From Pediococcus acidilactici (GTDB lineage: Bacteria > Bacillota > Bacilli > Lactobacillales > Lactobacillaceae): a stretch of DNA of 64,000 nt. Numbering within the stretch: position 1 is the stretch's first letter; every line of letters starts with the position of its first letter. The stretch is from contig CP103908.1 of the NCBI GenBank assembly GCA_024970065.1, positions 620,001 through 684,000 of the forward strand. Direction: 5' to 3'. The notes beneath the pieces were generated by a model, which saw only the letters and a program-made list of their open reading frames with translations, was not told the origin of the DNA and made no database searches. The position numbers were made by a program, and so were the translations under genes. Shown one piece after another: positions 1-64,000 of the stretch.

Positions 1-29
1 ATCATTCTGAACTAGTTTCAGGAATGAAG

Positions 30-83
30 AACCGTCCATAATTTGTTAGACAAAATCTAATAATAATTGGGGACGGTTTTTTT
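30..83 (+). terminator. Intrinsic terminator of an upstream gene
   Basis: The arms ACCGTCC and GGACGGT enclose a smaller TTAGA/TCTAA hairpin and are followed by a run of seven T. The gene it ends lies before the window. Confidence 0.75.
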
Positions 84-184
84 AATTGTCTGAGACTAGG
101 TAAATGACAACTGCAGAGACTTGTTAAACAATCTTATTGGGCAACTTTACAGAATTTAAAATTCATGTAATACTAAATTGTTAG

Positions 185-258
185 GTCTCCGTGGCTCAAC
201 TGGATAGAGCAATCGCCTCCTAAGCGATAGGTTGCGAGTTCGATTCTCGCCGGGGACA
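185..258 (+). tRNA. tRNA-Arg (anticodon CCT)
   Basis: A cloverleaf of 74 nt with acceptor stem GTCTCCG/CGGGGAC and anticodon loop CTCCTAA, giving anticodon CCT that reads AGG. No CCA is encoded. It stands alone, far from the main tRNA cluster. Confidence 0.95.
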
Positions 259-334
259 TTTACTTATGGCTTGAAACGTTGATAACAAAGGGATTTTGGA
301 GAAAAGTGCCAACCAAGACTAGGTGCACATCCTA

Positions 335-369
335 AAGCATCCAACACCGTAAAGGTTGGGTGCTTTTTT
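335..369 (+). terminator. Terminator downstream of tRNA-Arg
   Basis: The stem AAGCATCCAAC / GTTGGGTGCTT is followed by a T run. It probably ends the tRNA-Arg transcript. The rest of the 259-571 spacer holds the guaC promoter and no other feature I recognise. Confidence 0.8.
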
Positions 370-492
370 GTTTGCGCAAAATTATGCTGGCAATGCGTGA
401 GGGAGTAGCGAATAATTCGCATAATGGCGGATTTGTTGGGTGACAGGAAATCTAATAACGGATTATCTGGTTGAAAAACGAACTTTTTAAAC

Positions 493-521
493 TTGTTTTG
501 TTGATAAAGTTAGTGTATATT
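493..521 (+). promoter_or_regulatory. Predicted sigma-A promoter of guaC
   Basis: TTGTTT and TATATT are separated by 17 bp, about 50 bp before the guaC start. I saw no purine riboswitch in the leader. Confidence 0.55.
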
Positions 522-571
522 ATTGCTTGGTGGCGATTGGCCATTAATTTAATCAATTCGAGGGGACCAGA

Positions 572-1549
572 ATGAAAGTATTTGATTATGAAGACATTCA
601 ACTAATTCCAGCTAAGTGTGTTGTTCGCAGCCGTAGTGAATGTGATCCAACGGTTGAGTTGGGCAAGCATACGTTTAAGTTGCCGGTGGTACCTGCTAAT
701 ATGCAAACCATTATCAACGAAGAAATTGCGGAAAAATTGGCGGCGGATGGCTATTTTTACATCATGCACCGCTTTGAACCAGAAACCCGGTTGGCTTTTG
801 TGGAAAAGATGAAGGCGAAGGGATTAATTTCTTCCATTAGCGTGGGTGTTAAAGACGGCGAATACGACTTTATCGACGAATTAGCTGCTAAGAACTTAGT
901 CCCTGATTACATTACGATTGACGTGGCCCACGGGCATGCGCAAACCGTAATTGACATGATTCATTACATTAAAGAAAAATTACCAGAAAGTTTTGTGATT
1001 GCCGGAAACGTGGGGACTCCTGAAGGGGTTCGTGAATTGGAAAGTGCCGGTGCTGACGCAACTAAAATTGGAATTGGACCAGGTAAGGTTTGCATTACCA
1101 AGCTAAAAACTGGATTTGGGACCGGAGGATGGCAACTATCAGCGTTACGTTGGTGTGCAAAAGTTGCTCGTAAGCCACTGATTGCCGATGGGGGAATTCG
1201 GAACCACGGTGACATTGCAAAATCAATCCGTTTTGGCGCAACCATGGTGATGATCGGTTCGTTGTTTGCAGGACACATCGAATCACCAGGGGAGACCAAG
1301 GTGGAAGACGGCGTTACCTACAAGGAATACTTCGGTAGTGCTTCCCAATACCAAAAGGGTGAAGCTAAAAATGTCGAAGGAAAGAAGATTTGGATTCACC
1401 AACGCGGACATTTAGCGGACACGCTGAAGGCAATGCGTGAAGATTTGCAGTCGGCGATTTCATACGCGGGAGGCCGCGATTTGGAATCAATTAGAAAGGT
1501 CGACTACGTAATTGTGAAGAATTCGATTTTTAATGGGGATATATTATAA
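572..1549 (+). CDS. guaC: GMP reductase
   Basis: This 325-residue enzyme of the IMPDH/GMP reductase family reduces GMP to IMP with NADPH, releasing ammonia, in cytoplasmic purine salvage. The TIM barrel carries the active-site loop GPGKVCIT with catalytic Cys174, followed by the glycine-rich loop and the phosphate-binding DGGIR segment near residue 207. There is no CBS domain pair, and the length fits the short GuaC type of Firmicutes rather than IMP dehydrogenase of about 490 residues. The ATG is preceded by the ribosome site AGGGGACC. It is monocistronic, with a structured spacer downstream and a shared terminator against clpE. Confidence 0.95.
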
Positions 1550-1553
1550 AAGA

Positions 1554-1666
1554 GTGCTCTGAAACCCGGGCAGCTTTTGAGGATTAACGAAGTGAAGGCG
1601 TTGATTGCGGTTTAGGCAATCGGCGCCTTAATTTGGTTAACCGGAGAAAGTTGGGTTTCATAGCAC
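1554..1666. repeat. Long structured element, copy 1
   Basis: The segment folds as nested arms: GTGCT/AGCAC, GAAACCC/GGGTTTC, TTAAC/GTTAA, AAGGCG/CGCCTT and GATTGC/GCAATC. The parts bracketing the inner hairpin, GAGGATTAAC on the left and TTGGTTAACCGGAGAA on the right, recur at 1681-1776 and 39063-39173, while the paired arms differ in sequence. It lies just after guaC and has no T run of its own. Function is unknown; it may be an RNA element or a dispersed palindromic repeat. Confidence 0.5.
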
Positions 1667-1680
1667 GTTTCGACTATGCA

Positions 1681-1776
1681 GCAGAAAAGTGAGGAATTAG
1701 GGCATTAATCGCGTTTTTAGCGATTGATGCCCTATTTTAGTTAACTGGAAGAAGCTGGGGCAGGAAGCACGTTTCG
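1681..1776. repeat. Long structured element, copy 2 (divergent)
   Basis: A 14-bp inner stem (AGGGCATTAATCGC with GCGATTGATGCCCT) is flanked by GAGGAATTAG on the left and TTAGTTAACTGGAAGAAG on the right, matching the conserved flanks of copy 1. Both copies end with GCACGTTTCGA, which suggests a tandem duplication that then diverged. Confidence 0.45.
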
Positions 1777-1787
1777 AACAAACCAAC

Positions 1788-1834
1788 AAAAAATGGGGCC
1801 AGAATTTCATTAGTGAAATTCTAGTCCCATTTTT
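1788..1834. terminator. Bidirectional terminator between guaC and clpE
   Basis: A near-perfect stem (ATGGGGCCAGAATTTCA with TGAAATTCTAGTCCCAT) has T runs on both strands. It can end clpE on the minus strand and guaC read-through on the plus strand. Confidence 0.8.
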
Positions 1835-1849
1835 AACTGTTATTACAAA

Positions 1850-4060
1850 TTACTTTTTATCGTCAGGGGCAACTTCGATTTTGTCGTCCTTAATGCGAGC
1901 AATTAATTGTTTTTCACTTGGATGGTCGAGGTAGTAGTCCGCGATGCGGTCTTCAATTTGTTCTTGGATGACCCGCCGCAATGGCCGAGCACCCATCTTA
2001 GGATCGTATCCAAGTTCCACAAGGCGTTCTTCAACTGGTTTAGTGACGTTGACGTGTAATCCTTGGGTTGCTAGCATCTTGTTAACGTCGGCAATCATCA
2101 AGTCCACGATTTGCATTAGGTTATCCTTAGTCAACGCGTGGAATTCGACGATGTCGTCAAACCGGTTAAGGAATTCCGGCTTGAAGTAGTTGCCAAGTTT
2201 GTCGAGCACGGAATGGGTCTTACCTTGCATTGCCGCACCAAAACCAACGTCGGCTTCAACGTCGCCTGATCCAGCGTTAGAAGTCATGATGATGATCGTA
2301 TCCTTGAAGCTGACCGTCCGACCTTGTGAATCAGTCAAACGACCGTCGTCAAGAATTTGTAAGAACATGTGCATCACGTCTGGATGAGCTTTTTCTACTT
2401 CATCAAGCAGAATCAAGCTGTAAGGGTGCCGCCGAACTTGTTCAGTTAGTTGGCCAGCTTCTTCGTAGCCCACGTACCCTGGAGGCGAACCGATCAATTT
2501 AGATATTGAATGTGGCTCCATATATTCACTCATGTCAAAACGAATCATGGCATCCTTGGATCCAAAGAGTTGGTCAGCTAATTGTTTAGCTAATTCAGTC
2601 TTACCAACTCCGGTAGGGCCAACGAAGAGGAACGAACCAATTGGCCGCCCGGTTCCGTTAAGCCCGATCCGGTTCCGCCGGATTGCCCGGGAAATTTTAT
2701 CAACCGCTTCGTCTTGACCAATGACGTGCGCCTTTAAGTTGCTAGCAAGGTTTTGCAATTGTTCTTGCTCTTGCTTTTGCAAGTCGCCAACCGGAATGTC
2801 CGTCTTTGATTCGATGATCTTTTCCATATCCTCTTCGGTAATGGTTGGCTCATCTTCCTTATTGGTTGCGCCATCCTTGTTCTTTTCTAGCTTAGAAACT
2901 TGGTCACGGTAGTAGGCTGCTTTTTCGTAGTCTTCCGATTCCAGCGCCTTCTTCTTTTCCGCTTCGGCTTCGTCAATCTTCTTTTGAATGGTTTCCGGAT
3001 CCGCTACGTTGATGGTTAAGTTCTTCTTTGAACCGGCTTCGTCAAGAAGGTCGATTGCCTTATCAGGCAGGTAACGATCTTGAATATACCGTTTAGACAA
3101 CTTAACCGCCGCCACGATCGCGTCGTCAGTGTAGTGAACGTGGTGGTAATCTTCGTACTTCTTTTGGATACCTTTCAAAATCTTGATGGCTTCTTCTTCA
3201 CTAGGTTCGTCGACTTGAACGGGTTGCAACCGCCGAGCAAGCGCCGCATCCTTTTCAATATCCCGGAATTCTTTCAAAGTGGTGGCACCGACTAACTGGA
3301 AGTCACCCCGGGCAAGGGCAGGCTTCAAAACGTTTCCGGCGTCCATGCCACCTTCCGCGTTTCCGGCACCCACAATTTCGTGAATTTCATCAATGAAGAC
3401 GATTAAGTCCGGATTATTTTGAACTTCCTTCATTAATTCCTGCATCCGTTGTTCGAATTGACCACGAATTCCGGTGCCTTGAACTAATGAAACGACGTCC
3501 AAACGAATAATTTGCTTATTCATTAATTTTTGTGGAACAGAACCTTCCACGATTCGTTGTGCAAGTCCTTCAACTACCGCAGTTTTACCAACCCCAGCTT
3601 CACCAATTAAAACCGGGTTGTTCTTGGTCCGTCGATTTAGGATTTCAATAACGCGTTCAATTTCTTTGTCACGACCGATTACGGGGTCGATCTTTCCTTG
3701 TTTTGCTAAATCTGTTAAGTTTAAACCGTATTGGCCTAGAAGAGAGCTTCCGTTACCGCCGTTGGGGTTGTTTCCACCGCCGCGGCCTGCTTGAGTAGGG
3801 GGAACTTGTTGTCCATACATATCTTCTGGACGACTTACGTTACCACCTTGCATTGCACGGAAAATGTCGTCTAAGTTACCAAATCCAAATGGATCTTGTG
3901 CCATACGCGCACCTCCATTTCCATTATTATTGTTATTAAGCTGTTGGTTCTTCAAAAGTTGATAGCAATTCTGACAAAGGTTAACCTCTGTCCTTCGACC
4001 ATTCATGTTAGTATATAAATGAATGGTTGCTTCGTTCTTATGACAATTTTGACAAAGCAT
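1850..4060 (-). CDS. clpE: ATP-dependent Clp protease ATP-binding subunit ClpE
   Basis: This 736-residue AAA+ unfoldase feeds damaged proteins to ClpP. From the N-terminus it has a four-cysteine zinc finger (C3, C6, C29, C32), a Gly/Asn-rich linker, a first AAA module with Walker A GEAGVGKT (about 153-160) and Walker B FIDEIHE, a UVR coiled segment (about 358-394), and a second AAA module with GPTGVGKT (about 481-488). The zinc finger identifies ClpE rather than ClpC. I start at the ATG giving MLCQNC, which follows GAAGGGAG. A longer frame begins inside the operator and is rejected. A CtsR box and a sigma-A promoter lie upstream, so heat-shock control is expected. Confidence 0.96.
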
Positions 4061-4123
4061 GTGCTGTCTCCCTTCTATAATGAAGTCATGAAAGAAACTA
4101 GTCAGCCAGTACGTCAAAAAATG

Positions 4124-4140
4124 TTTGACCAATATTGACC
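4124..4140 (-). promoter_or_regulatory. CtsR operator of clpE
   Basis: On the minus strand it reads GGTCAATATTGGTCAAA. This is a tandem heptamer matching the CtsR consensus (A/G)GTCAAANAN(A/G)GTCAAA with one change. It sits just downstream of the promoter, where a bound repressor would block transcription. Confidence 0.85.
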
Positions 4141-4148
4141 ATAACTAA

Positions 4149-4176
4149 ATTATACACGCTCTATTAAATTGTGCAA
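4149..4176 (-). promoter_or_regulatory. Predicted sigma-A promoter of clpE
   Basis: On the minus strand TTGCAC and TATAAT are separated by 16 bp, with TG directly before the -10 box. It abuts the CtsR box. Confidence 0.75.
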
Positions 4177-4222
4177 GACGTTTGCCTCAAAAATGAAAAA
4201 ACTTATTCTAGAGGCGCCAGTA

Positions 4223-4251
4223 TTGTAAAAATTAGATTAAAGGTATAGAAT
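4223..4251 (+). promoter_or_regulatory. Predicted promoter of the small gene at 4276
   Basis: TTGTAA and TAGAAT are separated by 17 bp and lie 25 bp before the start codon. Confidence 0.55.
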
Positions 4252-4275
4252 AAATAAGCTAAATGAGGTGTTGAA

Positions 4276-4464
4276 ATGCGTGATTATTTGAAGCTTTTAA
4301 ATGATTTAAAAGATGGGGTACTCGATGAGCTAACGATCACGGCCGAAGAGTTCCAAGAATTCCAACCGGTTTTTATGGATTTTCCGGAACGAAAGCAGTT
4401 GATCGGTGAAGCCCAACGTGGCGGGACAATTACTTACCGCTACGAGAATAACAAAAATCAGTAA
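4276..4464 (+). CDS. Small conserved protein, function unknown
   Basis: A 62-residue, charged, soluble protein with no signal peptide or membrane segment. It is supported by a good ribosome site (GAGGTG), its own predicted promoter and a terminator that overlaps its stop codon, so it looks like a real single-gene unit. It lies between divergently transcribed clpE and ptsHI. I recognise no domain and assign no function. Confidence 0.7.
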   Translation: MRDYLKLLNDLKDGVLDELTITAEEFQEFQPVFMDFPERKQLIGEAQRGGTITYRYENNKNQ

Positions 4465-4483
4465 GGTAGTTGATTTTTGTTTT
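4451..4483 (+). terminator. Terminator overlapping the stop codon of the 62-residue gene
   Basis: ACAAAAATCA and TGATTTTTGT pair around a 10-nt loop and are followed by TTT. The stop codon lies in the loop, and ptsHI begins its own transcript downstream. Confidence 0.65.
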
Positions 4484-4493
4484 ATGTAAGGGC

Positions 4494-4522
4494 TTGCTTT
4501 AAAGCTCGTAAATTGATATTAT
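4494..4522 (+). promoter_or_regulatory. Predicted sigma-A promoter of ptsHI
   Basis: TTGCTT and TATTAT are separated by 17 bp, leaving a leader of about 80 nt before ptsH. Confidence 0.6.
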
Positions 4523-4606
4523 CTTGTCAAAGGCTTGTAAATGGATGACGCGATAAGCAACTTCATTTATAGCAAAATTTAGTGTTACTAAGGAGAGAAA
4601 TATATT

Positions 4607-4873
4607 ATGGAAAAACGCGACTTTCATGTAATTGCAGAAACAGGTATTCATGCTCGTCCAGCAACATTGTTGGTACAAGCAGCAAGTAAATTCAACTCAG
4701 ACATTCAATTAACATACAAAGACAAGTCTGTTAACTTGAAGTCAATCATGGGTGTAATGTCACTTGGTGTTGGCCAAGGCGCAGACGTTACAATTTCTGC
4801 TGATGGTGACGACGAAGCTGAAGCAATCGCCGCACTTGAAGACACAATGAAGAAAGAAGGACTTTCCGAATAA
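4607..4873 (+). CDS. ptsH: Phosphocarrier protein HPr
   Basis: HPr carries phosphate from enzyme I to the sugar-specific IIA proteins of the phosphotransferase system. The 88 residues contain the catalytic histidine in TGIHARPAT (His15) and the regulatory serine in LKSIMGVMS (Ser46). HPr kinase modifies Ser46 to make the CcpA co-repressor. The ribosome site is AAGGAGAG. The stop overlaps the ptsI start by one base, so the two are translationally coupled. The beta-glucoside PTS at 28993-30943 would be one of its clients. Confidence 0.98.
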
Positions 4874-6597
4874 TGACTGGGACATTAAAGGGTATAGCAG
4901 CTAGCGATGGGATTGCCATCGCTAAAGCTTACTTAATGGTGGATCCCGATCTTTCTTTCGAAAAGAAGACTATTACGGATGTCGATGCTGAAATTAATCG
5001 TCTCCATGATGCTTTAGAACAGTCTAAAAAGGAACTAACCCTTATTAAAGCTAAAGCTGCTGAAAATCTTGGAGCTGAAGAAGCAGAAGTTTTTGAAGCT
5101 CATCTAACGATTCTTTCAGATCCAGAGTTGATCGGTAACATTGAAGATAAGATCAAAAATGATACTATCAACGCTGAAGAAGCTACTAAAGAAGTGACTG
5201 ACAACTTCATCACGATGTTTGAAGCAATGACCGACAATGCTTATATGCAAGAACGGGCGGCAGATATTCGTGACGTTACTAAACGGTTGATGAGTCACTT
5301 GCTTGGTGTTGAATTACCAAACCCAGCTTTGATCGACTCCGAAGTCATCATTGTTGCTCACGATTTAACACCTAGTGACACGGCCCAATTGGATCGTCGT
5401 TACGTTAAAGGTTTCATCACTGATATTGGTGGACGGACTTCACATTCGGCCATTATGTCGCGGACCTTGGAAATCCCTGCCGTAGTGGGCTCTGAAAAGG
5501 CTACTAGCAGCGTTAAGCAAGGTGACATGATGATTGTCGATGGTTTAACTGGGGATGCGCTGATCAATCCTTCCGATGATGAAATCAAAGAATACGAACA
5601 AAAGAGTGCAGATTTCAAGGCACAAAAAGCTGAATGGGAAAAATTGAAGAATGAACGGACCGTTTCTAAAGACGGGGTTCATTTCGACTTAGCTGCTAAC
5701 GTTGGTACTCCGGATGATTTACAAGGAGTACTAGACAACGGCGGTGAAGCAGTTGGTTTGTTCCGTTCGGAATTCTTGTACATGAACGCTTCTGAATTAC
5801 CTTCTGAAGATCAACAATTTGAAGCTTACAAAAAAGTTGTTGAAGGAATGAACGGTAAGCAAGTTGTAGTCCGGACGATGGATATTGGTGGAGATAAGGA
5901 CCTTCCTTACTTACCACTTCCTGAAGAAATGAATCCGTTCTTAGGTTACCGGGCAATTCGGATTAGCTTAGACCGAACTGATTTATTCCGGACCCAATTG
6001 CGGGCTCTTCTTCGGGCTTCAGCATACGGTAAGTTAGCAATTATGTTCCCAATGATTGCTACAGTAGCTGAATTCAAGAAGGCACGGGCAATTTACGACG
6101 ACGAGCGGCAAAAGATGATCGATGCAGGTACTAAGGTTGGTGAAATCCAAGTCGGAATGATGATGGAAATCCCAGCTGCTGCAATGATCGCTGATAAGCT
6201 CGCTAAGTACGTTGATTTCTTCAGTATCGGTACGAATGATTTGATTCAATATTCATTTGCTGCAGACCGTGGCAACGAAAAGGTTTCTTATCTTTATCAA
6301 CCATATAACCCATCCCTTCTTCGTTTGATCAAGCAAACGATCGATGCTTCCCATGCGGAAGGCAAGTGGACCGGGATGTGTGGTGAAATGGCTGGCGATC
6401 AAATCGCTGTACCAATTCTAATGGGTCTTGGTTTGGATGAATTCTCAATGAGTGCTACTTCAATTTTGAAGACTCGTTCATTGATGAAGAAGTTAAGCAC
6501 GACCGATATGAAGAAGTTAGCTGAAAAGGCTATCACAGAAGCGGAAACTAACGAAGATGTAATTAAGTTAGTTGAAGAAACTGTTAATAACAAGTAA
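4873..6597 (+). CDS. ptsI: PTS enzyme I (phosphoenolpyruvate-protein phosphotransferase)
   Basis: Enzyme I takes phosphate from phosphoenolpyruvate and passes it to HPr. The protein has 574 residues, the usual length. Its N-terminal phospho-histidine domain has His191 in GGRTSHSAI, followed by a C-terminal PEP-binding TIM barrel with the GTNDLIQY and GMCGEMAGD motifs; the cysteine of the latter is the proton donor. The start ATG overlaps the ptsH stop (TAATG). A terminator follows, so the operon is ptsH-ptsI only. Confidence 0.98.
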
Positions 6598-6613
6598 GCT
6601 GAATAAGTTAACT

Positions 6614-6648
6614 GGGAACCGTTGACCATTGGGTCGCGGTTCCTTTTT
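6614..6648 (+). terminator. Terminator of ptsHI
   Basis: GGAACCG pairs with CGGTTCC around an inner GACC/GGTC hairpin, followed by TTTTT. Confidence 0.8.
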
Positions 6649-6673
6649 GTTTATATAGGATAAGGAGTAACGT

Positions 6674-7447
6674 ATGGAATTTACATTAAAAACTGGGGAA
6701 ACCATCTATTATGAAGATCAAGGAGAAGGGATTCCCATCCTGTTTTTAACAGGATTTGGTGGCAATACGGAAATTTGGTCGGGCCAAGTGAACTTCTTTT
6801 TGCAACATGGTTACCGGGTTATCCGGCTAGACTATCTTAATCACGGACGTTCAGACCGGGTGGATTACGACTTAAAGATTGGCGATTTGGCCGATGAAGT
6901 ACTTCAGTTAGTGGATGCGTTAGAAATTAAGGAACCAATATGTATTGGTAACTCGATGGGAGCAGCCGTATTGTGGAATATTTTATCGATTCGAGGATGG
7001 GATTTTGTTAGCAAGGCTATCTTTGTTGACCAATCACCTAAGATGATGAACGACAATCAATGGCCCTATGGTTTTAAAAATCTAAGTGAAGCTAATTTTG
7101 AACAATTAATGAGTGAGCCAATTTTGCGGCCAGCATACCGACGAATTGAAGGATACGTTTATAAAAACTCTAAAGCGATTGATTCTAAGTATCCTTTTTC
7201 ACAGCCTAAAAATCGTTCCTTAGTGAAGGGACACGCTAGAAGGGATTGGCGGCCAGTGTTAAAAGCTGCGACTAAACCAGTATTGTTCATTTTGGGAGAA
7301 AAGAGTCCCTTCTTTAATCCCGCAATGGGAGCGGCACTCAAGCAACTCAATTCTCGGATAGAAGTAGAGATAATGCCTAATGTGGGACACATTCCAATGG
7401 CAGAAGAGCCAGCCCAGTTTAATCAGCTAGTCTTACGTTTTTTATAA
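6674..7447 (+). CDS. Alpha/beta-fold hydrolase
   Basis: A 257-residue cytoplasmic alpha/beta hydrolase of unknown substrate. The nucleophile elbow is GNSMGA with Ser94, the oxyanion region is LTGFGGN near residue 26, and the catalytic histidine is in NVGHIP near the C-terminus. The usual acid position after strand 7 reads GEKSPFF, with no Asp at the expected place, so the acid may come from elsewhere or activity may be altered. It starts at ATG after AAGGAGTAA. It sits between the ptsHI terminator and the glycolipid genes and could be co-transcribed with the latter. Confidence 0.85.
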   Translation: MEFTLKTGETIYYEDQGEGIPILFLTGFGGNTEIWSGQVNFFLQHGYRVIRLDYLNHGRSDRVDYDLKIGDLADEVLQLVDALEIKEPICIGNSMGAAVLWNILSIRGWDFVSKAIFVDQSPKMMNDNQWPYGFKNLSEANFEQLMSEPILRPAYRRIEGYVYKNSKAIDSKYPFSQPKNRSLVKGHARRDWRPVLKAATKPVLFILGEKSPFFNPAMGAALKQLNSRIEVEIMPNVGHIPMAEEPAQFNQLVLRFL

Positions 7448-7532
7448 GGTAATGGTAGCTGTTTGCATATCGCTTTTTAAACCAATATAATTAGAGAAAG
7501 TAGTTTAATTAGGACAAAGAGGGAGATTCGCT

Positions 7533-8720
7533 GTGAATATTGGACTGTTTACTGACACCTATTTTCCACAAGTTAGTGGGGTAGCAACGTCAATTAAAAC
7601 GTTACGTGATCAGTTAGAAAAACAGGGACATCAAGTATATATTTTCACGACGACGGATCCAAAAGTCGATACAAACGTTTATGAACGTAACGTTTTTCGC
7701 TTTACTAGTATTCCGTTTGTTTCGTTTACTGACCGTCGGATCGCAATCAGCGGGTTTATTCGCGCTACTCAGATTGCCAAGGAGCTAAACTTGGATATTG
7801 TCCACACCCAGACGGAATTTTCCTTAGGTTGGATGGGAAAATTCGTTGCCAAGGCGTTAAAAATTCCGGTAATTCATACTTATCACACCATGTATGAAGA
7901 CTATCTGCATTACGTAGCTAACGGAAAATTGCTTAAGCCGTACCACGTTAAACAGATGACCCGGGCGTTTTGCTATCACATTGACGGCATCGTTGCCCCT
8001 AGTGAACGGGTTCAGCGAACAATCCAACGTTATGGAATCCAAGTGCCTACACGCATCATTCCGACAGGGGTTAATTTAGAGCAGTACCAAAAAGACAGTG
8101 ATCCCCAACAGTGTCGGGAAGCGTTAGGGTATGATGCTAAGACACCAGTTTTACTGTCGTTGAGTCGGTTAGCGTACGAAAAAAATATTCAAGAAGTGAT
8201 TGATTGCTTCCCAGCAATTTTAAAAGAAGTACCCGCCGCACAACTATTGATTGTGGGGGATGGTCCTGCACGGACGAGTTTAGAAAATCAAGTTCACGAT
8301 TTAGGACTCGAAAAGCACGTCAAATTTACGGGAGAAATTAATAACGACCAGGTGTACCGTTATTACCAAGCGGCTGATTTATTCGTTTCAGCTTCTGACT
8401 CGGAATCCCAAGGTTTGACGTATATCGAAGCAATGGCTTCACACTTAAAAGTGGTGGCTAAATCAGGGCCATATACGGATGAGCTATTAGATGATCCATC
8501 ATTAGGGAAAGTGTTCGATACAGAGGGACAGTTGGTACAAGCAATTAAACAATATATCGAACACCCGGATGAATTTAATGATCCGCGTCCACGGGAAAAG
8601 AAACTTTACGAAATTTCTGCAGATTACTTTGGTAAGCAGATTGTGGACTACTATAATAGTGCAATCAGCGCTCATGCCGATTTAGAACATGGCTCAAAGA
8701 AGGAGTCTGAACTGGAATAA
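7533..8720 (+). CDS. Alpha-monoglucosyldiacylglycerol synthase (LafA-like GT4)
   Basis: A 395-residue GT4 glycosyltransferase whose opening segment (FTDTYFPQVSGV) is typical of enzymes that transfer glucose from UDP-glucose to diacylglycerol, making the first sugar of the glycolipid anchor of lipoteichoic acid. The GT-B fold ends with the donor-binding ESQGLTYIEAMA block near residue 300. The start is GTG after AAAGAGGGAGA. The next gene is a second glycosyltransferase and then a multispan membrane protein, the usual order of this operon in lactobacilli. The sugar and linkage are inferred from the family, not seen. Confidence 0.85.
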   Translation: MNIGLFTDTYFPQVSGVATSIKTLRDQLEKQGHQVYIFTTTDPKVDTNVYERNVFRFTSIPFVSFTDRRIAISGFIRATQIAKELNLDIVHTQTEFSLGWMGKFVAKALKIPVIHTYHTMYEDYLHYVANGKLLKPYHVKQMTRAFCYHIDGIVAPSERVQRTIQRYGIQVPTRIIPTGVNLEQYQKDSDPQQCREALGYDAKTPVLLSLSRLAYEKNIQEVIDCFPAILKEVPAAQLLIVGDGPARTSLENQVHDLGLEKHVKFTGEINNDQVYRYYQAADLFVSASDSESQGLTYIEAMASHLKVVAKSGPYTDELLDDPSLGKVFDTEGQLVQAIKQYIEHPDEFNDPRPREKKLYEISADYFGKQIVDYYNSAISAHADLEHGSKKESELE

Positions 8721-8750
8721 TTTTGTTTAACGTTAGGGGTTAGTTAGGTT

Positions 8751-9767
8751 ATGCCAATTAAGGTGAACATGTTTTCGTCCGCCAGTAAGGTTAAAGGACA
8801 GGGAGTTGGTAGTGCGTATGAAGAATTGATTCGTTTGTTGAAGACGCATTTTCCAAAAGAAATTGATTTATCAATTAATCATTTTACACAAGCGGACATT
8901 AGTCATTATCACACGATTGATCCCCGTTTTTTTGTGTCGACCTTTTCTAAGAAGAGGGGCGTCAAAGTGGGGTACGTCCATTTCCTTCCGGAGACCATCG
9001 AGGGAAGTTTAAAGATTCCCCAACCCTTTCGTTGGCTATTTTATAAGTACATCATCGCGTTTTATAAACGAATGGACCAGATTGTCGTAGTGAACCCCAC
9101 CTTTATTGACCAGTTGGTTAAGTACGGGATTAGTCGGGAAATAATCACCTACATACCTAATTTTGTTCGTAAGGATGAATTCTACCAATACGATGCTGAA
9201 CAACGGCAACAAATTCGGCAGCAGTTAGGGGTGCAGGATCGTTTTACGATTTTAGGTATTGGCCAAGTTCAAGAGCGCAAGGGTGTTAAAGACTTTATCA
9301 AACTTGCTCAACAACATCCGGAGATGTACTTTATTTGGGCAGGTGGTTTTTCGTTTGGCAGATTGACGGACGGTTACGCGGATTTGAAAAAGGTGGTCGA
9401 CAATCCACCAGCAAACCTGAAGTTTACCGGGATTGTGGATCGAAATAAGTTGGTGGAATACTATAACGCCGCAGACTTATTTTTATTGCCTTCCTTTAAT
9501 GAACTGTTTCCAATGTCGGTACTTGAGGCCTTTAGCTGTGGAACACCGGTGATGTTACGAGATTTGGATTTATACCACTCAATTATTAAGGGATACTATA
9601 TCGCAGCGGCTGATTACGCCGAAATGGACCAAAAATTGAGCGCGTTAGTTCAGGATTCGGCACAACTGCGGGAATACCAACGGCGTGCAGACCAAGCTTC
9701 GGCAGAGTATTCAGAAGATCATTTGGCAGAGATTTGGCTTAAATACTACTCATCTTTGCTTAAATAG
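8751..9767 (+). CDS. Second glycolipid glycosyltransferase (LafB-like GT4)
   Basis: A 338-residue GT4 enzyme that probably adds the second hexose to monoglucosyl-diacylglycerol. It has the GxGxxxxRKG-type donor region (GIGQVQERKGVKDF) and the NELFPMSVLEAFSCGTPV block that binds the nucleotide sugar. It follows the LafA-like gene by 30 bp and precedes the membrane protein by a few bases, so one transcript is likely. Whether it adds glucose or galactose cannot be told from sequence alone. Confidence 0.85.
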   Translation: MPIKVNMFSSASKVKGQGVGSAYEELIRLLKTHFPKEIDLSINHFTQADISHYHTIDPRFFVSTFSKKRGVKVGYVHFLPETIEGSLKIPQPFRWLFYKYIIAFYKRMDQIVVVNPTFIDQLVKYGISREIITYIPNFVRKDEFYQYDAEQRQQIRQQLGVQDRFTILGIGQVQERKGVKDFIKLAQQHPEMYFIWAGGFSFGRLTDGYADLKKVVDNPPANLKFTGIVDRNKLVEYYNAADLFLLPSFNELFPMSVLEAFSCGTPVMLRDLDLYHSIIKGYYIAAADYAEMDQKLSALVQDSAQLREYQRRADQASAEYSEDHLAEIWLKYYSSLLK

Positions 9768-9779
9768 GGGGGAATCATT

Positions 9780-10817
9780 ATTACAAGGAAAAACAAAATT
9801 GTCCTTGTCGTGATGATTTTGGCCGGATTGGTAATTTTTGGCTATTCGTTGCGTGGGGTTAATTTGCACCAAGTCTCGCATGATATTTTAAATCTAAATT
9901 TGGGCTGGCTCTTGGTCGCCCTCTTATGTATTATTTTGTATTTAGGCTTTGAAGCCGTAGCAACCAAAGTATTGGTAGAAAGCAATGGCGACCGACTGTC
10001 TTGGAAAGACGCAATTCGTATTCCGTTAATTGAACAGCTATTTAACGGGTTAACGCCATTTTCTTCCGGCGGGCAACCAGCACAATTGGTGGCCCTTATG
10101 CAAAGCGGGATTGAAGGTGGCCGTGCAAGCTCAGTTCTATTAATGAAGTTCGTCGTTTTTCAGACCATGGTTGTATTGAACTTTCTTTTCAGCCTATTGA
10201 TTGGGTTCCAATATTTGGAAGATAAGATTAAGTTTCTTTCTTGGTTCGTGTTATTTGGCTTTTTAATCCATTTAGCGGTAATTGTGGGGCTGTTATTAGT
10301 CATGTACTGGCACAACTTTACCAAAAAGATGGTTGATCTGATTTTTATACCTATTAAACGTTTTGCTAGACCTGAACGATATCTAAGGTGGAAGACCTCA
10401 ATTGATGCGAAGGTGGATACTTTCTATTTAGAGAGTGTCCGGATGAAGTCCCAATGGCGTTTATTGGCCAAAGTAGCTTTATTGACCTTCTTCCAGTTAC
10501 TGTTTTACTACCTAATCCCGTACTTCATTTTACTAGCGTTAGGGAAGACGCACGTGCATATAATTATGGTAACGTGCTTACACGTATTAATCTTCATGGT
10601 AATCTCGCTATTTCCCATTCCTGGAGGTGCAGGAGGTGCAGAGTACGGCTTTAGCGTCATCTTTGCCCAATTTGTAGGTAATAGTAGTAAGCTTGTCTTA
10701 GCAATGATGATCTGGCGATTGTTGACTTACTATTTTGGAATGTTTGCAGGGATGTTTGCGACAGTAACCAAACCTAACCGAATTAATCGAATAATGCCTA
10801 AAGAAACGAGCGAATAA
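9780..10817 (+). CDS. UPF0104/lysylphosphatidylglycerol-synthase-like membrane protein
   Basis: A multispan membrane protein of the family that includes the flippase domain of MprF (UPF0104, YbhN-like), with about eight hydrophobic segments and the conserved FPIPGGAGGAEYGF region near the end. In this operon it may flip or stabilise glycolipids; that is inference. The strong ribosome site AGGGGGGA (9766-9773) overlaps the previous stop and is well placed for ATT at 9780, giving a start like M-T-R-K-N-K-I before the first membrane helix (345 residues). Otherwise GTG at 9810 gives 335 residues but has no ribosome site. Confidence 0.75.
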   Translation: MTRKNKIVLVVMILAGLVIFGYSLRGVNLHQVSHDILNLNLGWLLVALLCIILYLGFEAVATKVLVESNGDRLSWKDAIRIPLIEQLFNGLTPFSSGGQPAQLVALMQSGIEGGRASSVLLMKFVVFQTMVVLNFLFSLLIGFQYLEDKIKFLSWFVLFGFLIHLAVIVGLLLVMYWHNFTKKMVDLIFIPIKRFARPERYLRWKTSIDAKVDTFYLESVRMKSQWRLLAKVALLTFFQLLFYYLIPYFILLALGKTHVHIIMVTCLHVLIFMVISLFPIPGGAGGAEYGFSVIFAQFVGNSSKLVLAMMIWRLLTYYFGMFAGMFATVTKPNRINRIMPKETSE

Positions 10818-10829
10818 GCTCGTTTTTTT
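10806..10829 (+). terminator. Terminator of the glycolipid operon
   Basis: ACGAGC and GCTCGT pair around GAATAA and are followed by seven T. The stop codon of the last gene is in the loop. Confidence 0.8.
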
Positions 10830-10848
10830 ATTTTTTTTAAAAAAAGTC

Positions 10849-10877
10849 TTGACCTGTTTTGGTAATCTTGATACTAT
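10849..10877 (+). promoter_or_regulatory. rRNA promoter P1
   Basis: TTGACC and TACTAT are separated by 17 bp. This is the most distal of three tandem promoters before the rRNA operon. Confidence 0.7.
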
Positions 10878-10950
10878 ATTTAAGTGCTCTTCGGTAAGGG
10901 CGCATCAAGGCATTGAGCGATTCGATAAAAATCTCGATTCAAAAAAGTTG

Positions 10951-10980
10951 TTGACAAGGTTTGATGCTTAATGTTAAGAT
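10951..10980 (+). promoter_or_regulatory. rRNA promoter P2
   Basis: TTGACA and TAAGAT are separated by 18 bp. The -35 box lies in the sequence AAAAAGTTGTTGACA, which recurs at P3. Confidence 0.7.
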
Positions 10981-11042
10981 ATATGAGCTGGTGTTTTTGA
11001 CCGGCGAGTGAGATTTCAAATAAAACAATTTAAAAAAAGTTG

Positions 11043-11071
11043 TTGACAATTGATTCTCATGATGATATATT
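11043..11071 (+). promoter_or_regulatory. rRNA promoter P3
   Basis: TTGACA and TATATT are separated by 17 bp. The leader from here to the 16S gene (about 185 nt) carries a TTTGAAAACTGAACAA stretch typical of lactobacillus rRNA leaders and no coding sequence. Confidence 0.7.
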
Positions 11072-11255
11072 TAAATAGTTGTCAAAAACGTTACAAACGT
11101 TGACCTGACAACGATGGTAGACCTTTGAAAACTGAACAAAATTTTGACAAACAATCGTGTGAGGACTCGCAAATCAATATGATTTAGTGAGAACAAACAT
11201 GCGAAGTCAATTCGCAAAAACAAACAATTAATGAGCTTGAAAAAGACTCATCATT

Positions 11256-12840
<1,585 letters not shown>

Positions 12841-12913
12841 ATAATACGGAACCGCACACGAGTCAAAGTTTTGTTTAGTTTTGAGAGGTCTACTCTCAAA
12901 ACACATGCGTATC

Positions 12914-12987
<74 letters not shown>

Positions 12988-12992
12988 TACAT

Positions 12993-13065
12993 GGGGAATT
13001 AGCTCAGCTGGGAGAGCGCCTGCCTTGCACGCAGGAGGTCAGCGGTTCGATCCCGCTATTCTCCA
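12993..13065 (+). tRNA. tRNA-Ala (anticodon TGC), rRNA spacer copy
   Basis: A 73-nt cloverleaf with acceptor GGGGAAT/ATTCTCC and anticodon TGC, six bases after tRNA-Ile. Ile-Ala is the standard long spacer arrangement. Confidence 0.97.
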
Positions 13066-13243
13066 TTGAACAACGTTTGTTGTTCTGCTTTTGTTCTTTG
13101 AAAACTGAATAATATCTATAATTTTCTAATTTTAATTAATCATAATTAAACCGAGAGAAAACCGCGTAATTTTAAAGAGTTAAACAAGATTAGTTCAAAA
13201 TAATCGCAATACTCAATTAATCGCTTTACCGTAGGTAAAGTTA

Positions 13244-16164
<2,921 letters not shown>

Positions 16165-16261
16165 AAGTAGAACGTGGCAAGTAACTCGAAAGAAAATGTA
16201 GATATTATTCAGTTTTGAGAGGACAAAAGTTTTCTCAAGTGATAACGCAAGTTAGCACAGA

Positions 16262-16379
16262 GTGTGGTGACGATAGTGAGAAGGATATACCTGTTCCCAT
16301 GTCGAACACAGAAGTCAAGCTTCTTAACGCCAAGAGTAGTTGGGGGATCGCCCCCTGCGAGGGTAGGACGTTGCCATGC
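16262..16379 (+). rRNA. rrf: 5S ribosomal RNA
   Basis: The gene is 118 nt; its 10-nt ends (GTGTGGTGAC and GTTGCCATGC) pair fully. It has the conserved CCCATGTCGAACACAGAAG segment. Confidence 0.95.
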
Positions 16380-16386
16380 TAATTAT

Positions 16387-16459
16387 GGAGGATTAGCTCA
16401 GTTGGGAGAGCATCTGCCTTACAAGCAGGAGGTCACAGGTTCGAGCCCTGTATCCTCCA
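16387..16459 (+). tRNA. tRNA-Val (TAC)
   Basis: Acceptor GGAGGAT/ATCCTCC, anticodon TAC. First of 19 tRNA genes after the 5S gene. Confidence 0.96.
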
Positions 16460-16466
16460 TTATCTT

Positions 16467-16539
16467 GAGCCGTTAGCTCAGTTGGTAGAGCATCTGACTT
16501 TTAATCAGAGGGTCGACAGTTCGAGCCTGTCACGGCTCA
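16467..16539 (+). tRNA. tRNA-Lys (TTT)
   Basis: Acceptor GAGCCGT/ACGGCTC, anticodon TTT. Confidence 0.96.
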
Positions 16540-16595
16540 TAGCACTAAAAGTGCTGTGATATATAATTGAATATATGGCATTATATAAAGGTAAT

Positions 16596-16668
16596 GCCGA
16601 CTTAGCTCAGTTGGCAGAGCATCTGTCTTGTAAACAGAGGGTCGGAGGTTCGAATCCTCTAGTCGGCA
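16596..16668 (+). tRNA. tRNA-Thr (TGT)
   Basis: Acceptor GCCGACT/AGTCGGC, anticodon TGT. A 56-bp spacer separates it from tRNA-Lys. Confidence 0.96.
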
Positions 16669-16678
16669 TATCGATCAT

Positions 16679-16750
16679 GCGGAAGTAGTTCAGTGGTAGA
16701 ACATCACCTTGCCATGGTGGGGGTCGCGGGTTCGAATCCCGTCTTCCGCT
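16679..16750 (+). tRNA. tRNA-Gly (GCC)
   Basis: Acceptor GCGGAAG/CTTCCGC, anticodon GCC. Confidence 0.96.
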
Positions 16751-16781
16751 TCGTAGTAAGTATTTACTACTTTTATAAAAT

Positions 16782-16867
16782 GCCGGGGTGGCGGAATTGG
16801 CAGACGCACAGGACTTAAAATCCTGCGGTCAGTGATGACCGTACCGGTTCGATCCCGGTCCTCGGCA
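16782..16867 (+). tRNA. tRNA-Leu (TAA)
   Basis: An 86-nt class II tRNA with a long variable arm, acceptor GCCGGGG/CCTCGGC, anticodon TAA. Confidence 0.95.
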
Positions 16868-16875
16868 TTTGTATT

Positions 16876-16949
16876 GCACCCATAGCGCAACTGGATAGAG
16901 TGTCTGACTACGAATCAGAAGGTTGTAGGTTCGACTCCTACTGGGTGCA
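16876..16949 (+). tRNA. tRNA-Arg (ACG)
   Basis: Acceptor GCACCCA/TGGGTGC, anticodon ACG (wobble position expected to become inosine). Confidence 0.96.
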
Positions 16950-16959
16950 TTGTTTTAAA

Positions 16960-17033
16960 CGGGAAGTAGCTCAGCTTGGTAGAGCACCTGGTTTGGGACC
17001 AGGGGGTCGCAGGTTCGAATCCTGTCTTCCCGA
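16960..17033 (+). tRNA. tRNA-Pro (TGG)
   Basis: Acceptor CGGGAAG/CTTCCCG, anticodon TGG. Confidence 0.96.
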
Positions 17034-17069
17034 TTAAATGTTGCTTAAACATTTATTAATTAAATAGAT

Positions 17070-17143
17070 CGCGGTGTAGCTCAGCTGGCTAGAGCGTCCG
17101 GTTCATACCCGGGAGGTCGGGGGTTCGATCCCCTCCGCCGCGA
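17070..17143 (+). tRNA. tRNA-Met (CAT), probably the elongator
   Basis: Acceptor CGCGGTG/CGCCGCG with a C1-G72 pair, anticodon CAT. The paired first position excludes the initiator, and the body resembles the Bacillus elongator tRNA-Met. Confidence 0.85.
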
Positions 17144-17163
17144 TAGGGTTAATATACGAACTT

Positions 17164-17237
17164 GGACCTTTAGCTCAGTTGGTTAGAGCAAACGGCTCAT
17201 AACCGTTCGGTCGTAGGTTCGAGTCCTACAAGGTCCA
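17164..17237 (+). tRNA. tRNA with anticodon CAT, probably tRNA-Ile2 (lysidine)
   Basis: Acceptor GGACCTT/AAGGTCC, anticodon CAT in loop TCATAAC. The C4-G69 and C5-G68 pairs and the overall body match tRNA-Ile2 substrates of TilS as I recall them. It could be labelled Met by anticodon alone. Confidence 0.7.
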
Positions 17238-17284
17238 TCTAGCATTTTTGTTAGTAAGGGCAGTAAAACGTATATTTGTATTAT

Positions 17285-17374
17285 GGAGGATTACCCAAGT
17301 CTGGCTGAAGGGAACGGTCTTGAAAACCGTCAGGTGGGTCAAACCACGCGAGAGTTCGAATCTCTCATCCTCCT
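17285..17374 (+). tRNA. tRNA-Ser (TGA)
   Basis: A 90-nt class II tRNA with acceptor GGAGGAT/ATCCTCC, a long variable arm and anticodon TGA. Confidence 0.95.
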
Positions 17375-17383
17375 TTTGATTAT

Positions 17384-17457
<74 letters not shown>

Positions 17458-17461
17458 TTAT

Positions 17462-17535
17462 GGTCCTATGGTCTAGTTGGTTAGGACGCCTGCCTGTCAC
17501 GCAGGAGATCACGAGTTCGAGTCTCGTTAGGACCG
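17462..17535 (+). tRNA. tRNA-Asp (GTC), copy 1
   Basis: Acceptor GGTCCTA/TAGGACC, anticodon GTC. It is identical to 18079-18152. Confidence 0.96.
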
Positions 17536-17539
17536 TAAT

Positions 17540-17612
17540 GGCTCGGTAGCTCAGTCGGTAGAGCAATGGATTGAAGCTCCATGTGTCGGCAGTTCGATTC
17601 TGTCCCGCGCCA
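17540..17612 (+). tRNA. tRNA-Phe (GAA) with an acceptor-stem mismatch
   Basis: Anticodon GAA. The acceptor strands GGCTCGG and CCGCGCC pair except at position 4, where T faces C at position 69; an A there would restore the helix. It is the only tRNA-Phe in the window. Confidence 0.93.
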
Positions 17613-17634
17613 TTGACAATTTAATATTTATTTT

Positions 17635-17705
17635 GCGGGTGTAGTTTAGTGGTAAAACCACAGCCTTCCAAGCTGTTGTCGCGAGTTCGATTCTCGTCAC
17701 CCGCT
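17635..17705 (+). tRNA. tRNA-Gly (TCC)
   Basis: Acceptor GCGGGTG/CACCCGC, anticodon TCC. Confidence 0.96.
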
Positions 17706-17713
17706 TTAAGTAT

Positions 17714-17787
<74 letters not shown>

Positions 17788-17790
17788 TTT

Positions 17791-17878
17791 GGAGAAGTAC
17801 TCAAGTGGCTGAAGAGGCGCCCCTGCTAAGGGTGTAGGTCGCGCAAGCGGCGCGAGGGTTCGAATCCCTCCTTCTCCG
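17791..17878 (+). tRNA. tRNA-Ser (GCT)
   Basis: An 88-nt class II tRNA with acceptor GGAGAAG/CTTCTCC and anticodon GCT. Confidence 0.95.
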
Positions 17879-17898
17879 TTAGTTCTTATTATAAGTAT

Positions 17899-17970
17899 GA
17901 CCCGTTGGTCAAGTGGTTAAGACACTGCCCTTTCACGGCAGTAACATGGGTTCGAATCCCGTACGGGTCA
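17899..17970 (+). tRNA. tRNA-Glu (TTC)
   Basis: Acceptor GACCCGT/ACGGGTC, anticodon TTC. Confidence 0.96.
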
Positions 17971-17998
17971 TTTTTTGTCATATTTATATTAATATTAT

Positions 17999-18072
<74 letters not shown>

Positions 18073-18078
18073 TTAATT

Positions 18079-18152
18079 GGTCCTATGGTCTAGTTGGTTA
18101 GGACGCCTGCCTGTCACGCAGGAGATCACGAGTTCGAGTCTCGTTAGGACCG
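18079..18152 (+). tRNA. tRNA-Asp (GTC), copy 2
   Basis: Identical to copy 1. The spacer to fMet is 6 nt here and 4 nt in the first pair. Confidence 0.96.
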
Positions 18153-18174
18153 TCTTTGAAAGAGACTTAAGAAG

Positions 18175-18207
18175 AAGCCATTCGTTATTAAACGAATGGC
18201 TTTTTTT
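18175..18207 (+). terminator. Terminator of the rRNA-tRNA operon
   Basis: AAGCCATTCG pairs with CGAATGGCTT, followed by a run of T. It closes the long rRNA-tRNA transcript. I see no gene between here and the next terminator at 18404. Confidence 0.85.
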
Positions 18208-18403
18208 GTGTATTGTTAGCTAATCAGGAAAGAAAAACACTGGGCGCCGTTTGAACGGTAAAACTGTAATCAAGAATCCTTTTTGCGATGGCAGGCTGTC
18301 GCCTTTTTAGTATGCAAAGCATTTCCATATTATTATGGTACTTGTTCTATAAAAGAGAACTACTCACCTTGAATTTAGAAATGCCATTGCAGGTTTTACG
18401 GTA

Positions 18404-18445
18404 CAAAAAAACCATTAGCAACCAGAATTGTGATTACTAATGGTT
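18404..18445 (-). terminator. Terminator of the membrane protein gene
   Basis: On the minus strand AACCATTAGTA pairs with TGCTAATGGTT and is followed by seven T. Confidence 0.75.
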
Positions 18446-18452
18446 AATTAAA

Positions 18453-19184
18453 TTAATGACCCGCCGTAAATAAAAGGGTGGCACAAATCAAAATGATTAA
18501 AACTAACAAAATGAAGTTGCGCGGAAGCTTAACCCGGGGGAGGTACCAGCCCAATAAACCAATTATTGGGTAGATTAACGCGCTCCATTGTTTGAATAGT
18601 ACAAAGCCAAAAATGGTGATTACTACAAGTAACCCGATTTCTAAGTAGACAAACCGTTCTGGATGGGCCACAAAAACAGAAAATAGAATCATTAGAAAGA
18701 CTAGGCACAGTAACAAACAAGTTTTTAAAAAGATGCTACTAACAAAGGCGTTTCGAATGTAGAAAAAAGCGAGGGGACTTAAAACACTGATGCTAAACGC
18801 AAAACTAATTAGTCCCACTCCGTTTTTGCCCTGAAAAGGTAAAAAGACGGAAATAAACGGCACCAAAGTTAGTAATCCTAAAAGAGAAACGTAACGCTCC
18901 TTACTGACTAATAAAATGATAAAGAACGCAATTGGAATTACGGCCAGTGGAGCAATTAAGCGCAAGTTAGTTTTATTAGTCAGTTGATCAAAGGTAATGA
19001 AATTGACCATGAAACTTGCTAAGAAAAAGATGATTTGGACCGTTAGATTATGCTTGAAAGGTTCCGAGCTAAAATGACCACTAAAGTACCAAATAACACT
19101 GGTTAAAATAATCGCTAAGATTGCCGGTAAATAACTTTTCCGGTCAACGTGATAATTGATTTTAGGTAATTTTATCTTATTCAT
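18453..19184 (-). CDS. Multispan membrane protein, function unknown
   Basis: A 243-residue protein composed almost entirely of hydrophobic segments, roughly eight to nine membrane helices, with a short basic cytoplasmic N-terminus ([12 protein letters not shown]). I recognise no transporter or enzyme motif. The start follows AAGGAG; an upstream in-frame start has no ribosome site. It is divergent from metK and ends at its own terminator, so it is a single-gene unit. Confidence 0.7.
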
Positions 19185-19280
19185 GAAAAACTCCTTATCT
19201 TCTCTGTGTTTAATCGTATCCAAAACAACCTGAAGCGTCAACCTAACTTTAAAAGAAAGAACGATTATGCTAAACTTAAT

Positions 19281-19350
19281 AAGTTACTAGTGTTCCCGAT
19301 AGGATTCGATATCCAAAAGATCCTTGTAACCGAAATTAATTTAGGGGGAA
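19281..19350 (+). promoter_or_regulatory. SMK box (SAM-III) riboswitch of metK
   Basis: The leader has GTTAC (19283-19287) pairing with GTAAC (19326-19330). Between them TTCCCGATAGGAT and AAAGATCCTT match the SMK-box core, and the tail CCGAAATTAATTTAGGGGG holds the ribosome site. In this class SAM binding pairs GGGGG with the upstream CCC and blocks translation of metK. Recognition is from the family's known sequence; the spacing and all core strands are present. Confidence 0.88.
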
Positions 19351-19355
19351 TTAAC

Positions 19356-20546
19356 ATGTCAGAAAGACATTTATTTACTTCAGAATCCGTTTCTGAAGGA
19401 CATCCAGATAAAATTGCGGATCAAATTAGTGATGCAATTTTAGACGAACTATTGAAAAATGATCCAGATGCTCGGGTTGCCTGTGAAACGACCGTAACCA
19501 CGGGTTTGGTAGTGGTGGTTGGTGAAATCTCCACGACTGCTTACATTGATATTCAAAAGGTCGTACGGAAAACAATTAAGGACATTGGCTACGTTGGTGG
19601 CGAATACGGCTTTGACGGGGAAAACTGTGCGGTAATCGTTGCCATTGATGAACAATCACCAGATATTGCCCAAGGGGTGGACGATTCGCTTGAAACTCGC
19701 GAAGGTCACGAAGACCGGCTTAACCGGATTGGTGCCGGTGACCAAGGACTCATGTTTGGTTACGCTACTGACGAAACTAAGGAATTAATGCCGTTGCCAA
19801 TCATGCTTAGCCATCATTTGATGCAACGGATTGCTAAGTTACGTAAAGAACAGGTTATTAGTTACCTTCGTCCCGATGCCAAGGCCGAAGTTACCGTTGA
19901 ATACGACGATAATGACCAACCGGTACGGGTTGATACAGTGGTCTTAAGTACCCAACACGACCCTGACGTAACTTTAGAACAAATTCGTAAAGACGTTATC
20001 GAAAAGGTTATTAAGGAAGTTATTCCAGCTGAATTGCTCGATGAAAAAACCAACTTCTACATTAACCCTACCGGCCGCTTCGTAATTGGTGGTCCCCAAG
20101 GAGATGCGGGATTAACCGGACGTAAAATCATCGTTGATACGTATGGTGGGGCAGCTCACCACGGCGGGGGCGCTTTCTCTGGAAAGGACGCAACCAAGGT
20201 GGACCGTTCCGCAAGTTACGCAGCTCGTTACATTGCTAAAAACATTGTGGCAGCGGGCTTAGCTAAGAAGGCGGAAGTTCAAATCGCCTACGCAATCGGG
20301 GTTGCGGAACCTGTTTCAGTAATGGTGGATACGTTTGGAACTGGCAAAGTTTCTGAAGAAGCCCTTACTAAGGCAGTACGGCAAATCTTCGATCTTCGTC
20401 CAGCCGGCATTATTGAAATGCTTGACTTAAAACGGCCAATTTACAAACAAACGGCTGCTTACGGTCACTTTGGACGGACCGACGTGGATCTTCCATGGGA
20501 AAAGACTGATAAGGTTGCTGAATTAAAAGAATTTTTCCAAAAATAA
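19356..20546 (+). CDS. metK: S-adenosylmethionine synthetase
   Basis: This enzyme joins ATP and methionine to give SAM, with phosphate and diphosphate released. The 396-residue protein carries GHPDKIADQ near the N-terminus, the [12 protein letters not shown] hexapeptide-type motif and the P-loop-like GGGAFSGKD. The start is the ATG giving MSERHLF, which follows GGGGGAATT; a longer frame runs through the riboswitch and is rejected. Translation is expected to fall when SAM is abundant through the SMK box. Confidence 0.98.
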
Positions 20547-20555
20547 ATCAATAAT

Positions 20556-20616
20556 TTAAACGGGAAAAAACCCGGTGCATCACGGACTTTAAAATGGCGT
20601 TTCTTTAAAGTAATCG
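20556..20616 (+). repeat. Nested inverted repeat after metK
   Basis: ACTTTAAA and TTTAAAGT form an inner hairpin within outer arms TTTAAACG/CGTTTAAA. It lies between the metK stop and its terminator. The role is unknown and it may simply be a 3' untranslated structure. Confidence 0.4.
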
Positions 20617-20645
20617 TTTAAAAAGGTGCACAAAAATTTGTGGAG

Positions 20646-20675
20646 AGGCTGGGAATTTTTCCCAGCCTTGTTTTA
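20646..20675 (+). terminator. Terminator of metK
   Basis: AGGCTGGGAA pairs with TTCCCAGCCT, followed by TGTTTTAT. Confidence 0.75.
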
Positions 20676-20721
20676 TATTATTACTATAAATAAAAATGAA
20701 CATTTTAAACGTGAGGTTATG

Positions 20722-22191
20722 ATGAAGAAAAAGCAAACAAACGTTGCGTTGGTCACGGTCGCGATTTTTGTTGCCACTTTTATGTCGGCAATTGAAGGAA
20801 CGATCGTTTCAACCGCGATGCCAACCATTGTGGGGGACTTGCACGGAGTTAATTTGATGAATTGGGTAATTTCAATCTTCTTATTGACGAACGCAATCTT
20901 TACCCCCATCTACGGGAAATTATCTGATATTTTTGGACGCAAACGCGTTTTTATAATTGGAATTATCATTTTTTTAATTGGTTCAATGTTAAGTGGGTTA
21001 GCCCACTCGATGACTACGTTAATTATTTGGCGAGCTTTACAGGGGATTGGGGCTGGTTCAATCATGCCGGTTTCCAACACGATCATCGCGGATATTTATT
21101 CTTTGGAAAAGCGCGCGAAGGTAATGGGACTTAACGGTTCTGCTTGGGGAATCGCTTCGATCATTGCCCCGCTATTAGGGGGCTTTATCGTTGATAACCT
21201 TAGTTGGCACTGGATATTCTTTATTAACGTGCCGATTGGAATCATCACAATTATCCTAATCCAGCTTTACCTAAAAGAAGAAGTTAGTGTGCACCGTAAA
21301 AAGATCGACTATTGGGGCAGCGTATGGTTAATGTTATCACTATTGGGCTTAATGTACGGCTTCCAATTGTTAGGTGAAAGCGCCGCTTCTAAATTGATTT
21401 TGGGATTGTCATTTATCATCTTCGTGGTGGCCGGCGCGCTCTTTATTCGGCAGGAACGGCGTGCGGAAGATCCAATCATTTTCCTCGACTTGTTCAACGA
21501 CCGGACGTTTGTTATTCAAAACGTTGCAACTATGCTGGTATCGGGATTATTGATTGGATTTGAAGTCTACTTACCAACTTGGACGCAGGGAATTTTGGGA
21601 TTACCTGCTTCGCTAGCCGGATTTGCGGTGACGCCTAGCTCCGTGTTATGGATCTTTGGTTCCTTTTTAGCTGGCAAGATGTTGGTTAAACTAAAGGCTA
21701 ACCAAATTTTGCGAATTAGTTTAAGCATCTTGGCCGTCGGGAGCTTTTTATTAGCGGTAATCCCTGCTTCGACACCGTTCGTCGCCTTCTTCTTTATCGC
21801 AGCCATTTTAGGAGTTGGGTTTGGGATTACGATTACCTCGACTTTGGTAATCTCCCAGCAACTAGTTTCGAAGGATCGAATCGGGGTGGCGACCTCGTTT
21901 AATACCTTGGCAAAAACGTTGGGCCAAACCATCATGATGTCCGTATTCGGAATCATCATGAACGGCACGATCAACATGGGGATTGCGCACCATTCCCGGA
22001 TTAACATGGCGATGATGAATCAGGTAATTAATCCGCAAACTGCCAAGCGGTTGCCAGCTGATTTGTTACCGACGTTGCGCGACATTTTATACAGTGCGTT
22101 GCACAACATCTACATTTGCGGCTTTATTTTGATTATTATCGCAATTGTAATTAACGCATTTAGTCGGCCACGTACATTAAAAAATAAATAA
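20722..22191 (+). CDS. DHA2-type MFS drug:proton antiporter
   Basis: A 489-residue major facilitator with about 14 membrane helices, the EmrB/QacA (DHA2) layout. It carries the motif GKLSDIFGRKR after helix 2, the D-rich start (SAIEGTIVSTAMPTIVG) of helix 1 and the GGFIVDNLSWHWIFFINVP motif. It probably expels hydrophobic toxic compounds; the substrate is not predictable. Two adjacent ATG codons exist and the second is better spaced from GAGG. No regulator gene lies next to it. It is convergent with mnmM and shares a terminator with it. Confidence 0.88.
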   Translation: MKKKQTNVALVTVAIFVATFMSAIEGTIVSTAMPTIVGDLHGVNLMNWVISIFLLTNAIFTPIYGKLSDIFGRKRVFIIGIIIFLIGSMLSGLAHSMTTLIIWRALQGIGAGSIMPVSNTIIADIYSLEKRAKVMGLNGSAWGIASIIAPLLGGFIVDNLSWHWIFFINVPIGIITIILIQLYLKEEVSVHRKKIDYWGSVWLMLSLLGLMYGFQLLGESAASKLILGLSFIIFVVAGALFIRQERRAEDPIIFLDLFNDRTFVIQNVATMLVSGLLIGFEVYLPTWTQGILGLPASLAGFAVTPSSVLWIFGSFLAGKMLVKLKANQILRISLSILAVGSFLLAVIPASTPFVAFFFIAAILGVGFGITITSTLVISQQLVSKDRIGVATSFNTLAKTLGQTIMMSVFGIIMNGTINMGIAHHSRINMAMMNQVINPQTAKRLPADLLPTLRDILYSALHNIYICGFILIIIAIVINAFSRPRTLKNK

Positions 22192-22193
22192 CT

Positions 22194-22264
22194 AAAAAGT
22201 GGGAAAGCATTCCGTATCTTGCAACAGTTTTAAAGTTGCCGGAGGGATGCTTTCCCACTTTTTA
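22194..22264. terminator. Bidirectional terminator, MFS gene and mnmM
   Basis: AAAAAGTGGGAAAGCAT pairs with ATGCTTTCCCACTTTTT, with an inner GCAAC/GTTGC hairpin. Both strands end in T runs. Confidence 0.85.
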
Positions 22265-22274
22265 TACAAATAAT

Positions 22275-22838
22275 TTATTTTCGGCGTTCAATTGCCAATA
22301 AAATTGGCGGTTGGTGCACTTGATTGATAAACTCGTAGCGCAAACAGGTGAACTGGTGTTGGTCTAAATTAGTAGTGAAATCAAGGAGCTTAGTTAACTC
22401 AGCGGCGCCCCCGGGATGGCCGTAGTAACAAACTAAGACTACTCGTCCACCCACTTTCAGCAATTGTAAGCACTGTTGCACCGCCGCAATGGTAGAAGCC
22501 GAGTGGGTGATAATTTGCTTGTCGCCACCGGGGAGGTAGCCGAGGTTAAAGATGGCACCGGAAATCGATCCCTCCACGTATTGTGTTAGTTGGTCGTGAC
22601 TATCCTGGATCAGTTGTACGTGTTGGTGGTCAGGTAACTGTTCTTCTAACCGCGCTTTCGTCGCTGATAGGGCTGCTGCTTGGATGTCAAAGCTAAACAC
22701 CTTTCCTTGTGGCTTTACTAAGTTAGCCAAAAAGAGGGTGTCATGGCCGTTGCCCATGGTTGCGTCAACGACTTGATCGCCAGGTTGCACAATTTCTGCC
22801 AACAACCGGTGGCTGTATTGCATTGCGTTATCAAGCAT
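22275..22838 (-). CDS. mnmM: tRNA mnm5s2U-pathway methyltransferase (MnmM/YtqB family)
   Basis: A 187-residue class I SAM-dependent methyltransferase of the YtqB family. The SAM-binding loop is VVDATMGNGHDT near residue 24, and the catalytic region has FNLGYLPGGDK near residue 98. In Bacillus this family methylates nm5s2U at the tRNA wobble position to give mnm5s2U. It was long annotated as an rRNA methylase. The start overlaps the stop of the PAP2 gene by 8 bp, so the two are translated together, although no functional link is evident. Confidence 0.82.
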   Translation of the reverse strand: MLDNAMQYSHRLLAEIVQPGDQVVDATMGNGHDTLFLANLVKPQGKVFSFDIQAAALSATKARLEEQLPDHQHVQLIQDSHDQLTQYVEGSISGAIFNLGYLPGGDKQIITHSASTIAAVQQCLQLLKVGGRVVLVCYYGHPGGAAELTKLLDFTTNLDQHQFTCLRYEFINQVHQPPILLAIERRK

Positions 22839-23466
22839 ATTGGGATTCCTTCTTTCGATAAAATATCCAGTGGGTGGCTTGTAAAATCACCAACCCTAGT
22901 AATAATCCAGCCGTTACGTCGCTAGGGTAATGGACGTTCAGGTAAACTCGTGACAGTCCCAAAAGAAGCATCATAATTATGCAAAGTAAGCTCCAAACAA
23001 TTCGCCACTTAGTGGAACGAACCGTTTGGCTAGTGATGAAAACCAAACTGCCAAATAGCAACATCGCGGCCACCGAATGCCCACTAGGAAAACTATACCC
23101 CCCAATCGTGATTAAACGAAAATGTGGTCGGGGGCGTTGGATCCAGAGTTTAATCAGGTGGTTGATTGCGTTGCCGAGCACCACGTTCGCAAGGAAGAAG
23201 GCGGCTAAGCGGTCATATCCCCGCCATAGCAGCATTCCTAAGATTACGATACTGATAAAAATAAAGGGTTTTGCGTTCCCCAATTGGGTATAGATTTTAA
23301 CTAAGGGGGTTAACCCCGAACTTTGCCATCCGTGAATGATTTTTTGTAGGTAACGGTCGTATGTATGTATCCAACCCCAATGGTTGCTGACCGAGATGAC
23401 TAAGGTCAGCAGGCCTAGTAGAGGTAACCAGTTTAAAATTAACCAACCAAACTTTTTAAATCGCAT
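22831..23466 (-). CDS. PAP2-family membrane phosphatase
   Basis: A 211-residue membrane phosphatase with about six helices and the three PAP2 motifs: KLWIQRPRP, PSGHS and SRVYLNVHYPSD. Such enzymes dephosphorylate lipid diphosphates, for example undecaprenyl diphosphate, outside the membrane; the substrate here is unknown. The start is ATG after AAAGGAGAAGG. A TTG seven codons earlier would place the ribosome site inside the gene. Confidence 0.88.
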   Translation of the reverse strand: MRFKKFGWLILNWLPLLGLLTLVISVSNHWGWIHTYDRYLQKIIHGWQSSGLTPLVKIYTQLGNAKPFIFISIVILGMLLWRGYDRLAAFFLANVVLGNAINHLIKLWIQRPRPHFRLITIGGYSFPSGHSVAAMLLFGSLVFITSQTVRSTKWRIVWSLLCIIMMLLLGLSRVYLNVHYPSDVTAGLLLGLVILQATHWIFYRKKESQYA

Positions 23467-23509
23467 TTCCTTCTCCTTTAACAATTAAGATTAATTTTAC
23501 CATATCTGG

Positions 23510-23538
23510 TTGTAATCGTTGGTGGTTACTGTTATGAT
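23510..23538 (+). promoter_or_regulatory. Predicted promoter of the leuS T-box leader
   Basis: TTGTAA and TATGAT are separated by 17 bp and lie about 25 bp before the T-box stem I. Confidence 0.6.
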
Positions 23539-23562
23539 AATGCTATCTAAATATTACTGGTT

Positions 23563-23783
23563 AAAGAAGTAGTAGCTAAAAGTTTACTGTCAGAGAACGG
23601 ATGGTTGGTGCGAATCCGGAGTAACTTTTAGTGAACTCGTCTTTGTAAATCTGTCCTTGAACTTTAAGTAGGGGATGGCGTGTTCCGCGTTATGGATTTG
23701 AGTGTGCGTTAGCAAAACTAGGTGGTACCGCGGAAATTTTCGTCCTAAAGATTCTTATTTGAGAGTCTTTAGGCTTTTTTTAT
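23563..23783 (+). promoter_or_regulatory. T-box leader (Leu specifier) of leuS
   Basis: The leader contains the T-box core GGTGGTACCGCGG (23721-23733) and a terminator stem CCTAAAGA/TCTTTAGG with a T run (23743-23782). Stem I ends with GTGAACTCGTC, in which CTC is the expected specifier for leucine. Uncharged tRNA-Leu should pair with the leader and allow read-through into leuS. Confidence 0.92.
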
Positions 23784-23873
23784 TTTAAAAAATTCGCTAA
23801 TTCACCTAGCAACGGCTACCAAGCACGGTTAAATTAATCCGGAAGCAACCAGTAAATAATAATGGAGGAAAAC

Positions 23874-26288
23874 ATGGCTTACAATCATAAAGAAATTGAA
23901 CCTAAGTGGCAACACTATTGGCAAAAACACGAGACTTTTAAAACGGTTGAAAGTGAACAAAAGCCGAAGTACTACGCTTTAGATATGTTCCCATACCCAT
24001 CTGGACAAGGACTGCACGTGGGCCATCCTGAAGGCTATACTGCTACAGATATTATGTCCCGGATGAAGCGGATGCAAGGATACAAGGTATTACATCCAAT
24101 GGGTTGGGATGCCTTTGGATTACCGGCTGAACAATACGCAATGAAGACGGGGAACAATCCGAAGGACTTTACCGCACACAATATTAAGAACTTTAAACGC
24201 CAAATCCAGTCCCTTGGCTTTTCATACGATTGGTCCCGGGAAGTTAACACGACCGATCCTGAATATTACAAGTGGACCCAATGGATTTTTGAACAACTTT
24301 ATAAAAAGGGATTAGCCTACGAAAAAGAAACGTTGGTTAACTGGGCTCCCGATTTAATGGGTGGTACGGTCGTTGCTAACGAAGAAGTGGTAAACGGAAA
24401 GACTGAACGCGGTGGTTTCCCAGTTTACCGGAAACCAATGAAACAATGGATCTTAAAAATTACGGCTTACGCAGACCGGCTGATCGATGACCTAGATTTA
24501 GTAGATTGGCCTGACAGCATCAAAGAAATGCAAAAAAACTGGATTGGTCGTTCGATTGGGGCCAGCGTTTTCTTTGATGTTGAAGATAGTGACCAAAAGA
24601 TCGAAATCTTTACCACCCGTGCCGACACTTTGTATGGGGCAACTTACTTAGTTATCTCACCAGAACATCCGCTAGTTGACCAATTGACTACGCTGGAAAG
24701 CAAGGCAGCGGTTGAAGAATACAAGCAAGCGGTCGCGACTAAATCCGACTTGGAACGGACCGATTTGAATAAGGATAAAACCGGGGTCTTCACTGGTAGT
24801 TACGCAGTTAACCCAGTTAACGGCAAGAAGATTCCAATTTGGATTGCGGACTACGTATTGGCTTCGTACGGTACTGGAGCGGTGATGGCGGTTCCTGCTC
24901 ACGATCCTCGGGATTATGAATTTGCAAAGAAGTTTAAAATTGACATCATCTCAGTTATTGAAGGTGGTTCGGATGGGGAACTGTATACCGGCGATGGCCC
25001 ACACATTAATTCTGGTTTCTTAGATGGTTTAAACAAACAAGAAGCCATCGATAAAATGTTGGATTGGTTAGAAGAACACGGAGCTGGTCATAAAAAGGTT
25101 AACTACCGGTTACGCGACTGGGTCTTTTCTCGGCAACGTTACTGGGGAGAACCAATTCCGGTAATTCATTGGGAAGACGGCGAAACTACGCTGGTTCCTG
25201 AAGATGAACTTCCGTTACGGTTACCAGCTACGGACAACATCAAACCTTCTGGTACGGGTGAAAGCCCACTTGCTAACCTAGAGGATTGGTTGAACGTGGT
25301 TGACGAAAATGGGCGAAAAGGCCGGCGGGAAACCAACACCATGCCACAATGGGCAGGTAGTTCTTGGTATTTCTTACGTTACGTGGACCCTAAGAACCAA
25401 AACAAGATTGCCGACGAAGATTTGCTTAAGGAATGGTTGCCGGTAGACTTGTACGTTGGTGGTGCAGAACATGCAGTACTTCACTTGCTATACGCACGGT
25501 TCTGGCACAAGGTCCTTTATGATCTTGGGGTAGTACCAACTAAGGAACCGTTCCAAAAACTAGTTAACCAAGGGATGATTTTGGGAAGCAACCACGAAAA
25601 AATGTCTAAGTCCAAAGGCAACGTGGTTAACCCAGATGATATCGTAGAACGGTTTGGTGCAGATACTTTACGACTTTATGAAATGTTCATGGGACCGTTG
25701 ACCGAATCCGTGGCTTGGAGTGAAGAAGGCTTAAACGGTAGTCGGAAGTGGATCGAACGGGTTTGGCGGCTAATGATTGACGAAAATAATCATTTGCGGG
25801 ACCGGATTACCATGATCAACGACCACAAATTGGACATGGTTTACAACCAAACGGTTAAGAAGGTTACGGAAGACTACGAAAACATGCGCTTTAACACCGC
25901 AATTTCGCAAATGATGGTCTTCGTTAACGAAGCTTACAAGGCAGACGCGTTACCAATGGTATATATGGAAGGTCTTGTGAAGTTACTTTCGCCGATTATC
26001 CCGCACGTTGCCGAAGAAATTTGGCAAATCATGGGTCATGACGAAACGATCACTTACGAAGCATGGCCAACTTACGATGAAAGTAAGTTAGTACAAGACA
26101 CCGTACAAGTAATTCTACAAGTTAACGGAAAAGTACGGAGTAAGGTGGAGGTTGAAAAGGACCTTGACCAAGCTGAATTAGAGAAAATTGCCTTAGCAGA
26201 TGAACGTATCCAACAATGGACTGCGGAAAAGGACATCAAAAAGGTAATTGTCATTCCAAATAAGATCGTTAACATCGTTGCAAAATAA
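23874..26288 (+). CDS. leuS: Leucyl-tRNA synthetase
   Basis: This class I synthetase charges tRNA-Leu. The 804-residue bacterial-type enzyme has the HIGH-type signature in [15 protein letters not shown] (about 40-54), a CP1 editing domain with [15 protein letters not shown], and KMSKS in [12 protein letters not shown]. The start is the ATG after ATGGAGGAAAAC; the ATG four codons earlier lies in the ribosome site. It is controlled by the T-box upstream and is monocistronic. Confidence 0.98.
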
Positions 26289-26329
26289 AGGAAAGTACCA
26301 TTGCTTTTGTGATAAACCAATTGAATCGA

Positions 26330-26367
26330 AAAAGGGCTAGAATTGCAATAAATTCTAGCCCTTTTTT
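26330..26367 (+). terminator. Terminator of leuS
   Basis: AAAGGGCTAGAATT pairs with AATTCTAGCCCTTT, followed by T residues. After it, 26368-26567 is very AT-rich with a (TA)n run and holds the undefined promoter of the next gene. Confidence 0.85.
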
Positions 26368-26567
26368 GATATATATATATATAAATTTTAGAATGTATTG
26401 GTTTTTAGTATTAACTTTATATATTCGAGTCACAATAACTAAAGCGGTTTATTTTTTTCCACATATAAGTTATAAAAGTATATAGTATATTTTAGTGAAT
26501 AAAAAGTTATTAGGTGTTTTGACAGAAAAAGACTTCAGCCTTTTGAAGACGCTTGGAGGATAAAAAT

Positions 26568-27461
26568 ATGCTCATAGTTGATAAAATAAAAAAACACAAG
26601 AATTTATCAGACACTGAAAAAAAAATCGCTGATTTTTTGCTTTCTTTAGGAGAACAAATGGATGGAAAATCCACTCGTTGGGTTGCTGAGAAGACCTTTT
26701 CTTCACCCGCTACTGTTATCCGTCTTTGCAAAAGGTTAGGATTTACTGGTTTTGACAGTTTTAAATTGCAATTCTTAAAAGAACTTGAATATATAGAAAA
26801 ACAATATGGAAAAATAAATGTTAATTTTCCTTTTGATAAAAAAGATAGCATGATGTCAATTAGTAATCGAATCGGGTCATTATATCATGAAACAGTTAAT
26901 GATACATTATCATTACTATCTCATGATAATACAGCTCAAGCGAAAAAGATGATTAGCAAAGCAAACGCAATATATGTATACTCTTTCGGAACTGCTTTAA
27001 ATCAAGCCGAATCTTTCAAAGAGAAAATGATGAAAATTGGTAAACGCGTATTTATTTCAACAAATTTAAATTATCAGTTGTACGAAGCAAGTTGTATGAA
27101 AGAAAACGATCTTGCTATTATAATTTCATATTCAGGTGAGACGGAAAGAGCTTTAAAAATAGCCGATATTTGCGAGCAAAAAAATATCCCAATATTATCA
27201 CTTACTTCTGTCGGAGAAAATAGTTTAAGTAAACAATCTAACGCAGTACTGTATATATCTTCAAAAGGAAATCTATTTAATAATATAGCTGATTATAGTG
27301 TTCATGTATCGGTAAATTTAATTCTAGATATTATGTATTCTTTAGTTTTCCAAAACGATTTTGAAGAAAATTTTTCTCACAAACAATTTTATTCTAAAAT
27401 ATTAGAAAGCAAAAGAAAGTCGTCGAATTCTTTACTAATGGAAAATGATGAAACAATGTAA
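26568..27461 (+). CDS. RpiR-family transcriptional regulator of the beta-glucoside module
   Basis: A 297-residue regulator with an N-terminal helix-turn-helix (ATVIRLCKRLGFTGFDSFK) and a C-terminal SIS sugar-phosphate-binding domain (YVYSFGTALNQAESF onward). It probably senses a phosphorylated sugar and controls the adjacent GH1-PTS genes, whose leader has a perfect palindrome. The start is the ATG after TTGGAGGATAAAA. Base composition is clearly more AT-rich than in leuS, and Arg is often AGA rather than CGG, which marks the beginning of an acquired block. Confidence 0.88.
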   Translation: MLIVDKIKKHKNLSDTEKKIADFLLSLGEQMDGKSTRWVAEKTFSSPATVIRLCKRLGFTGFDSFKLQFLKELEYIEKQYGKINVNFPFDKKDSMMSISNRIGSLYHETVNDTLSLLSHDNTAQAKKMISKANAIYVYSFGTALNQAESFKEKMMKIGKRVFISTNLNYQLYEASCMKENDLAIIISYSGETERALKIADICEQKNIPILSLTSVGENSLSKQSNAVLYISSKGNLFNNIADYSVHVSVNLILDIMYSLVFQNDFEENFSHKQFYSKILESKRKSSNSLLMENDETM

Positions 27462-27514
27462 CGGTTTTTCTATAAAAAAAAATAGCAAAATATAAAACGC
27501 TGTTATAAGTGAAG

Positions 27515-28978
<1,464 letters not shown>

Positions 28979-28992
28979 TAGGAGGTTAAAAA

Positions 28993-29298
28993 ATGAAAAC
29001 GATTATGTTAGCTTGTGCAGCAGGAATGAGTACTAGTTTATTAGTAACTAAAATGGAGAATGCAGCAAAGGAAATGAAGATTGACGTAGATATTTTTGCA
29101 AAACCTGTCTCAGAAATTGATTTAACTTTGAAAGATAGAAAAGTTGACTGCTTGTTACTCGGTCCTCAAGTTAGTTTTATGCAAAGCGAATTACGTAAGA
29201 AGTTGGAAAAATTAGGAATACCAGTAGAAACGATTGATATGACTGCTTATGGGATGATGGACGGGGAAAAGGTATTAAAACAAGCACTGAAGAGTTAA
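28993..29298 (+). CDS. PTS lactose/cellobiose-type IIB component
   Basis: A 101-residue cytoplasmic IIB protein that takes phosphate from IIA and gives it to the sugar during uptake. The phosphorylated residue is Cys8 in LACAAGMSTS. Family length is about 100 residues. It lies 14 bp after the GH1 gene with ribosome site AGGAGG, so it is co-transcribed. Confidence 0.93.
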   Translation: MKTIMLACAAGMSTSLLVTKMENAAKEMKIDVDIFAKPVSEIDLTLKDRKVDCLLLGPQVSFMQSELRKKLEKLGIPVETIDMTAYGMMDGEKVLKQALKS

Positions 29299-29312
29299 GA
29301 AAGGTGAACAGG

Positions 29313-29621
29313 ATGGAAGAATATTATGAAGCCGCATTTCAAATAATTAGCAATGTCGGAATGGCGAAAAGTTTAGCAGTAGAGGCTATGTATGCAGCTA
29401 AAGAAAAGAAATTTGATTTAGCTAAACAAAAATTAGCCGAGTCAAATAAATTTTTTGTAAAGGGACATAAATACCACAATGATTTTGTAAAAAAAGAAGC
29501 AAATGGAGAAAAATTAGTCTATACAATGATTTTTATGCATGCAGAAGACCAGCTAATGAGTGTAGAAACTATTACAATTCTTGCAAAAGAAATTATTGAT
29601 TTGCATAAAACTAAATCGTAA
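29313..29621 (+). CDS. PTS lactose/cellobiose-type IIA component
   Basis: A 102-residue helical IIA protein; it receives phosphate from HPr on the histidine in MIFMHAEDQLM (about residue 76) and passes it to IIB. The start is ATG with AAGGTG upstream; a GTG three codons earlier overlaps that ribosome site. Confidence 0.92.
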   Translation: MEEYYEAAFQIISNVGMAKSLAVEAMYAAKEKKFDLAKQKLAESNKFFVKGHKYHNDFVKKEANGEKLVYTMIFMHAEDQLMSVETITILAKEIIDLHKTKS

Positions 29622-29635
29622 GGAGGAACTTAATC

Positions 29636-30943
29636 ATGAACAAAGTTACTGTGTTTTTGCAAGAGAAGATCATGCCCAGAGCAAATAAGATATCTAATGA
29701 ACGACATTTAGCTGCACTTCGTGATGCAATGGTCTTGACGCTTCCTTTTATAATTATAGGCTCAATATTTCTGATTTTAGCAAGTTTTCCTATTCCCGCT
29801 TATACGAATTTTTTGAGTCAACATGAAGAAATAAAAAATGCGCTCATGCTACCCTTTAATGCAACTTTCAATATTGTTGCTTTGATAGTAACTTTTGGGC
29901 TAGGTTACCGTTTGGCTGAAAGTTATAATGTTGATCCCTTGGCGTCGGGCTGCATTGCTTTAGCATCATATTTCTTAGTAACACCTAGTTTTTCTACTAC
30001 AATTAATAAAGTAGTGGTTAATGGTATTAACACAAATTATTTTACAAGCCAAGGCCTTTTTGTTGGTTTGTTAGTAGCAATCGTTTCTACTGAAATTTAC
30101 CGAATTATAGTTCAAAAAAATTTAACTATAAAAATGCCAGATGGCGTGCCACCAACGGTTGCGAAGTCTTTTACCGCAGTTATTCCAGGTTTTTTGGTTG
30201 TTCTAATTATTTGGATCATTCGTCTTTTGATAGAAAACTTTACAGAGTTTGACAGCATTCATAGTATTATTCAAACCATCTTAGAGCAACCATTGACGCA
30301 TTTAGGGACAAGTCTTGGTGGAACAATTGTTGTGTTTTTGATAATTAATTTACTATGGTGTATAGGTCTCCATGGTTCAATTATTGCTAATTCAGTTATG
30401 TTACCGATTTGGTTACAATTAACGTCTGAGAATGCAACAGCTTTAGCGGCCGGAGAACCAGTTAAGAATATTGTTTCAGCAGAATTCCGTTATCTGATTT
30501 TTGTTGGTGGATCTGGAGCAACATTAGGTTTAGTAATTGCTATGGTGTTTTTTGCGAAAAGCAAACAATTAAAACAATTGGGGCGTTTGAGTATTGGTCC
30601 AGGTTTTTTTGGAATAAACGAGCCTGTACTATTTGGGTTTCCAATTGTATTTAATCCGATAATGTGGATACCATTTTTAATTATGCCGATAGTGACAGTT
30701 TTAATAACATATCTGTCCATGCAAATGGGAATAGTAGCAAAGCCTATTGGTGTCCTTCCACCTGGAACCACACCCCCAATAATTTCTGGATATTTAATGA
30801 CGGGAAATATCTCGGGAGCAATCTTACAGTTGGTAATTTTAGTGCTTTCCTTCGCAATATATTTTCCATTTTTCAAATTAGCAGATGCACAAAAGGTAAA
30901 AGAAGAACTCGCTGCTACTGAAAATAACTTGTTGAGTAGATAG
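29636..30943 (+). CDS. PTS cellobiose-type IIC permease
   Basis: A 435-residue membrane component of a lactose/cellobiose-family PTS, with about ten helices and the conserved GFFGINEPVLFGFPIVFNP region that lines the sugar path. It transports a beta-glucoside such as cellobiose; the exact sugar is not predictable. It completes the IIB-IIA-IIC set and is preceded by AAGGAGGAA. Confidence 0.92.
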   Translation: MNKVTVFLQEKIMPRANKISNERHLAALRDAMVLTLPFIIIGSIFLILASFPIPAYTNFLSQHEEIKNALMLPFNATFNIVALIVTFGLGYRLAESYNVDPLASGCIALASYFLVTPSFSTTINKVVVNGINTNYFTSQGLFVGLLVAIVSTEIYRIIVQKNLTIKMPDGVPPTVAKSFTAVIPGFLVVLIIWIIRLLIENFTEFDSIHSIIQTILEQPLTHLGTSLGGTIVVFLIINLLWCIGLHGSIIANSVMLPIWLQLTSENATALAAGEPVKNIVSAEFRYLIFVGGSGATLGLVIAMVFFAKSKQLKQLGRLSIGPGFFGINEPVLFGFPIVFNPIMWIPFLIMPIVTVLITYLSMQMGIVAKPIGVLPPGTTPPIISGYLMTGNISGAILQLVILVLSFAIYFPFFKLADAQKVKEELAATENNLLSR

Positions 30944-31024
30944 TACTTTTAATTTTACGAAAATTTATCTAGAACTAAAGAAATCAAATTAATATTGATA
31001 ATAAATTTTTCAGACTAAGTATGA

Positions 31025-31040
31025 GTATGATATATCATAC
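31025..31040. repeat. Perfect palindrome after the PTS operon
   Basis: GTATGATATATCATAC is a 16-bp perfect palindrome just before the terminator. Its role is unknown. The rest of 30944-31302 has no gene that I can see. Confidence 0.4.
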
Positions 31041-31045
31041 GATTT

Positions 31046-31085
31046 AGATTCTAAAGGAAATATTTTTTCTTTAGAATCTTTTTCT
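31046..31085 (+). terminator. Terminator of the beta-glucoside PTS operon
   Basis: AGATTCTAAAG pairs with CTTTAGAATCT and is followed by TTTTC. Confidence 0.75.
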
Positions 31086-31302
31086 TTTGGAAAAAGTTGG
31101 ATAACTCTGAAACAGATTCTTAGTACAGAATTTGGATGTAAAAAATAAGGACAGGGACATTTTTAATTCAGGAAAATGAAACGTAGATTTTGTCTTCAGT
31201 TTGTATTCCTATTCAAAAGGTAATTGTCTTTGAAATTTAATTGTCGGTGGTCGCTAAGTGTATTAAAATAATGTAGATTGACTAGTGAAAGTAGGTTTTA
31301 AA

Positions 31303-32985
31303 ATGGATAAACCATCTGAATTTGATACCGCGGAATCCCAATATTTAGGCTCGCAACCGTTAAGGGAGAATAGTGGCAATTCTTCTTCCAAAGCCAAGAT
31401 GCTGGAAGGATCGGCTTGGATGACGGCGGGCAGCATTTTTTCGCGGATTTTAGGTGCGATTTATATTATCCCGTGGGTAATTTGGTTCGGGGTCTATAGT
31501 GATCAAGCAAATGCTCTGTATACCAAGGGCTACAATATATATAGCTTCTTTTTGATTGCGGCGATTGCCGGAATCCCGTCCGCAATTTCCAAACAGGTGG
31601 CCCACTACAACGCAATTAACGAGTTTGCGCTAGGTCAGCGTTTGTATAAGAGGGGGTTACTACTATCGGTAGGAACCGGTGTTGTTTGCGCGGCAATTTT
31701 GTTCTTTGGGGCGCCCTTTTTAAATGATGGGGACCCAAACGTAACTACCGTGCTCCATGCCTTGGCGTGGGCCGTTTTGGTAATTCCCACGATGAGTTTG
31801 ACCCGGGGATTTTTCCAGGGGTATCAGGAAATGGGTCCGTCGGCGGTATCTCAATTTATTGAGCAACTAGCGCGGGTAGCCTACATGTTGGTAACCGCGT
31901 ACTTAATTATGTACAAAAATCATGGTGATTGGGTTTACGGAGTGGCCCAATCCACGTTTGCCGCCTTTATTGGTGCATTGGGCGGTTTGCTTGTGTTGAT
32001 TGGGTACTTTGTTAAGTATCGCAAGCGGTTAAGATATTTATCCCAGCATAGTGTGAATGGCTTGGCAATTTCGACAACTAGTTTGTACAAAGAAATTATC
32101 GCGCAGGCAGTTCCGTTTATTATCATTGGTTCAGCAATTACAATTTTCCAATTGATTGACCAATACACCTTCTTTCGGATTATGCGGTCGGTCAGCGACT
32201 ATTCGGCCACCGTTTTAAATAATATGTTTGCGATTTTTGCCTTTAACGCTAACAAATTAGTAATGATTGTAATTTCGCTGGCATCTGCGCTAGCAGTTAC
32301 GTCGGTGCCAATTTTATCGGAAGCCAAGACCCGGGGAGACCGGGCGGAAATTAGTCGGCAAGTGGCGGATTCGATTTTACTGTTTGCCTTTTTGATGATT
32401 CCGTCCGCTCTAGGAATGGCGGCAGTTGCCCAACCGGCCTACACTTTGTTTTATCATCTTAGTGACGTAGGCACCGCAATTCTACAGTTCAACTCTTACG
32501 TGGCAATCGTTTTGGGATTGTTTACGGTAATTTCTGCCGTGATGCAGGGGATTGGCGAAAACGTCTTAGCCGTGAAATATTTTGTGGTGGGGATGATCGT
32601 TAAATTTATTTTTCAATTCCCAATGGTAGCCATTTTTTCAGCGGTGGGTTCGTTAATTTCGACCGCAATTGGTTTTGCCGTAGTTAATTGGTTGATCTTA
32701 CGCCATATTAACCGGGAATACGGGTTAGATTATGATAAGATCAATGGCTTTATCGGGAAAATTATTACTTATTCTTTTGGGACCTTTTTCATTGCGTTTG
32801 TAGTGACCAACGGGTTGTATCTAGTGATGAATCCGGCTAATAAGGTTCAAGCGCTGATTGTGATTTTAGTGGCGGCTGCGTTAGGCGGGCTCTTTTACGT
32901 AGTCTGTGTCCTTAAAAGTCGCTTAGCTGATGAAATTATCGGCGGGCGCGCCGCGGGCTTACGAAGAATGCTTAAAATTAAGTAG
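31303..32985 (+). CDS. MOP-superfamily polysaccharide/lipid II flippase-like protein
   Basis: A 560-residue membrane protein of the MurJ/SpoVB/oligosaccharide flippase superfamily with about 14 helices. It has a soluble N-terminal tail of about 40 residues, then a first helix with GSAWMTAGSIFSRILGAIYIIPW. It may translocate lipid-linked cell-wall precursors; a link to peptidoglycan or polysaccharide is inference. The start is ATG after AGGTTTTAAA; a GTG six codons upstream is less well placed. The pseudouridine synthase gene follows after 10 bp, so they share a transcript. Composition returns to that of the core genome here. Confidence 0.85.
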   Translation: MDKPSEFDTAESQYLGSQPLRENSGNSSSKAKMLEGSAWMTAGSIFSRILGAIYIIPWVIWFGVYSDQANALYTKGYNIYSFFLIAAIAGIPSAISKQVAHYNAINEFALGQRLYKRGLLLSVGTGVVCAAILFFGAPFLNDGDPNVTTVLHALAWAVLVIPTMSLTRGFFQGYQEMGPSAVSQFIEQLARVAYMLVTAYLIMYKNHGDWVYGVAQSTFAAFIGALGGLLVLIGYFVKYRKRLRYLSQHSVNGLAISTTSLYKEIIAQAVPFIIIGSAITIFQLIDQYTFFRIMRSVSDYSATVLNNMFAIFAFNANKLVMIVISLASALAVTSVPILSEAKTRGDRAEISRQVADSILLFAFLMIPSALGMAAVAQPAYTLFYHLSDVGTAILQFNSYVAIVLGLFTVISAVMQGIGENVLAVKYFVVGMIVKFIFQFPMVAIFSAVGSLISTAIGFAVVNWLILRHINREYGLDYDKINGFIGKIITYSFGTFFIAFVVTNGLYLVMNPANKVQALIVILVAAALGGLFYVVCVLKSRLADEIIGGRAAGLRRMLKIK

Positions 32986-32995
32986 GGGGGATCCT

Positions 32996-33715
32996 GTGCG
33001 AGTTGATAAGTTTTTGCACGATATGAATGTAGGTACTCGAAGTCAGATTCGGAAATTAATTAAGGAAAAGGCCGTTTTTGTTAATGACGTGGTGGCTAAA
33101 TCCGGGCGTGTGAAGGTTGACCCCGTAGTCGACCAAGTTCGCTTGGGAGAACAAGTGATTACTTATCAGCAGTACTTCTACTTTATGATGAATAAACCCC
33201 TTGGCGTGGTGACCGCTACGGAAGACCGCAAGCAAAAGACGGTGATGGATTTATTTAATAAAGTTGATTTTCGGAAGGATCTCTTTCCAGTGGGCCGCCT
33301 TGATAAGGATACTGAAGGGTTATTACTGATTACCAATAACGGTCCGTTAGCTCACCAACTGTTAGCACCCGAACGACACGTCCAAAAAACTTACGAAGCC
33401 GTGGTGACCGGCCAAATCACCGATGCGGCAGTTAAGCAGTTTGCCGAAGGAATCGTCTTAAAAGACGGTACCCAATTAAAACCAGCGGAGTTAACCATCC
33501 TTAATTATTCCGCATTGGATGAACAAACTCTCGTTCACGTGAGCTTGAAGGAGGGTAAGTATCATCAAGTTCGGCGAATGTTTGGTAGTCTTGGTGAGCG
33601 GGTCGTTAGTCTAAAACGAATTAGTTTTGGCCCGCTTCGGTTAGATGACGGACTATTACCAGGAACCTACCGGGAACTAAATGACGAAGAAATCGAAAAA
33701 TTAATTGCAGAATAA
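32996..33715 (+). CDS. RsuA/RluB-family rRNA pseudouridine synthase
   Basis: A 239-residue pseudouridine synthase with an N-terminal S4 RNA-binding domain (MRVDKFLHDMNVGTRSQIRK) and a catalytic domain whose motif GRLDKDTEGLLL contains the catalytic Asp. The length of about 240 suits the small-subunit (RsuA, YtzG) type that modifies 16S rRNA. The RluB/E/F types cannot be excluded. The start is GTG, 6 nt after AGGGGGG. It follows the flippase gene in one operon. Confidence 0.88.
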   Translation: MRVDKFLHDMNVGTRSQIRKLIKEKAVFVNDVVAKSGRVKVDPVVDQVRLGEQVITYQQYFYFMMNKPLGVVTATEDRKQKTVMDLFNKVDFRKDLFPVGRLDKDTEGLLLITNNGPLAHQLLAPERHVQKTYEAVVTGQITDAAVKQFAEGIVLKDGTQLKPAELTILNYSALDEQTLVHVSLKEGKYHQVRRMFGSLGERVVSLKRISFGPLRLDDGLLPGTYRELNDEEIEKLIAE

Positions 33716-33716
33716 T

Positions 33717-33807
33717 AAAATACCAGTGTTCAGGAACCTGACGTTAAACCAACTAATTGAAGAAATGTTGGAAATGGCGTGCAGAAGTATCTGTCCACTG
33801 GTATTTT
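33717..33807. terminator. Long inverted repeat between convergent genes
   Basis: AAAATACCAGTG and CACTGGTATTTT form 12-bp outer arms around 67 nt that include a CCAAC/GTTGG hairpin. Placed between convergent genes, it probably acts as a terminator on both strands. Its branched form is unusual, and its AGGA and AGAAG bulges faintly resemble the elements at 1554, 1681 and 39063. Confidence 0.5.
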
Positions 33808-33819
33808 ATTTAGGAAAAG

Positions 33820-34650
33820 TTATTGGTGCGTCAACTGTTTTAAAACGGCAGGGAGCTGGCGAATTAACCGATGGGGTAGCACCACTGCTTCGTGTTCGTA
33901 AATGAGGTCCGCTGTATAACTATGCAAGAAGGTTCCCAAGCGAACCCCTTCATTTACCGAGTTAGCTTGAGCAATTAAGGCAAGCAAAATACCGGTTAAG
34001 GAATCGCCCGAGCCCCCAGTTGCCATCCCGGGGTTACCAGCCATTATTTGGGCAACCGGCGCGTTGGGTGTGTAGATTTCGGTATGGTAATGCTTTAAAA
34101 CGACGGTGGCGTTTAATTGATCTACCACGGTTTGATTTCGATCCACCGATTGGTCCGCGATTTTAATTCCCGATAGGCGTTGCCATTCCATTTGATGAGG
34201 CGTGTAAATTGTCGGGTGGTGGGCAACTTGCAAATCGTGTTGGGCTACTAAATCGATTGCCGAGCCGTCAATAATCAACGGTACTCCTTCTGCAATATGG
34301 GCTAGAGTGAAATTGAGAACGTTCAAGCTAGTTGAATCAGTTCCCAGACCTGGACCAATTACAACTCCAGTTGCGTTTGCCAGCGATTTGCTAAGTTGAT
34401 CAAAGTCGGTAAAATCGATCAACATGATTTCTGCTAAAGTTGCGCGAACCGCGGTAAAGTTATTTTTAGCAGTCGCTAAGGTTACTAAACCGCCTCCTGC
34501 GTAAACGGCAGCTGAAGCAGCGAGAATTCCCGCACCGCCGTATTGCGCGTTTCCAGCGATTAATAACAAATGGCCGTAAGTTCCCTTATGGCTTTGGTTC
34601 TGGCGCACGGGCCAGTGGCCTTTCAAAGTTTGTTGGTTGATTTTAAGCAT
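33820..34650 (-). CDS. nnrD: ADP-dependent NAD(P)H-hydrate dehydratase
   Basis: A 276-residue ribokinase-like enzyme that repairs hydrated NAD(P)H using ADP. It has GNAQYGGAGILAA near the N-terminus and the anion-hole motif GNPGMATGGSGDSLTG with catalytic Asp near residue 216, both typical of the YjeF C-terminal domain. The epimerase (YjeF N-terminal) domain is absent, as is usual in lactobacilli. The start is ATG after GAGGTG. Confidence 0.92.
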   Translation of the reverse strand: MLKINQQTLKGHWPVRQNQSHKGTYGHLLLIAGNAQYGGAGILAASAAVYAGGGLVTLATAKNNFTAVRATLAEIMLIDFTDFDQLSKSLANATGVVIGPGLGTDSTSLNVLNFTLAHIAEGVPLIIDGSAIDLVAQHDLQVAHHPTIYTPHQMEWQRLSGIKIADQSVDRNQTVVDQLNATVVLKHYHTEIYTPNAPVAQIMAGNPGMATGGSGDSLTGILLALIAQANSVNEGVRLGTFLHSYTADLIYEHEAVVLPHRLIRQLPAVLKQLTHQ

Positions 34651-34727
34651 TGTAATCACCTCGTGGTTTTAGTATAACGCAAAGTACTTTAGAAATAATT
34701 CGGGAAAACTCAAATAAAAAACTATGC

Positions 34728-34741
34728 TGAAAGCGCTAAAT
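34728..34741 (+). promoter_or_regulatory. cre-like site at the usp promoter
   Basis: TGAAAGCGCTAAAT matches the CcpA consensus TGWAANCGNTNWCA at all but the last two bases. It lies directly before the -10 box TATAAT (34745-34750), where binding would repress. Confidence 0.4.
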
Positions 34742-34775
34742 TGGTATAATAGACTTTGAAAGGTTGGTGTGTATT

Positions 34776-35237
34776 ATGGATTATAAGAAAATTTTATTCG
34801 GCTATGATGGCTCTCCAGAATCGATGGCTGCATTTAACCGGGCGGTGGAGATTGCTAAGTCAAATCATGCAAAACTAATTATTGCAAGTGTAATGAAAAA
34901 GCAACATGCTAACACCGCAAGTGTTTCTCTAGGCTTTGGCGTTATTGAAACAGGAATTGATTTACAAAATACGCTAGATCAATGGAAAACCACCCTCGAA
35001 AAATTGAAACAAGATGCCCAACAACAGGGGTTACCTGCAGAAGATATTGAAGTCGTCTTTAAACAGGGGAGTCCTAAATCAATGTTAAGTTACACGCTAC
35101 CTAAAGAATATGACGTTGATTTGATTGTGTTAGGTGCTACGGGGATGGGCACGGTTGCTCAAGTAATTTTGGGTTCCACAGCTAGTTACGTAGTGGAAAA
35201 TGCCGCACCAGACGTGGTCATTGTAAAAAATAATTAA
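34776..35237 (+). CDS. Universal stress protein (UspA family)
   Basis: A 153-residue single-domain UspA protein. It ends with the ATP-binding signature GATGMGTVAQVILGSTASYV, which fits the G2xG9xG(S/T) pattern, so it is likely an ATP-binding type. Its precise role in stress is unknown. The start is ATG with AAAGG 12 nt upstream; in-frame TTG and GTG codons just before it are less likely starts. Confidence 0.92.
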   Translation: MDYKKILFGYDGSPESMAAFNRAVEIAKSNHAKLIIASVMKKQHANTASVSLGFGVIETGIDLQNTLDQWKTTLEKLKQDAQQQGLPAEDIEVVFKQGSPKSMLSYTLPKEYDVDLIVLGATGMGTVAQVILGSTASYVVENAAPDVVIVKNN

Positions 35238-35245
35238 GTAAAACA

Positions 35246-35285
35246 AAGCAGGGGATGGAAAAGTAATTTTTCGCCACTGCTTTTT
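35246..35285 (+). terminator. Terminator of usp
   Basis: An imperfect stem AAGCAGGGGATGGAAAA / TTTTTCGCCACTGCTT is followed by TTTTT. Confidence 0.7.
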
Positions 35286-35563
35286 AATATGCTAAAAATA
35301 AAAACTCTTTCGGTAGTAAAACACCAGCTTTCAGCATCTTATTAGCCAGAAAGTAGCTTTTTTACTCTGCCTAAGTAGAGTATTTGGTAAGAAATTACGT
35401 CTTGGTTGAGTGGTAAGCAGAATAAAGCTGTTTGGAGAAAACAACTAATTATCAAAAATTAATTTAATGTTTAATTTTATTTATTTATAAATTAATTTTA
35501 TTAAACAAAATTTGAACTTTTTTATAAAGCGGATTAAAATGGCTGTAAAAGGGGGAACGGTCT
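35286..35563. other. Intergenic region without a clear gene
   Basis: The stretch is AT-rich. A weak hairpin (AGCTTTC/GAAAGTAGCT then T6, about 35332-35368) may be a second terminator. The last 100 bases are nearly all A and T and presumably contain the promoter of the next gene. I see no coding sequence. Confidence 0.4.
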
Positions 35564-35920
35564 ATGGAAAAATGGGTTAGCAATTTGAGTGACGAAGAAT
35601 TGGCTTTTATCAAAGTTTTTATTTTAAATTCTGGATCATTAAAAAGAATGGCACACTATTATCACGTTTCATATCCCACAATTCGAGCCAAAACTGATCA
35701 GTTAATAGAAAAGATAAAAATGCTTGATGATAATGAGAATAAAAAAGGCTTTAAAGAACAAATAATGAATTTGGTTATTGAAGACGAAATATCATTACAG
35801 GCTGCAGAAAAAATATTAGCGTTAAGAGAAGAGGAATTAAAAAATGAGTTCAGAGACATTAGATGTCATTATCCCGTTACTTATAGTAGCTGCTCAGTAT
35901 ATTTTAAGCAGGAACATTAA
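35564..35920 (+). CDS. DUF2089-like helix-turn-helix protein
   Basis: A 118-residue protein whose first 55 residues (LSDEELAFIKVFILNSGSLK, then HYYHVSYPTIRAKTDQL) match the DUF2089 type, a putative DNA-binding domain. The C-terminal part from about residue 94 is read in a different frame from the start of the next gene, with a 77-bp overlap. The ribosome site is AAGGGGGAA. Function is unknown; in other Firmicutes such genes accompany small membrane proteins, as here. Confidence 0.75.
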   Translation: MEKWVSNLSDEELAFIKVFILNSGSLKRMAHYYHVSYPTIRAKTDQLIEKIKMLDDNENKKGFKEQIMNLVIEDEISLQAAEKILALREEELKNEFRDIRCHYPVTYSSCSVYFKQEH

Positions 35921-36137
35921 AAGAAAGTACTTAGGTGCTATCTTACCGATAGCCTTTGCAGTATTTATGTTTTACCAATATCTGACTTCAGGGGGTACCA
36001 AAGATATTTGGGGATTTTTAATCATAATGATTGTTGGTGAAAGCTTATTATTAGAGATATGGGATGAGCAATTCAAAGAAACAAAGGTTAAGACAAAAAA
36101 GGAATTTGATAAAATCAAGGCTCAAAATAGTAAATAA
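35844..36137 (+). CDS. Small membrane protein paired with the DUF2089-like gene
   Basis: A 97-residue protein with three predicted hydrophobic segments (about 8-25, 31-46 and 55-72) and a charged Lys-rich C-terminal tail. It begins inside the previous gene in another frame, with GAGG before its ATG. It is probably a partner of the DUF2089-like protein. I recognise no family. Confidence 0.65.
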   Translation: MSSETLDVIIPLLIVAAQYILSRNIKRKYLGAILPIAFAVFMFYQYLTSGGTKDIWGFLIIMIVGESLLLEIWDEQFKETKVKTKKEFDKIKAQNSK

Positions 36138-36170
36138 AAAATCAAGCACTATGGTGATAGTACTTGATTT
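36135..36170 (-). terminator. Terminator of the amidase gene
   Basis: On the minus strand AAATCAAGTACTAT pairs with ATAGTGCTTGATTT and is followed by a T run. It may also stop plus-strand transcripts. Confidence 0.7.
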
Positions 36171-36237
36171 ATAACAAATAGCTTTAACGTTAATTTTGCA
36201 CTAAATTTTCACTTAGAATTCAGTTTTCTAAGGCAAA

Positions 36238-37947
36238 CTAACGACGCGGGCGATAAACCCGGTAGCTAATTATGATTCCACTACTTAAAAGGACGAGTCC
36301 CCCGAATATCAACCAGTTAGCGGATGCTTCACTAGTTTGGGGCAACTGCTTCATTGAATTGGTGGCAGAAGACTTAGTAGTGGTCGTTTGCTGTGATTGC
36401 GCGCCGCTAGTTGGGTAGTTAGCGTTTAAGAACTTAAATTGGTGCTCTTTTTCAAAAATTTTGCCAATTGCGAGTAACGTGGCGTCACTACCTTGGCTAC
36501 CTTGTAATTGGATTCCTAATGGTAAACCAGACGGGCTCACGTAGGTTGGCAAACTGAGTGCGGGTTCACCAGCAAGGTTAGCTAATTGAGTAAACGGCGT
36601 CTTAGTTAAGCCATGGAGCCAAGAATCGTAAATCAATTGCATTTGTTGCTGGAACGGCAGATCCTTAATATTCATCATTTGATCAACGTACTTAGGAAGG
36701 TAGGCTGGATCGCTATTCAGTGGCGCAGTGGTAGCCGTTGTCGGAGTTAAGTAAATTGGGTACTGCTTGTGGAACGCGGTCATTTGGCGATGAACGAGGG
36801 CTAATTCCTTCATGAAAGTATTGGTAGTGGACTTAGGAGCTTTCTGACTTGCTTCGTAAAGGGCGTACGTCATCGGACTGACGAGTTTATCCTTAACGTC
36901 TTGGCTAGTCAGTGGTCGGCCTAATTTTTCACTAGCGTTAGCTCCGTCTTCAAGTGCGCCTAAATAGTAGGTCTGCATCATTTTCACTCCGTCAACCGGA
37001 CTATCTTTTTGGACAACTTTAAAACCTTGTTGCCGTAAGAAATTGACCGCTTGTTGAACCGCATTAATAGCGTCTTGGCTGACCGGGGTTCCTACCGGAG
37101 ATTTTAGGGAGTAGGCAATCGTCAAGTCTTTCAAATTCTTAGGAACTTTTTGTAGCATTTGGATTTGTTTGGGATTCGTGAGACCTTTTAAAAGGGTCTG
37201 GGTATCAGTAATATCCCGAGTATCCGCAAAGTTAACGACTGAAGGAGTGGTTGAATCTCCAATAATTAAGCCTTGGGTAGGTTTCAAACCAATTACACCT
37301 GACCAGGAAGCTGGAATTCGTAAAGAACCACCGGCATCATTTCCAGTCGCAATCGGAACTTCGTTAGCAGCCACACTTGCCGTTGCACCTCCGGAAGAGC
37401 CACCGGTATTAAATAGTAAGTTCCACGGGTTGTGGGCGACCCCGTTTAAATTAGAATTGGTGATGTTAATTAAGCCCATTTCTGGATAGTTGGTCTCACC
37501 AAGGATTACAAAGCCCATCTTTTGCAGTTTTTTAACGAACGCTTTGGTAGTAGGGTAAGTTTCTTTTTTTAAGAAAGGAAGGCCGTCAGTGTTGGGATAG
37601 CCTTGATATGCTTGACCCAGCCCCTTAATCAAGAGGGGGACCCCATAGAAAGGCTGTTGATGATTAGTTTTTTTCAAAGACTGTAGTTGTTTTAGTGCGT
37701 CGGAAGGATTTTGGTAAATGACGTTATTAAGACTGGGATTTTGTTGGTTAATTTTTTGATATGTATACTGGATTAGCGATTGTTCATCATACTGGTGATT
37801 TTTAAGCTGCTTCGTAATATTGGTGGCAGATTGACCATCTAAGTCGGCAGAGTTTGCTTGGGCCTTTACCGAAGTAGTGGTGAGGGAAAACAAAAATAAA
37901 ACGATAATGCTAATGGTGGTGTACCAGCGGGTGCGTGGTTTAGACAT
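36238..37947 (-). CDS. Cell-wall-anchored amidase-signature protein (LPxTG)
   Basis: A 569-residue secreted protein. It has a signal peptide (hydrophobic 11-26, cleavage probably after VKA), an amidase-signature domain and a sortase signal LPQTS followed by a hydrophobic stretch and RPRR. Expected catalytic residues are present: Lys108 in VPLLIKG, the Ser pair in TGGSSGG (184/185) and Ser208 in DAGGSLRIP. The reaction is hydrolysis of an amide bond, substrate unknown. Most family members are cytoplasmic, so wall anchoring is unusual. The linker before LPQTS is Thr/Ser-rich. The start follows AAAGGAGGAA. Confidence 0.9.
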   Translation of the reverse strand: MSKPRTRWYTTISIIVLFLFSLTTTSVKAQANSADLDGQSATNITKQLKNHQYDEQSLIQYTYQKINQQNPSLNNVIYQNPSDALKQLQSLKKTNHQQPFYGVPLLIKGLGQAYQGYPNTDGLPFLKKETYPTTKAFVKKLQKMGFVILGETNYPEMGLINITNSNLNGVAHNPWNLLFNTGGSSGGATASVAANEVPIATGNDAGGSLRIPASWSGVIGLKPTQGLIIGDSTTPSVVNFADTRDITDTQTLLKGLTNPKQIQMLQKVPKNLKDLTIAYSLKSPVGTPVSQDAINAVQQAVNFLRQQGFKVVQKDSPVDGVKMMQTYYLGALEDGANASEKLGRPLTSQDVKDKLVSPMTYALYEASQKAPKSTTNTFMKELALVHRQMTAFHKQYPIYLTPTTATTAPLNSDPAYLPKYVDQMMNIKDLPFQQQMQLIYDSWLHGLTKTPFTQLANLAGEPALSLPTYVSPSGLPLGIQLQGSQGSDATLLAIGKIFEKEHQFKFLNANYPTSGAQSQQTTTTKSSATNSMKQLPQTSEASANWLIFGGLVLLSSGIIISYRVYRPRR

Positions 37948-38063
37948 GGTGATTCCTCCTTTGATTTTAGTACGGTTAAATTATAAACACATTTGGTAGC
38001 GTTTACAATGGCGGATTCATAAAATGGTATAGAACATTTTTCACAAACAAATAACCAAAAAAT

Positions 38064-38112
38064 AAAAGCTAGAAAAGTATCCTAAATAGGCTTAGGAGCT
38101 TTTCTAGCTTTT
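38064..38112 (-). terminator. Terminator of the deoxynucleoside kinase gene
   Basis: AAAAGCTAGAAAAG pairs with CTTTTCTAGCTTTT; on the minus strand a run of T follows. Confidence 0.75.
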
Positions 38113-38182
38113 AATAAAACCACGCTTGTTAGTTGAAAAATATGTTTCACAATAATGGTATATATGTGATATGGTTGCCGGT

Positions 38183-38842
38183 TTAAATCGCCTTATGAAT
38201 AGGCTCGTCAACCCGGATTTCTTTTAGTTTACGGTCGATTTGGCTAAGAATAATTTTAGTGTTGTCGTCGTTTGATAAATCGTATTTTTGTAAGTCGATC
38301 TTCATCTTTGGACTTGCGTCATATTCTTCGTACCAATCCTTGTATGCTGACCACATTTTGTAGTAGTAAGACTCTAATTCCGGATTGTTGTCGAATTGTT
38401 CATAATCCCGGCCACGTTTACGAATCCGGTAGAGGATGGTGTCAAAGTCGGTTTCCGCGTAAACCATTAAATCGGGCGCTTTTTTGGGGAGCTCTTGCAA
38501 CTCGCTCATCATATTATCAAGAAGGTTCATGTAAACTTCGAATTCGGTGTCAGTAATGTTACCTTCCTTGTTATTTTCACGAGTAAACAAGGCGTCTTCA
38601 TAAATCGAGCGATCCAAGACGTTATTGTCATCAGCCAACGCTTTCTTGATCATTTGAAAACGTTTGTTCAAAAAGTAGATTTGGAGTAAGAATCCGTAAC
38701 TTTTTGGGTCTGAATAATAGAGCGGTAAAACTGGATTATCGCCAACTGGTTCGTAAAATGCTTGTGTTCCGTAATGTTCGGCAATTTTTCCTGTCAATGT
38801 AGTCTTACCAACGCCAATCATTCCTGCTGTAATTATCACCAT
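38183..38842 (-). CDS. Deoxyadenosine/deoxyguanosine kinase family protein
   Basis: A 219-residue deoxynucleoside kinase that phosphorylates salvaged deoxynucleosides with ATP. The P-loop is GMIGVGKTT (7-15), the DRS motif is in NVLDRSIYEDALF, and the LID arginines are in YRIRKRGRDYEQ. The lactobacillus enzymes include dGuo, dAdo and dCyd kinases; specificity is not decided here. It is monocistronic with a terminator downstream. Confidence 0.88.
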   Translation of the reverse strand: MVIITAGMIGVGKTTLTGKIAEHYGTQAFYEPVGDNPVLPLYYSDPKSYGFLLQIYFLNKRFQMIKKALADDNNVLDRSIYEDALFTRENNKEGNITDTEFEVYMNLLDNMMSELQELPKKAPDLMVYAETDFDTILYRIRKRGRDYEQFDNNPELESYYYKMWSAYKDWYEEYDASPKMKIDLQKYDLSNDDNTKIILSQIDRKLKEIRVDEPIHKAI

Positions 38843-39027
38843 AAAATGCCCCTCTTTTTGTTTTTTGCCGCCGAAATCTAGTATTAAATAATGCTAGATT
38901 TCCAGATAGCCACAACATATTGTATAAAGAATTTTGGTGCAAAACAAGCTTGAATTTTGGCAAAAAAACTGCTTGCTGGTTATGTTCTGGGTGAAAAATA
39001 AACCCCGTCGACCATTTAAAGAAAGGT

Positions 39028-39057
39028 TTGAAAAGCGCTACCAAGGTGGGATATGAT
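39028..39057 (+). promoter_or_regulatory. Predicted promoter of the structured element at 39063
   Basis: TTGAAA and TATGAT are separated by 18 bp. Transcription would begin at the very first base pair of the long hairpin. Confidence 0.45.
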
Positions 39058-39062
39058 GGAGA

Positions 39063-39173
39063 GGGCGAAAAGCCTTGGTTAGTCTTTGAGGATTAACTGA
39101 GTATGGAGATGGATCCGGGTTAGGGATTCGTCTTCATGCTTGGCTAACCGGAGAAGACTGAGGCTTTTCGCCC
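39063..39173. ncRNA. Long structured element, copy 3 (candidate small RNA)
   Basis: Outer arms GGGCGAAAAGCCT and AGGCTTTTCGCCC pair perfectly (13 bp). AGTCTT pairs with AAGACT, and a top hairpin ATGGAGATG/CGTCTTCAT follows. The flanks GAGGATTAACTGAGT and TTGGCTAACCGGAGAAG match copy 1 although the paired arms differ. A predicted promoter precedes it. It is in the 480-bp gap between the deoxynucleoside kinase and HAD genes. There is no obvious T run after it. The remaining gap (39174-39324) shows only a small AGCCAA/TTGGCT hairpin. Confidence 0.5.
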
Positions 39174-39324
39174 GTTTAGGCTAAGTAGCAATCAAATCAA
39201 TTAAGGAAGCCAAGCTGCTTTTTGGCTACCGTTCTAACTTAGCTAGTAAGTGACGCTGTAAAGCAAAAAAATGTGATTAGGTGCTGGTGCATCTAAGGTA
39301 AACGAATGGATTGAAGGATGAACT

Positions 39325-40143
39325 ATGATAAAATTAGTCGTTAGTGATTTAGACGAAACGTTGGTGGGACCCACAGGCGTTTCAGAAGTTAATATTCAAG
39401 CAATTAAAAAGGCCGCTGCGTTGGGAGTGAAATTTGTGCCTAACACGGGACGTGGATTTCAATCGGTACAACCACTACTGGAACAGCTAGGGTTGCGCGA
39501 TCAACCAGATGAATACGTAATTTCTTATAATGGCGGGGCAATTGTTGAAAATAGAGGTTGTCAGGTGTTACAAGTTAACGCATTATCCATGGAGCAAGCT
39601 ACCCAAATCTTTGACGTGGTTAAGCAACGGCTGGATTACACTACTCATATCTACACCTTGGACCACGTTTACGTATATAATCCTGACCCTGAAGATAATG
39701 CATATATGACGGGCCGGGGCGTCAAGGTTGAAGAATATCCGTATAAAACACTGGCACCATTGGAAAACCAACCAATCGTCAAAATTATTACGATGAATCA
39801 CGATCCTGAGAAGCGGGAAGCAATCCGCAAAGAAGTGTTAGCAAACGTAGATTTTGATTTAAACGCCACCTTTTCTTCAAACCGGTATACGGAATTTAAC
39901 CTCGGGGGTGTTGATAAGGGAAAGGCAACCTTGGCCTTGGCTAAACGCTTAGGAATCCAAAAGGATGAAATTATGGCCCTAGGTGATAATAACAACGATA
40001 TCGCCATGCTAAGCCAGGTAGGACTGCCAGTGGTGGTTGCCAATGCTACTGCAGATGCTCGGCGAGTGGCTAAACACGTTACTCAAGGGGACTTTACTAG
40101 CGGAGTTGCGGAAGCCATTCATCAATTTATTTTGGGGGATTAA
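39325..40143 (+). CDS. Cof-type HAD-IIB phosphatase
   Basis: A 272-residue haloacid dehalogenase-family hydrolase of the Cof (IIB) type, probably acting on a sugar phosphate or flavin nucleotide. Motif I is DLDETLVG with nucleophile Asp8, the conserved Lys is in VDKGKATLALAKRLGI, and motif IV is ALGDNNNDIAML. The cap lies between motifs II and III. It heads a four-gene operon with three small proteins closely packed downstream. Confidence 0.9.
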   Translation: MIKLVVSDLDETLVGPTGVSEVNIQAIKKAAALGVKFVPNTGRGFQSVQPLLEQLGLRDQPDEYVISYNGGAIVENRGCQVLQVNALSMEQATQIFDVVKQRLDYTTHIYTLDHVYVYNPDPEDNAYMTGRGVKVEEYPYKTLAPLENQPIVKIITMNHDPEKREAIRKEVLANVDFDLNATFSSNRYTEFNLGGVDKGKATLALAKRLGIQKDEIMALGDNNNDIAMLSQVGLPVVVANATADARRVAKHVTQGDFTSGVAEAIHQFILGD

Positions 40144-40144
40144 A

Positions 40145-40348
40145 ATGCCGAAAAAAACGTATTATCGAACTTCTTTAGTTTTATTGGTTCTATCAACAAT
40201 AATTATGATATTAACTTGGTTATCTGATTTGAGTCAGACTAATAAATTAATTATCATTGTGGTGGTCGGGATAATTTTATCCTGGTACGTGCAGTACTTT
40301 GCCAAACACCTGACGGATGGTAAACAACGCAAGGAGAGAAAAAAATGA
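40145..40348 (+). CDS. Small two-helix membrane protein
   Basis: A 67-residue protein with two hydrophobic segments (about 10-25 and 34-50) and a basic tail (KQRKERKK). The start is ATG after TTGGGGGATTAAA, one base after the HAD stop codon. It overlaps the next gene by 4 bp (ATGA). No known family. Confidence 0.7.
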   Translation: MPKKTYYRTSLVLLVLSTIIMILTWLSDLSQTNKLIIIVVVGIILSWYVQYFAKHLTDGKQRKERKK

Positions 40349-40563
40349 AGTCTTTAAGAATTACGTTACCATTAGCGGTGGCGGTAATTTTAGTTATTGC
40401 AACCGAGTTTTTTCATTTAAGCGGTGCGCCTTTGGTAATTAGCTGGGTAGTGGGATTCCTGTTTTCAATGATCACTACGACAGTTATCGAAGTTCGGCTC
40501 CGAATGAAAAAATTTGTAGAAGAGCAAAAAAAGGAAGCAGCTAAAAGACGGGAGGAACCATAA
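40345..40563 (+). CDS. Small two-helix membrane protein
   Basis: A 72-residue protein with two hydrophobic segments (about 5-21 and 30-46) and a charged tail rich in Lys and Glu. Its start overlaps the preceding stop and its stop overlaps the next start by one base, so the three small genes are tightly coupled. No known family. Confidence 0.7.
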   Translation: MKSLRITLPLAVAVILVIATEFFHLSGAPLVISWVVGFLFSMITTTVIEVRLRMKKFVEEQKKEAAKRREEP

Positions 40564-40841
40564 TGTTTATTACCACAACGGGAATTAATGCGGGTTACAC
40601 GATTAAAGATGTCGTTGAAGCAACGGCTAGCCTGATGCTTGCTTCAGAAGATATCGATAAGTACAACATGTTTGACCAACTGTTTGATGAATCCAAGGAA
40701 AAGATTAAGAAAAAAGCAGAATTAAGTGGTGGCGATGGTATCATTGGCTTGAAATATAATAGCGAAGTGGTGGAATTAAACGGTGCCCCTAAATTTTTAG
40801 TGGTGCACGCTTACGGCACGGTAGTTGTGATTGATAAGTAG
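40563..40841 (+). CDS. YbjQ/UPF0145-like small protein
   Basis: A 92-residue soluble protein. The N-terminal FITTTGINAGYTIKD and C-terminal GLKYN...VHAYGTVVVI resemble the YbjQ (UPF0145) fold, which assembles into oligomers; function is not established. Last gene of the HAD operon. Confidence 0.65.
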   Translation: MFITTTGINAGYTIKDVVEATASLMLASEDIDKYNMFDQLFDESKEKIKKKAELSGGDGIIGLKYNSEVVELNGAPKFLVVHAYGTVVVIDK

Positions 40842-40892
40842 GAATAGCTTAATCAAAGTTGCTTAAGAAATTAATTAACCTGGTAAAACGTT

Positions 40893-40938
40893 AAAAAGTG
40901 AGGTGATTTCGCAGAGAACGAAATGGGCCTCACTTTTT
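40893..40938 (+). terminator. Terminator of the HAD operon
   Basis: AAAAAGTGAGG and CCTCACTTTTT pair, with an inner ATTTCG/CGAAAT hairpin. It can act on both strands and also serves the convergent gene at 40957. Confidence 0.8.
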
Positions 40939-40956
40939 AATTTTGCAAGAGCCAAA

Positions 40957-41187
40957 TTAATTCGGCTTCGGGCGGTGTACTTTAATGGATACGGGGCGTA
41001 AGTCACACGGTTTTACCCGGGTGGTGTAGTTGATTTCGTACGCCACATAGCGTTCGCAAGGATCGTATTCAAGAATCGTTACGACGGCCTCATCGTTATC
41101 CATTTTGATAACTTTCCCCACAAAAGGCTGCTTTAAGTCTGTGGAACACCGGCAACGGACAATGCAGTTAAGATGGATTTCCCCCAT
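40957..41187 (-). CDS. Small conserved protein, possibly KOW-like (DUF2187 type)
   Basis: A 76-residue soluble protein with a GKVIKMDNDEAVVTILEYD segment suggestive of a KOW-like beta fold as in DUF2187, and with five cysteines (two in the N-terminal VRCRCS, two near the middle and end, one at residue 8). The start follows AAGGTAGG. Function is unknown. Confidence 0.6.
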   Translation of the reverse strand: MGEIHLNCIVRCRCSTDLKQPFVGKVIKMDNDEAVVTILEYDPCERYVAYEINYTTRVKPCDLRPVSIKVHRPKPN

Positions 41188-41320
41188 AAGCAATTACCTA
41201 CCTTATCTTTTTGCTTATTTGTATTATACATGAAAAGTGATTAGAACAGTTAATGATATACCCGTTGAAAATAATATAATTCTTATCAAACGATAACTAC
41301 TAAATGATTCAAATCGGATA

Positions 41321-41349
41321 TTCACTTTTGGAGTTCTTTAGTGTAGAAT
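41321..41349 (+). promoter_or_regulatory. Predicted promoter of tRNA-Leu(CAG)
   Basis: TTCACT and TAGAAT are separated by 17 bp, 12 bp before the tRNA gene. Confidence 0.5.
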
Positions 41350-41360
41350 TAATTTGTTAA

Positions 41361-41444
41361 GCCCGGATGGCGGAATTGGCAGACGCGCAGCGTTCAGGTC
41401 GCTGTATAGGTAACTATGTGCAAGTTCGAATCTTGTTCCGGGCA
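41361..41444 (+). tRNA. tRNA-Leu (CAG)
   Basis: An 84-nt class II tRNA with acceptor GCCCGGA/TCCGGGC and anticodon loop TTCAGGT, so anticodon CAG. It is a single gene outside the clusters. Confidence 0.95.
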
Positions 41445-41481
41445 TAAATAAACCTTATTTTGTAGGTGTTAAAGTGACGGA

Positions 41482-41502
41482 TGTGCAAATTTTGTGCAAA
41501 AT
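41482..41502 (+). repeat. Tandem TGTGCAAA motif, possible attachment-site remnant
   Basis: TGTGCAAATT and TGTGCAAAAT are spaced by 11 bp. A third match (TGTGCAAGTT) lies inside the tRNA-Leu 3' half at 41417. Similar repeats are seen at integrase sites near tRNA genes, but no integrase is present. Confidence 0.3.
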
Positions 41503-41512
41503 AATTTAAATT

Positions 41513-41560
41513 AAAGTGTTTTGGTCGATGCATGAGCTGACTAAAACACTTTATTTTTTT
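41513..41560 (+). terminator. Terminator after tRNA-Leu(CAG)
   Basis: AAAGTGTTTTGGTC pairs with GACTAAAACACTTT over 14 bp, followed by a T run. The rest of 41561-41771 is the asnB leader; no defined riboswitch or gene is visible there. Confidence 0.8.
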
Positions 41561-41771
41561 GACTAAAAATTCAAGTGACAAAGAAAGCAGGCCGCCGGTT
41601 AAGAAAAGTTAACGATAGTAGTATTGGTATGCAATTTTTGCTAAAATGTTATATATTACCGAGAAGCGATATAACTGTAATATTTCGCCTTCCAAATAGG
41701 CATTAATGGGTATATCAAAACACAGGGAAATAAGTACATAGACAGATTGAAGAATAAAAGGGGATTGCAAA

Positions 41772-43652
41772 ATGTGCGGATTTGTTGGGTACGTTAACCA
41801 AACTAATGTCAATAAAGACACAATTAAATCAATGGCGGACCGGATCAAACACCGTGGTCCGGATGATGAAGCTTATTTTCAAGATGAACACGTTTCGATG
41901 GGTTTTCGGCGATTATCAATTATCGACCTCGCCCACGGACGTCAACCAATGCAAAATAACACTAAAACTAAAGTATTGACTTTTAACGGCGAAATTTATA
42001 ACTACAAGACGGTTCGACAAGAACTAAAGGACTTGGGTTACGAATTCAAAACTGACGTAGACTCCGAAGTGTTGATTCATGGTTACGACGCTTGGGGCCC
42101 AGAACTTTTGCAAAAGCTCCGCGGGATGTTTGCTTTTGTAATTTATGATGCAGAAAAACAAGAAGTTTTTGGCGCGCGCGATCATTTTGGGATTAAACCC
42201 CTTTACTATTACGATGATGGCGATGCTTTCCTATGGGCTTCTGAAATCAAGGCCTTTTTGGACCATCCTAATTTCAAAAAAGAATTTAACGAAGAATTGT
42301 TACCAATTCATTTGAGCTTTGAATTTATTCCTTCTAAGGAAACCATGTTCCGCAACGTTTATAAGTTGTTGCCAGGAACTTACTTCTTACACAAGAATGG
42401 TAAGACGGAAACGCACACTTACTTCAAATTTAATTACGATCACATTGACGAAAGCCAAACGGTAGAAGGCGACGCGAAGAAGATTCGTCAAATCGTTAAG
42501 GATTCGGTTGACGCGCACATGATTGCCGATGTAGAAGTAGGGAGTTTTCTTTCCAGCGGAATTGATTCAAGTTATGTTTTAGCGGAAGCTGCTAAATTAA
42601 AACCAATTCAATCGTTCTCGCTAGGGTTTAAAGATTCCAAATACAGTGAATTGAGCTACTCTACCGAATTTGCGAAAGAAATTCACCAAAAGAATACGCC
42701 GTTGTACATGGATGGTGACGATTACTTTGATATCTTGCCAACCATCATGTACTACATGGATGAACCACTATCTAATCCATCAGCAATGCAACTGTTCTAC
42801 CTTTCCAAGGGAACTCGTGAGAACGTTAAGGTTGCCTTGTCTGGGGAAGGTGCCGATGAATTCTTTGGTGGTTACAACACTTACCTAGAAGCTTTCACCT
42901 TCGAACGCTATCAAAAGCTAGTTCCGCAATTTATTCGGACGGGCTTGGCTAAGATGGTTTCAGGATTACCGCGTTTCCACGGTCGGCGCTTCTTAATGCG
43001 GGGAGCACAACCACTAAGTGAACGCTACTACCGGGTTAACTACGTCTTTAACCAACAAGAACGTAGTGAAATCTTAGCTAAACCTGAACTTAACGTCGAT
43101 TCAGGTGCTTACACCCAACACATCTTCGATGAAGTGCGGGGTAAGGACGAAATGACCCAAATGCAGTACTTCGATATCAATACATGGTTGCCATTTGATA
43201 TCTTGCATAAGGCTGACCGGATGAGTATGGCGAACTCGCTTGAAGTTCGGACTCCGTTGGTTGATCGGGAAGTCGCTAAATTTGCCGCAACTATGCCAAT
43301 TAAAACCCGGATTCATAAGGATGAAACCAAGGTTTCCCTTCGTCGGGCTGCTGAAGCTGAACTACCAGAACGAGTTGCAAAGAAGGAAAAACTTGGTTTC
43401 CCATCCCCAATTGCTAACTGGATCAAGGAAGACAAGTACCGTAAACGGATTGAAGAAGCCTTTAATTCCGACGTTGCGAAGAAGTTCTTCAAACCAGAAG
43501 CGTTAATGCACATTTTAGAAGAACACGTTAACGGTAAATCAAGTATGCAAAAGATCTTCACGATTTATACGTTCATCCTCTGGTATGAAGTTTACTTCCC
43601 AGAAGATACCACTGCGAAGACCGTGGAATTAGTACACAAGACGCAAGAATAG
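41772..43652 (+). CDS. asnB: Asparagine synthetase-like glutamine amidotransferase
   Basis: A 626-residue class II amidotransferase with catalytic Cys2 (MCGFVGYV), glutaminase motifs RHRGPDD-like and FNGEIYNY, and a synthetase domain with the pyrophosphatase motif SSGIDSSY near residue 260. By sequence it could make asparagine. In this operon with murE, a D-Asp ligase and aspartate racemase, it may instead amidate peptidoglycan, as AsnH does with D-Asp in Lactococcus and AsnB1 with diaminopimelate in L. plantarum. The ribosome site is AAAGGGGA. The murE gene follows after 18 bp. Confidence 0.92.
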   Translation: MCGFVGYVNQTNVNKDTIKSMADRIKHRGPDDEAYFQDEHVSMGFRRLSIIDLAHGRQPMQNNTKTKVLTFNGEIYNYKTVRQELKDLGYEFKTDVDSEVLIHGYDAWGPELLQKLRGMFAFVIYDAEKQEVFGARDHFGIKPLYYYDDGDAFLWASEIKAFLDHPNFKKEFNEELLPIHLSFEFIPSKETMFRNVYKLLPGTYFLHKNGKTETHTYFKFNYDHIDESQTVEGDAKKIRQIVKDSVDAHMIADVEVGSFLSSGIDSSYVLAEAAKLKPIQSFSLGFKDSKYSELSYSTEFAKEIHQKNTPLYMDGDDYFDILPTIMYYMDEPLSNPSAMQLFYLSKGTRENVKVALSGEGADEFFGGYNTYLEAFTFERYQKLVPQFIRTGLAKMVSGLPRFHGRRFLMRGAQPLSERYYRVNYVFNQQERSEILAKPELNVDSGAYTQHIFDEVRGKDEMTQMQYFDINTWLPFDILHKADRMSMANSLEVRTPLVDREVAKFAATMPIKTRIHKDETKVSLRRAAEAELPERVAKKEKLGFPSPIANWIKEDKYRKRIEEAFNSDVAKKFFKPEALMHILEEHVNGKSSMQKIFTIYTFILWYEVYFPEDTTAKTVELVHKTQE

Positions 43653-43670
43653 TTAGTTGGGGATGAGCAG

Positions 43671-45194
43671 ATGAAGTTAGAGTTAGGTACCGTAAGAACT
43701 GTACTTGCGGAACATCACCTATTGAAAAAAATTGAATCATCAACGACGACTGTCAATTCAGGAATTACTTATGATTCGCGAAAAGTAGAACCTGGAGACA
43801 TGTTCTTTTGTAAGGGAAACTTTAAACCAGCGTATTTGAAAGCTGCCCGAAAAGCTGGTGCCACCACGTACGTAGCGGAACGCGAATATCCTGAAGGAAC
43901 CGGCATGACTGCAATTATTGTAACCAACGTTACGAGAGCCATGGCGGTTCTTTCGGCTACTTACTACGGATTCCCGCAAAATGATTTGTTTATCATTGGG
44001 ATTACCGGAACGAAGGGGAAGACCAGTTCGGCATATTTTGCCCACGCAATTTTGAACCAGCAGTATCCGCAACAAGTGGCCCTATTTTCGACCATTGATC
44101 GAATTGTCGGTCCTCGTCCAGAGGATCAATTCAAGTCAGACTTAACGACGCCAGAATCGATGGATTTATTCCACGATATGCGTCAGGCCGTGGATAATGG
44201 AATGAAGTACCTTGTCATGGAAGTTTCTTCACAAGCGTACTTGCGTGATCGGGTTTACGGGTTAAAGTATGATTGTGGAATTTTTCTCAACATCACGCCA
44301 GACCATATTGGCCGCAATGAGCATAAGGATTTTGAAGATTACCTCCACTGCAAATTACAGTTGATGGTGAACTCTAAAAGGTGCATTATTGATGCGGATA
44401 CCAACCGCTTTGAGGACGTATATGGAGCTGCAAAAGCTACTACGGATCCGAAGCAGATTTACTTATTTAGTGCAGATCCTGCCAATGGCGGGGTCGATTA
44501 CACCATTAAGAATGCGGAAGACGATTTAACTAATAATCGATTTACCATTTCAGCCACAAATTCTACTAAACAAGTTCTGCCAATTACGGGAGAATACGAC
44601 TTGAACGTGGCGGGAGATTATAATCAAAGCAACGCGACGGCCGCCATTATCGCTGCTGCACTTGCGGGTGCGGACCGTGACGCGGCGCTAACACCGTTAA
44701 GCGAAATTGTGATTCCGGGTCGCATGGAGTATTTGGCAATTCCGGGACATGGCGTCGTTTTTGTCGACTATGCGCACAACTACGCGAGCTTACGGGCGTT
44801 ACTTAAATTCGTTAAACACCAATACCACGACGGAAAAGCTATCGTGGTAGTTGGAAGCCCTGGCGATAAGGGGATTTCACGTCGAGCTGGATTTGGTAAA
44901 GCTCTTAGTGAACAGGCTGACGTAGCTTATTTGACGACCGATGATCCGGGCTTCGAAGATCCGCAAGACATCATTGCCCAAATCATGGACCATATTGAGC
45001 CTGGAACGGTTGAAGTTCATCAAGTGCTGGACCGTCGTGAAGCGATCCGTCAAGCAATTGTAGAAAGCGGCCCTCATGACATCGTCGTGCTAGCTGGAAA
45101 GGGCGAAGATCCGTACCAAAAAGTGCGGGGAGTTGACACACCTTGGCCAACGGATATGGGCGTTGCACAAGAAGTGAAAAGGGGAATCAGTTAA
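43671..45194 (+). CDS. murE: UDP-MurNAc-tripeptide synthetase (MurE), L-Lys type
   Basis: MurE adds the third residue of the peptidoglycan stem to UDP-MurNAc-L-Ala-D-Glu in the cytoplasm. The 507-residue protein has the ATP loop GITGTKGKTSS (110-120) and a Lys in DYLHCKLQ (228) at the usual carbamylated position. The substrate-specificity motif is DDPG (424-427) instead of the DNPR of diaminopimelate enzymes, so L-Lys (or another basic residue) is expected. The stop overlaps the next start by one base. Confidence 0.9.
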   Translation: MKLELGTVRTVLAEHHLLKKIESSTTTVNSGITYDSRKVEPGDMFFCKGNFKPAYLKAARKAGATTYVAEREYPEGTGMTAIIVTNVTRAMAVLSATYYGFPQNDLFIIGITGTKGKTSSAYFAHAILNQQYPQQVALFSTIDRIVGPRPEDQFKSDLTTPESMDLFHDMRQAVDNGMKYLVMEVSSQAYLRDRVYGLKYDCGIFLNITPDHIGRNEHKDFEDYLHCKLQLMVNSKRCIIDADTNRFEDVYGAAKATTDPKQIYLFSADPANGGVDYTIKNAEDDLTNNRFTISATNSTKQVLPITGEYDLNVAGDYNQSNATAAIIAAALAGADRDAALTPLSEIVIPGRMEYLAIPGHGVVFVDYAHNYASLRALLKFVKHQYHDGKAIVVVGSPGDKGISRRAGFGKALSEQADVAYLTTDDPGFEDPQDIIAQIMDHIEPGTVEVHQVLDRREAIRQAIVESGPHDIVVLAGKGEDPYQKVRGVDTPWPTDMGVAQEVKRGIS

Positions 45195-46450
45195 TGGAAA
45201 GACCAGTAAACAACTTTACACCAATTCTTTTAGGGAGTGACTTTAACGCCTACGGAATGGCTCGTGCTTTTTATGAAATCACGGGAAGACGGGTGCAGGC
45301 TTATGCTAGTGCTACGCTAGCACCGACCCGGTTTACTAACATTGTGAACGTTGAAATTATTCCTGGTTTTTCTGAAGATCCGGTATTTATCGAATCAATG
45401 CGAAAAATTGCAAAAAAATACCAAGATTCGGATGAAAAGGTGATCCTACTAGGGATGGGCGACGGTTACGCGGAATTAATTTCTAAACATAAGGAAGAAC
45501 TTTCGCAGACCTTTGTTTGCCCATACATTGATTATGACTTATTGAAACAGTTGAATAATAAGGAACGTTTTTATTCAATTTGTGATCAATATGATCTGCC
45601 TTATCCAGCAACCAAGTTCATCACGAAGGCCCAATACGAAAGCGGCGAAACGTTCACTTCACCATTTGGTTTCCCAGTGGCTTTAAAACCGGCCGATAGT
45701 GTTGAATGGTTAGATATTCATTTTGAAGGCCGAAAGAAAGCCTTCCGGATTCAATCTCAGGCCGAGTTAGACGACGTGATTGCTAAAATTTACGACAATG
45801 GCTACACTTCCGATTTGATTTTGCAAGATTTTATCCCGGGAGATGATAGCAACATGCGGGTGCTCAACGCCTACGTTGACCAAAACCATCACGTAAAGAT
45901 GATGTGCTTAGGACATCCGTTGCTAGAAGATCCGGCGCCATCCGCAATTGGTAATTACGTGGCCATTTTGCCCGAATTCAACCAAGAAATTTACGACACC
46001 GTTAAAAACTTCTTGGAAAGCATTGACTACGTGGGGTACGCGAACTTTGATATGAAGTATGACCATCGTGATGGTAAGTTTAAGCTATTTGAAATCAACA
46101 TTCGCCAAGGACGGAGTAGTTTCTTCGTTACTTTAAATGGCTATAACTTGGCTCGCTGGGTGGTTGACGATTATGCTAACAACACTTTGGCAGACATGGA
46201 GCCAGTTTACGCTAACGACGTCATTGAAAATCGGAAACTATGGCTAGGGGTGCCAGTTAAGGTTTTCAAGAAATATGCTAAGGATAATGAAGAAAAAAAG
46301 GCGGCACTTGATTTGATTAATCGCGACCAGTATGGATTTACCGCGGTTTATGACGAAGACATGAATTTCAAACGCAGTCTTTTAATTTGGTGGATGAACC
46401 ATAACTACGTCAAGAATTTCCGAAAGTATTTTAAAGAAAACAAGGGGTAA
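45194..46450 (+). CDS. ATP-grasp ligase, probably D-aspartate ligase for the cross-bridge
   Basis: A 418-residue ATP-grasp protein resembling the D-aspartate ligases (AslA/Asl) that attach D-Asp to the side-chain amine of L-Lys in peptidoglycan precursors. Segments seen include LGMGDGYAELISKH, SVEWLDIHFEG and FDMKYDHRDGKFKLFEINIRQGRS, the last being the metal/ATP region. Neighbours strongly support the call: murE before it and aspartate racemase after it. It starts at the ATG in TTAATGG, overlapping the murE stop. The long upstream in-frame extension is inside murE and is rejected. Confidence 0.85.
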   Translation: MERPVNNFTPILLGSDFNAYGMARAFYEITGRRVQAYASATLAPTRFTNIVNVEIIPGFSEDPVFIESMRKIAKKYQDSDEKVILLGMGDGYAELISKHKEELSQTFVCPYIDYDLLKQLNNKERFYSICDQYDLPYPATKFITKAQYESGETFTSPFGFPVALKPADSVEWLDIHFEGRKKAFRIQSQAELDDVIAKIYDNGYTSDLILQDFIPGDDSNMRVLNAYVDQNHHVKMMCLGHPLLEDPAPSAIGNYVAILPEFNQEIYDTVKNFLESIDYVGYANFDMKYDHRDGKFKLFEINIRQGRSSFFVTLNGYNLARWVVDDYANNTLADMEPVYANDVIENRKLWLGVPVKVFKKYAKDNEEKKAALDLINRDQYGFTAVYDEDMNFKRSLLIWWMNHNYVKNFRKYFKENKG

Positions 46451-46455
46451 GTGGA

Positions 46456-47163
46456 ATGAAGGACTTTTTCACAATTATTGGGGGAATGGGCACGCCCGCA
46501 ACCGAAAGCTACATCCGGTTGCTGAACGCCCGCACACCGGCGCACCGGGATCAGGATTACTTAAACTACATTTTAGTTAATCACGCTACGGTTCCGGATC
46601 GCTCCACTTATTTAATGGACCATTCGCAGCCCAACCCGTATCCCGACTTGCTGGAAGATATTCAACAACAAAGTCAGTTGAATCCCGCCTTTTTCGTGAT
46701 TACTTGCAACACAGCCCATTATTTTTATGACGAGTTGCAAAAGGCTACTACAATTCCAATTGTGCACATGCCGCGTGAAACGGTTAAGCAAATTAAAAAG
46801 GAGTTTCCGGCTGCTAAACGGATCGGTATTATTGGCACCCCGGGTACCACGACGGACGGGATTTACGACCGGGAATTACTTGCGGAAGGCTACGAAGTCA
46901 TTAAACCAACCGCTGCAATTCAGGATTTAACAAGCAAGTTAATTTTTGATGATATCAAGGCCCAAAATAAAGTGGATGCCCAACTGTTCTACCAGATTTT
47001 ACGGTTAATGACGGAAGAACAGGGCGCCCAAGTAGTTATCTTAGGTTGCACGGAACTTTCTTACGCGCAAGAAATGGCCCATAACCATTCTTATCCGGTA
47101 GTCGATTCACAGTCAGTGCTGGTGGATCGTTCAATCGAATTAGCCTTGAAGTTGCGAAAGTAA
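46456..47163 (+). CDS. racD: Aspartate/glutamate racemase family protein
   Basis: A 235-residue cofactor-independent racemase that probably makes D-Asp from L-Asp for the ligase encoded just upstream. The two catalytic cysteines are Cys84 in VITCNTAHYF and Cys198 in VILGCTELSY. The opening GGMGTPATESY replaces the usual GGMGP. A glutamate racemase role is less likely because D-Glu racemases normally lie elsewhere and the operon context is D-Asp. It is 5 bp after the ligase gene, and the operon terminator follows. Confidence 0.88.
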   Translation: MKDFFTIIGGMGTPATESYIRLLNARTPAHRDQDYLNYILVNHATVPDRSTYLMDHSQPNPYPDLLEDIQQQSQLNPAFFVITCNTAHYFYDELQKATTIPIVHMPRETVKQIKKEFPAAKRIGIIGTPGTTTDGIYDRELLAEGYEVIKPTAAIQDLTSKLIFDDIKAQNKVDAQLFYQILRLMTEEQGAQVVILGCTELSYAQEMAHNHSYPVVDSQSVLVDRSIELALKLRK

Positions 47164-47186
47164 ACCAAAAAGTAATTTAATAAAAT

Positions 47187-47231
47187 AAGTTGAGGCTGGA
47201 AGATTAAGATGTCCAACCCCAACTTTTTTTG
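47187..47231 (+). terminator. Terminator of the cross-bridge operon
   Basis: AAGTTGAGGCTGG pairs imperfectly with CCAACCCCAACTT and is followed by seven T. Confidence 0.75.
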
Positions 47232-47253
47232 TTTTGAAATTAATGGGGGAATT

Positions 47254-48063
47254 ATGAGTAAACGAAAGAAAAGAAGAAATTCTAATAACTGGTGGCTAGT
47301 TTTAATTGTGGCTATCTTGGGGATGTTTTTAAAGGGCAATGACGTTCATCAAGTAACGAACAACTTGCTTAACCAAGTAATGCCCCAAAATGCGCAGACA
47401 ACCAAAAGTGTGACCGATAGCCAGCTATCACAATTAACGTTTAAATCAGGGGACCCGGCTTACATATATGTCAACCATAACCGGAGTACGTTAAATCCGA
47501 AAGATTGGAAGACCAACCGGATTGATTATGGTAATTTGGACCGTTTGAACCGGACGACCCAAGCAACTGGATATCTAAGCCGGGCTAATTTAGTAAAGTC
47601 GAACACCCGAACTAGCCAAACCTGGAATCCAACCGGTTGGCACCAAAAACGGGTTCGAATCAACGGACGTAGCGTTGAAATTCAAAACCGGGGCCACCTA
47701 TTAGCCTATTCGGTAACAGGTAAGTTTGACCAAAACGGTAATTTTAATCCCCGTAAATTTGGTTCCCTAGATAATCCAAAGAACTTAGCTACGCAGACTG
47801 CCTTCAGCAACCAACAAACAATGCAGATTTTTGAAGAGCGAGTACGCGACGCTTTAGCGAAAAATAAACGGGTAATTTATCGGGTTTCTACGGTATTTAA
47901 AGGCAACGACTTAATGCCGATCGGTTACCATTCTGAAGCAATCTCGACGGATGGTAGCCTTAATTTCAACGTTTTCATTTGGAACGTTCAACCGGGAGTC
48001 CGGTTTGACTACACGACCGGGCGTTCCCGGGTTGACCGAAGCATGACGGTTAGCCAAAATTAA
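47254..48063 (+). CDS. Membrane-tethered DNA/RNA non-specific endonuclease
   Basis: A 269-residue nuclease with a basic N-terminus (KRKKRR), one hydrophobic helix (about 13-27) and an extracellular DNA/RNA non-specific nuclease domain of the EndA type. The active-site motif reads QNRGHLLA (His148), a variant of DRGH with Asn in place of Asp. The downstream NLATQTAFSNQQTMQIFE segment supplies the metal-binding Asn. It may degrade extracellular DNA or act in DNA uptake. The start is ATG after GGGGGAATT. Confidence 0.87.
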   Translation: MSKRKKRRNSNNWWLVLIVAILGMFLKGNDVHQVTNNLLNQVMPQNAQTTKSVTDSQLSQLTFKSGDPAYIYVNHNRSTLNPKDWKTNRIDYGNLDRLNRTTQATGYLSRANLVKSNTRTSQTWNPTGWHQKRVRINGRSVEIQNRGHLLAYSVTGKFDQNGNFNPRKFGSLDNPKNLATQTAFSNQQTMQIFEERVRDALAKNKRVIYRVSTVFKGNDLMPIGYHSEAISTDGSLNFNVFIWNVQPGVRFDYTTGRSRVDRSMTVSQN

Positions 48064-48078
48064 AACTAGCTGATATTT

Positions 48079-48130
48079 AAAAAGGTAAGGAATTGAATTC
48101 ATAACCGAATTCTAGTTCCTTACCTTTTTT
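48079..48130. terminator. Bidirectional terminator, nuclease and RpiR genes
   Basis: AAAAGGTAAGGAA and TTCCTTACCTTTT pair, with an inner GAATTC/GAATTC hairpin and T runs on both strands. Confidence 0.8.
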
Positions 48131-48154
48131 GTTTAAGCTAAATTAATTGGCGAA

Positions 48155-48967
48155 TTAACGTAACTTACGACTTAAAATTGCTTCTACGGTTTGTTGGTAA
48201 TGCTGCTTGTAGTCTGGGTCGTGCAAGAGCATGGTCGATAAGACGTCAATCACATAGACAATTCCTAGTTGAGAGTTAATAAAGCGGGTATTGTCCACAA
48301 AATCACTGTATTGAACAAATAATTTACAATCGCTCATGGATGCTAGGGGGCTATCATCAAACGCGGTAATCGCAATGACTTTAAGATTGTGCTCCTTAGC
48401 TAGCTTAGTGGCCTCGTTGACTTCTGCCGAGTTTCCGGAAACTGAAAGCACGATTACTAAGTCATCACTTTGCATAATACTGCTGGTAATGTACATTGTA
48501 TGGCTATCGGCCGGAGCAAATGCGTTAATTCCCATACGCAAGAGCCGCTGTGATAATTCTTGAGCGTTATATCCCGAGCTGCCCAAACCGAAAACGAAAA
48601 TTCGGGGGGCATTTTTGATCAATTGTACAGCTTCGTCTAAAGCAGATTGGTCAATTTTTTTCCACGTTCCGGTGATCATTTGGTTATAAAAGTTGGTTAC
48701 TTGATCAGGCAAGGGGGCATTGTTTACGTCCTCCGTAATTGTGGAGGTTGCCTCTGCCAAACCTAGTTTAAACTCACTAAAATCTTGGCACCCCATTTTC
48801 TTGACAAAACGGGTCACGGTAGCGGTACTAACTTCAGCTTTTTTGGCGAGAATGCCAATGTTCATCTTTTTTACTTGGGAAGGGTGTTGGATTACTTTTA
48901 ACGCAATTTTACGCTCTTGGCGCGATAACGAAGGATATTTTTGTTCCACCGTCTCAAGAATATTCAT
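48155..48967 (-). CDS. MurR/RpiR-family transcriptional regulator
   Basis: A 270-residue regulator with an N-terminal helix-turn-helix (VSTATVTRFVKKMGCQDFSEFK) and a C-terminal SIS domain (IFVFGLGSSGYNAQELSQRLL) that binds a sugar phosphate. Members of this family control amino-sugar and sialic acid genes, so it is a reasonable candidate regulator of the nan locus 9 kb away, but no direct link is visible. The start is ATG after AGGAGG; an upstream ATG lies on the ribosome site. It is transcribed away from the adhesin. Confidence 0.88.
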   Translation of the reverse strand: MNILETVEQKYPSLSRQERKIALKVIQHPSQVKKMNIGILAKKAEVSTATVTRFVKKMGCQDFSEFKLGLAEATSTITEDVNNAPLPDQVTNFYNQMITGTWKKIDQSALDEAVQLIKNAPRIFVFGLGSSGYNAQELSQRLLRMGINAFAPADSHTMYITSSIMQSDDLVIVLSVSGNSAEVNEATKLAKEHNLKVIAITAFDDSPLASMSDCKLFVQYSDFVDNTRFINSQLGIVYVIDVLSTMLLHDPDYKQHYQQTVEAILSRKLR

Positions 48968-48982
48968 TGAGAACCTCCTCAT

Positions 48983-49520
48983 GGATCTTTGCTAATAGCT
49001 TTAATTATACGCTTTTATTTCATGATGATAAAAGGCTAGTTCTTTATAGAAAACAGAAAAATGTTTTTGAAGATAACTATGACGAGTTTGCAAAAAGCTA
49101 ATATTTGTACCATTTTTTTATCTTTAATGAAATATTAATGATACGCATAAATATTTTTGGCGATTTTTAACCGAAGCCTATCTCTAGCGGGTAAAATTAA
49201 TACTCGAATTAAAATTATAAAATATAAACTACAAAAGGGGTACAAAAAAACTTATTTAATATTTTTACACTATATACAATTTAACGGGTGTAGTGTATAT
49301 TCTTAGTAAATATTTAAGTTTGCCATTTTAAATAGTATGTTTAGGAAAAACTAGTGAAAAGACTGGGTTGATAAGCGAAAACAAGTTACTGAAATTTTTT
49401 ATTTAGTTGGTGAATCGAGGTATGGATGACCCCAACCGTGTAAAAGATTTGGGCTATTAAAATGGAATACAAAGAGAGTAGGTTAAGCACTAGTTAAAAC
49501 AGCATTGAAAAGTCTTTTTG
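48983..49520. other. AT-rich region before the adhesin, no gene seen
   Basis: About 540 bp of AT-rich sequence with no credible coding region. It holds the divergent promoters of the RpiR and adhesin genes. Two 7-bp arms, TACACTA (49266-49272) and TAGTGTA (49291-49297), are spaced 18 bp apart and could be an operator. Confidence 0.4.
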
Positions 49521-49530
49521 GAGGAACGAA

Positions 49531-52500
49531 ATGAATAAGGAACGCAAAGAACATTACAAAATGTACAAAGATGGTAAGAAGTGGATTTTTTGCAGTTTAA
49601 CGGTTATAAGCGTGGCACTTGGCACAGGTTTGGTGAGTACTCATGCGGCAGCCGATACGGTAAATAAAACTACTACCGAAATGCCAAGCTAGAGTACTAG
49701 TGCAAAATCAACTACAACGAATGCGCCGGAAGCAAAGCCGACTCCAGTTGAGGATGCTACATCAGCGAAAAAACCGGTTGAACAGGCTAATGTAGTAAAT
49801 AATCCAGACCAGTCCGCAACCACGCAAACGGCAACAACCGCAAATGCTGATAATAAGCGTAATGTGAACGAAGGCACTACCGAAAATAAAAGTACGGCAA
49901 CAACTACTCCGAACTCGAATGCAGCTAAAACTACGGACAACGAACAAGCTGGCCAGTCGTACGTTAACGACAACCGGAATAAAACTAATAATGATGATAA
50001 TCCAATGGTTTCAACGACGGACCGTTCGACTACGGAAAATCATAAAGAAAACCCGTCGACTAAGGAAAATGAAAGTTCAACTTCAAAGGCGGTCGATTCA
50101 TCAAATGTTGAAAACGATTTAACAACTTCCGATGGGAAGGAAAAAAGTTCGACAAAAAATGACGATGCTAAGAATGTAAAACAATCAAGCGACGTTACCA
50201 AGACTAAAACACGGGTAAAAAGTCAAACCCCAAGTGGCCAATTTGGGACAAGTACTTGGTATATCGACGAAAATGGGGTACTGCATTTCAGTGCCGGAAC
50301 CTTTGCGGATACGCAGAGTGTTACCAGTTTTAACCAAAATCCATGGTTCAATTATCAACGGCTAATTAAGTCGATTGTTTTCGATGGAAAAGTGGTTGCT
50401 GGAAGCAATTGTAGAGCGCTTTTTAATGAGCTAACTAAATTACAAACCGTAGAAAATGCGCAGAATTTTGACGTGAGCAAAGTCGAAAACATGAATTACA
50501 TGTTTGAAGGGGATAGCGCGCTAGAAAAAATTGACGTCCATAATTGGGATACTTCGCGGGTTACGAACATGAGTGCAATGTTTAAAGGTTGTACGGAATT
50601 AGTTACTCTAGACGTCTCTAACTGGGATACATCACAAGTAACGGATTTGTCGTCAATGTTTGCTATGTTGAGTGGTGATGGCAAAGTATCCAAGTTAAAG
50701 AATTTAGATGTATCCAATTGGAACACCTCTAAGGTAACTAGCATGAAGGGTGTATTCTATAGATGCGCTTCATTGCAAAGTCTTAATCTTGTTGGCTGGA
50801 ACACCGCAAACGTAACCGATATGTCGACTTTGTTTTATGGTTGTAGCGGATTGCAAGAGTTAAACACTTCTGGTTGGAATACGTCAAAAGTGACCAACAT
50901 GGAAAGAATGTTTTACCTTGTGGGAGTTGAGCGATTAGACATCTCTAGCTTTGATATGACTAAAGTGCGGAATTCAACGAAAATGTTAAATGAGATGAGT
51001 AACCTACGCGTTATTATCATTGGCTCAAAAAATCGCCTTATCGATGCTGATTTATCAGAACCCAATTTTCCCGGAACTCGTAATAAGTGGGTAGCGGTAA
51101 ATGGGGGAACTGAAAAGGACCCGCACGGAAACACGCTTTATACATCTCATAATCTTGATTTTAAAGGACCTTCTTCACCGGATACCTACGTTATTTCAGA
51201 ACAAGTAATTATTGATGGCCACGATAGTACCATCATTGCAGGGCCAAATAGTAAATGGAGCCCAGCGGATAACTTCGACGAAGCATCGGATGGGACTGGG
51301 GCACCGGTTGACCTTAAAGACATTACGGTTACGGGCACGGTGGATCCGCAAACACCGGGTGATTATGATATCACGTATAGCTATACGGATGCGTACGGTC
51401 GCCATGGTAGTAAAACGATTACGGTCCACGTGGTTAAGTCTGAAGCAAGTATAAATGGTCATGACAGTACATTAATTGCTGGTCCAAATAGTAAGTGGAC
51501 TGCAGCGGATAATTTTGACGAGGCAACCGACGCTGAAGGTAACCCGGTTGACTTAAAAAACGTCACGGTCCAAGGCAAAGTAGATCCTCATACCCCAGGA
51601 GACTATGAAGTTACCTACAGTTATACAGACGTTTCAGGTAACATAGTTAGTAAAACAATTACGGCCCACGTAATTGCCAGTCAAGCTAGCGTAGATGGTC
51701 ATGATAGTACCCTAATTGCAGGACCCAACAGTAAGTGGAATTCAGCAGACAACTTTGACGGGGCAAAGGATGCCGAAGGCGATCCGGTTGACTTGAAGGA
51801 CGTCACGGTCAAAGGTAATGTGAACTCCCAAGTGCCGGGAGACTACGAAGTAACCTACAGTTATACGGATGCGTATGGCAACACAGTTAACAAGACGATT
51901 ACGGTCCACGTGATTGCTAGCCAAGTTAATATAGACGGTCATGATAGTACGCTAATTGCGGGGCCCAACAGTAAGTGGACCGCAGCAGACAACTTTGATG
52001 GAGCAACCGATGCCGAAGGTAACCCGGTTGACTTGAAGGACGTTACGGTCAAAGGTAATGTGAACCCCCAAGCGCCGGGAGACTACGAAGTAACCTACAG
52101 TTATACGGATGCGTATGGCAACACAGTTAGCAAGACGATTACGGTTCACGTAAAAGCCAGCCAAGTTAACGTAAATGGTCATGATAGTACGCTAATTGCT
52201 GGTCCAAATAGCAAATGGACCGCAGCAGACAACTTTGATGGAGCAACGGATGCCGAAGGAAATCCGGTTGACTTGAAGGACGTCACGGTCAAAGGTAATG
52301 TGAACCCCCAAGTCCCTGGTGACTACGAAGTAACTTACAGTTATACGGATGCGTATGGCAACACAGTTAGCAAGACGATTACGGTTCACGTAAAAGCCAG
52401 CCAAGCTAACGTAGACGGTCATGATAGTACGGTGATTGCTGGACCAAATAGCAAATGGACCGCCGCGGATAATTTCGATGGAGCAAAGGATGCCGAAGGT

Positions 52501-55500
52501 AACCCAGTTGACTTAAAAGACGTTACGGTCAAAGGTAGCGTGAACCCGCAAGTGCCGGGAGACTACGAAGTAACCTACAGTTATACGGATGCGTATGGCA
52601 ACACAGTTAGCAAGACGATTACGGTTCACGTGATTAAGTCTGAAGCAAGTATAAATGGTCATGACAGTACTTTAATCGCTGGACCAAATAGCAAATGGAC
52701 TGCCGCAGATAATTTCGACGGAGCAAAGGATGCCGAAGGTAACCCAGTTGACATAAAAGACGTTACGGTCAAAGGTAATGTGGACCCGCAAACACCTGGA
52801 GATTACGAAGTAACCTACAGTTACACGGATGCTTATGGCAACGTGGCTAGTAAAACAGTCATTGTACACGTAAACGAAAGTCAAGCGAGCATAGACGCTC
52901 ACGATAGTACCATCATTGCAGGACCAAATAGTAAGTGGAATCCCGCAGACAATTTTGATGGAGCGACCAATGAATTTAAAGGTGGGGCTTCTCTTTCTGA
53001 TGTTGTGGTAAAGGGAACCGTAAATCCGCAAGTTCCAGGTGATTATGAAATTACCTATAGTTATACCGATGCTTGTGGTAATGAAGTTAGCAAGATGGTG
53101 ACGGTCCACGTGATTGCTAGCCAAGTTAGCGTAGACGGTCATGATAGTACGGTGATTGCTGGACCAGACAGTAAGTGGAATGCCGCGGATAATTTCGATG
53201 GAGCAACGGATGCCGAAGGAAATCCGGTTGACTTAAAGGACGTCACGGTTAAAGGTAGTGTAGATCCACAAACACCTGGAGATTACGAGATAACATACAG
53301 TTATACAGATGCTTATGGCAACACAGTTAGCAAGACGGTGACGGTCCACGTAATTACCAGCCAAGCTAGTGTAGATGGCCATGATAGTACGTTAATTGCG
53401 GGACCAGACAGTAAGTGGAATCCTGCGGATAACTTCGATGGAGCAACCGATGCTGAAAGTAATCCGGTTGACTTGAAGGATGTCACGGTTAAAGGCAACG
53501 TGAACCCGCAAGTTCCTGGCGATTATGAAGTAACCTACAGTTACACGGATGCATATGGCAACACAGTTAGCAAGACGATTACGGTTCACGTAATTGCTAG
53601 CCAAGTTAATGTAGATGGTCATGATAGTACGTTGATTGCAGGACCAAATAGTAAGTGGGATCCAGCAGACAACTTTGACGGGGCAACGGATGCCGAAGGA
53701 AATTCGGTTGACTTGAAGGACGTTACGGTCAAAGGTAGCGTAAATTCGCAGGTGCCCGGCGATTACGAAATTACGTATAGTTATACGGATGCATATGGCA
53801 ATGTAGTTAGCAAGACGATTACGGTGCACGTGATCGCCAGCCAAGTTAATATAGACGGTCATGATAGTACGCTAATTGCGGGACCAGACAGTAAATGGAA
53901 CCCCGCAGACAACTTTGATGGAGCAACGGATGCCGAAGGAAATCCGGTTGACTTAAAAGACGTTACGGTCAAAGGTAGCGTGAACCCGCAAGTTCCTGGA
54001 GACTACGAAGTAACCTACAGCTACACCGATATGTACGGCAACACAGTTAGCAAAACGATTACGGTGCACGTAAACGCCAGCCAAGCTAGTGTAGACAGTC
54101 ATGATAGTACATTGATTGCGGGACCAGACAGTAAATGGAACCCCGCAGATAATTTTAATGGAGCAACGGATGCCGCAGGAAATTCGGTTGACTTAAAGGA
54201 CGTAACGGTTAAAGGTAATGTAGATCCACAAACACCTGGAGACTACGAAGTAACCTACAGTTACACCGATATGTACGGCAACACAGTCAGCAAGACGATT
54301 ACGGTGCACGTAAACGCCAGCCAAGTTAACGTAGACGGTCATGATAGTACGGTGATTGCCGGACCAGACAGTAAGTGGAATCCTACGGATAATTTCGATG
54401 GAGCAACGGATGCCGAAGGTAACCCGGTTGACTTGAAGGACGTCACGGTCAAAGGCAACGTGAACCCGCAAGTGCCGGGAAACTATGAGGTAACCTATAG
54501 TTACACGGATGCTTACGGCAACACAGTCAGCAAGACGATTACGGTCCACGTGGTTAAGTCTGAAGCAAGTATAAATGGTCATGACAGTACTTTAATCGCT
54601 GGTCCAAATAGCAAATGGACTGCCTCGGATAATTTCGATGGAGCAACGGATGCCGAAGGTAACCCGGTTGACTTGAAGGACGTTACGGTCAAAGGTAGCG
54701 TGAACCCGCAAGTCCCTGGAGACTACGAAGTAACTTACAGCTACACGGATGCTTACGGCAACACAATTAACAAGACGATTACGATCCACGTGATCGCCAG
54801 TCAAGTTAACGTAGGCGGTCATGATAGTACATTAATTGCCGGACCAGACAGTAAATGGAATCCAGCAGACAACTTTGATGGAGCAACGGATGCCGAAGGT
54901 AACCCGGTTGACTTGAAGGACGTCACGGTCAAAGGCAGCGTGAACCCGCAAGTCCCTGGAGACTACGAAGTAACTTACAGTTACACCGATGTGTACGGTA
55001 ACACGGTTAGCAAGACGATTACGGTCCACGTGATTGCTAGCCAAGTTAACGTAGATGGTCATGATAGTACGGTGATTGCCGGACCAGACAGTAAATGGAA
55101 TCCAGCAGACAACTTTGATGGAGCAACGGATGCCGAAGGTAACCCGGTTGACTTGAAGGACGTTACGGTCAAAGGTAGCGTGAACCCGCAAGTCCCTGGA
55201 GACTACGAAGTAACTTACAGCTACACGGATGCTTACGGTAACACAGTTAACAAGACGATTACGGTGCACGTAAACGCCAGCCAAGCTAGTGTAGACGGTC
55301 ATGATAGTACCCTAATCGCTGGTCCAAATAGCAAATGGACTGCAGCGGATAATTTTGACGGAGCAAGGGATGCCGAAGGTAACCCAGTTGACTTAAAAGA
55401 CGTTACGGTCAAAGGTAGCGTGAACCCGCAAGTCCCTGGAGACTACGAAGTAACTTACAGTTACACGGATGCGTACGGCAACACAGTTAGCAAGACGGTG

Positions 55501-57117
55501 ACGGTGCACGTAAAAGCCAGCCAAGCTAGTGTAGACGGTCATGATAGTACATTAATTGCCGGACCAGACAGTAAGTGGAATCCAGCAGACAACTTTGATG
55601 GAGCAACCGATACTGAAGGAAATCCGGTTGACTTGAAGGACGTTACGGTCAAAGGTAGCGTGAACCCGCAAGTCCCTGGAGACTACGAGGTAACCTACAG
55701 TTACACGGATGCTTACGGTAACACAGTTAGCAAGACGGTGACGGTGCACGTAAACGCCAGCCAAGCTAGTGTAGACGATCATGATAGTACATTAATTGCC
55801 GGACCAGACAGTAAGTGGAATCCTGCGGATAATTTCGATGGAGCAACGGATGCCGAAGGTAACCCAATTGACTTGAAGGACGTTACGGTCAAAGGCAATG
55901 TAGATCCACAAACACCTGGAGACTACGAAGTAACTTACAGCTACACGGATGCTTACGGCAACACAGTTAACAAGACGATTACGGTCCACGTAACTGCTAG
56001 TCAAGAAACGGTGGACGGCCACGATATAACCGTTGTTGCGGGTCCCAATAGTACGTGGGATCCAGCAGAAGATTTCGACGGAGCGACGGATGCTGCAGGA
56101 CATTCGGTTGACTTAAAAGATGTTACGGTCAAAGGCAATGTAGATCCACAAACACCTGGAGATTACGAAGTAACTTACAGTTACACCGATGCGTACGGCA
56201 ACACAGTCAGCAAGACGGTGACGGTCCACGTAACTGCTAGTCAAGAAACGGTGGACGGCCACGATACTACCATTATTGCGGGTCCCAATAGTACGTGGAA
56301 TCCGTTAGAAGATTTTGATGGCGCAAAAGACGCGGAAGGTAATCCAATTAGCCTAAAGGACGTGACGGTCAAAGGTAATGTAGATCCGCACACACCAGGC
56401 GATTATGAAGTAACCTACAGTTATACTGATGCGTATGGCAACCAAGTTGATAAGACCGTAGTTGTTCACGTGGTTGACAGTCAAGCAAGTGTTGCGGCTC
56501 ATGATAGTACGATAGTTGGCGATGCTAATGCGAGCTGGAAGGCGGAAGACAATTTTGACGGGGCAACGGATGCAAATGGTAATTTAGTTGATTTTAGTGA
56601 GGTAACGGTTGAAGGGAAAGTAAATCCAAACGTAGCCGGTGATTACGTAGTAACGTACACTTATACAGATGCTTATGGCAACGTGGTAAGCAAACAGGTC
56701 GTGGTCCACGTGATTGCTGGAAAGGGATCTGATAACGATCAACCAACGCCGGACACGCCAAAATCAAATGATGATCCAGAAGACAATACTTCAAGTGATT
56801 CTTCAAGTAATGCTTCTAACGATACTGCGGATAACAATTCAGAAACTGATGATAATTTTGTTCCAACGCCAAACGTTCCGGAAACGCCAGCAAATCCAGC
56901 TGTTAAACAAGGACGAAATAATAATAAGCCTACAGAAACTAAATTTTTACCAAAGAGGTCGGTTGCTCAAAGTGAACCGGCAAATAAAACGACTGCTCGA
57001 AAATTGCCTCAAACAGGTGAGGTAAAGGATGAACTCAGCCTAGTAGGCATCTTAGGCTTATTAGTTGGTTTGATGGGCTTAGCATTTGGAATTAAAAGGA
57101 AAAAGCCCCGGGGATAA
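49531..57117 (+). pseudogene. Giant LPxTG repeat adhesin interrupted by an in-frame amber codon
   Basis: From ATG at 49531 (ribosome site GGAGG) the frame encodes a KxYKxGKxW-type signal peptide (KMYKDGKKWIF, then a hydrophobic core ending THAAADT). It meets TAG at 49690-49692 (codon 54), then stays open for 2475 codons to the stop at 57115. The remainder has a Thr/Ser/Asn-rich leader, about six BspA-type DUF285 repeats (NMSAMFKGC, VSNWDTSQVT; residues about 311-489), 23 Ig-like repeats of 80 residues, a Pro/Asp/Ser linker and LPQTG (about 2492) with a membrane helix and basic tail. Without the stop it would be a wall-bound adhesin of 2528 residues. As written, only 53 residues are made. A downstream GTG at 49864 leaves a 2417-residue frame but lacks both ribosome site and signal peptide. 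A single C-to-T change (CAG to TAG) or a sequencing error would explain it. Confidence 0.85.
51205..56724 (+). repeat. 23 tandem repeats of exactly 240 bp inside the adhesin
   Basis: Each unit encodes 80 residues with the pattern HDSTLIAGPxSKW, DNFDGATDAEGNPVDLKDV, PGDYEVTYSYTDAYGN and SKTITVHV, an Ig-like fold as in DUF5011/Big_3-type domains. The period never changes, even in unit 8, where the middle is replaced by NEFKGGASLSDV. Units differ in blocks (PNSKW or PDSKW; NPQVPGDY or DPQTPGDY), which looks like mosaic exchange. The last three units are the most divergent. Boundaries depend on where a unit is taken to start. Confidence 0.9.
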
Positions 57118-57131
57118 CTCGTGGGTAGACA

Positions 57132-57179
57132 AAAAATGATGAATCGTGGTCTTACAAAATCACGGTTCATCATTTTTTA
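57132..57179 (+). terminator. Terminator of the adhesin gene
   Basis: AAAAATGATGAA pairs with TTCATCATTTTT, with an inner CGTG/CACG, followed by T residues. Confidence 0.8.
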
Positions 57180-57182
57180 TTA

Positions 57183-57212
57183 AAAAAAGAGGCGGGGAAT
57201 CCCGTCTCTTTT
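57183..57212 (-). terminator. Terminator of nanE
   Basis: On the minus strand AAGAGACGGG pairs with CCCGCCTCTT, followed by seven T. Confidence 0.75.
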
Positions 57213-57241
57213 AACGTTAAAATAATCTTCTTTAAAACTAA

Positions 57242-57931
57242 TTAATTGATTGCATCTACAAAACGACTCGCAATTTCTAACGGACGAGTAATGGCGCCAC
57301 CGACCACTACCGAATGACAACCTAATTCAATGCATCGTTTTAGTTTTGCTGGAGTGTCGATTTTTCCTTCAGCAACCACCGGATGGTGCACCTTTTGTAA
57401 GAGTTCTTTGAGATAGGCAAAATCGTCGTCGGCAATGTTCAAACCCTTTGAAGCCGGGGTATAACCGCGCATCGTGGTCCCAATAATATCAAAACCTAAT
57501 TCATCAGCCAGCAGGGCGTTTTCCATAATGTCAGTATCGGCCATCAAAAGGGTGTTTGGAAATTCAGCCCGAAATTGTTTGACGATGTCAGCAAGCTTTT
57601 CGCCGTGTGGACGGGGTTGTCCAGTGACTTGGCAAGCGACAACTTCAACCCCAGTAGCCGCAACTGCCCGCATTTCTTTCATGGTGGGGGTAATAAATAC
57701 TGGAGAATCTGGATAGTCTGTCTTGGCAATCCCGATCATTGGCAAACCAGTTTCATCCTGGATTGCTTGGATATCCACTACCGAATTTGCTCGGATACCG
57801 GCGGCACCAGCCATCTTAGCAGCTCGCGCCATCCGTGCCATAATAAAGGAACTATGGAGCGGTTCTGCTGGTAACGCTTGACAAGAAACAATTAACTGTC
57901 CTTTGACAGCATCTAAAAATCTATTTTTCAT
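57242..57931 (-). CDS. nanE: N-acetylmannosamine-6-phosphate 2-epimerase
   Basis: NanE converts ManNAc-6-P to GlcNAc-6-P, the last dedicated step of sialic acid breakdown. The 229-residue TIM barrel has Lys70 in GIAKTDYPDSPVFITPT and Glu188 in VVAEGKIDTP, the expected catalytic residues, and the phosphate site VVVGGAITRP. It is transcribed divergently from the kinase, symporter and nanA genes, which supply its substrate. Regulatory sites for both directions lie in 57932-58234. Confidence 0.95.
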   Translation of the reverse strand: MKNRFLDAVKGQLIVSCQALPAEPLHSSFIMARMARAAKMAGAAGIRANSVVDIQAIQDETGLPMIGIAKTDYPDSPVFITPTMKEMRAVAATGVEVVACQVTGQPRPHGEKLADIVKQFRAEFPNTLLMADTDIMENALLADELGFDIIGTTMRGYTPASKGLNIADDDFAYLKELLQKVHHPVVAEGKIDTPAKLKRCIELGCHSVVVGGAITRPLEIASRFVDAIN

Positions 57932-58018
57932 TATACTGACACTTCACTTCTATCAAATTTAATTTCCTAAAATATACCGCTAATTATAAATGATGGGGTT
58001 TGGAATAAAAATTAATTT

Positions 58019-58082
58019 GTAATAGTTAATTGCTAATTCAACCACCGCAGTAAATATAGCGCGAGTTAAAAAATATTGCAAT
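58019..58082 (+). promoter_or_regulatory. Repeated leader element A (sialic acid locus)
   Basis: The blocks TGTAATAGTTA, AATTCAAC, CCGCA, GCGAGTT and ATTGCAAT occur in the same order as in element B (59883-59973). AAC-CGC can pair with GCG-A-GTT, and ATTGC with the terminal GCAAT. This copy has a short loop and no terminator. It lies between nanE and the kinase gene. Function is unknown. Confidence 0.5.
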
Positions 58083-58145
58083 AGATAAATGTGATAATTG
58101 TTTTCAAAAAGAGCTATGAATGCTGTTGTTATGGTAATTAAAAAT

Positions 58146-58172
58146 ATTTTCACTTTTTTTAATTGTGAAAAT
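58146..58172 (+). promoter_or_regulatory. Candidate operator before the ROK kinase gene
   Basis: ATTTTCAC and GTGAAAAT are perfect inverted arms separated by 11 bp of A/T, ending 62 bp before the start codon. The form suits a dimeric regulator such as an RpiR protein; the identity is inference. Confidence 0.5.
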
Positions 58173-58234
58173 TATAAACGGGTGGTAATATGAAATCGTT
58201 ATCAAGAGTGTTGAATAAATTGGAGGAACCCGAG

Positions 58235-59098
58235 ATGGACAAAAAATTTTTAGCATTTGATGTGGGGGGAACCACTATTAAATATGCGGTACTTGACGAA
58301 CGCTTAAATTTTGCAGATTCAGGTAAAGTTAATACAGAACAAAATCGGGACGGGCATATTTTAAAAACGCTACTACAAGTTAGTAAAGCAATTCAGAATC
58401 GCGTCTCGCTTGCAGGAATTGGCGTTAGTACAGCGGGGATTGTTGGTAAGGATGGCGGTATTCAATATGCGGGACCAACCATTCCTAACTACATTGGCAC
58501 TCCTATCAGAGCAAGCCTGGCTGCCCAAACTGATTTACCAGTCAGCGTAGTTAATGACGTTGATGCCGCTCTTTTAGGAGAAGTCTTTACCGGAAACTTA
58601 GCGGATCATGATGTCTACTGTATGGCGTTAGGTACGGGAATTGGTGGGGCACATTATCGTAACGGAAAAATTATTAGCGGAGCCCATGGGCAGGGCAATT
58701 CAATTGGTTATACGTTATTTGATCCACAGACTAACACGAATTATGAACAAAGGGCTTCGACCTTGGTTTTAGAACGGCAATTAGCAGATAAAGGAATAAC
58801 GGTAATTGAGGCTTTTGAAAAAGCTAAGCAGGGGCAGGTACCTTATGTATCAATTATTGAACGGTGGGCTAAAGAAGTGGCGAGAGGAATTGCGGAAGTA
58901 ATCGTCTTATTTGACCCGGAAGAAATTATAATTGGTGGCGCAGTTTCTGCGCAAGGACAATACTTGATTGATTTACTTAACGCTCAATTACCAACGTTGT
59001 TGCCAACGGATTTCAACCAGACCACGTTAAAAATTGCACAACGAGGGAACCAAGCACAACTAATTGGAGCAGTTGTTCCATTTTTTAGAGACAAATAA
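58235..59098 (+). CDS. nanK: ROK-family kinase, probable N-acetylmannosamine kinase
   Basis: A 287-residue ROK kinase expected to phosphorylate ManNAc with ATP. It has the ATP loop FDVGGTTIKYAVLDE (6-20), the catalytic Asp in VVNDVDAALLGE, and GTGIGGAHYRNG. The zinc-binding CxCGxxGCxE motif of typical ROK proteins is missing; instead a GNSIGYTLFDPQTNTNYEQ stretch occurs, as in a subset of Firmicute sugar kinases. Its place between nanE and nanA supports ManNAc as substrate. The start follows TGGAGG; an in-frame ATG 15 codons earlier lacks a ribosome site. Confidence 0.85.
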   Translation: MDKKFLAFDVGGTTIKYAVLDERLNFADSGKVNTEQNRDGHILKTLLQVSKAIQNRVSLAGIGVSTAGIVGKDGGIQYAGPTIPNYIGTPIRASLAAQTDLPVSVVNDVDAALLGEVFTGNLADHDVYCMALGTGIGGAHYRNGKIISGAHGQGNSIGYTLFDPQTNTNYEQRASTLVLERQLADKGITVIEAFEKAKQGQVPYVSIIERWAKEVARGIAEVIVLFDPEEIIIGGAVSAQGQYLIDLLNAQLPTLLPTDFNQTTLKIAQRGNQAQLIGAVVPFFRDK

Positions 59099-59109
59099 GG
59101 AGAAAACAA

Positions 59110-59841
59110 ATGAAAAAAGTATCGATTAATACCGCAGTATTTTTGAACCAACTTGAAAATGGAAATTCCCAATTCGAATGTTTAAAACAACTGGTGGGTA
59201 AACCAATTGACGCGATTGAAGTTCGGGGCGAATTTTTTAAAGAAGATGGCCGTGATCAGGAGCTAGCTGCGATTCAGCGGCTATGTGAAGAAAATCATTG
59301 GCAATTTTACTATTCAATCCCGGAAGCGTTATTTACGGAAGGAAAGTTAAACGAAAATATTTTTGATTACATAGCGTTGGCAAATGAATTTCAAATTCAA
59401 GGGTTAAAAATCAGTTTAGGAAATTGTCAGAATACGGCGGCTCCAAGCTTGGCGAAGCTGCAAAAAGCTTTGCGCGCCTATTCAGGAGTGTTAACGGTAG
59501 AAAATCAACCAAATCAGGATGGGCAGTTAAATGTTTTTGAAGCCAACCTGATTAAATTGTTGGCGCTAGTTCCTGAACTGGGTTATACGTTTGATTCGGG
59601 AAACTGGTATTGGATAAAGGAGACTCCGCATCTGGCATTCGATTCATTGAAAAAGTGGATTACTGTGTTTCATCTGAAGGACGTTGCCAATTTAACGACG
59701 GTTCGGTTGGGGGAAGGGACCACCGATTGGCAGCCTATGATACAAGCATTAACTCCTGAAGTGCCGGTATTTCTGGAGTACGCAATTGCTAATGAAGAAG
59801 AATTAGATGAAGAAATCCAAAAAGTAAATTTAATTCTTTGA
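59110..59841 (+). CDS. Sugar-phosphate isomerase/epimerase-like TIM-barrel protein
   Basis: A 243-residue protein of the xylose isomerase-like (AP endonuclease 2) TIM-barrel superfamily. Likely metal ligands are seen in LTVENQPNQ, TFDSGNW, FHLKDV and FLEYAI. It follows the kinase by 11 bp and so is part of the sialic acid locus, but no step of the standard pathway requires it. It could process a sialic acid variant or anomer; that is speculation. The stop overlaps a cre-like site of the next transcript. Confidence 0.75.
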   Translation: MKKVSINTAVFLNQLENGNSQFECLKQLVGKPIDAIEVRGEFFKEDGRDQELAAIQRLCEENHWQFYYSIPEALFTEGKLNENIFDYIALANEFQIQGLKISLGNCQNTAAPSLAKLQKALRAYSGVLTVENQPNQDGQLNVFEANLIKLLALVPELGYTFDSGNWYWIKETPHLAFDSLKKWITVFHLKDVANLTTVRLGEGTTDWQPMIQALTPEVPVFLEYAIANEEELDEEIQKVNLIL

Positions 59842-59852
59842 AAGGGTTTACA
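59839..59852 (+). promoter_or_regulatory. cre-like site of the symporter transcript
   Basis: TGAAAGGGTTTACA matches the CcpA consensus TGWAANCGNTNWCA except that GG replaces CG. It begins at the stop codon of the previous gene and covers the -35 box. Confidence 0.5.
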
Positions 59853-59875
59853 TTTAACGGGAAACAGTTTATAAT
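59847..59875 (+). promoter_or_regulatory. Predicted sigma-A promoter of the symporter-nanA transcript
   Basis: TTTACA and a consensus TATAAT are separated by 17 bp. The leader is about 210 nt and contains element B. Confidence 0.75.
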
Positions 59876-59882
59876 CACTACC

Positions 59883-59973
59883 TGTAATAGTTATTAATGC
59901 GAATTCAACTGCCGCAAAGGTTTCACACTACCACATCATGTAGTGCGAGTTTTTGTGGCATTTTTTATTGCAA
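59883..59973 (+). promoter_or_regulatory. Repeated leader element B with attenuator-like hairpins
   Basis: TGCCGCAA (59910-59917) can pair with TTGTGGCA (59953-59960) followed by TTTTTT, an intrinsic terminator. Alternatively AACTGCCGCA can pair with TGCGAGTT (59944-59951), which would prevent it. Between them CACTAC/GTAGTG forms a perfect hairpin (59926-59945) that shares two bases with the anti-terminator arm. The flanking blocks match element A. It sits in the leader of the symporter gene, so conditional read-through is plausible. Confidence 0.6.
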
Positions 59974-60092
59974 TTAGAAAAGATTGGTCGTTAATTCTGG
60001 AGGGGACCAGACTTACTGACTAATGGATGCCGCTACTTAAACTACGTGAAAATTTTTAATTTGGAATTCGTAGAAAGTAGGTACTGCGTAAT

Positions 60093-61601
60093 ATGGTTAA
60101 ACAAGGATTCGGTGTTTTAAATTGGCTGGTTTTAATTGCTTATTTAATCATTATGTTAGTAATTGGTTTAAGTTTCAGTAAGAAAAGTTCAAAGAATTCA
60201 GAAGAGTTTTTCAAGGCAAGTACCAGCAACGTGCCGGCATGGGCGGTGGGATTTAGTATTTTCGCGACAACTTTAAGTGCGATTACCTACATGTCAACGC
60301 CAGAAAAGTCATTTTTGACCAACTGGGCTTATGCTTTTGGAAATTTAGCGATTTTTTTGATCACTCCGGTATTAATTAAGTATTATATTCCATTCTTTTC
60401 AAAGTTGCGGGTGACCACGGCTTACGAATATTTGGAATTTCGGTTTAACCCGTTTTTACGGGTGTTTAGCAGCATTTTGTTTGTGTTATTCCATATTGGA
60501 CGGATTGCAATCGTAATTTATTTACCGACCGTGGCATTGCAATCCATTATCAACATTAACCCGTACCTGATCGCCTCTTTGATCACCATCCTGTGTATCG
60601 TTTATACATACCATGGCGGAATGGAAGGGGTAATTTGGAGCGACGTGATTCAAGGAATTCTCCTACTAGTGGGCGCGGTTTTAATTATTTTCTTCGCGGT
60701 TCATGGAACCCACGGGGGACTGCAAACCGTTGCGCAAGATGCCGTCAATAAAGGGAAAATCCTAACTAAGGCTGATTTTGTATGGAGCGTTACTAAGTCG
60801 ACAGTGCCAATCATCCTGTTGGGTCAGATCTTCAACACTTTGTACCAATATACGGCCAGTCAAGACGTAGTTCAGCGGTACACTACTTCGACTGATAATA
60901 AGCACATTGCTAAGTCAATCTGGACTAACGCATTGCTATCGTTAATCACCATTCCACTCTTCTACGGAATGGGAACCGTGATTTACAGTTTTTACCAACA
61001 CGGAGGCAGTTTACCGACCGGATTTAATACTTCCGCATTGGTGCCATATTTTGTATTAACTGAAATTCCAGCGGGAGTTGCTGGATTAATTATTGCGGCG
61101 ATTTTTGCGGCTTCGCAAGCCACGATTGCTTCCAGTTTGAATAGTACTGCGGCTTGTCTGGTAACCGATATCCAAAAACGGTTCATGAAAGATAAAAGTG
61201 ACCGAATGAGTATGCGGATCACACGGCTAAGTATCCTAATTTGTGGAATTTTTGGGTTGTTAGTAACGCTAGTACTGATTAAGCTTCATAGCTCGGACAT
61301 GATCGATACTTACTTATCGCTCTTCGGTCTCTTCGGCGTACCAATTGCCGGAATCTTTGCTCTAGGTATCGTCAGTCAACGGGCAAACGGCTTTGGTGCA
61401 ACCCTTGGCATGATTGTCACTACGGCAATTTGCTACTTTATTCAAACCCATGGAATCAACGCCCTCTTTGTTAGTGTAGTTGGTTTCCTAGGTGCGATGA
61501 TTTTAGGATATCTTTTCAGTTTTCTTAAACCGGGACATCAACATGACATTACCGGCTTGACGTTTAAAACGATTGATCAAAAAGTTAATCTCAAAAATTA
61601 A
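60093..61601 (+). CDS. Sodium:solute symporter, probable sialic acid transporter
   Basis: A 502-residue SSS-family transporter with about 13 membrane helices. Family features include the early segment GFSIFATTLSAITYMSTPEKSF and the AGLIIAAIFAASQATIASSLNSTAACLVTDI region of helix 8 that forms the sodium site. Its position between the kinase and nanA points to import of Neu5Ac or ManNAc. The leader carries element B and a cre-like site. nanA follows after 14 bp. Confidence 0.88.
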   Translation: MVKQGFGVLNWLVLIAYLIIMLVIGLSFSKKSSKNSEEFFKASTSNVPAWAVGFSIFATTLSAITYMSTPEKSFLTNWAYAFGNLAIFLITPVLIKYYIPFFSKLRVTTAYEYLEFRFNPFLRVFSSILFVLFHIGRIAIVIYLPTVALQSIININPYLIASLITILCIVYTYHGGMEGVIWSDVIQGILLLVGAVLIIFFAVHGTHGGLQTVAQDAVNKGKILTKADFVWSVTKSTVPIILLGQIFNTLYQYTASQDVVQRYTTSTDNKHIAKSIWTNALLSLITIPLFYGMGTVIYSFYQHGGSLPTGFNTSALVPYFVLTEIPAGVAGLIIAAIFAASQATIASSLNSTAACLVTDIQKRFMKDKSDRMSMRITRLSILICGIFGLLVTLVLIKLHSSDMIDTYLSLFGLFGVPIAGIFALGIVSQRANGFGATLGMIVTTAICYFIQTHGINALFVSVVGFLGAMILGYLFSFLKPGHQHDITGLTFKTIDQKVNLKN

Positions 61602-61615
61602 AAGGAGTAATTAAA

Positions 61616-62533
61616 ATGACAAAAAATCTTGATAAATATAAAGGAATCATTCCAGCATTTTACGCATGTTATGACGATGAAGGCAACGTTAGCCCAGAAC
61701 GGGTGCAAAAGCTTGCTAAATATTATTTGGCAAAGGGAGTGAAGGGACTTTACGTGGGCGGTTCTTCGGGAGAATGTATTTATCAAACGGTGGAAGAACG
61801 GAAGCTAGTTTTGGAAAACGTAATGGAAGCAGTTGGCGGGCAAATGACGATCATTGCCCACGTTGCCGCTCCTTCAACCCGGGATAGCATTGAGTTGGCT
61901 AAACATGCGGAACAATTGGGCGTTGATGCGTTGGCAGCTATTCCACCAATTTACTTTGTACTACCAGAACCCGCAATCGAAGCGTACTGGACAAGTATTA
62001 TGGAGGCAACCAACCTTGATTTCATCATTTATAACATTCCCCAAACAACTGGATACGCACTGTCTGAGAACCTATTTAAGAAGATGATGGCTAAGGAACA
62101 GGTAATCGGGGTTAAGAATTCTTCCATGCCGGTAATGGACATCAACATGTGGAAACTACGTGCTCCAAAAGAAAATATCATTTTTAACGGCCCTGATGAA
62201 CAATTCGTTGGCGGTCGTGTAATGGGCGCAGATGCTGGAATTGGCGGAACGTACGGCGTTTATCCAGAGTTACTTTTAGAAGCTGACCGCTGTGTACGAG
62301 AAGGCGAATTAGATAAGGCGTTGGAAATTCAGTTATGCGTCAATGATTTAATTTCACAATTAACTTCATTTAAAGGAAATCTTTACGACGTAATGAAGTT
62401 AATTCTGGCGCAAAGAGGGGTTGCTGTGGGCCGCGCCCGTTATCCATTACCACACGTTGAAGAAAGCGAAATGGATCGAGTTACCCAAGTACGGGAAAAT
62501 ATTGATAAGGCGATTGAAAAATACGTTGGCTAG
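61616..62533 (+). CDS. nanA: N-acetylneuraminate lyase
   Basis: NanA cleaves Neu5Ac to ManNAc and pyruvate through a Schiff base. The 305-residue DHDPS-family barrel has Lys167 in VIGVKNSS, Tyr139 in IIYNIPQTTGY and the pyruvate-carboxylate loop GGSSGE (48-53), where many lyases have GSTGE. The sugar-binding GPDEQFVGG region supports NanA over dihydrodipicolinate synthase, as does the locus. It starts at ATG after AAAAGGAG. Confidence 0.94.
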   Translation: MTKNLDKYKGIIPAFYACYDDEGNVSPERVQKLAKYYLAKGVKGLYVGGSSGECIYQTVEERKLVLENVMEAVGGQMTIIAHVAAPSTRDSIELAKHAEQLGVDALAAIPPIYFVLPEPAIEAYWTSIMEATNLDFIIYNIPQTTGYALSENLFKKMMAKEQVIGVKNSSMPVMDINMWKLRAPKENIIFNGPDEQFVGGRVMGADAGIGGTYGVYPELLLEADRCVREGELDKALEIQLCVNDLISQLTSFKGNLYDVMKLILAQRGVAVGRARYPLPHVEESEMDRVTQVRENIDKAIEKYVG

Positions 62534-62556
62534 AAGCTAATCGAGGTTTTTGTATA

Positions 62557-62588
62557 AAAGAGTTAGGGAAAAATTCCTAACTCTTTTT
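62557..62588 (+). terminator. Terminator of the symporter-nanA transcript
   Basis: AAAAGAGTTAGG pairs with CCTAACTCTTTT, with T residues after it. Confidence 0.8.
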
Positions 62589-62676
62589 GTTTTGGCTAAA
62601 CGAAGGATAGGTTAATAAAGTGGTTAAAGGAGCGGAATCTAAAAATATAGGGGGTTTTTATTTATGATGAACTTTT

Positions 62677-62706
62677 TTGATATAAACGCTACTTTACTGA
62701 TATATT
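62677..62706 (+). promoter_or_regulatory. Possible promoter of the GH3 gene
   Basis: TTGATA and TATATT are separated by 18 bp. Other AT-rich candidates exist nearby. Confidence 0.4.
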
Positions 62707-62745
62707 TTGAAAATAAAATCAACTATACTGCAACTATAAGAGGAT

Positions 62746-62759
62746 TGAAAACGATTACT
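62746..62759 (+). promoter_or_regulatory. cre-like site before the GH3 gene
   Basis: TGAAAACGATTACT matches the CcpA consensus TGWAANCGNTNWCA at 13 of 14 positions. It is in the leader just before the ribosome site, so CcpA would act as a roadblock. Confidence 0.6.
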
Positions 62760-62775
62760 TATGGGAGGCAGTCAT

Positions 62776-64000
62776 TTGAAGGAAGCAGAATTAAAAAAAT
62801 TATTCAATGATTTAAGCGATGAAGAAAAGGTTAGTCAAACCGTCCAGTTAAACGGTGATTTATTTGTGGAAAGTGGGGTGATGAGTACCGGCCCTAAAAC
62901 TGATTTAGGATTTCCTGTCAATTTTAATTATTACGAGATTGGCTCGATTTACAACGTCAACGACCACCAAAAACTAAAACAGTTGCAAACGGAAGTATTG
63001 GAAAAGAGTCGTCATCGGATACCGCTATTATTTATGTCAGATATTATTTATGGATTTCGGACGATTTTTCCGATGCCGTTAGCACAAGCAGGCTCGTATA
63101 ACTTTGATTTAATTCAACGAGCGGCAGCGGTAACTGCAAAAGAAAGTTACCAAAATGGTCTTCACGTTGTTTTTTCGCCCATGCTAGATTTGGTTCGGGA
63201 TCCGCGTTGGGGAAGGGTAATGGAATCGCCTGGGGAAGACGTTTACACAGCTAAAGAATTTGGACGCAGCGTTGTTCATGGATACCAGGGAGATATGAAC
63301 GGCGGAAAAATTGGACCAAACCACGTTGCCGCCTGTATCAAACATTTTGCGGCATACGGTGCACCAGAGAGCGGTCGAGAATATAATTCCGTTGAGCTTT
63401 CCGAACAAAAACTTTACAACGAATATTTACAAGCTTACCAAGCCGCAATTGAAGCCCGGGCCCAGGTGGTAATGACTGCCTTTAACCTATTAAATGGGGT
63501 ACCCGCGACTGGTAACCAGTGGTTAAATCGAAAAATTTTACGAAAACGGTTTGGATTTAATGGAGTACTTGACGCTGATTATGCAGCAGTTGCAGAATTG
63601 GTGGCTCATGGTTATGCAACAGATTCCGAAGATGCCGCACAAAAAGCGCTACGTGCGGGAGTCGATTTAGACATGATGACTGCAACTTACGCTAATGGAT
63701 TACCAAAACTCCTCAAGAATCCAGAGATGCGAAAGCTATTAGATGAAGCAGTTTGGCGAATTTTGGTTTTGAAAAACAAATTAGGCTTATTTGAGAATCC
63801 TTTCCGGGGGCTGGATGAACCTACTACTGGTGAAGTACTTGCCCAACAAGATCGCGCGCTGGCCACCAAACTAGTTGAGGAAAGCTGTGTTTTATTAAAA
63901 AATAAAAGCGCTTTACCACTACGACAAGATCAAAAAATTGCGGTGATTGGGCCGTACGCGGAAAGCAAACTGACCCTTGGCTTTTGGGCCTCGGTAAGTG
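62776..64000 (+). CDS. GH3 glycosidase, partial (runs past the window end)
   Basis: The first 408 codons of a glycoside hydrolase family 3 enzyme; no stop occurs before the window ends. Seen are the catalytic-domain blocks SPMLDLVRDPRWGRVMESPG, ACIKHFAAYG and FGFNGVLDADYAAV, the last with the nucleophile at about Asp268. The chain enters the second domain at LLKNKSALPL and IGPYAES. It resembles beta-glucosidases or xylosidases; N-acetylglucosaminidase activity is possible but the typical KH-FPGHG motif is absent. The start is TTG, 7 nt after GGGAGG; an ATG five codons upstream lies before that ribosome site. A cre-like site precedes it. Confidence 0.85.
   Translation, partial: MKEAELKKLFNDLSDEEKVSQTVQLNGDLFVESGVMSTGPKTDLGFPVNFNYYEIGSIYNVNDHQKLKQLQTEVLEKSRHRIPLLFMSDIIYGFRTIFPMPLAQAGSYNFDLIQRAAAVTAKESYQNGLHVVFSPMLDLVRDPRWGRVMESPGEDVYTAKEFGRSVVHGYQGDMNGGKIGPNHVAACIKHFAAYGAPESGREYNSVELSEQKLYNEYLQAYQAAIEARAQVVMTAFNLLNGVPATGNQWLNRKILRKRFGFNGVLDADYAAVAELVAHGYATDSEDAAQKALRAGVDLDMMTATYANGLPKLLKNPEMRKLLDEAVWRILVLKNKLGLFENPFRGLDEPTTGEVLAQQDRALATKLVEESCVLLKNKSALPLRQDQKIAVIGPYAESKLTLGFWASVS

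What the first reader, a model, noticed from the sequence alone, without database searches (positions are those of the whole stretch)
49681..49700. In-frame amber codon cuts the signal peptide from a 2.5-thousand-codon adhesin
The frame from ATG 49531 reaches TAG at 49690, then remains open for 2475 codons through LPQTG. A long undamaged frame after a stop suggests a very recent mutation, a sequencing error, conditional read-through or off/on switching. The change needed is one base (TAG to CAG). No ribosome site or signal peptide supports a start downstream.
Basis: seen in the sequence. Interest (0 to 1): 0.7.

Follow-up and report, generated by a model that had tools for sequence, protein, structure and literature searches.

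The report
Giant adhesin silenced by stop codon
In a lactic acid bacterium, one stop codon just after the export signal cuts off an otherwise undamaged, 2,474-codon surface-adhesin frame, so the strain likely makes no adhesin from it; single breaks of this kind recur in related genes of sister species, which makes this an ordinary and probably recent gene loss.

Summary
Confirmed. The frame from ATG 49531 (GGAGG 6 nt upstream) runs 53 codons, meets TAG at 49690-49692, then stays open for 2,474 codons to TAA 57115. The first piece is a KxYKxGKxW signal peptide; the rest is a BspA-type leucine-rich region, 23 Ig-like repeats of exactly 80 residues and an LPQTG anchor.

Best reading: a lineage-specific adhesin gene in a sialic-acid (nan) cluster, missing at that place in the three sister genomes examined, recently inactivated by one nonsense mutation. 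The repeats show strong past constraint (median dN/dS 0.095). A neutral frame this long would be expected to gain another stop within about 1.2-1.6% divergence (95% bound); the flanks differ 9-13% from the nearest sister.

Read-through has no support: none of the 58 tRNAs found reads UAG, release factor 1 is present, UAG ends ordinary ORFs, the 108 nt after the stop fold unremarkably. No slippage tract suggests switching. A base-call error is not excluded without reads.

It is not unique: of 61 KxYKxGKxW leaders in 12 congeneric genomes, 10 genes carry one lesion with a long frame beyond it, a second one in this genome included. A published survey (PMC3017865) already reports many such pseudogenes.

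The parts
49520..49524 (+). Shine-Dalgarno GGAGG, 6 nt before ATG 49531
49531..49692 (+). 53-codon leader ORF (KxYKxGKxW signal peptide) ending in TAG
49690..49692 (+). in-frame amber stop codon between signal peptide and mature adhesin
49693..57117 (+). open adhesin frame after the stop, 2,474 sense codons
49864..57117 (+). public gene model (P0008, 2,417 aa, GTG start), without the signal peptide
50239..51030 (+). BspA/PARCEL-type leucine-rich region (DUF285, TIGR02167); limits approximate
51217..56736 (+). 23 tandem 80-residue Ig-like repeats (Big_3, 240-bp units)
57004..57018 (+). LPQTG sortase motif; PF00746 match at 56983-57105
49019..57238 (+). stretch without DNA alignment to the nan locus of sister G004, which has 235 bp here
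48155..48982 (-). RpiR-type regulator with SIS domain, upstream neighbour
57242..57931 (-). NanE-type N-acetylmannosamine-6-phosphate epimerase
58190..62533 (+). rest of nan-like cluster: ROK kinase, TIM-barrel protein, SSF transporter, DHDPS/NanA-type lyase

Best explanation
This is a lineage-specific, sortase-anchored BspA/Ig-repeat adhesin gene whose frame is interrupted by a single UAG right after its signal peptide, and it is likely a recently inactivated gene that makes only the 53-residue leader and no adhesin. Shown: the stop, the intact frame on both sides, a good ribosome site before the leader and none at the 12 start codons tested after the stop, the absence of this gene from the nan cluster of the three sister genomes examined, no UAG-reading tRNA among the 58 found, RF1 present. 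Inferred: ribosomes initiate at ATG 49531 and terminate at UAG with RF1; the leader is exported or degraded; the 7.4-kb remainder stays untranslated; the mutation is recent and tolerated because the adhesin is dispensable where this strain lives. Related adhesin genes in sister species carry other single nonsense or frameshift lesions, so repeated loss of dispensable adhesins would explain this one without special machinery.
For: Frame anatomy. Past constraint: median dN/dS 0.095 over the 183 usable of 253 pairs of the 23 repeats. 779 single changes would create a stop in the 2,474 codons; absence of any gives a 95% neutral bound of 0.0115-0.0155 substitutions per site, against 87% and 91% DNA identity of the two flanks to sister G004. 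No adhesin at the nan site of G004, G005 and G007. The N-terminal 275 residues after the stop found only the protein itself and one weak hit (E 8e-6) among 4,806 candidates. All 58 tRNAs found were typed by ARAGORN, none with a CUA anticodon; prfA over cut-off; TAG ends 21 of 74 ORFs of at least 200 aa in the window and four other stretches, some of which may be spurious. Recurrence: 10 of 61 KxYKxGKxW leader genes in 12 congeneric genomes have one lesion with a long frame beyond (leaders listed).
Against: No reads and no second strain, so an assembly error is not excluded. No transcript or protein data. The neutral-age bound fails if the frame is still translated or if repeat homogenisation removes stops. 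Gain rather than repeated loss of the gene is parsimony only, and three further sisters with a more distant NanE (G002, G008, G010) were not examined. 51 of 61 leaders were not counted as broken; some of those were seen over a short stretch only or end at a contig edge.
Confidence: 0.77

Rival explanations
1. Sequencing or assembly error: the strain carries a sense codon and makes the full adhesin.
For: A single substitution in an otherwise undamaged frame is what an error would look like; no second copy or strain with this gene was found.
Against: Single-contig genome rated 99.97% complete. 44 of 50 sister ORFs with a hit of at least 75% identity are full length and open in this genome; of the 6 others 2 run off a stretch end, 1 lies in the tRNA array, 1 has its single stop at the end of the own gene, and 2 are short ORFs of 125 and 169 aa. 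A second KxYKxGKxW gene of this genome also has a stop at its leader, which fits inactivation but could also be a second error.
Confidence: 0.12
2. Leaky or conditional read-through of UAG gives a low dose of full-length adhesin.
For: The downstream frame is intact to the anchor.
Against: No suppressor tRNA among the 58 found, RF1 present, no unusual fold in the 108 nt after the stop (z -0.51), UAG used as a stop elsewhere.
Confidence: 0.06
3. Reversible on/off variation by mutation at the leader: silent and active variants coexist and are selected in turn.
For: Of 10 single-lesion genes in the genus, 6 have the in-frame stop within about 70 codons of the leader; under a uniform model over about 530 codons P is 0.0036 leaving out the index case, a post hoc figure.
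Against: No homopolymer over 4 within 30 bases of the stop. The only repeat pair that spans the promoter region (78% over 18 nt) is the facing ribosome-site and ATG signals of the two divergent genes. The lesions are of different kinds in different genes.
Confidence: 0.05

Closest known systems
KxYKxGKxW-signal BspA/Ig-repeat surface proteins of Lactobacillaceae (e.g. Lactiplantibacillus plantarum, Levilactobacillus bambusae, Lactiplantibacillus xiangfangensis homologs)
   Same: Same leader family, DUF285 region and Big_3 repeats; 34-55% identity to the query part in these examples
   Different: In 61 of 67 named Lactiplantibacillus entries picked by hand, nearly all L. plantarum, the leader is joined to the protein; here a stop separates them
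Mucus-binding and other large surface-protein pseudogenes of lactic acid bacteria (LAB-Secretome, PMC3017865, passages read)
   Same: Large LPXTG adhesin gene broken by a small lesion; that paper already asks whether such genes are truly dead
   Different: Those were in most cases frameshifts, with MUB proteins singled out; here a nonsense codon in a BspA/Ig-repeat protein
scl1 null allele of M3-type group A Streptococcus (PMC5005324, passages read)
   Same: Nonsense codon in an LPXTG-type adhesin frame, kept in a natural lineage
   Different: There the lesion is conserved within one serotype and a truncated secreted protein is proposed; here the stop precedes all mature domains and only one genome is known

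Membership tests
KxYKxGKxW-signal, sortase-anchored BspA/Ig-repeat adhesin | KxYKxGKxW signal peptide | tested here: met
   PF19258 64.5 bits, TIGR03715 34.6 bits
KxYKxGKxW-signal, sortase-anchored BspA/Ig-repeat adhesin | BspA/PARCEL leucine-rich region plus Ig-like repeats | tested here: met
   DUF285 143 bits, TIGR02167 169 bits, Big_3 882 bits with 23 stretches
KxYKxGKxW-signal, sortase-anchored BspA/Ig-repeat adhesin | LPXTG anchor | tested here: met
   PF00746 22.5 bits, cut-off 20; TIGR01167 19.4 bits, cut-off 15.9
KxYKxGKxW-signal, sortase-anchored BspA/Ig-repeat adhesin | one continuous frame from signal peptide to anchor | tested here: not met
   TAG at 49690; hence filed as an interrupted copy, not a working member
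Recoded or read-through gene | UAG-reading tRNA or missing RF1 | tested here: not met
Recoded or read-through gene | stimulatory RNA structure after the stop | tested here: not met
   z -0.51 for the 108 nt after the stop; longer stretches not folded
Recoded or read-through gene | stop conserved in orthologs | not testable with these tools
   no ortholog found
Phase-variable (contingency) gene | simple-sequence tract or invertible element at the switch point | tested here: not met
Phase-variable (contingency) gene | mixed on and off cells in a population | not testable with these tools
   no reads held
Recent pseudogene by nonsense | single lesion, otherwise intact frame with past constraint | tested here: met
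Recent pseudogene by nonsense | no protein made | not testable with these tools
   needs proteomics

The most novel reading that the evidence does not exclude
Leader-proximal single hits are the way this genus switches its giant adhesins off and, by reversion or recombination, on again: the untouched 2,474-codon frame is a stored, silent adhesin kept as part of a repertoire of which only some members are displayed at a time.
Probability: 0.06. Interest if true: 0.6.

Novelty: new member of a known kind. Interest (0 to 1): 0.24.

Why it matters
It adds a clean nonsense case, with a bound on its age, to an open question put in the LAB-Secretome paper (PMC3017865, passages): are the many broken adhesin genes of lactobacilli dead or conditionally used? 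The census gives a rate for one genus (10 of 61 leader genes with one lesion) and a testable hint that lesions sit near the leader. It also warns that gene callers turn such genes into leaderless proteins (here a 2,417-aa model from GTG 49864) that look cytoplasmic.

Tried and rejected
Internal translation start: the 12 in-frame start codons up to 50,700 lack a ribosome site, and the product would have no KxYKxGKxW leader. Genetic-code change: RF1 present and UAG used as a stop. Suppressor tRNA: none among the 58 found (one search scored 150 of 160 candidates; a tRNA below its cut-off would be missed). Slippage: no tract at the site. Invertible promoter: four weak inverted repeat pairs (73-86% complementary); the one across the promoter region is the two facing gene-start signals. 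Plasmid origin of the locus: no plasmid match for 49000-50400 or 39000-63900. Strain comparison: no second strain found; the protein cluster of P0008 lists 2 member sequences on 1 contig, which I could not open further; the single genome-contig scan gave 17 loci, 16 of them from other bacterial groups and 1 Companilactobacillus match to the repeats, and did not return this genome. Species name: not found; rRNA searches of plasmids and phages gave relatives at 78-91% identity in the rows shown. P0126 and P0127, relatives with 64-65% identity in the repeats, also begin without a leader; P0126 was sought in 251 genomes and its own genome was not among them, so the cause is unknown. Leader-proximal clustering in the wider family: the list was cut and was not used as a census; three short frames from it proved to be contig ends.

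Full report
What is there. The frame from ATG 49531, with GGAGG six bases upstream, has 53 sense codons, meets TAG at 49690-49692 and stays open for 2,474 codons to TAA at 57115-57117. The first piece is a KxYKxGKxW signal peptide (PF19258, 64.5 bits; TIGR03715, 34.6 bits). The second holds a BspA/PARCEL-type leucine-rich region, 23 Ig-like repeats and an LPXTG anchor. The repeats are 23 units of exactly 80 residues from 51217, seen as a 240-bp array. LPQTG is at 57004-57018.

Could something start after the stop? The 12 in-frame ATG, GTG or TTG codons between the stop and 50,700 have at most 3 nt of Shine-Dalgarno match; later ones were not scored. The public model, 2,417 aa from GTG 49864 (P0008), would lack any signal peptide of this kind.

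Could the stop be read through? The 58 tRNAs found in the genome were all typed with ARAGORN: 23 in the window, 26 more and 9; none has a CUA anticodon. RF1 is present over its cut-off. In the window and four further stretches TAG ends 21 of 74 ORFs of at least 200 aa, some of them possibly spurious. The 108 nt after the stop fold no better than shuffles (z -0.51). There is no homopolymer longer than 4 within 30 bases of the stop. Of four weak inverted repeat pairs the one across the promoter region is the two facing gene-start signals.

Was the gene functional and how old is the stop? Among the repeats median dN/dS is 0.095 (183 usable of 253 pairs), so the protein was long under constraint. 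779 of 22,266 single changes in the downstream frame would make a stop; with none present, neutral divergence since loss of constraint is below 0.0115-0.0155 substitutions per site at 95%, by transition bias. The two flanks are 91% and 87% identical to sister G004 over 5.0 and 5.3 kb. The stop therefore likely arose well after that split. The bound assumes neutrality and no homogenisation of repeats.

Where did the gene come from? It lies in a sialic-acid (nan) type cluster: RpiR regulator, then NanE, ROK kinase, SSF transporter and a NanA-type lyase. In G004 the same cluster is present with 235 bp in place of the 8.2 kb; in G007 and G005 the two flanking genes are likewise close, with about 0.14 and 1.1 kb between their matches, and no DNA match to the adhesin. 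Three further sisters with a NanE of 47-49% identity (G002, G008, G010) were not examined. Of the 12 genomes of the genus only this one and G003, with one 376-aa frame, match relative P0126 at E 1e-40; two candidates per genome were scored. Gain in this lineage is the simplest reading but repeated loss is not excluded.

Is the assembly error-prone? Of 98 sister ORFs in the G004 stretches taken, 50 had a hit of at least 75% identity in this genome's stretches and 44 were full length and open. The other 6: 2 run off a stretch end, 1 lies in the tRNA array, 1 (415 aa) has its only stop at the end of the own gene, and 2 short ORFs (125 and 169 aa) have stops or poor cover and may not be genes. In the other direction 44 of 51 own ORFs with a hit were full length and open in G004; of the 7 others 4 reach a stretch end, 2 have one stop in the sister and 1 is split between two frames. 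Neither broken adhesin of this genome is in that comparison, the window one having no sister copy and the second being under 75% identical. This argues against a general error problem; it does not prove this base.

Is it unusual? One search found 6 KxYKxGKxW leaders in this genome. A second one, at G000:C1:1528957-1529073, has a TAA directly after the ATG that carries the ribosome site, then an open frame to an LPQTN anchor; its copy in sister G004, 66.7% identical, has a sense codon there. One search listed 61 leaders in the 12 genomes of the genus, 60 over the family cut-off. One search went through the 61: 10 have a single lesion followed by a long open frame, 4 by nonsense (two in G000, one each in G010 and G001) and 6 by frameshift (G008, G002, G009, G010, G001, G007). 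The G007 case, at codon 507, may be the natural end of the gene followed by another. Two rows with an in-frame ORF starting 12-13 codons after the stop (G000:C1:475566, G001:C1:6522) were taken as a natural end plus a neighbour and not counted. One leader (G006:C18) runs off its contig and was misplaced by the script, so it tells nothing. The remaining ones have no such lesion in the part seen; several end at a contig edge or close without a continuing frame, and 17 were seen for only about 110-130 codons, their longer open frames (862-3,621 aa) being taken. Of the 10 lesions 6 have the stop within about 70 codons of the leader start. Under a uniform model over about 530 codons P is 0.0008, or 0.0036 without the index case; this is post hoc and the genomes are partly drafts.

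In other species. Relatives include many Lactiplantibacillus plantarum proteins; of 67 named Lactiplantibacillus entries picked by hand from that list, nearly all L. plantarum, 61 begin with the leader and 6 do not; why the 6 lack it was not determined. In one search two genomes of another genus (G121, G146) show stops inside related frames. PMC3017865 (passages) reports nearly 400 secretome pseudogenes in lactic acid bacteria and calls it striking that many large mucus-binding genes are pseudogenes, leaving open whether they are dead. PMC5005324 (passages) describes a natural nonsense allele of an LPXTG-type adhesin. PMC11577788 (passages) describes adhesin mutants of Limosilactobacillus reuteri made with internal stop codons. 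PMC3584209 (passages) describes another giant KxYKxGKxW surface protein, of Lactobacillus rhamnosus. The listings of searches, each cut to 20 rows or fewer, showed no paper on this gene.

Verdict. The most likely mechanism is a recent nonsense inactivation of a dispensable, lineage-specific adhesin. Read-through and switching have no positive support at this site beyond the post hoc clustering in the genus. The species could not be named from the tools; what is shown is a single 1,995,187-bp contig, and that it belongs to Lactobacillaceae is inferred from the named relatives of its proteins.

Noticed in passing
G000:C1:1528957-1529073 (-), L079 about 9044-11080: A second KxYKxGKxW, LPQTN-anchored surface protein in this genome has a stop codon directly after its ribosome-site ATG; the sister species has a sense codon there. 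Restart at an internal ATG 8 codons on is possible.
   Followed up: yes
48155-62533: The adhesin gene sits between the regulator and nanE of a sialic-acid catabolism type cluster; the association of a giant adhesin with nan genes may reflect a mucosal lifestyle.
   Followed up: partly
36238-37947 (-): An amidase-family protein carrying an LPXTG anchor (PF01425 plus PF00746), perhaps an unusual wall-anchored enzyme.
   Followed up: no
L131 (G010:C1:1790500-1796500): A sister species has TGA inside the hydrophobic core of a KxYKxGKxW leader, then about 990 open codons.
   Followed up: yes
P0126 and P0127: Relatives with 64-65% identity in the repeats, on contigs of about 1.93 Mb, begin inside the leucine-rich region and inside the repeats, without a leader.
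   Followed up: partly
L148 (G121), L149 (G146): Related Ig-repeat frames in another genus contain internal TAG or TAA stops.
   Followed up: no
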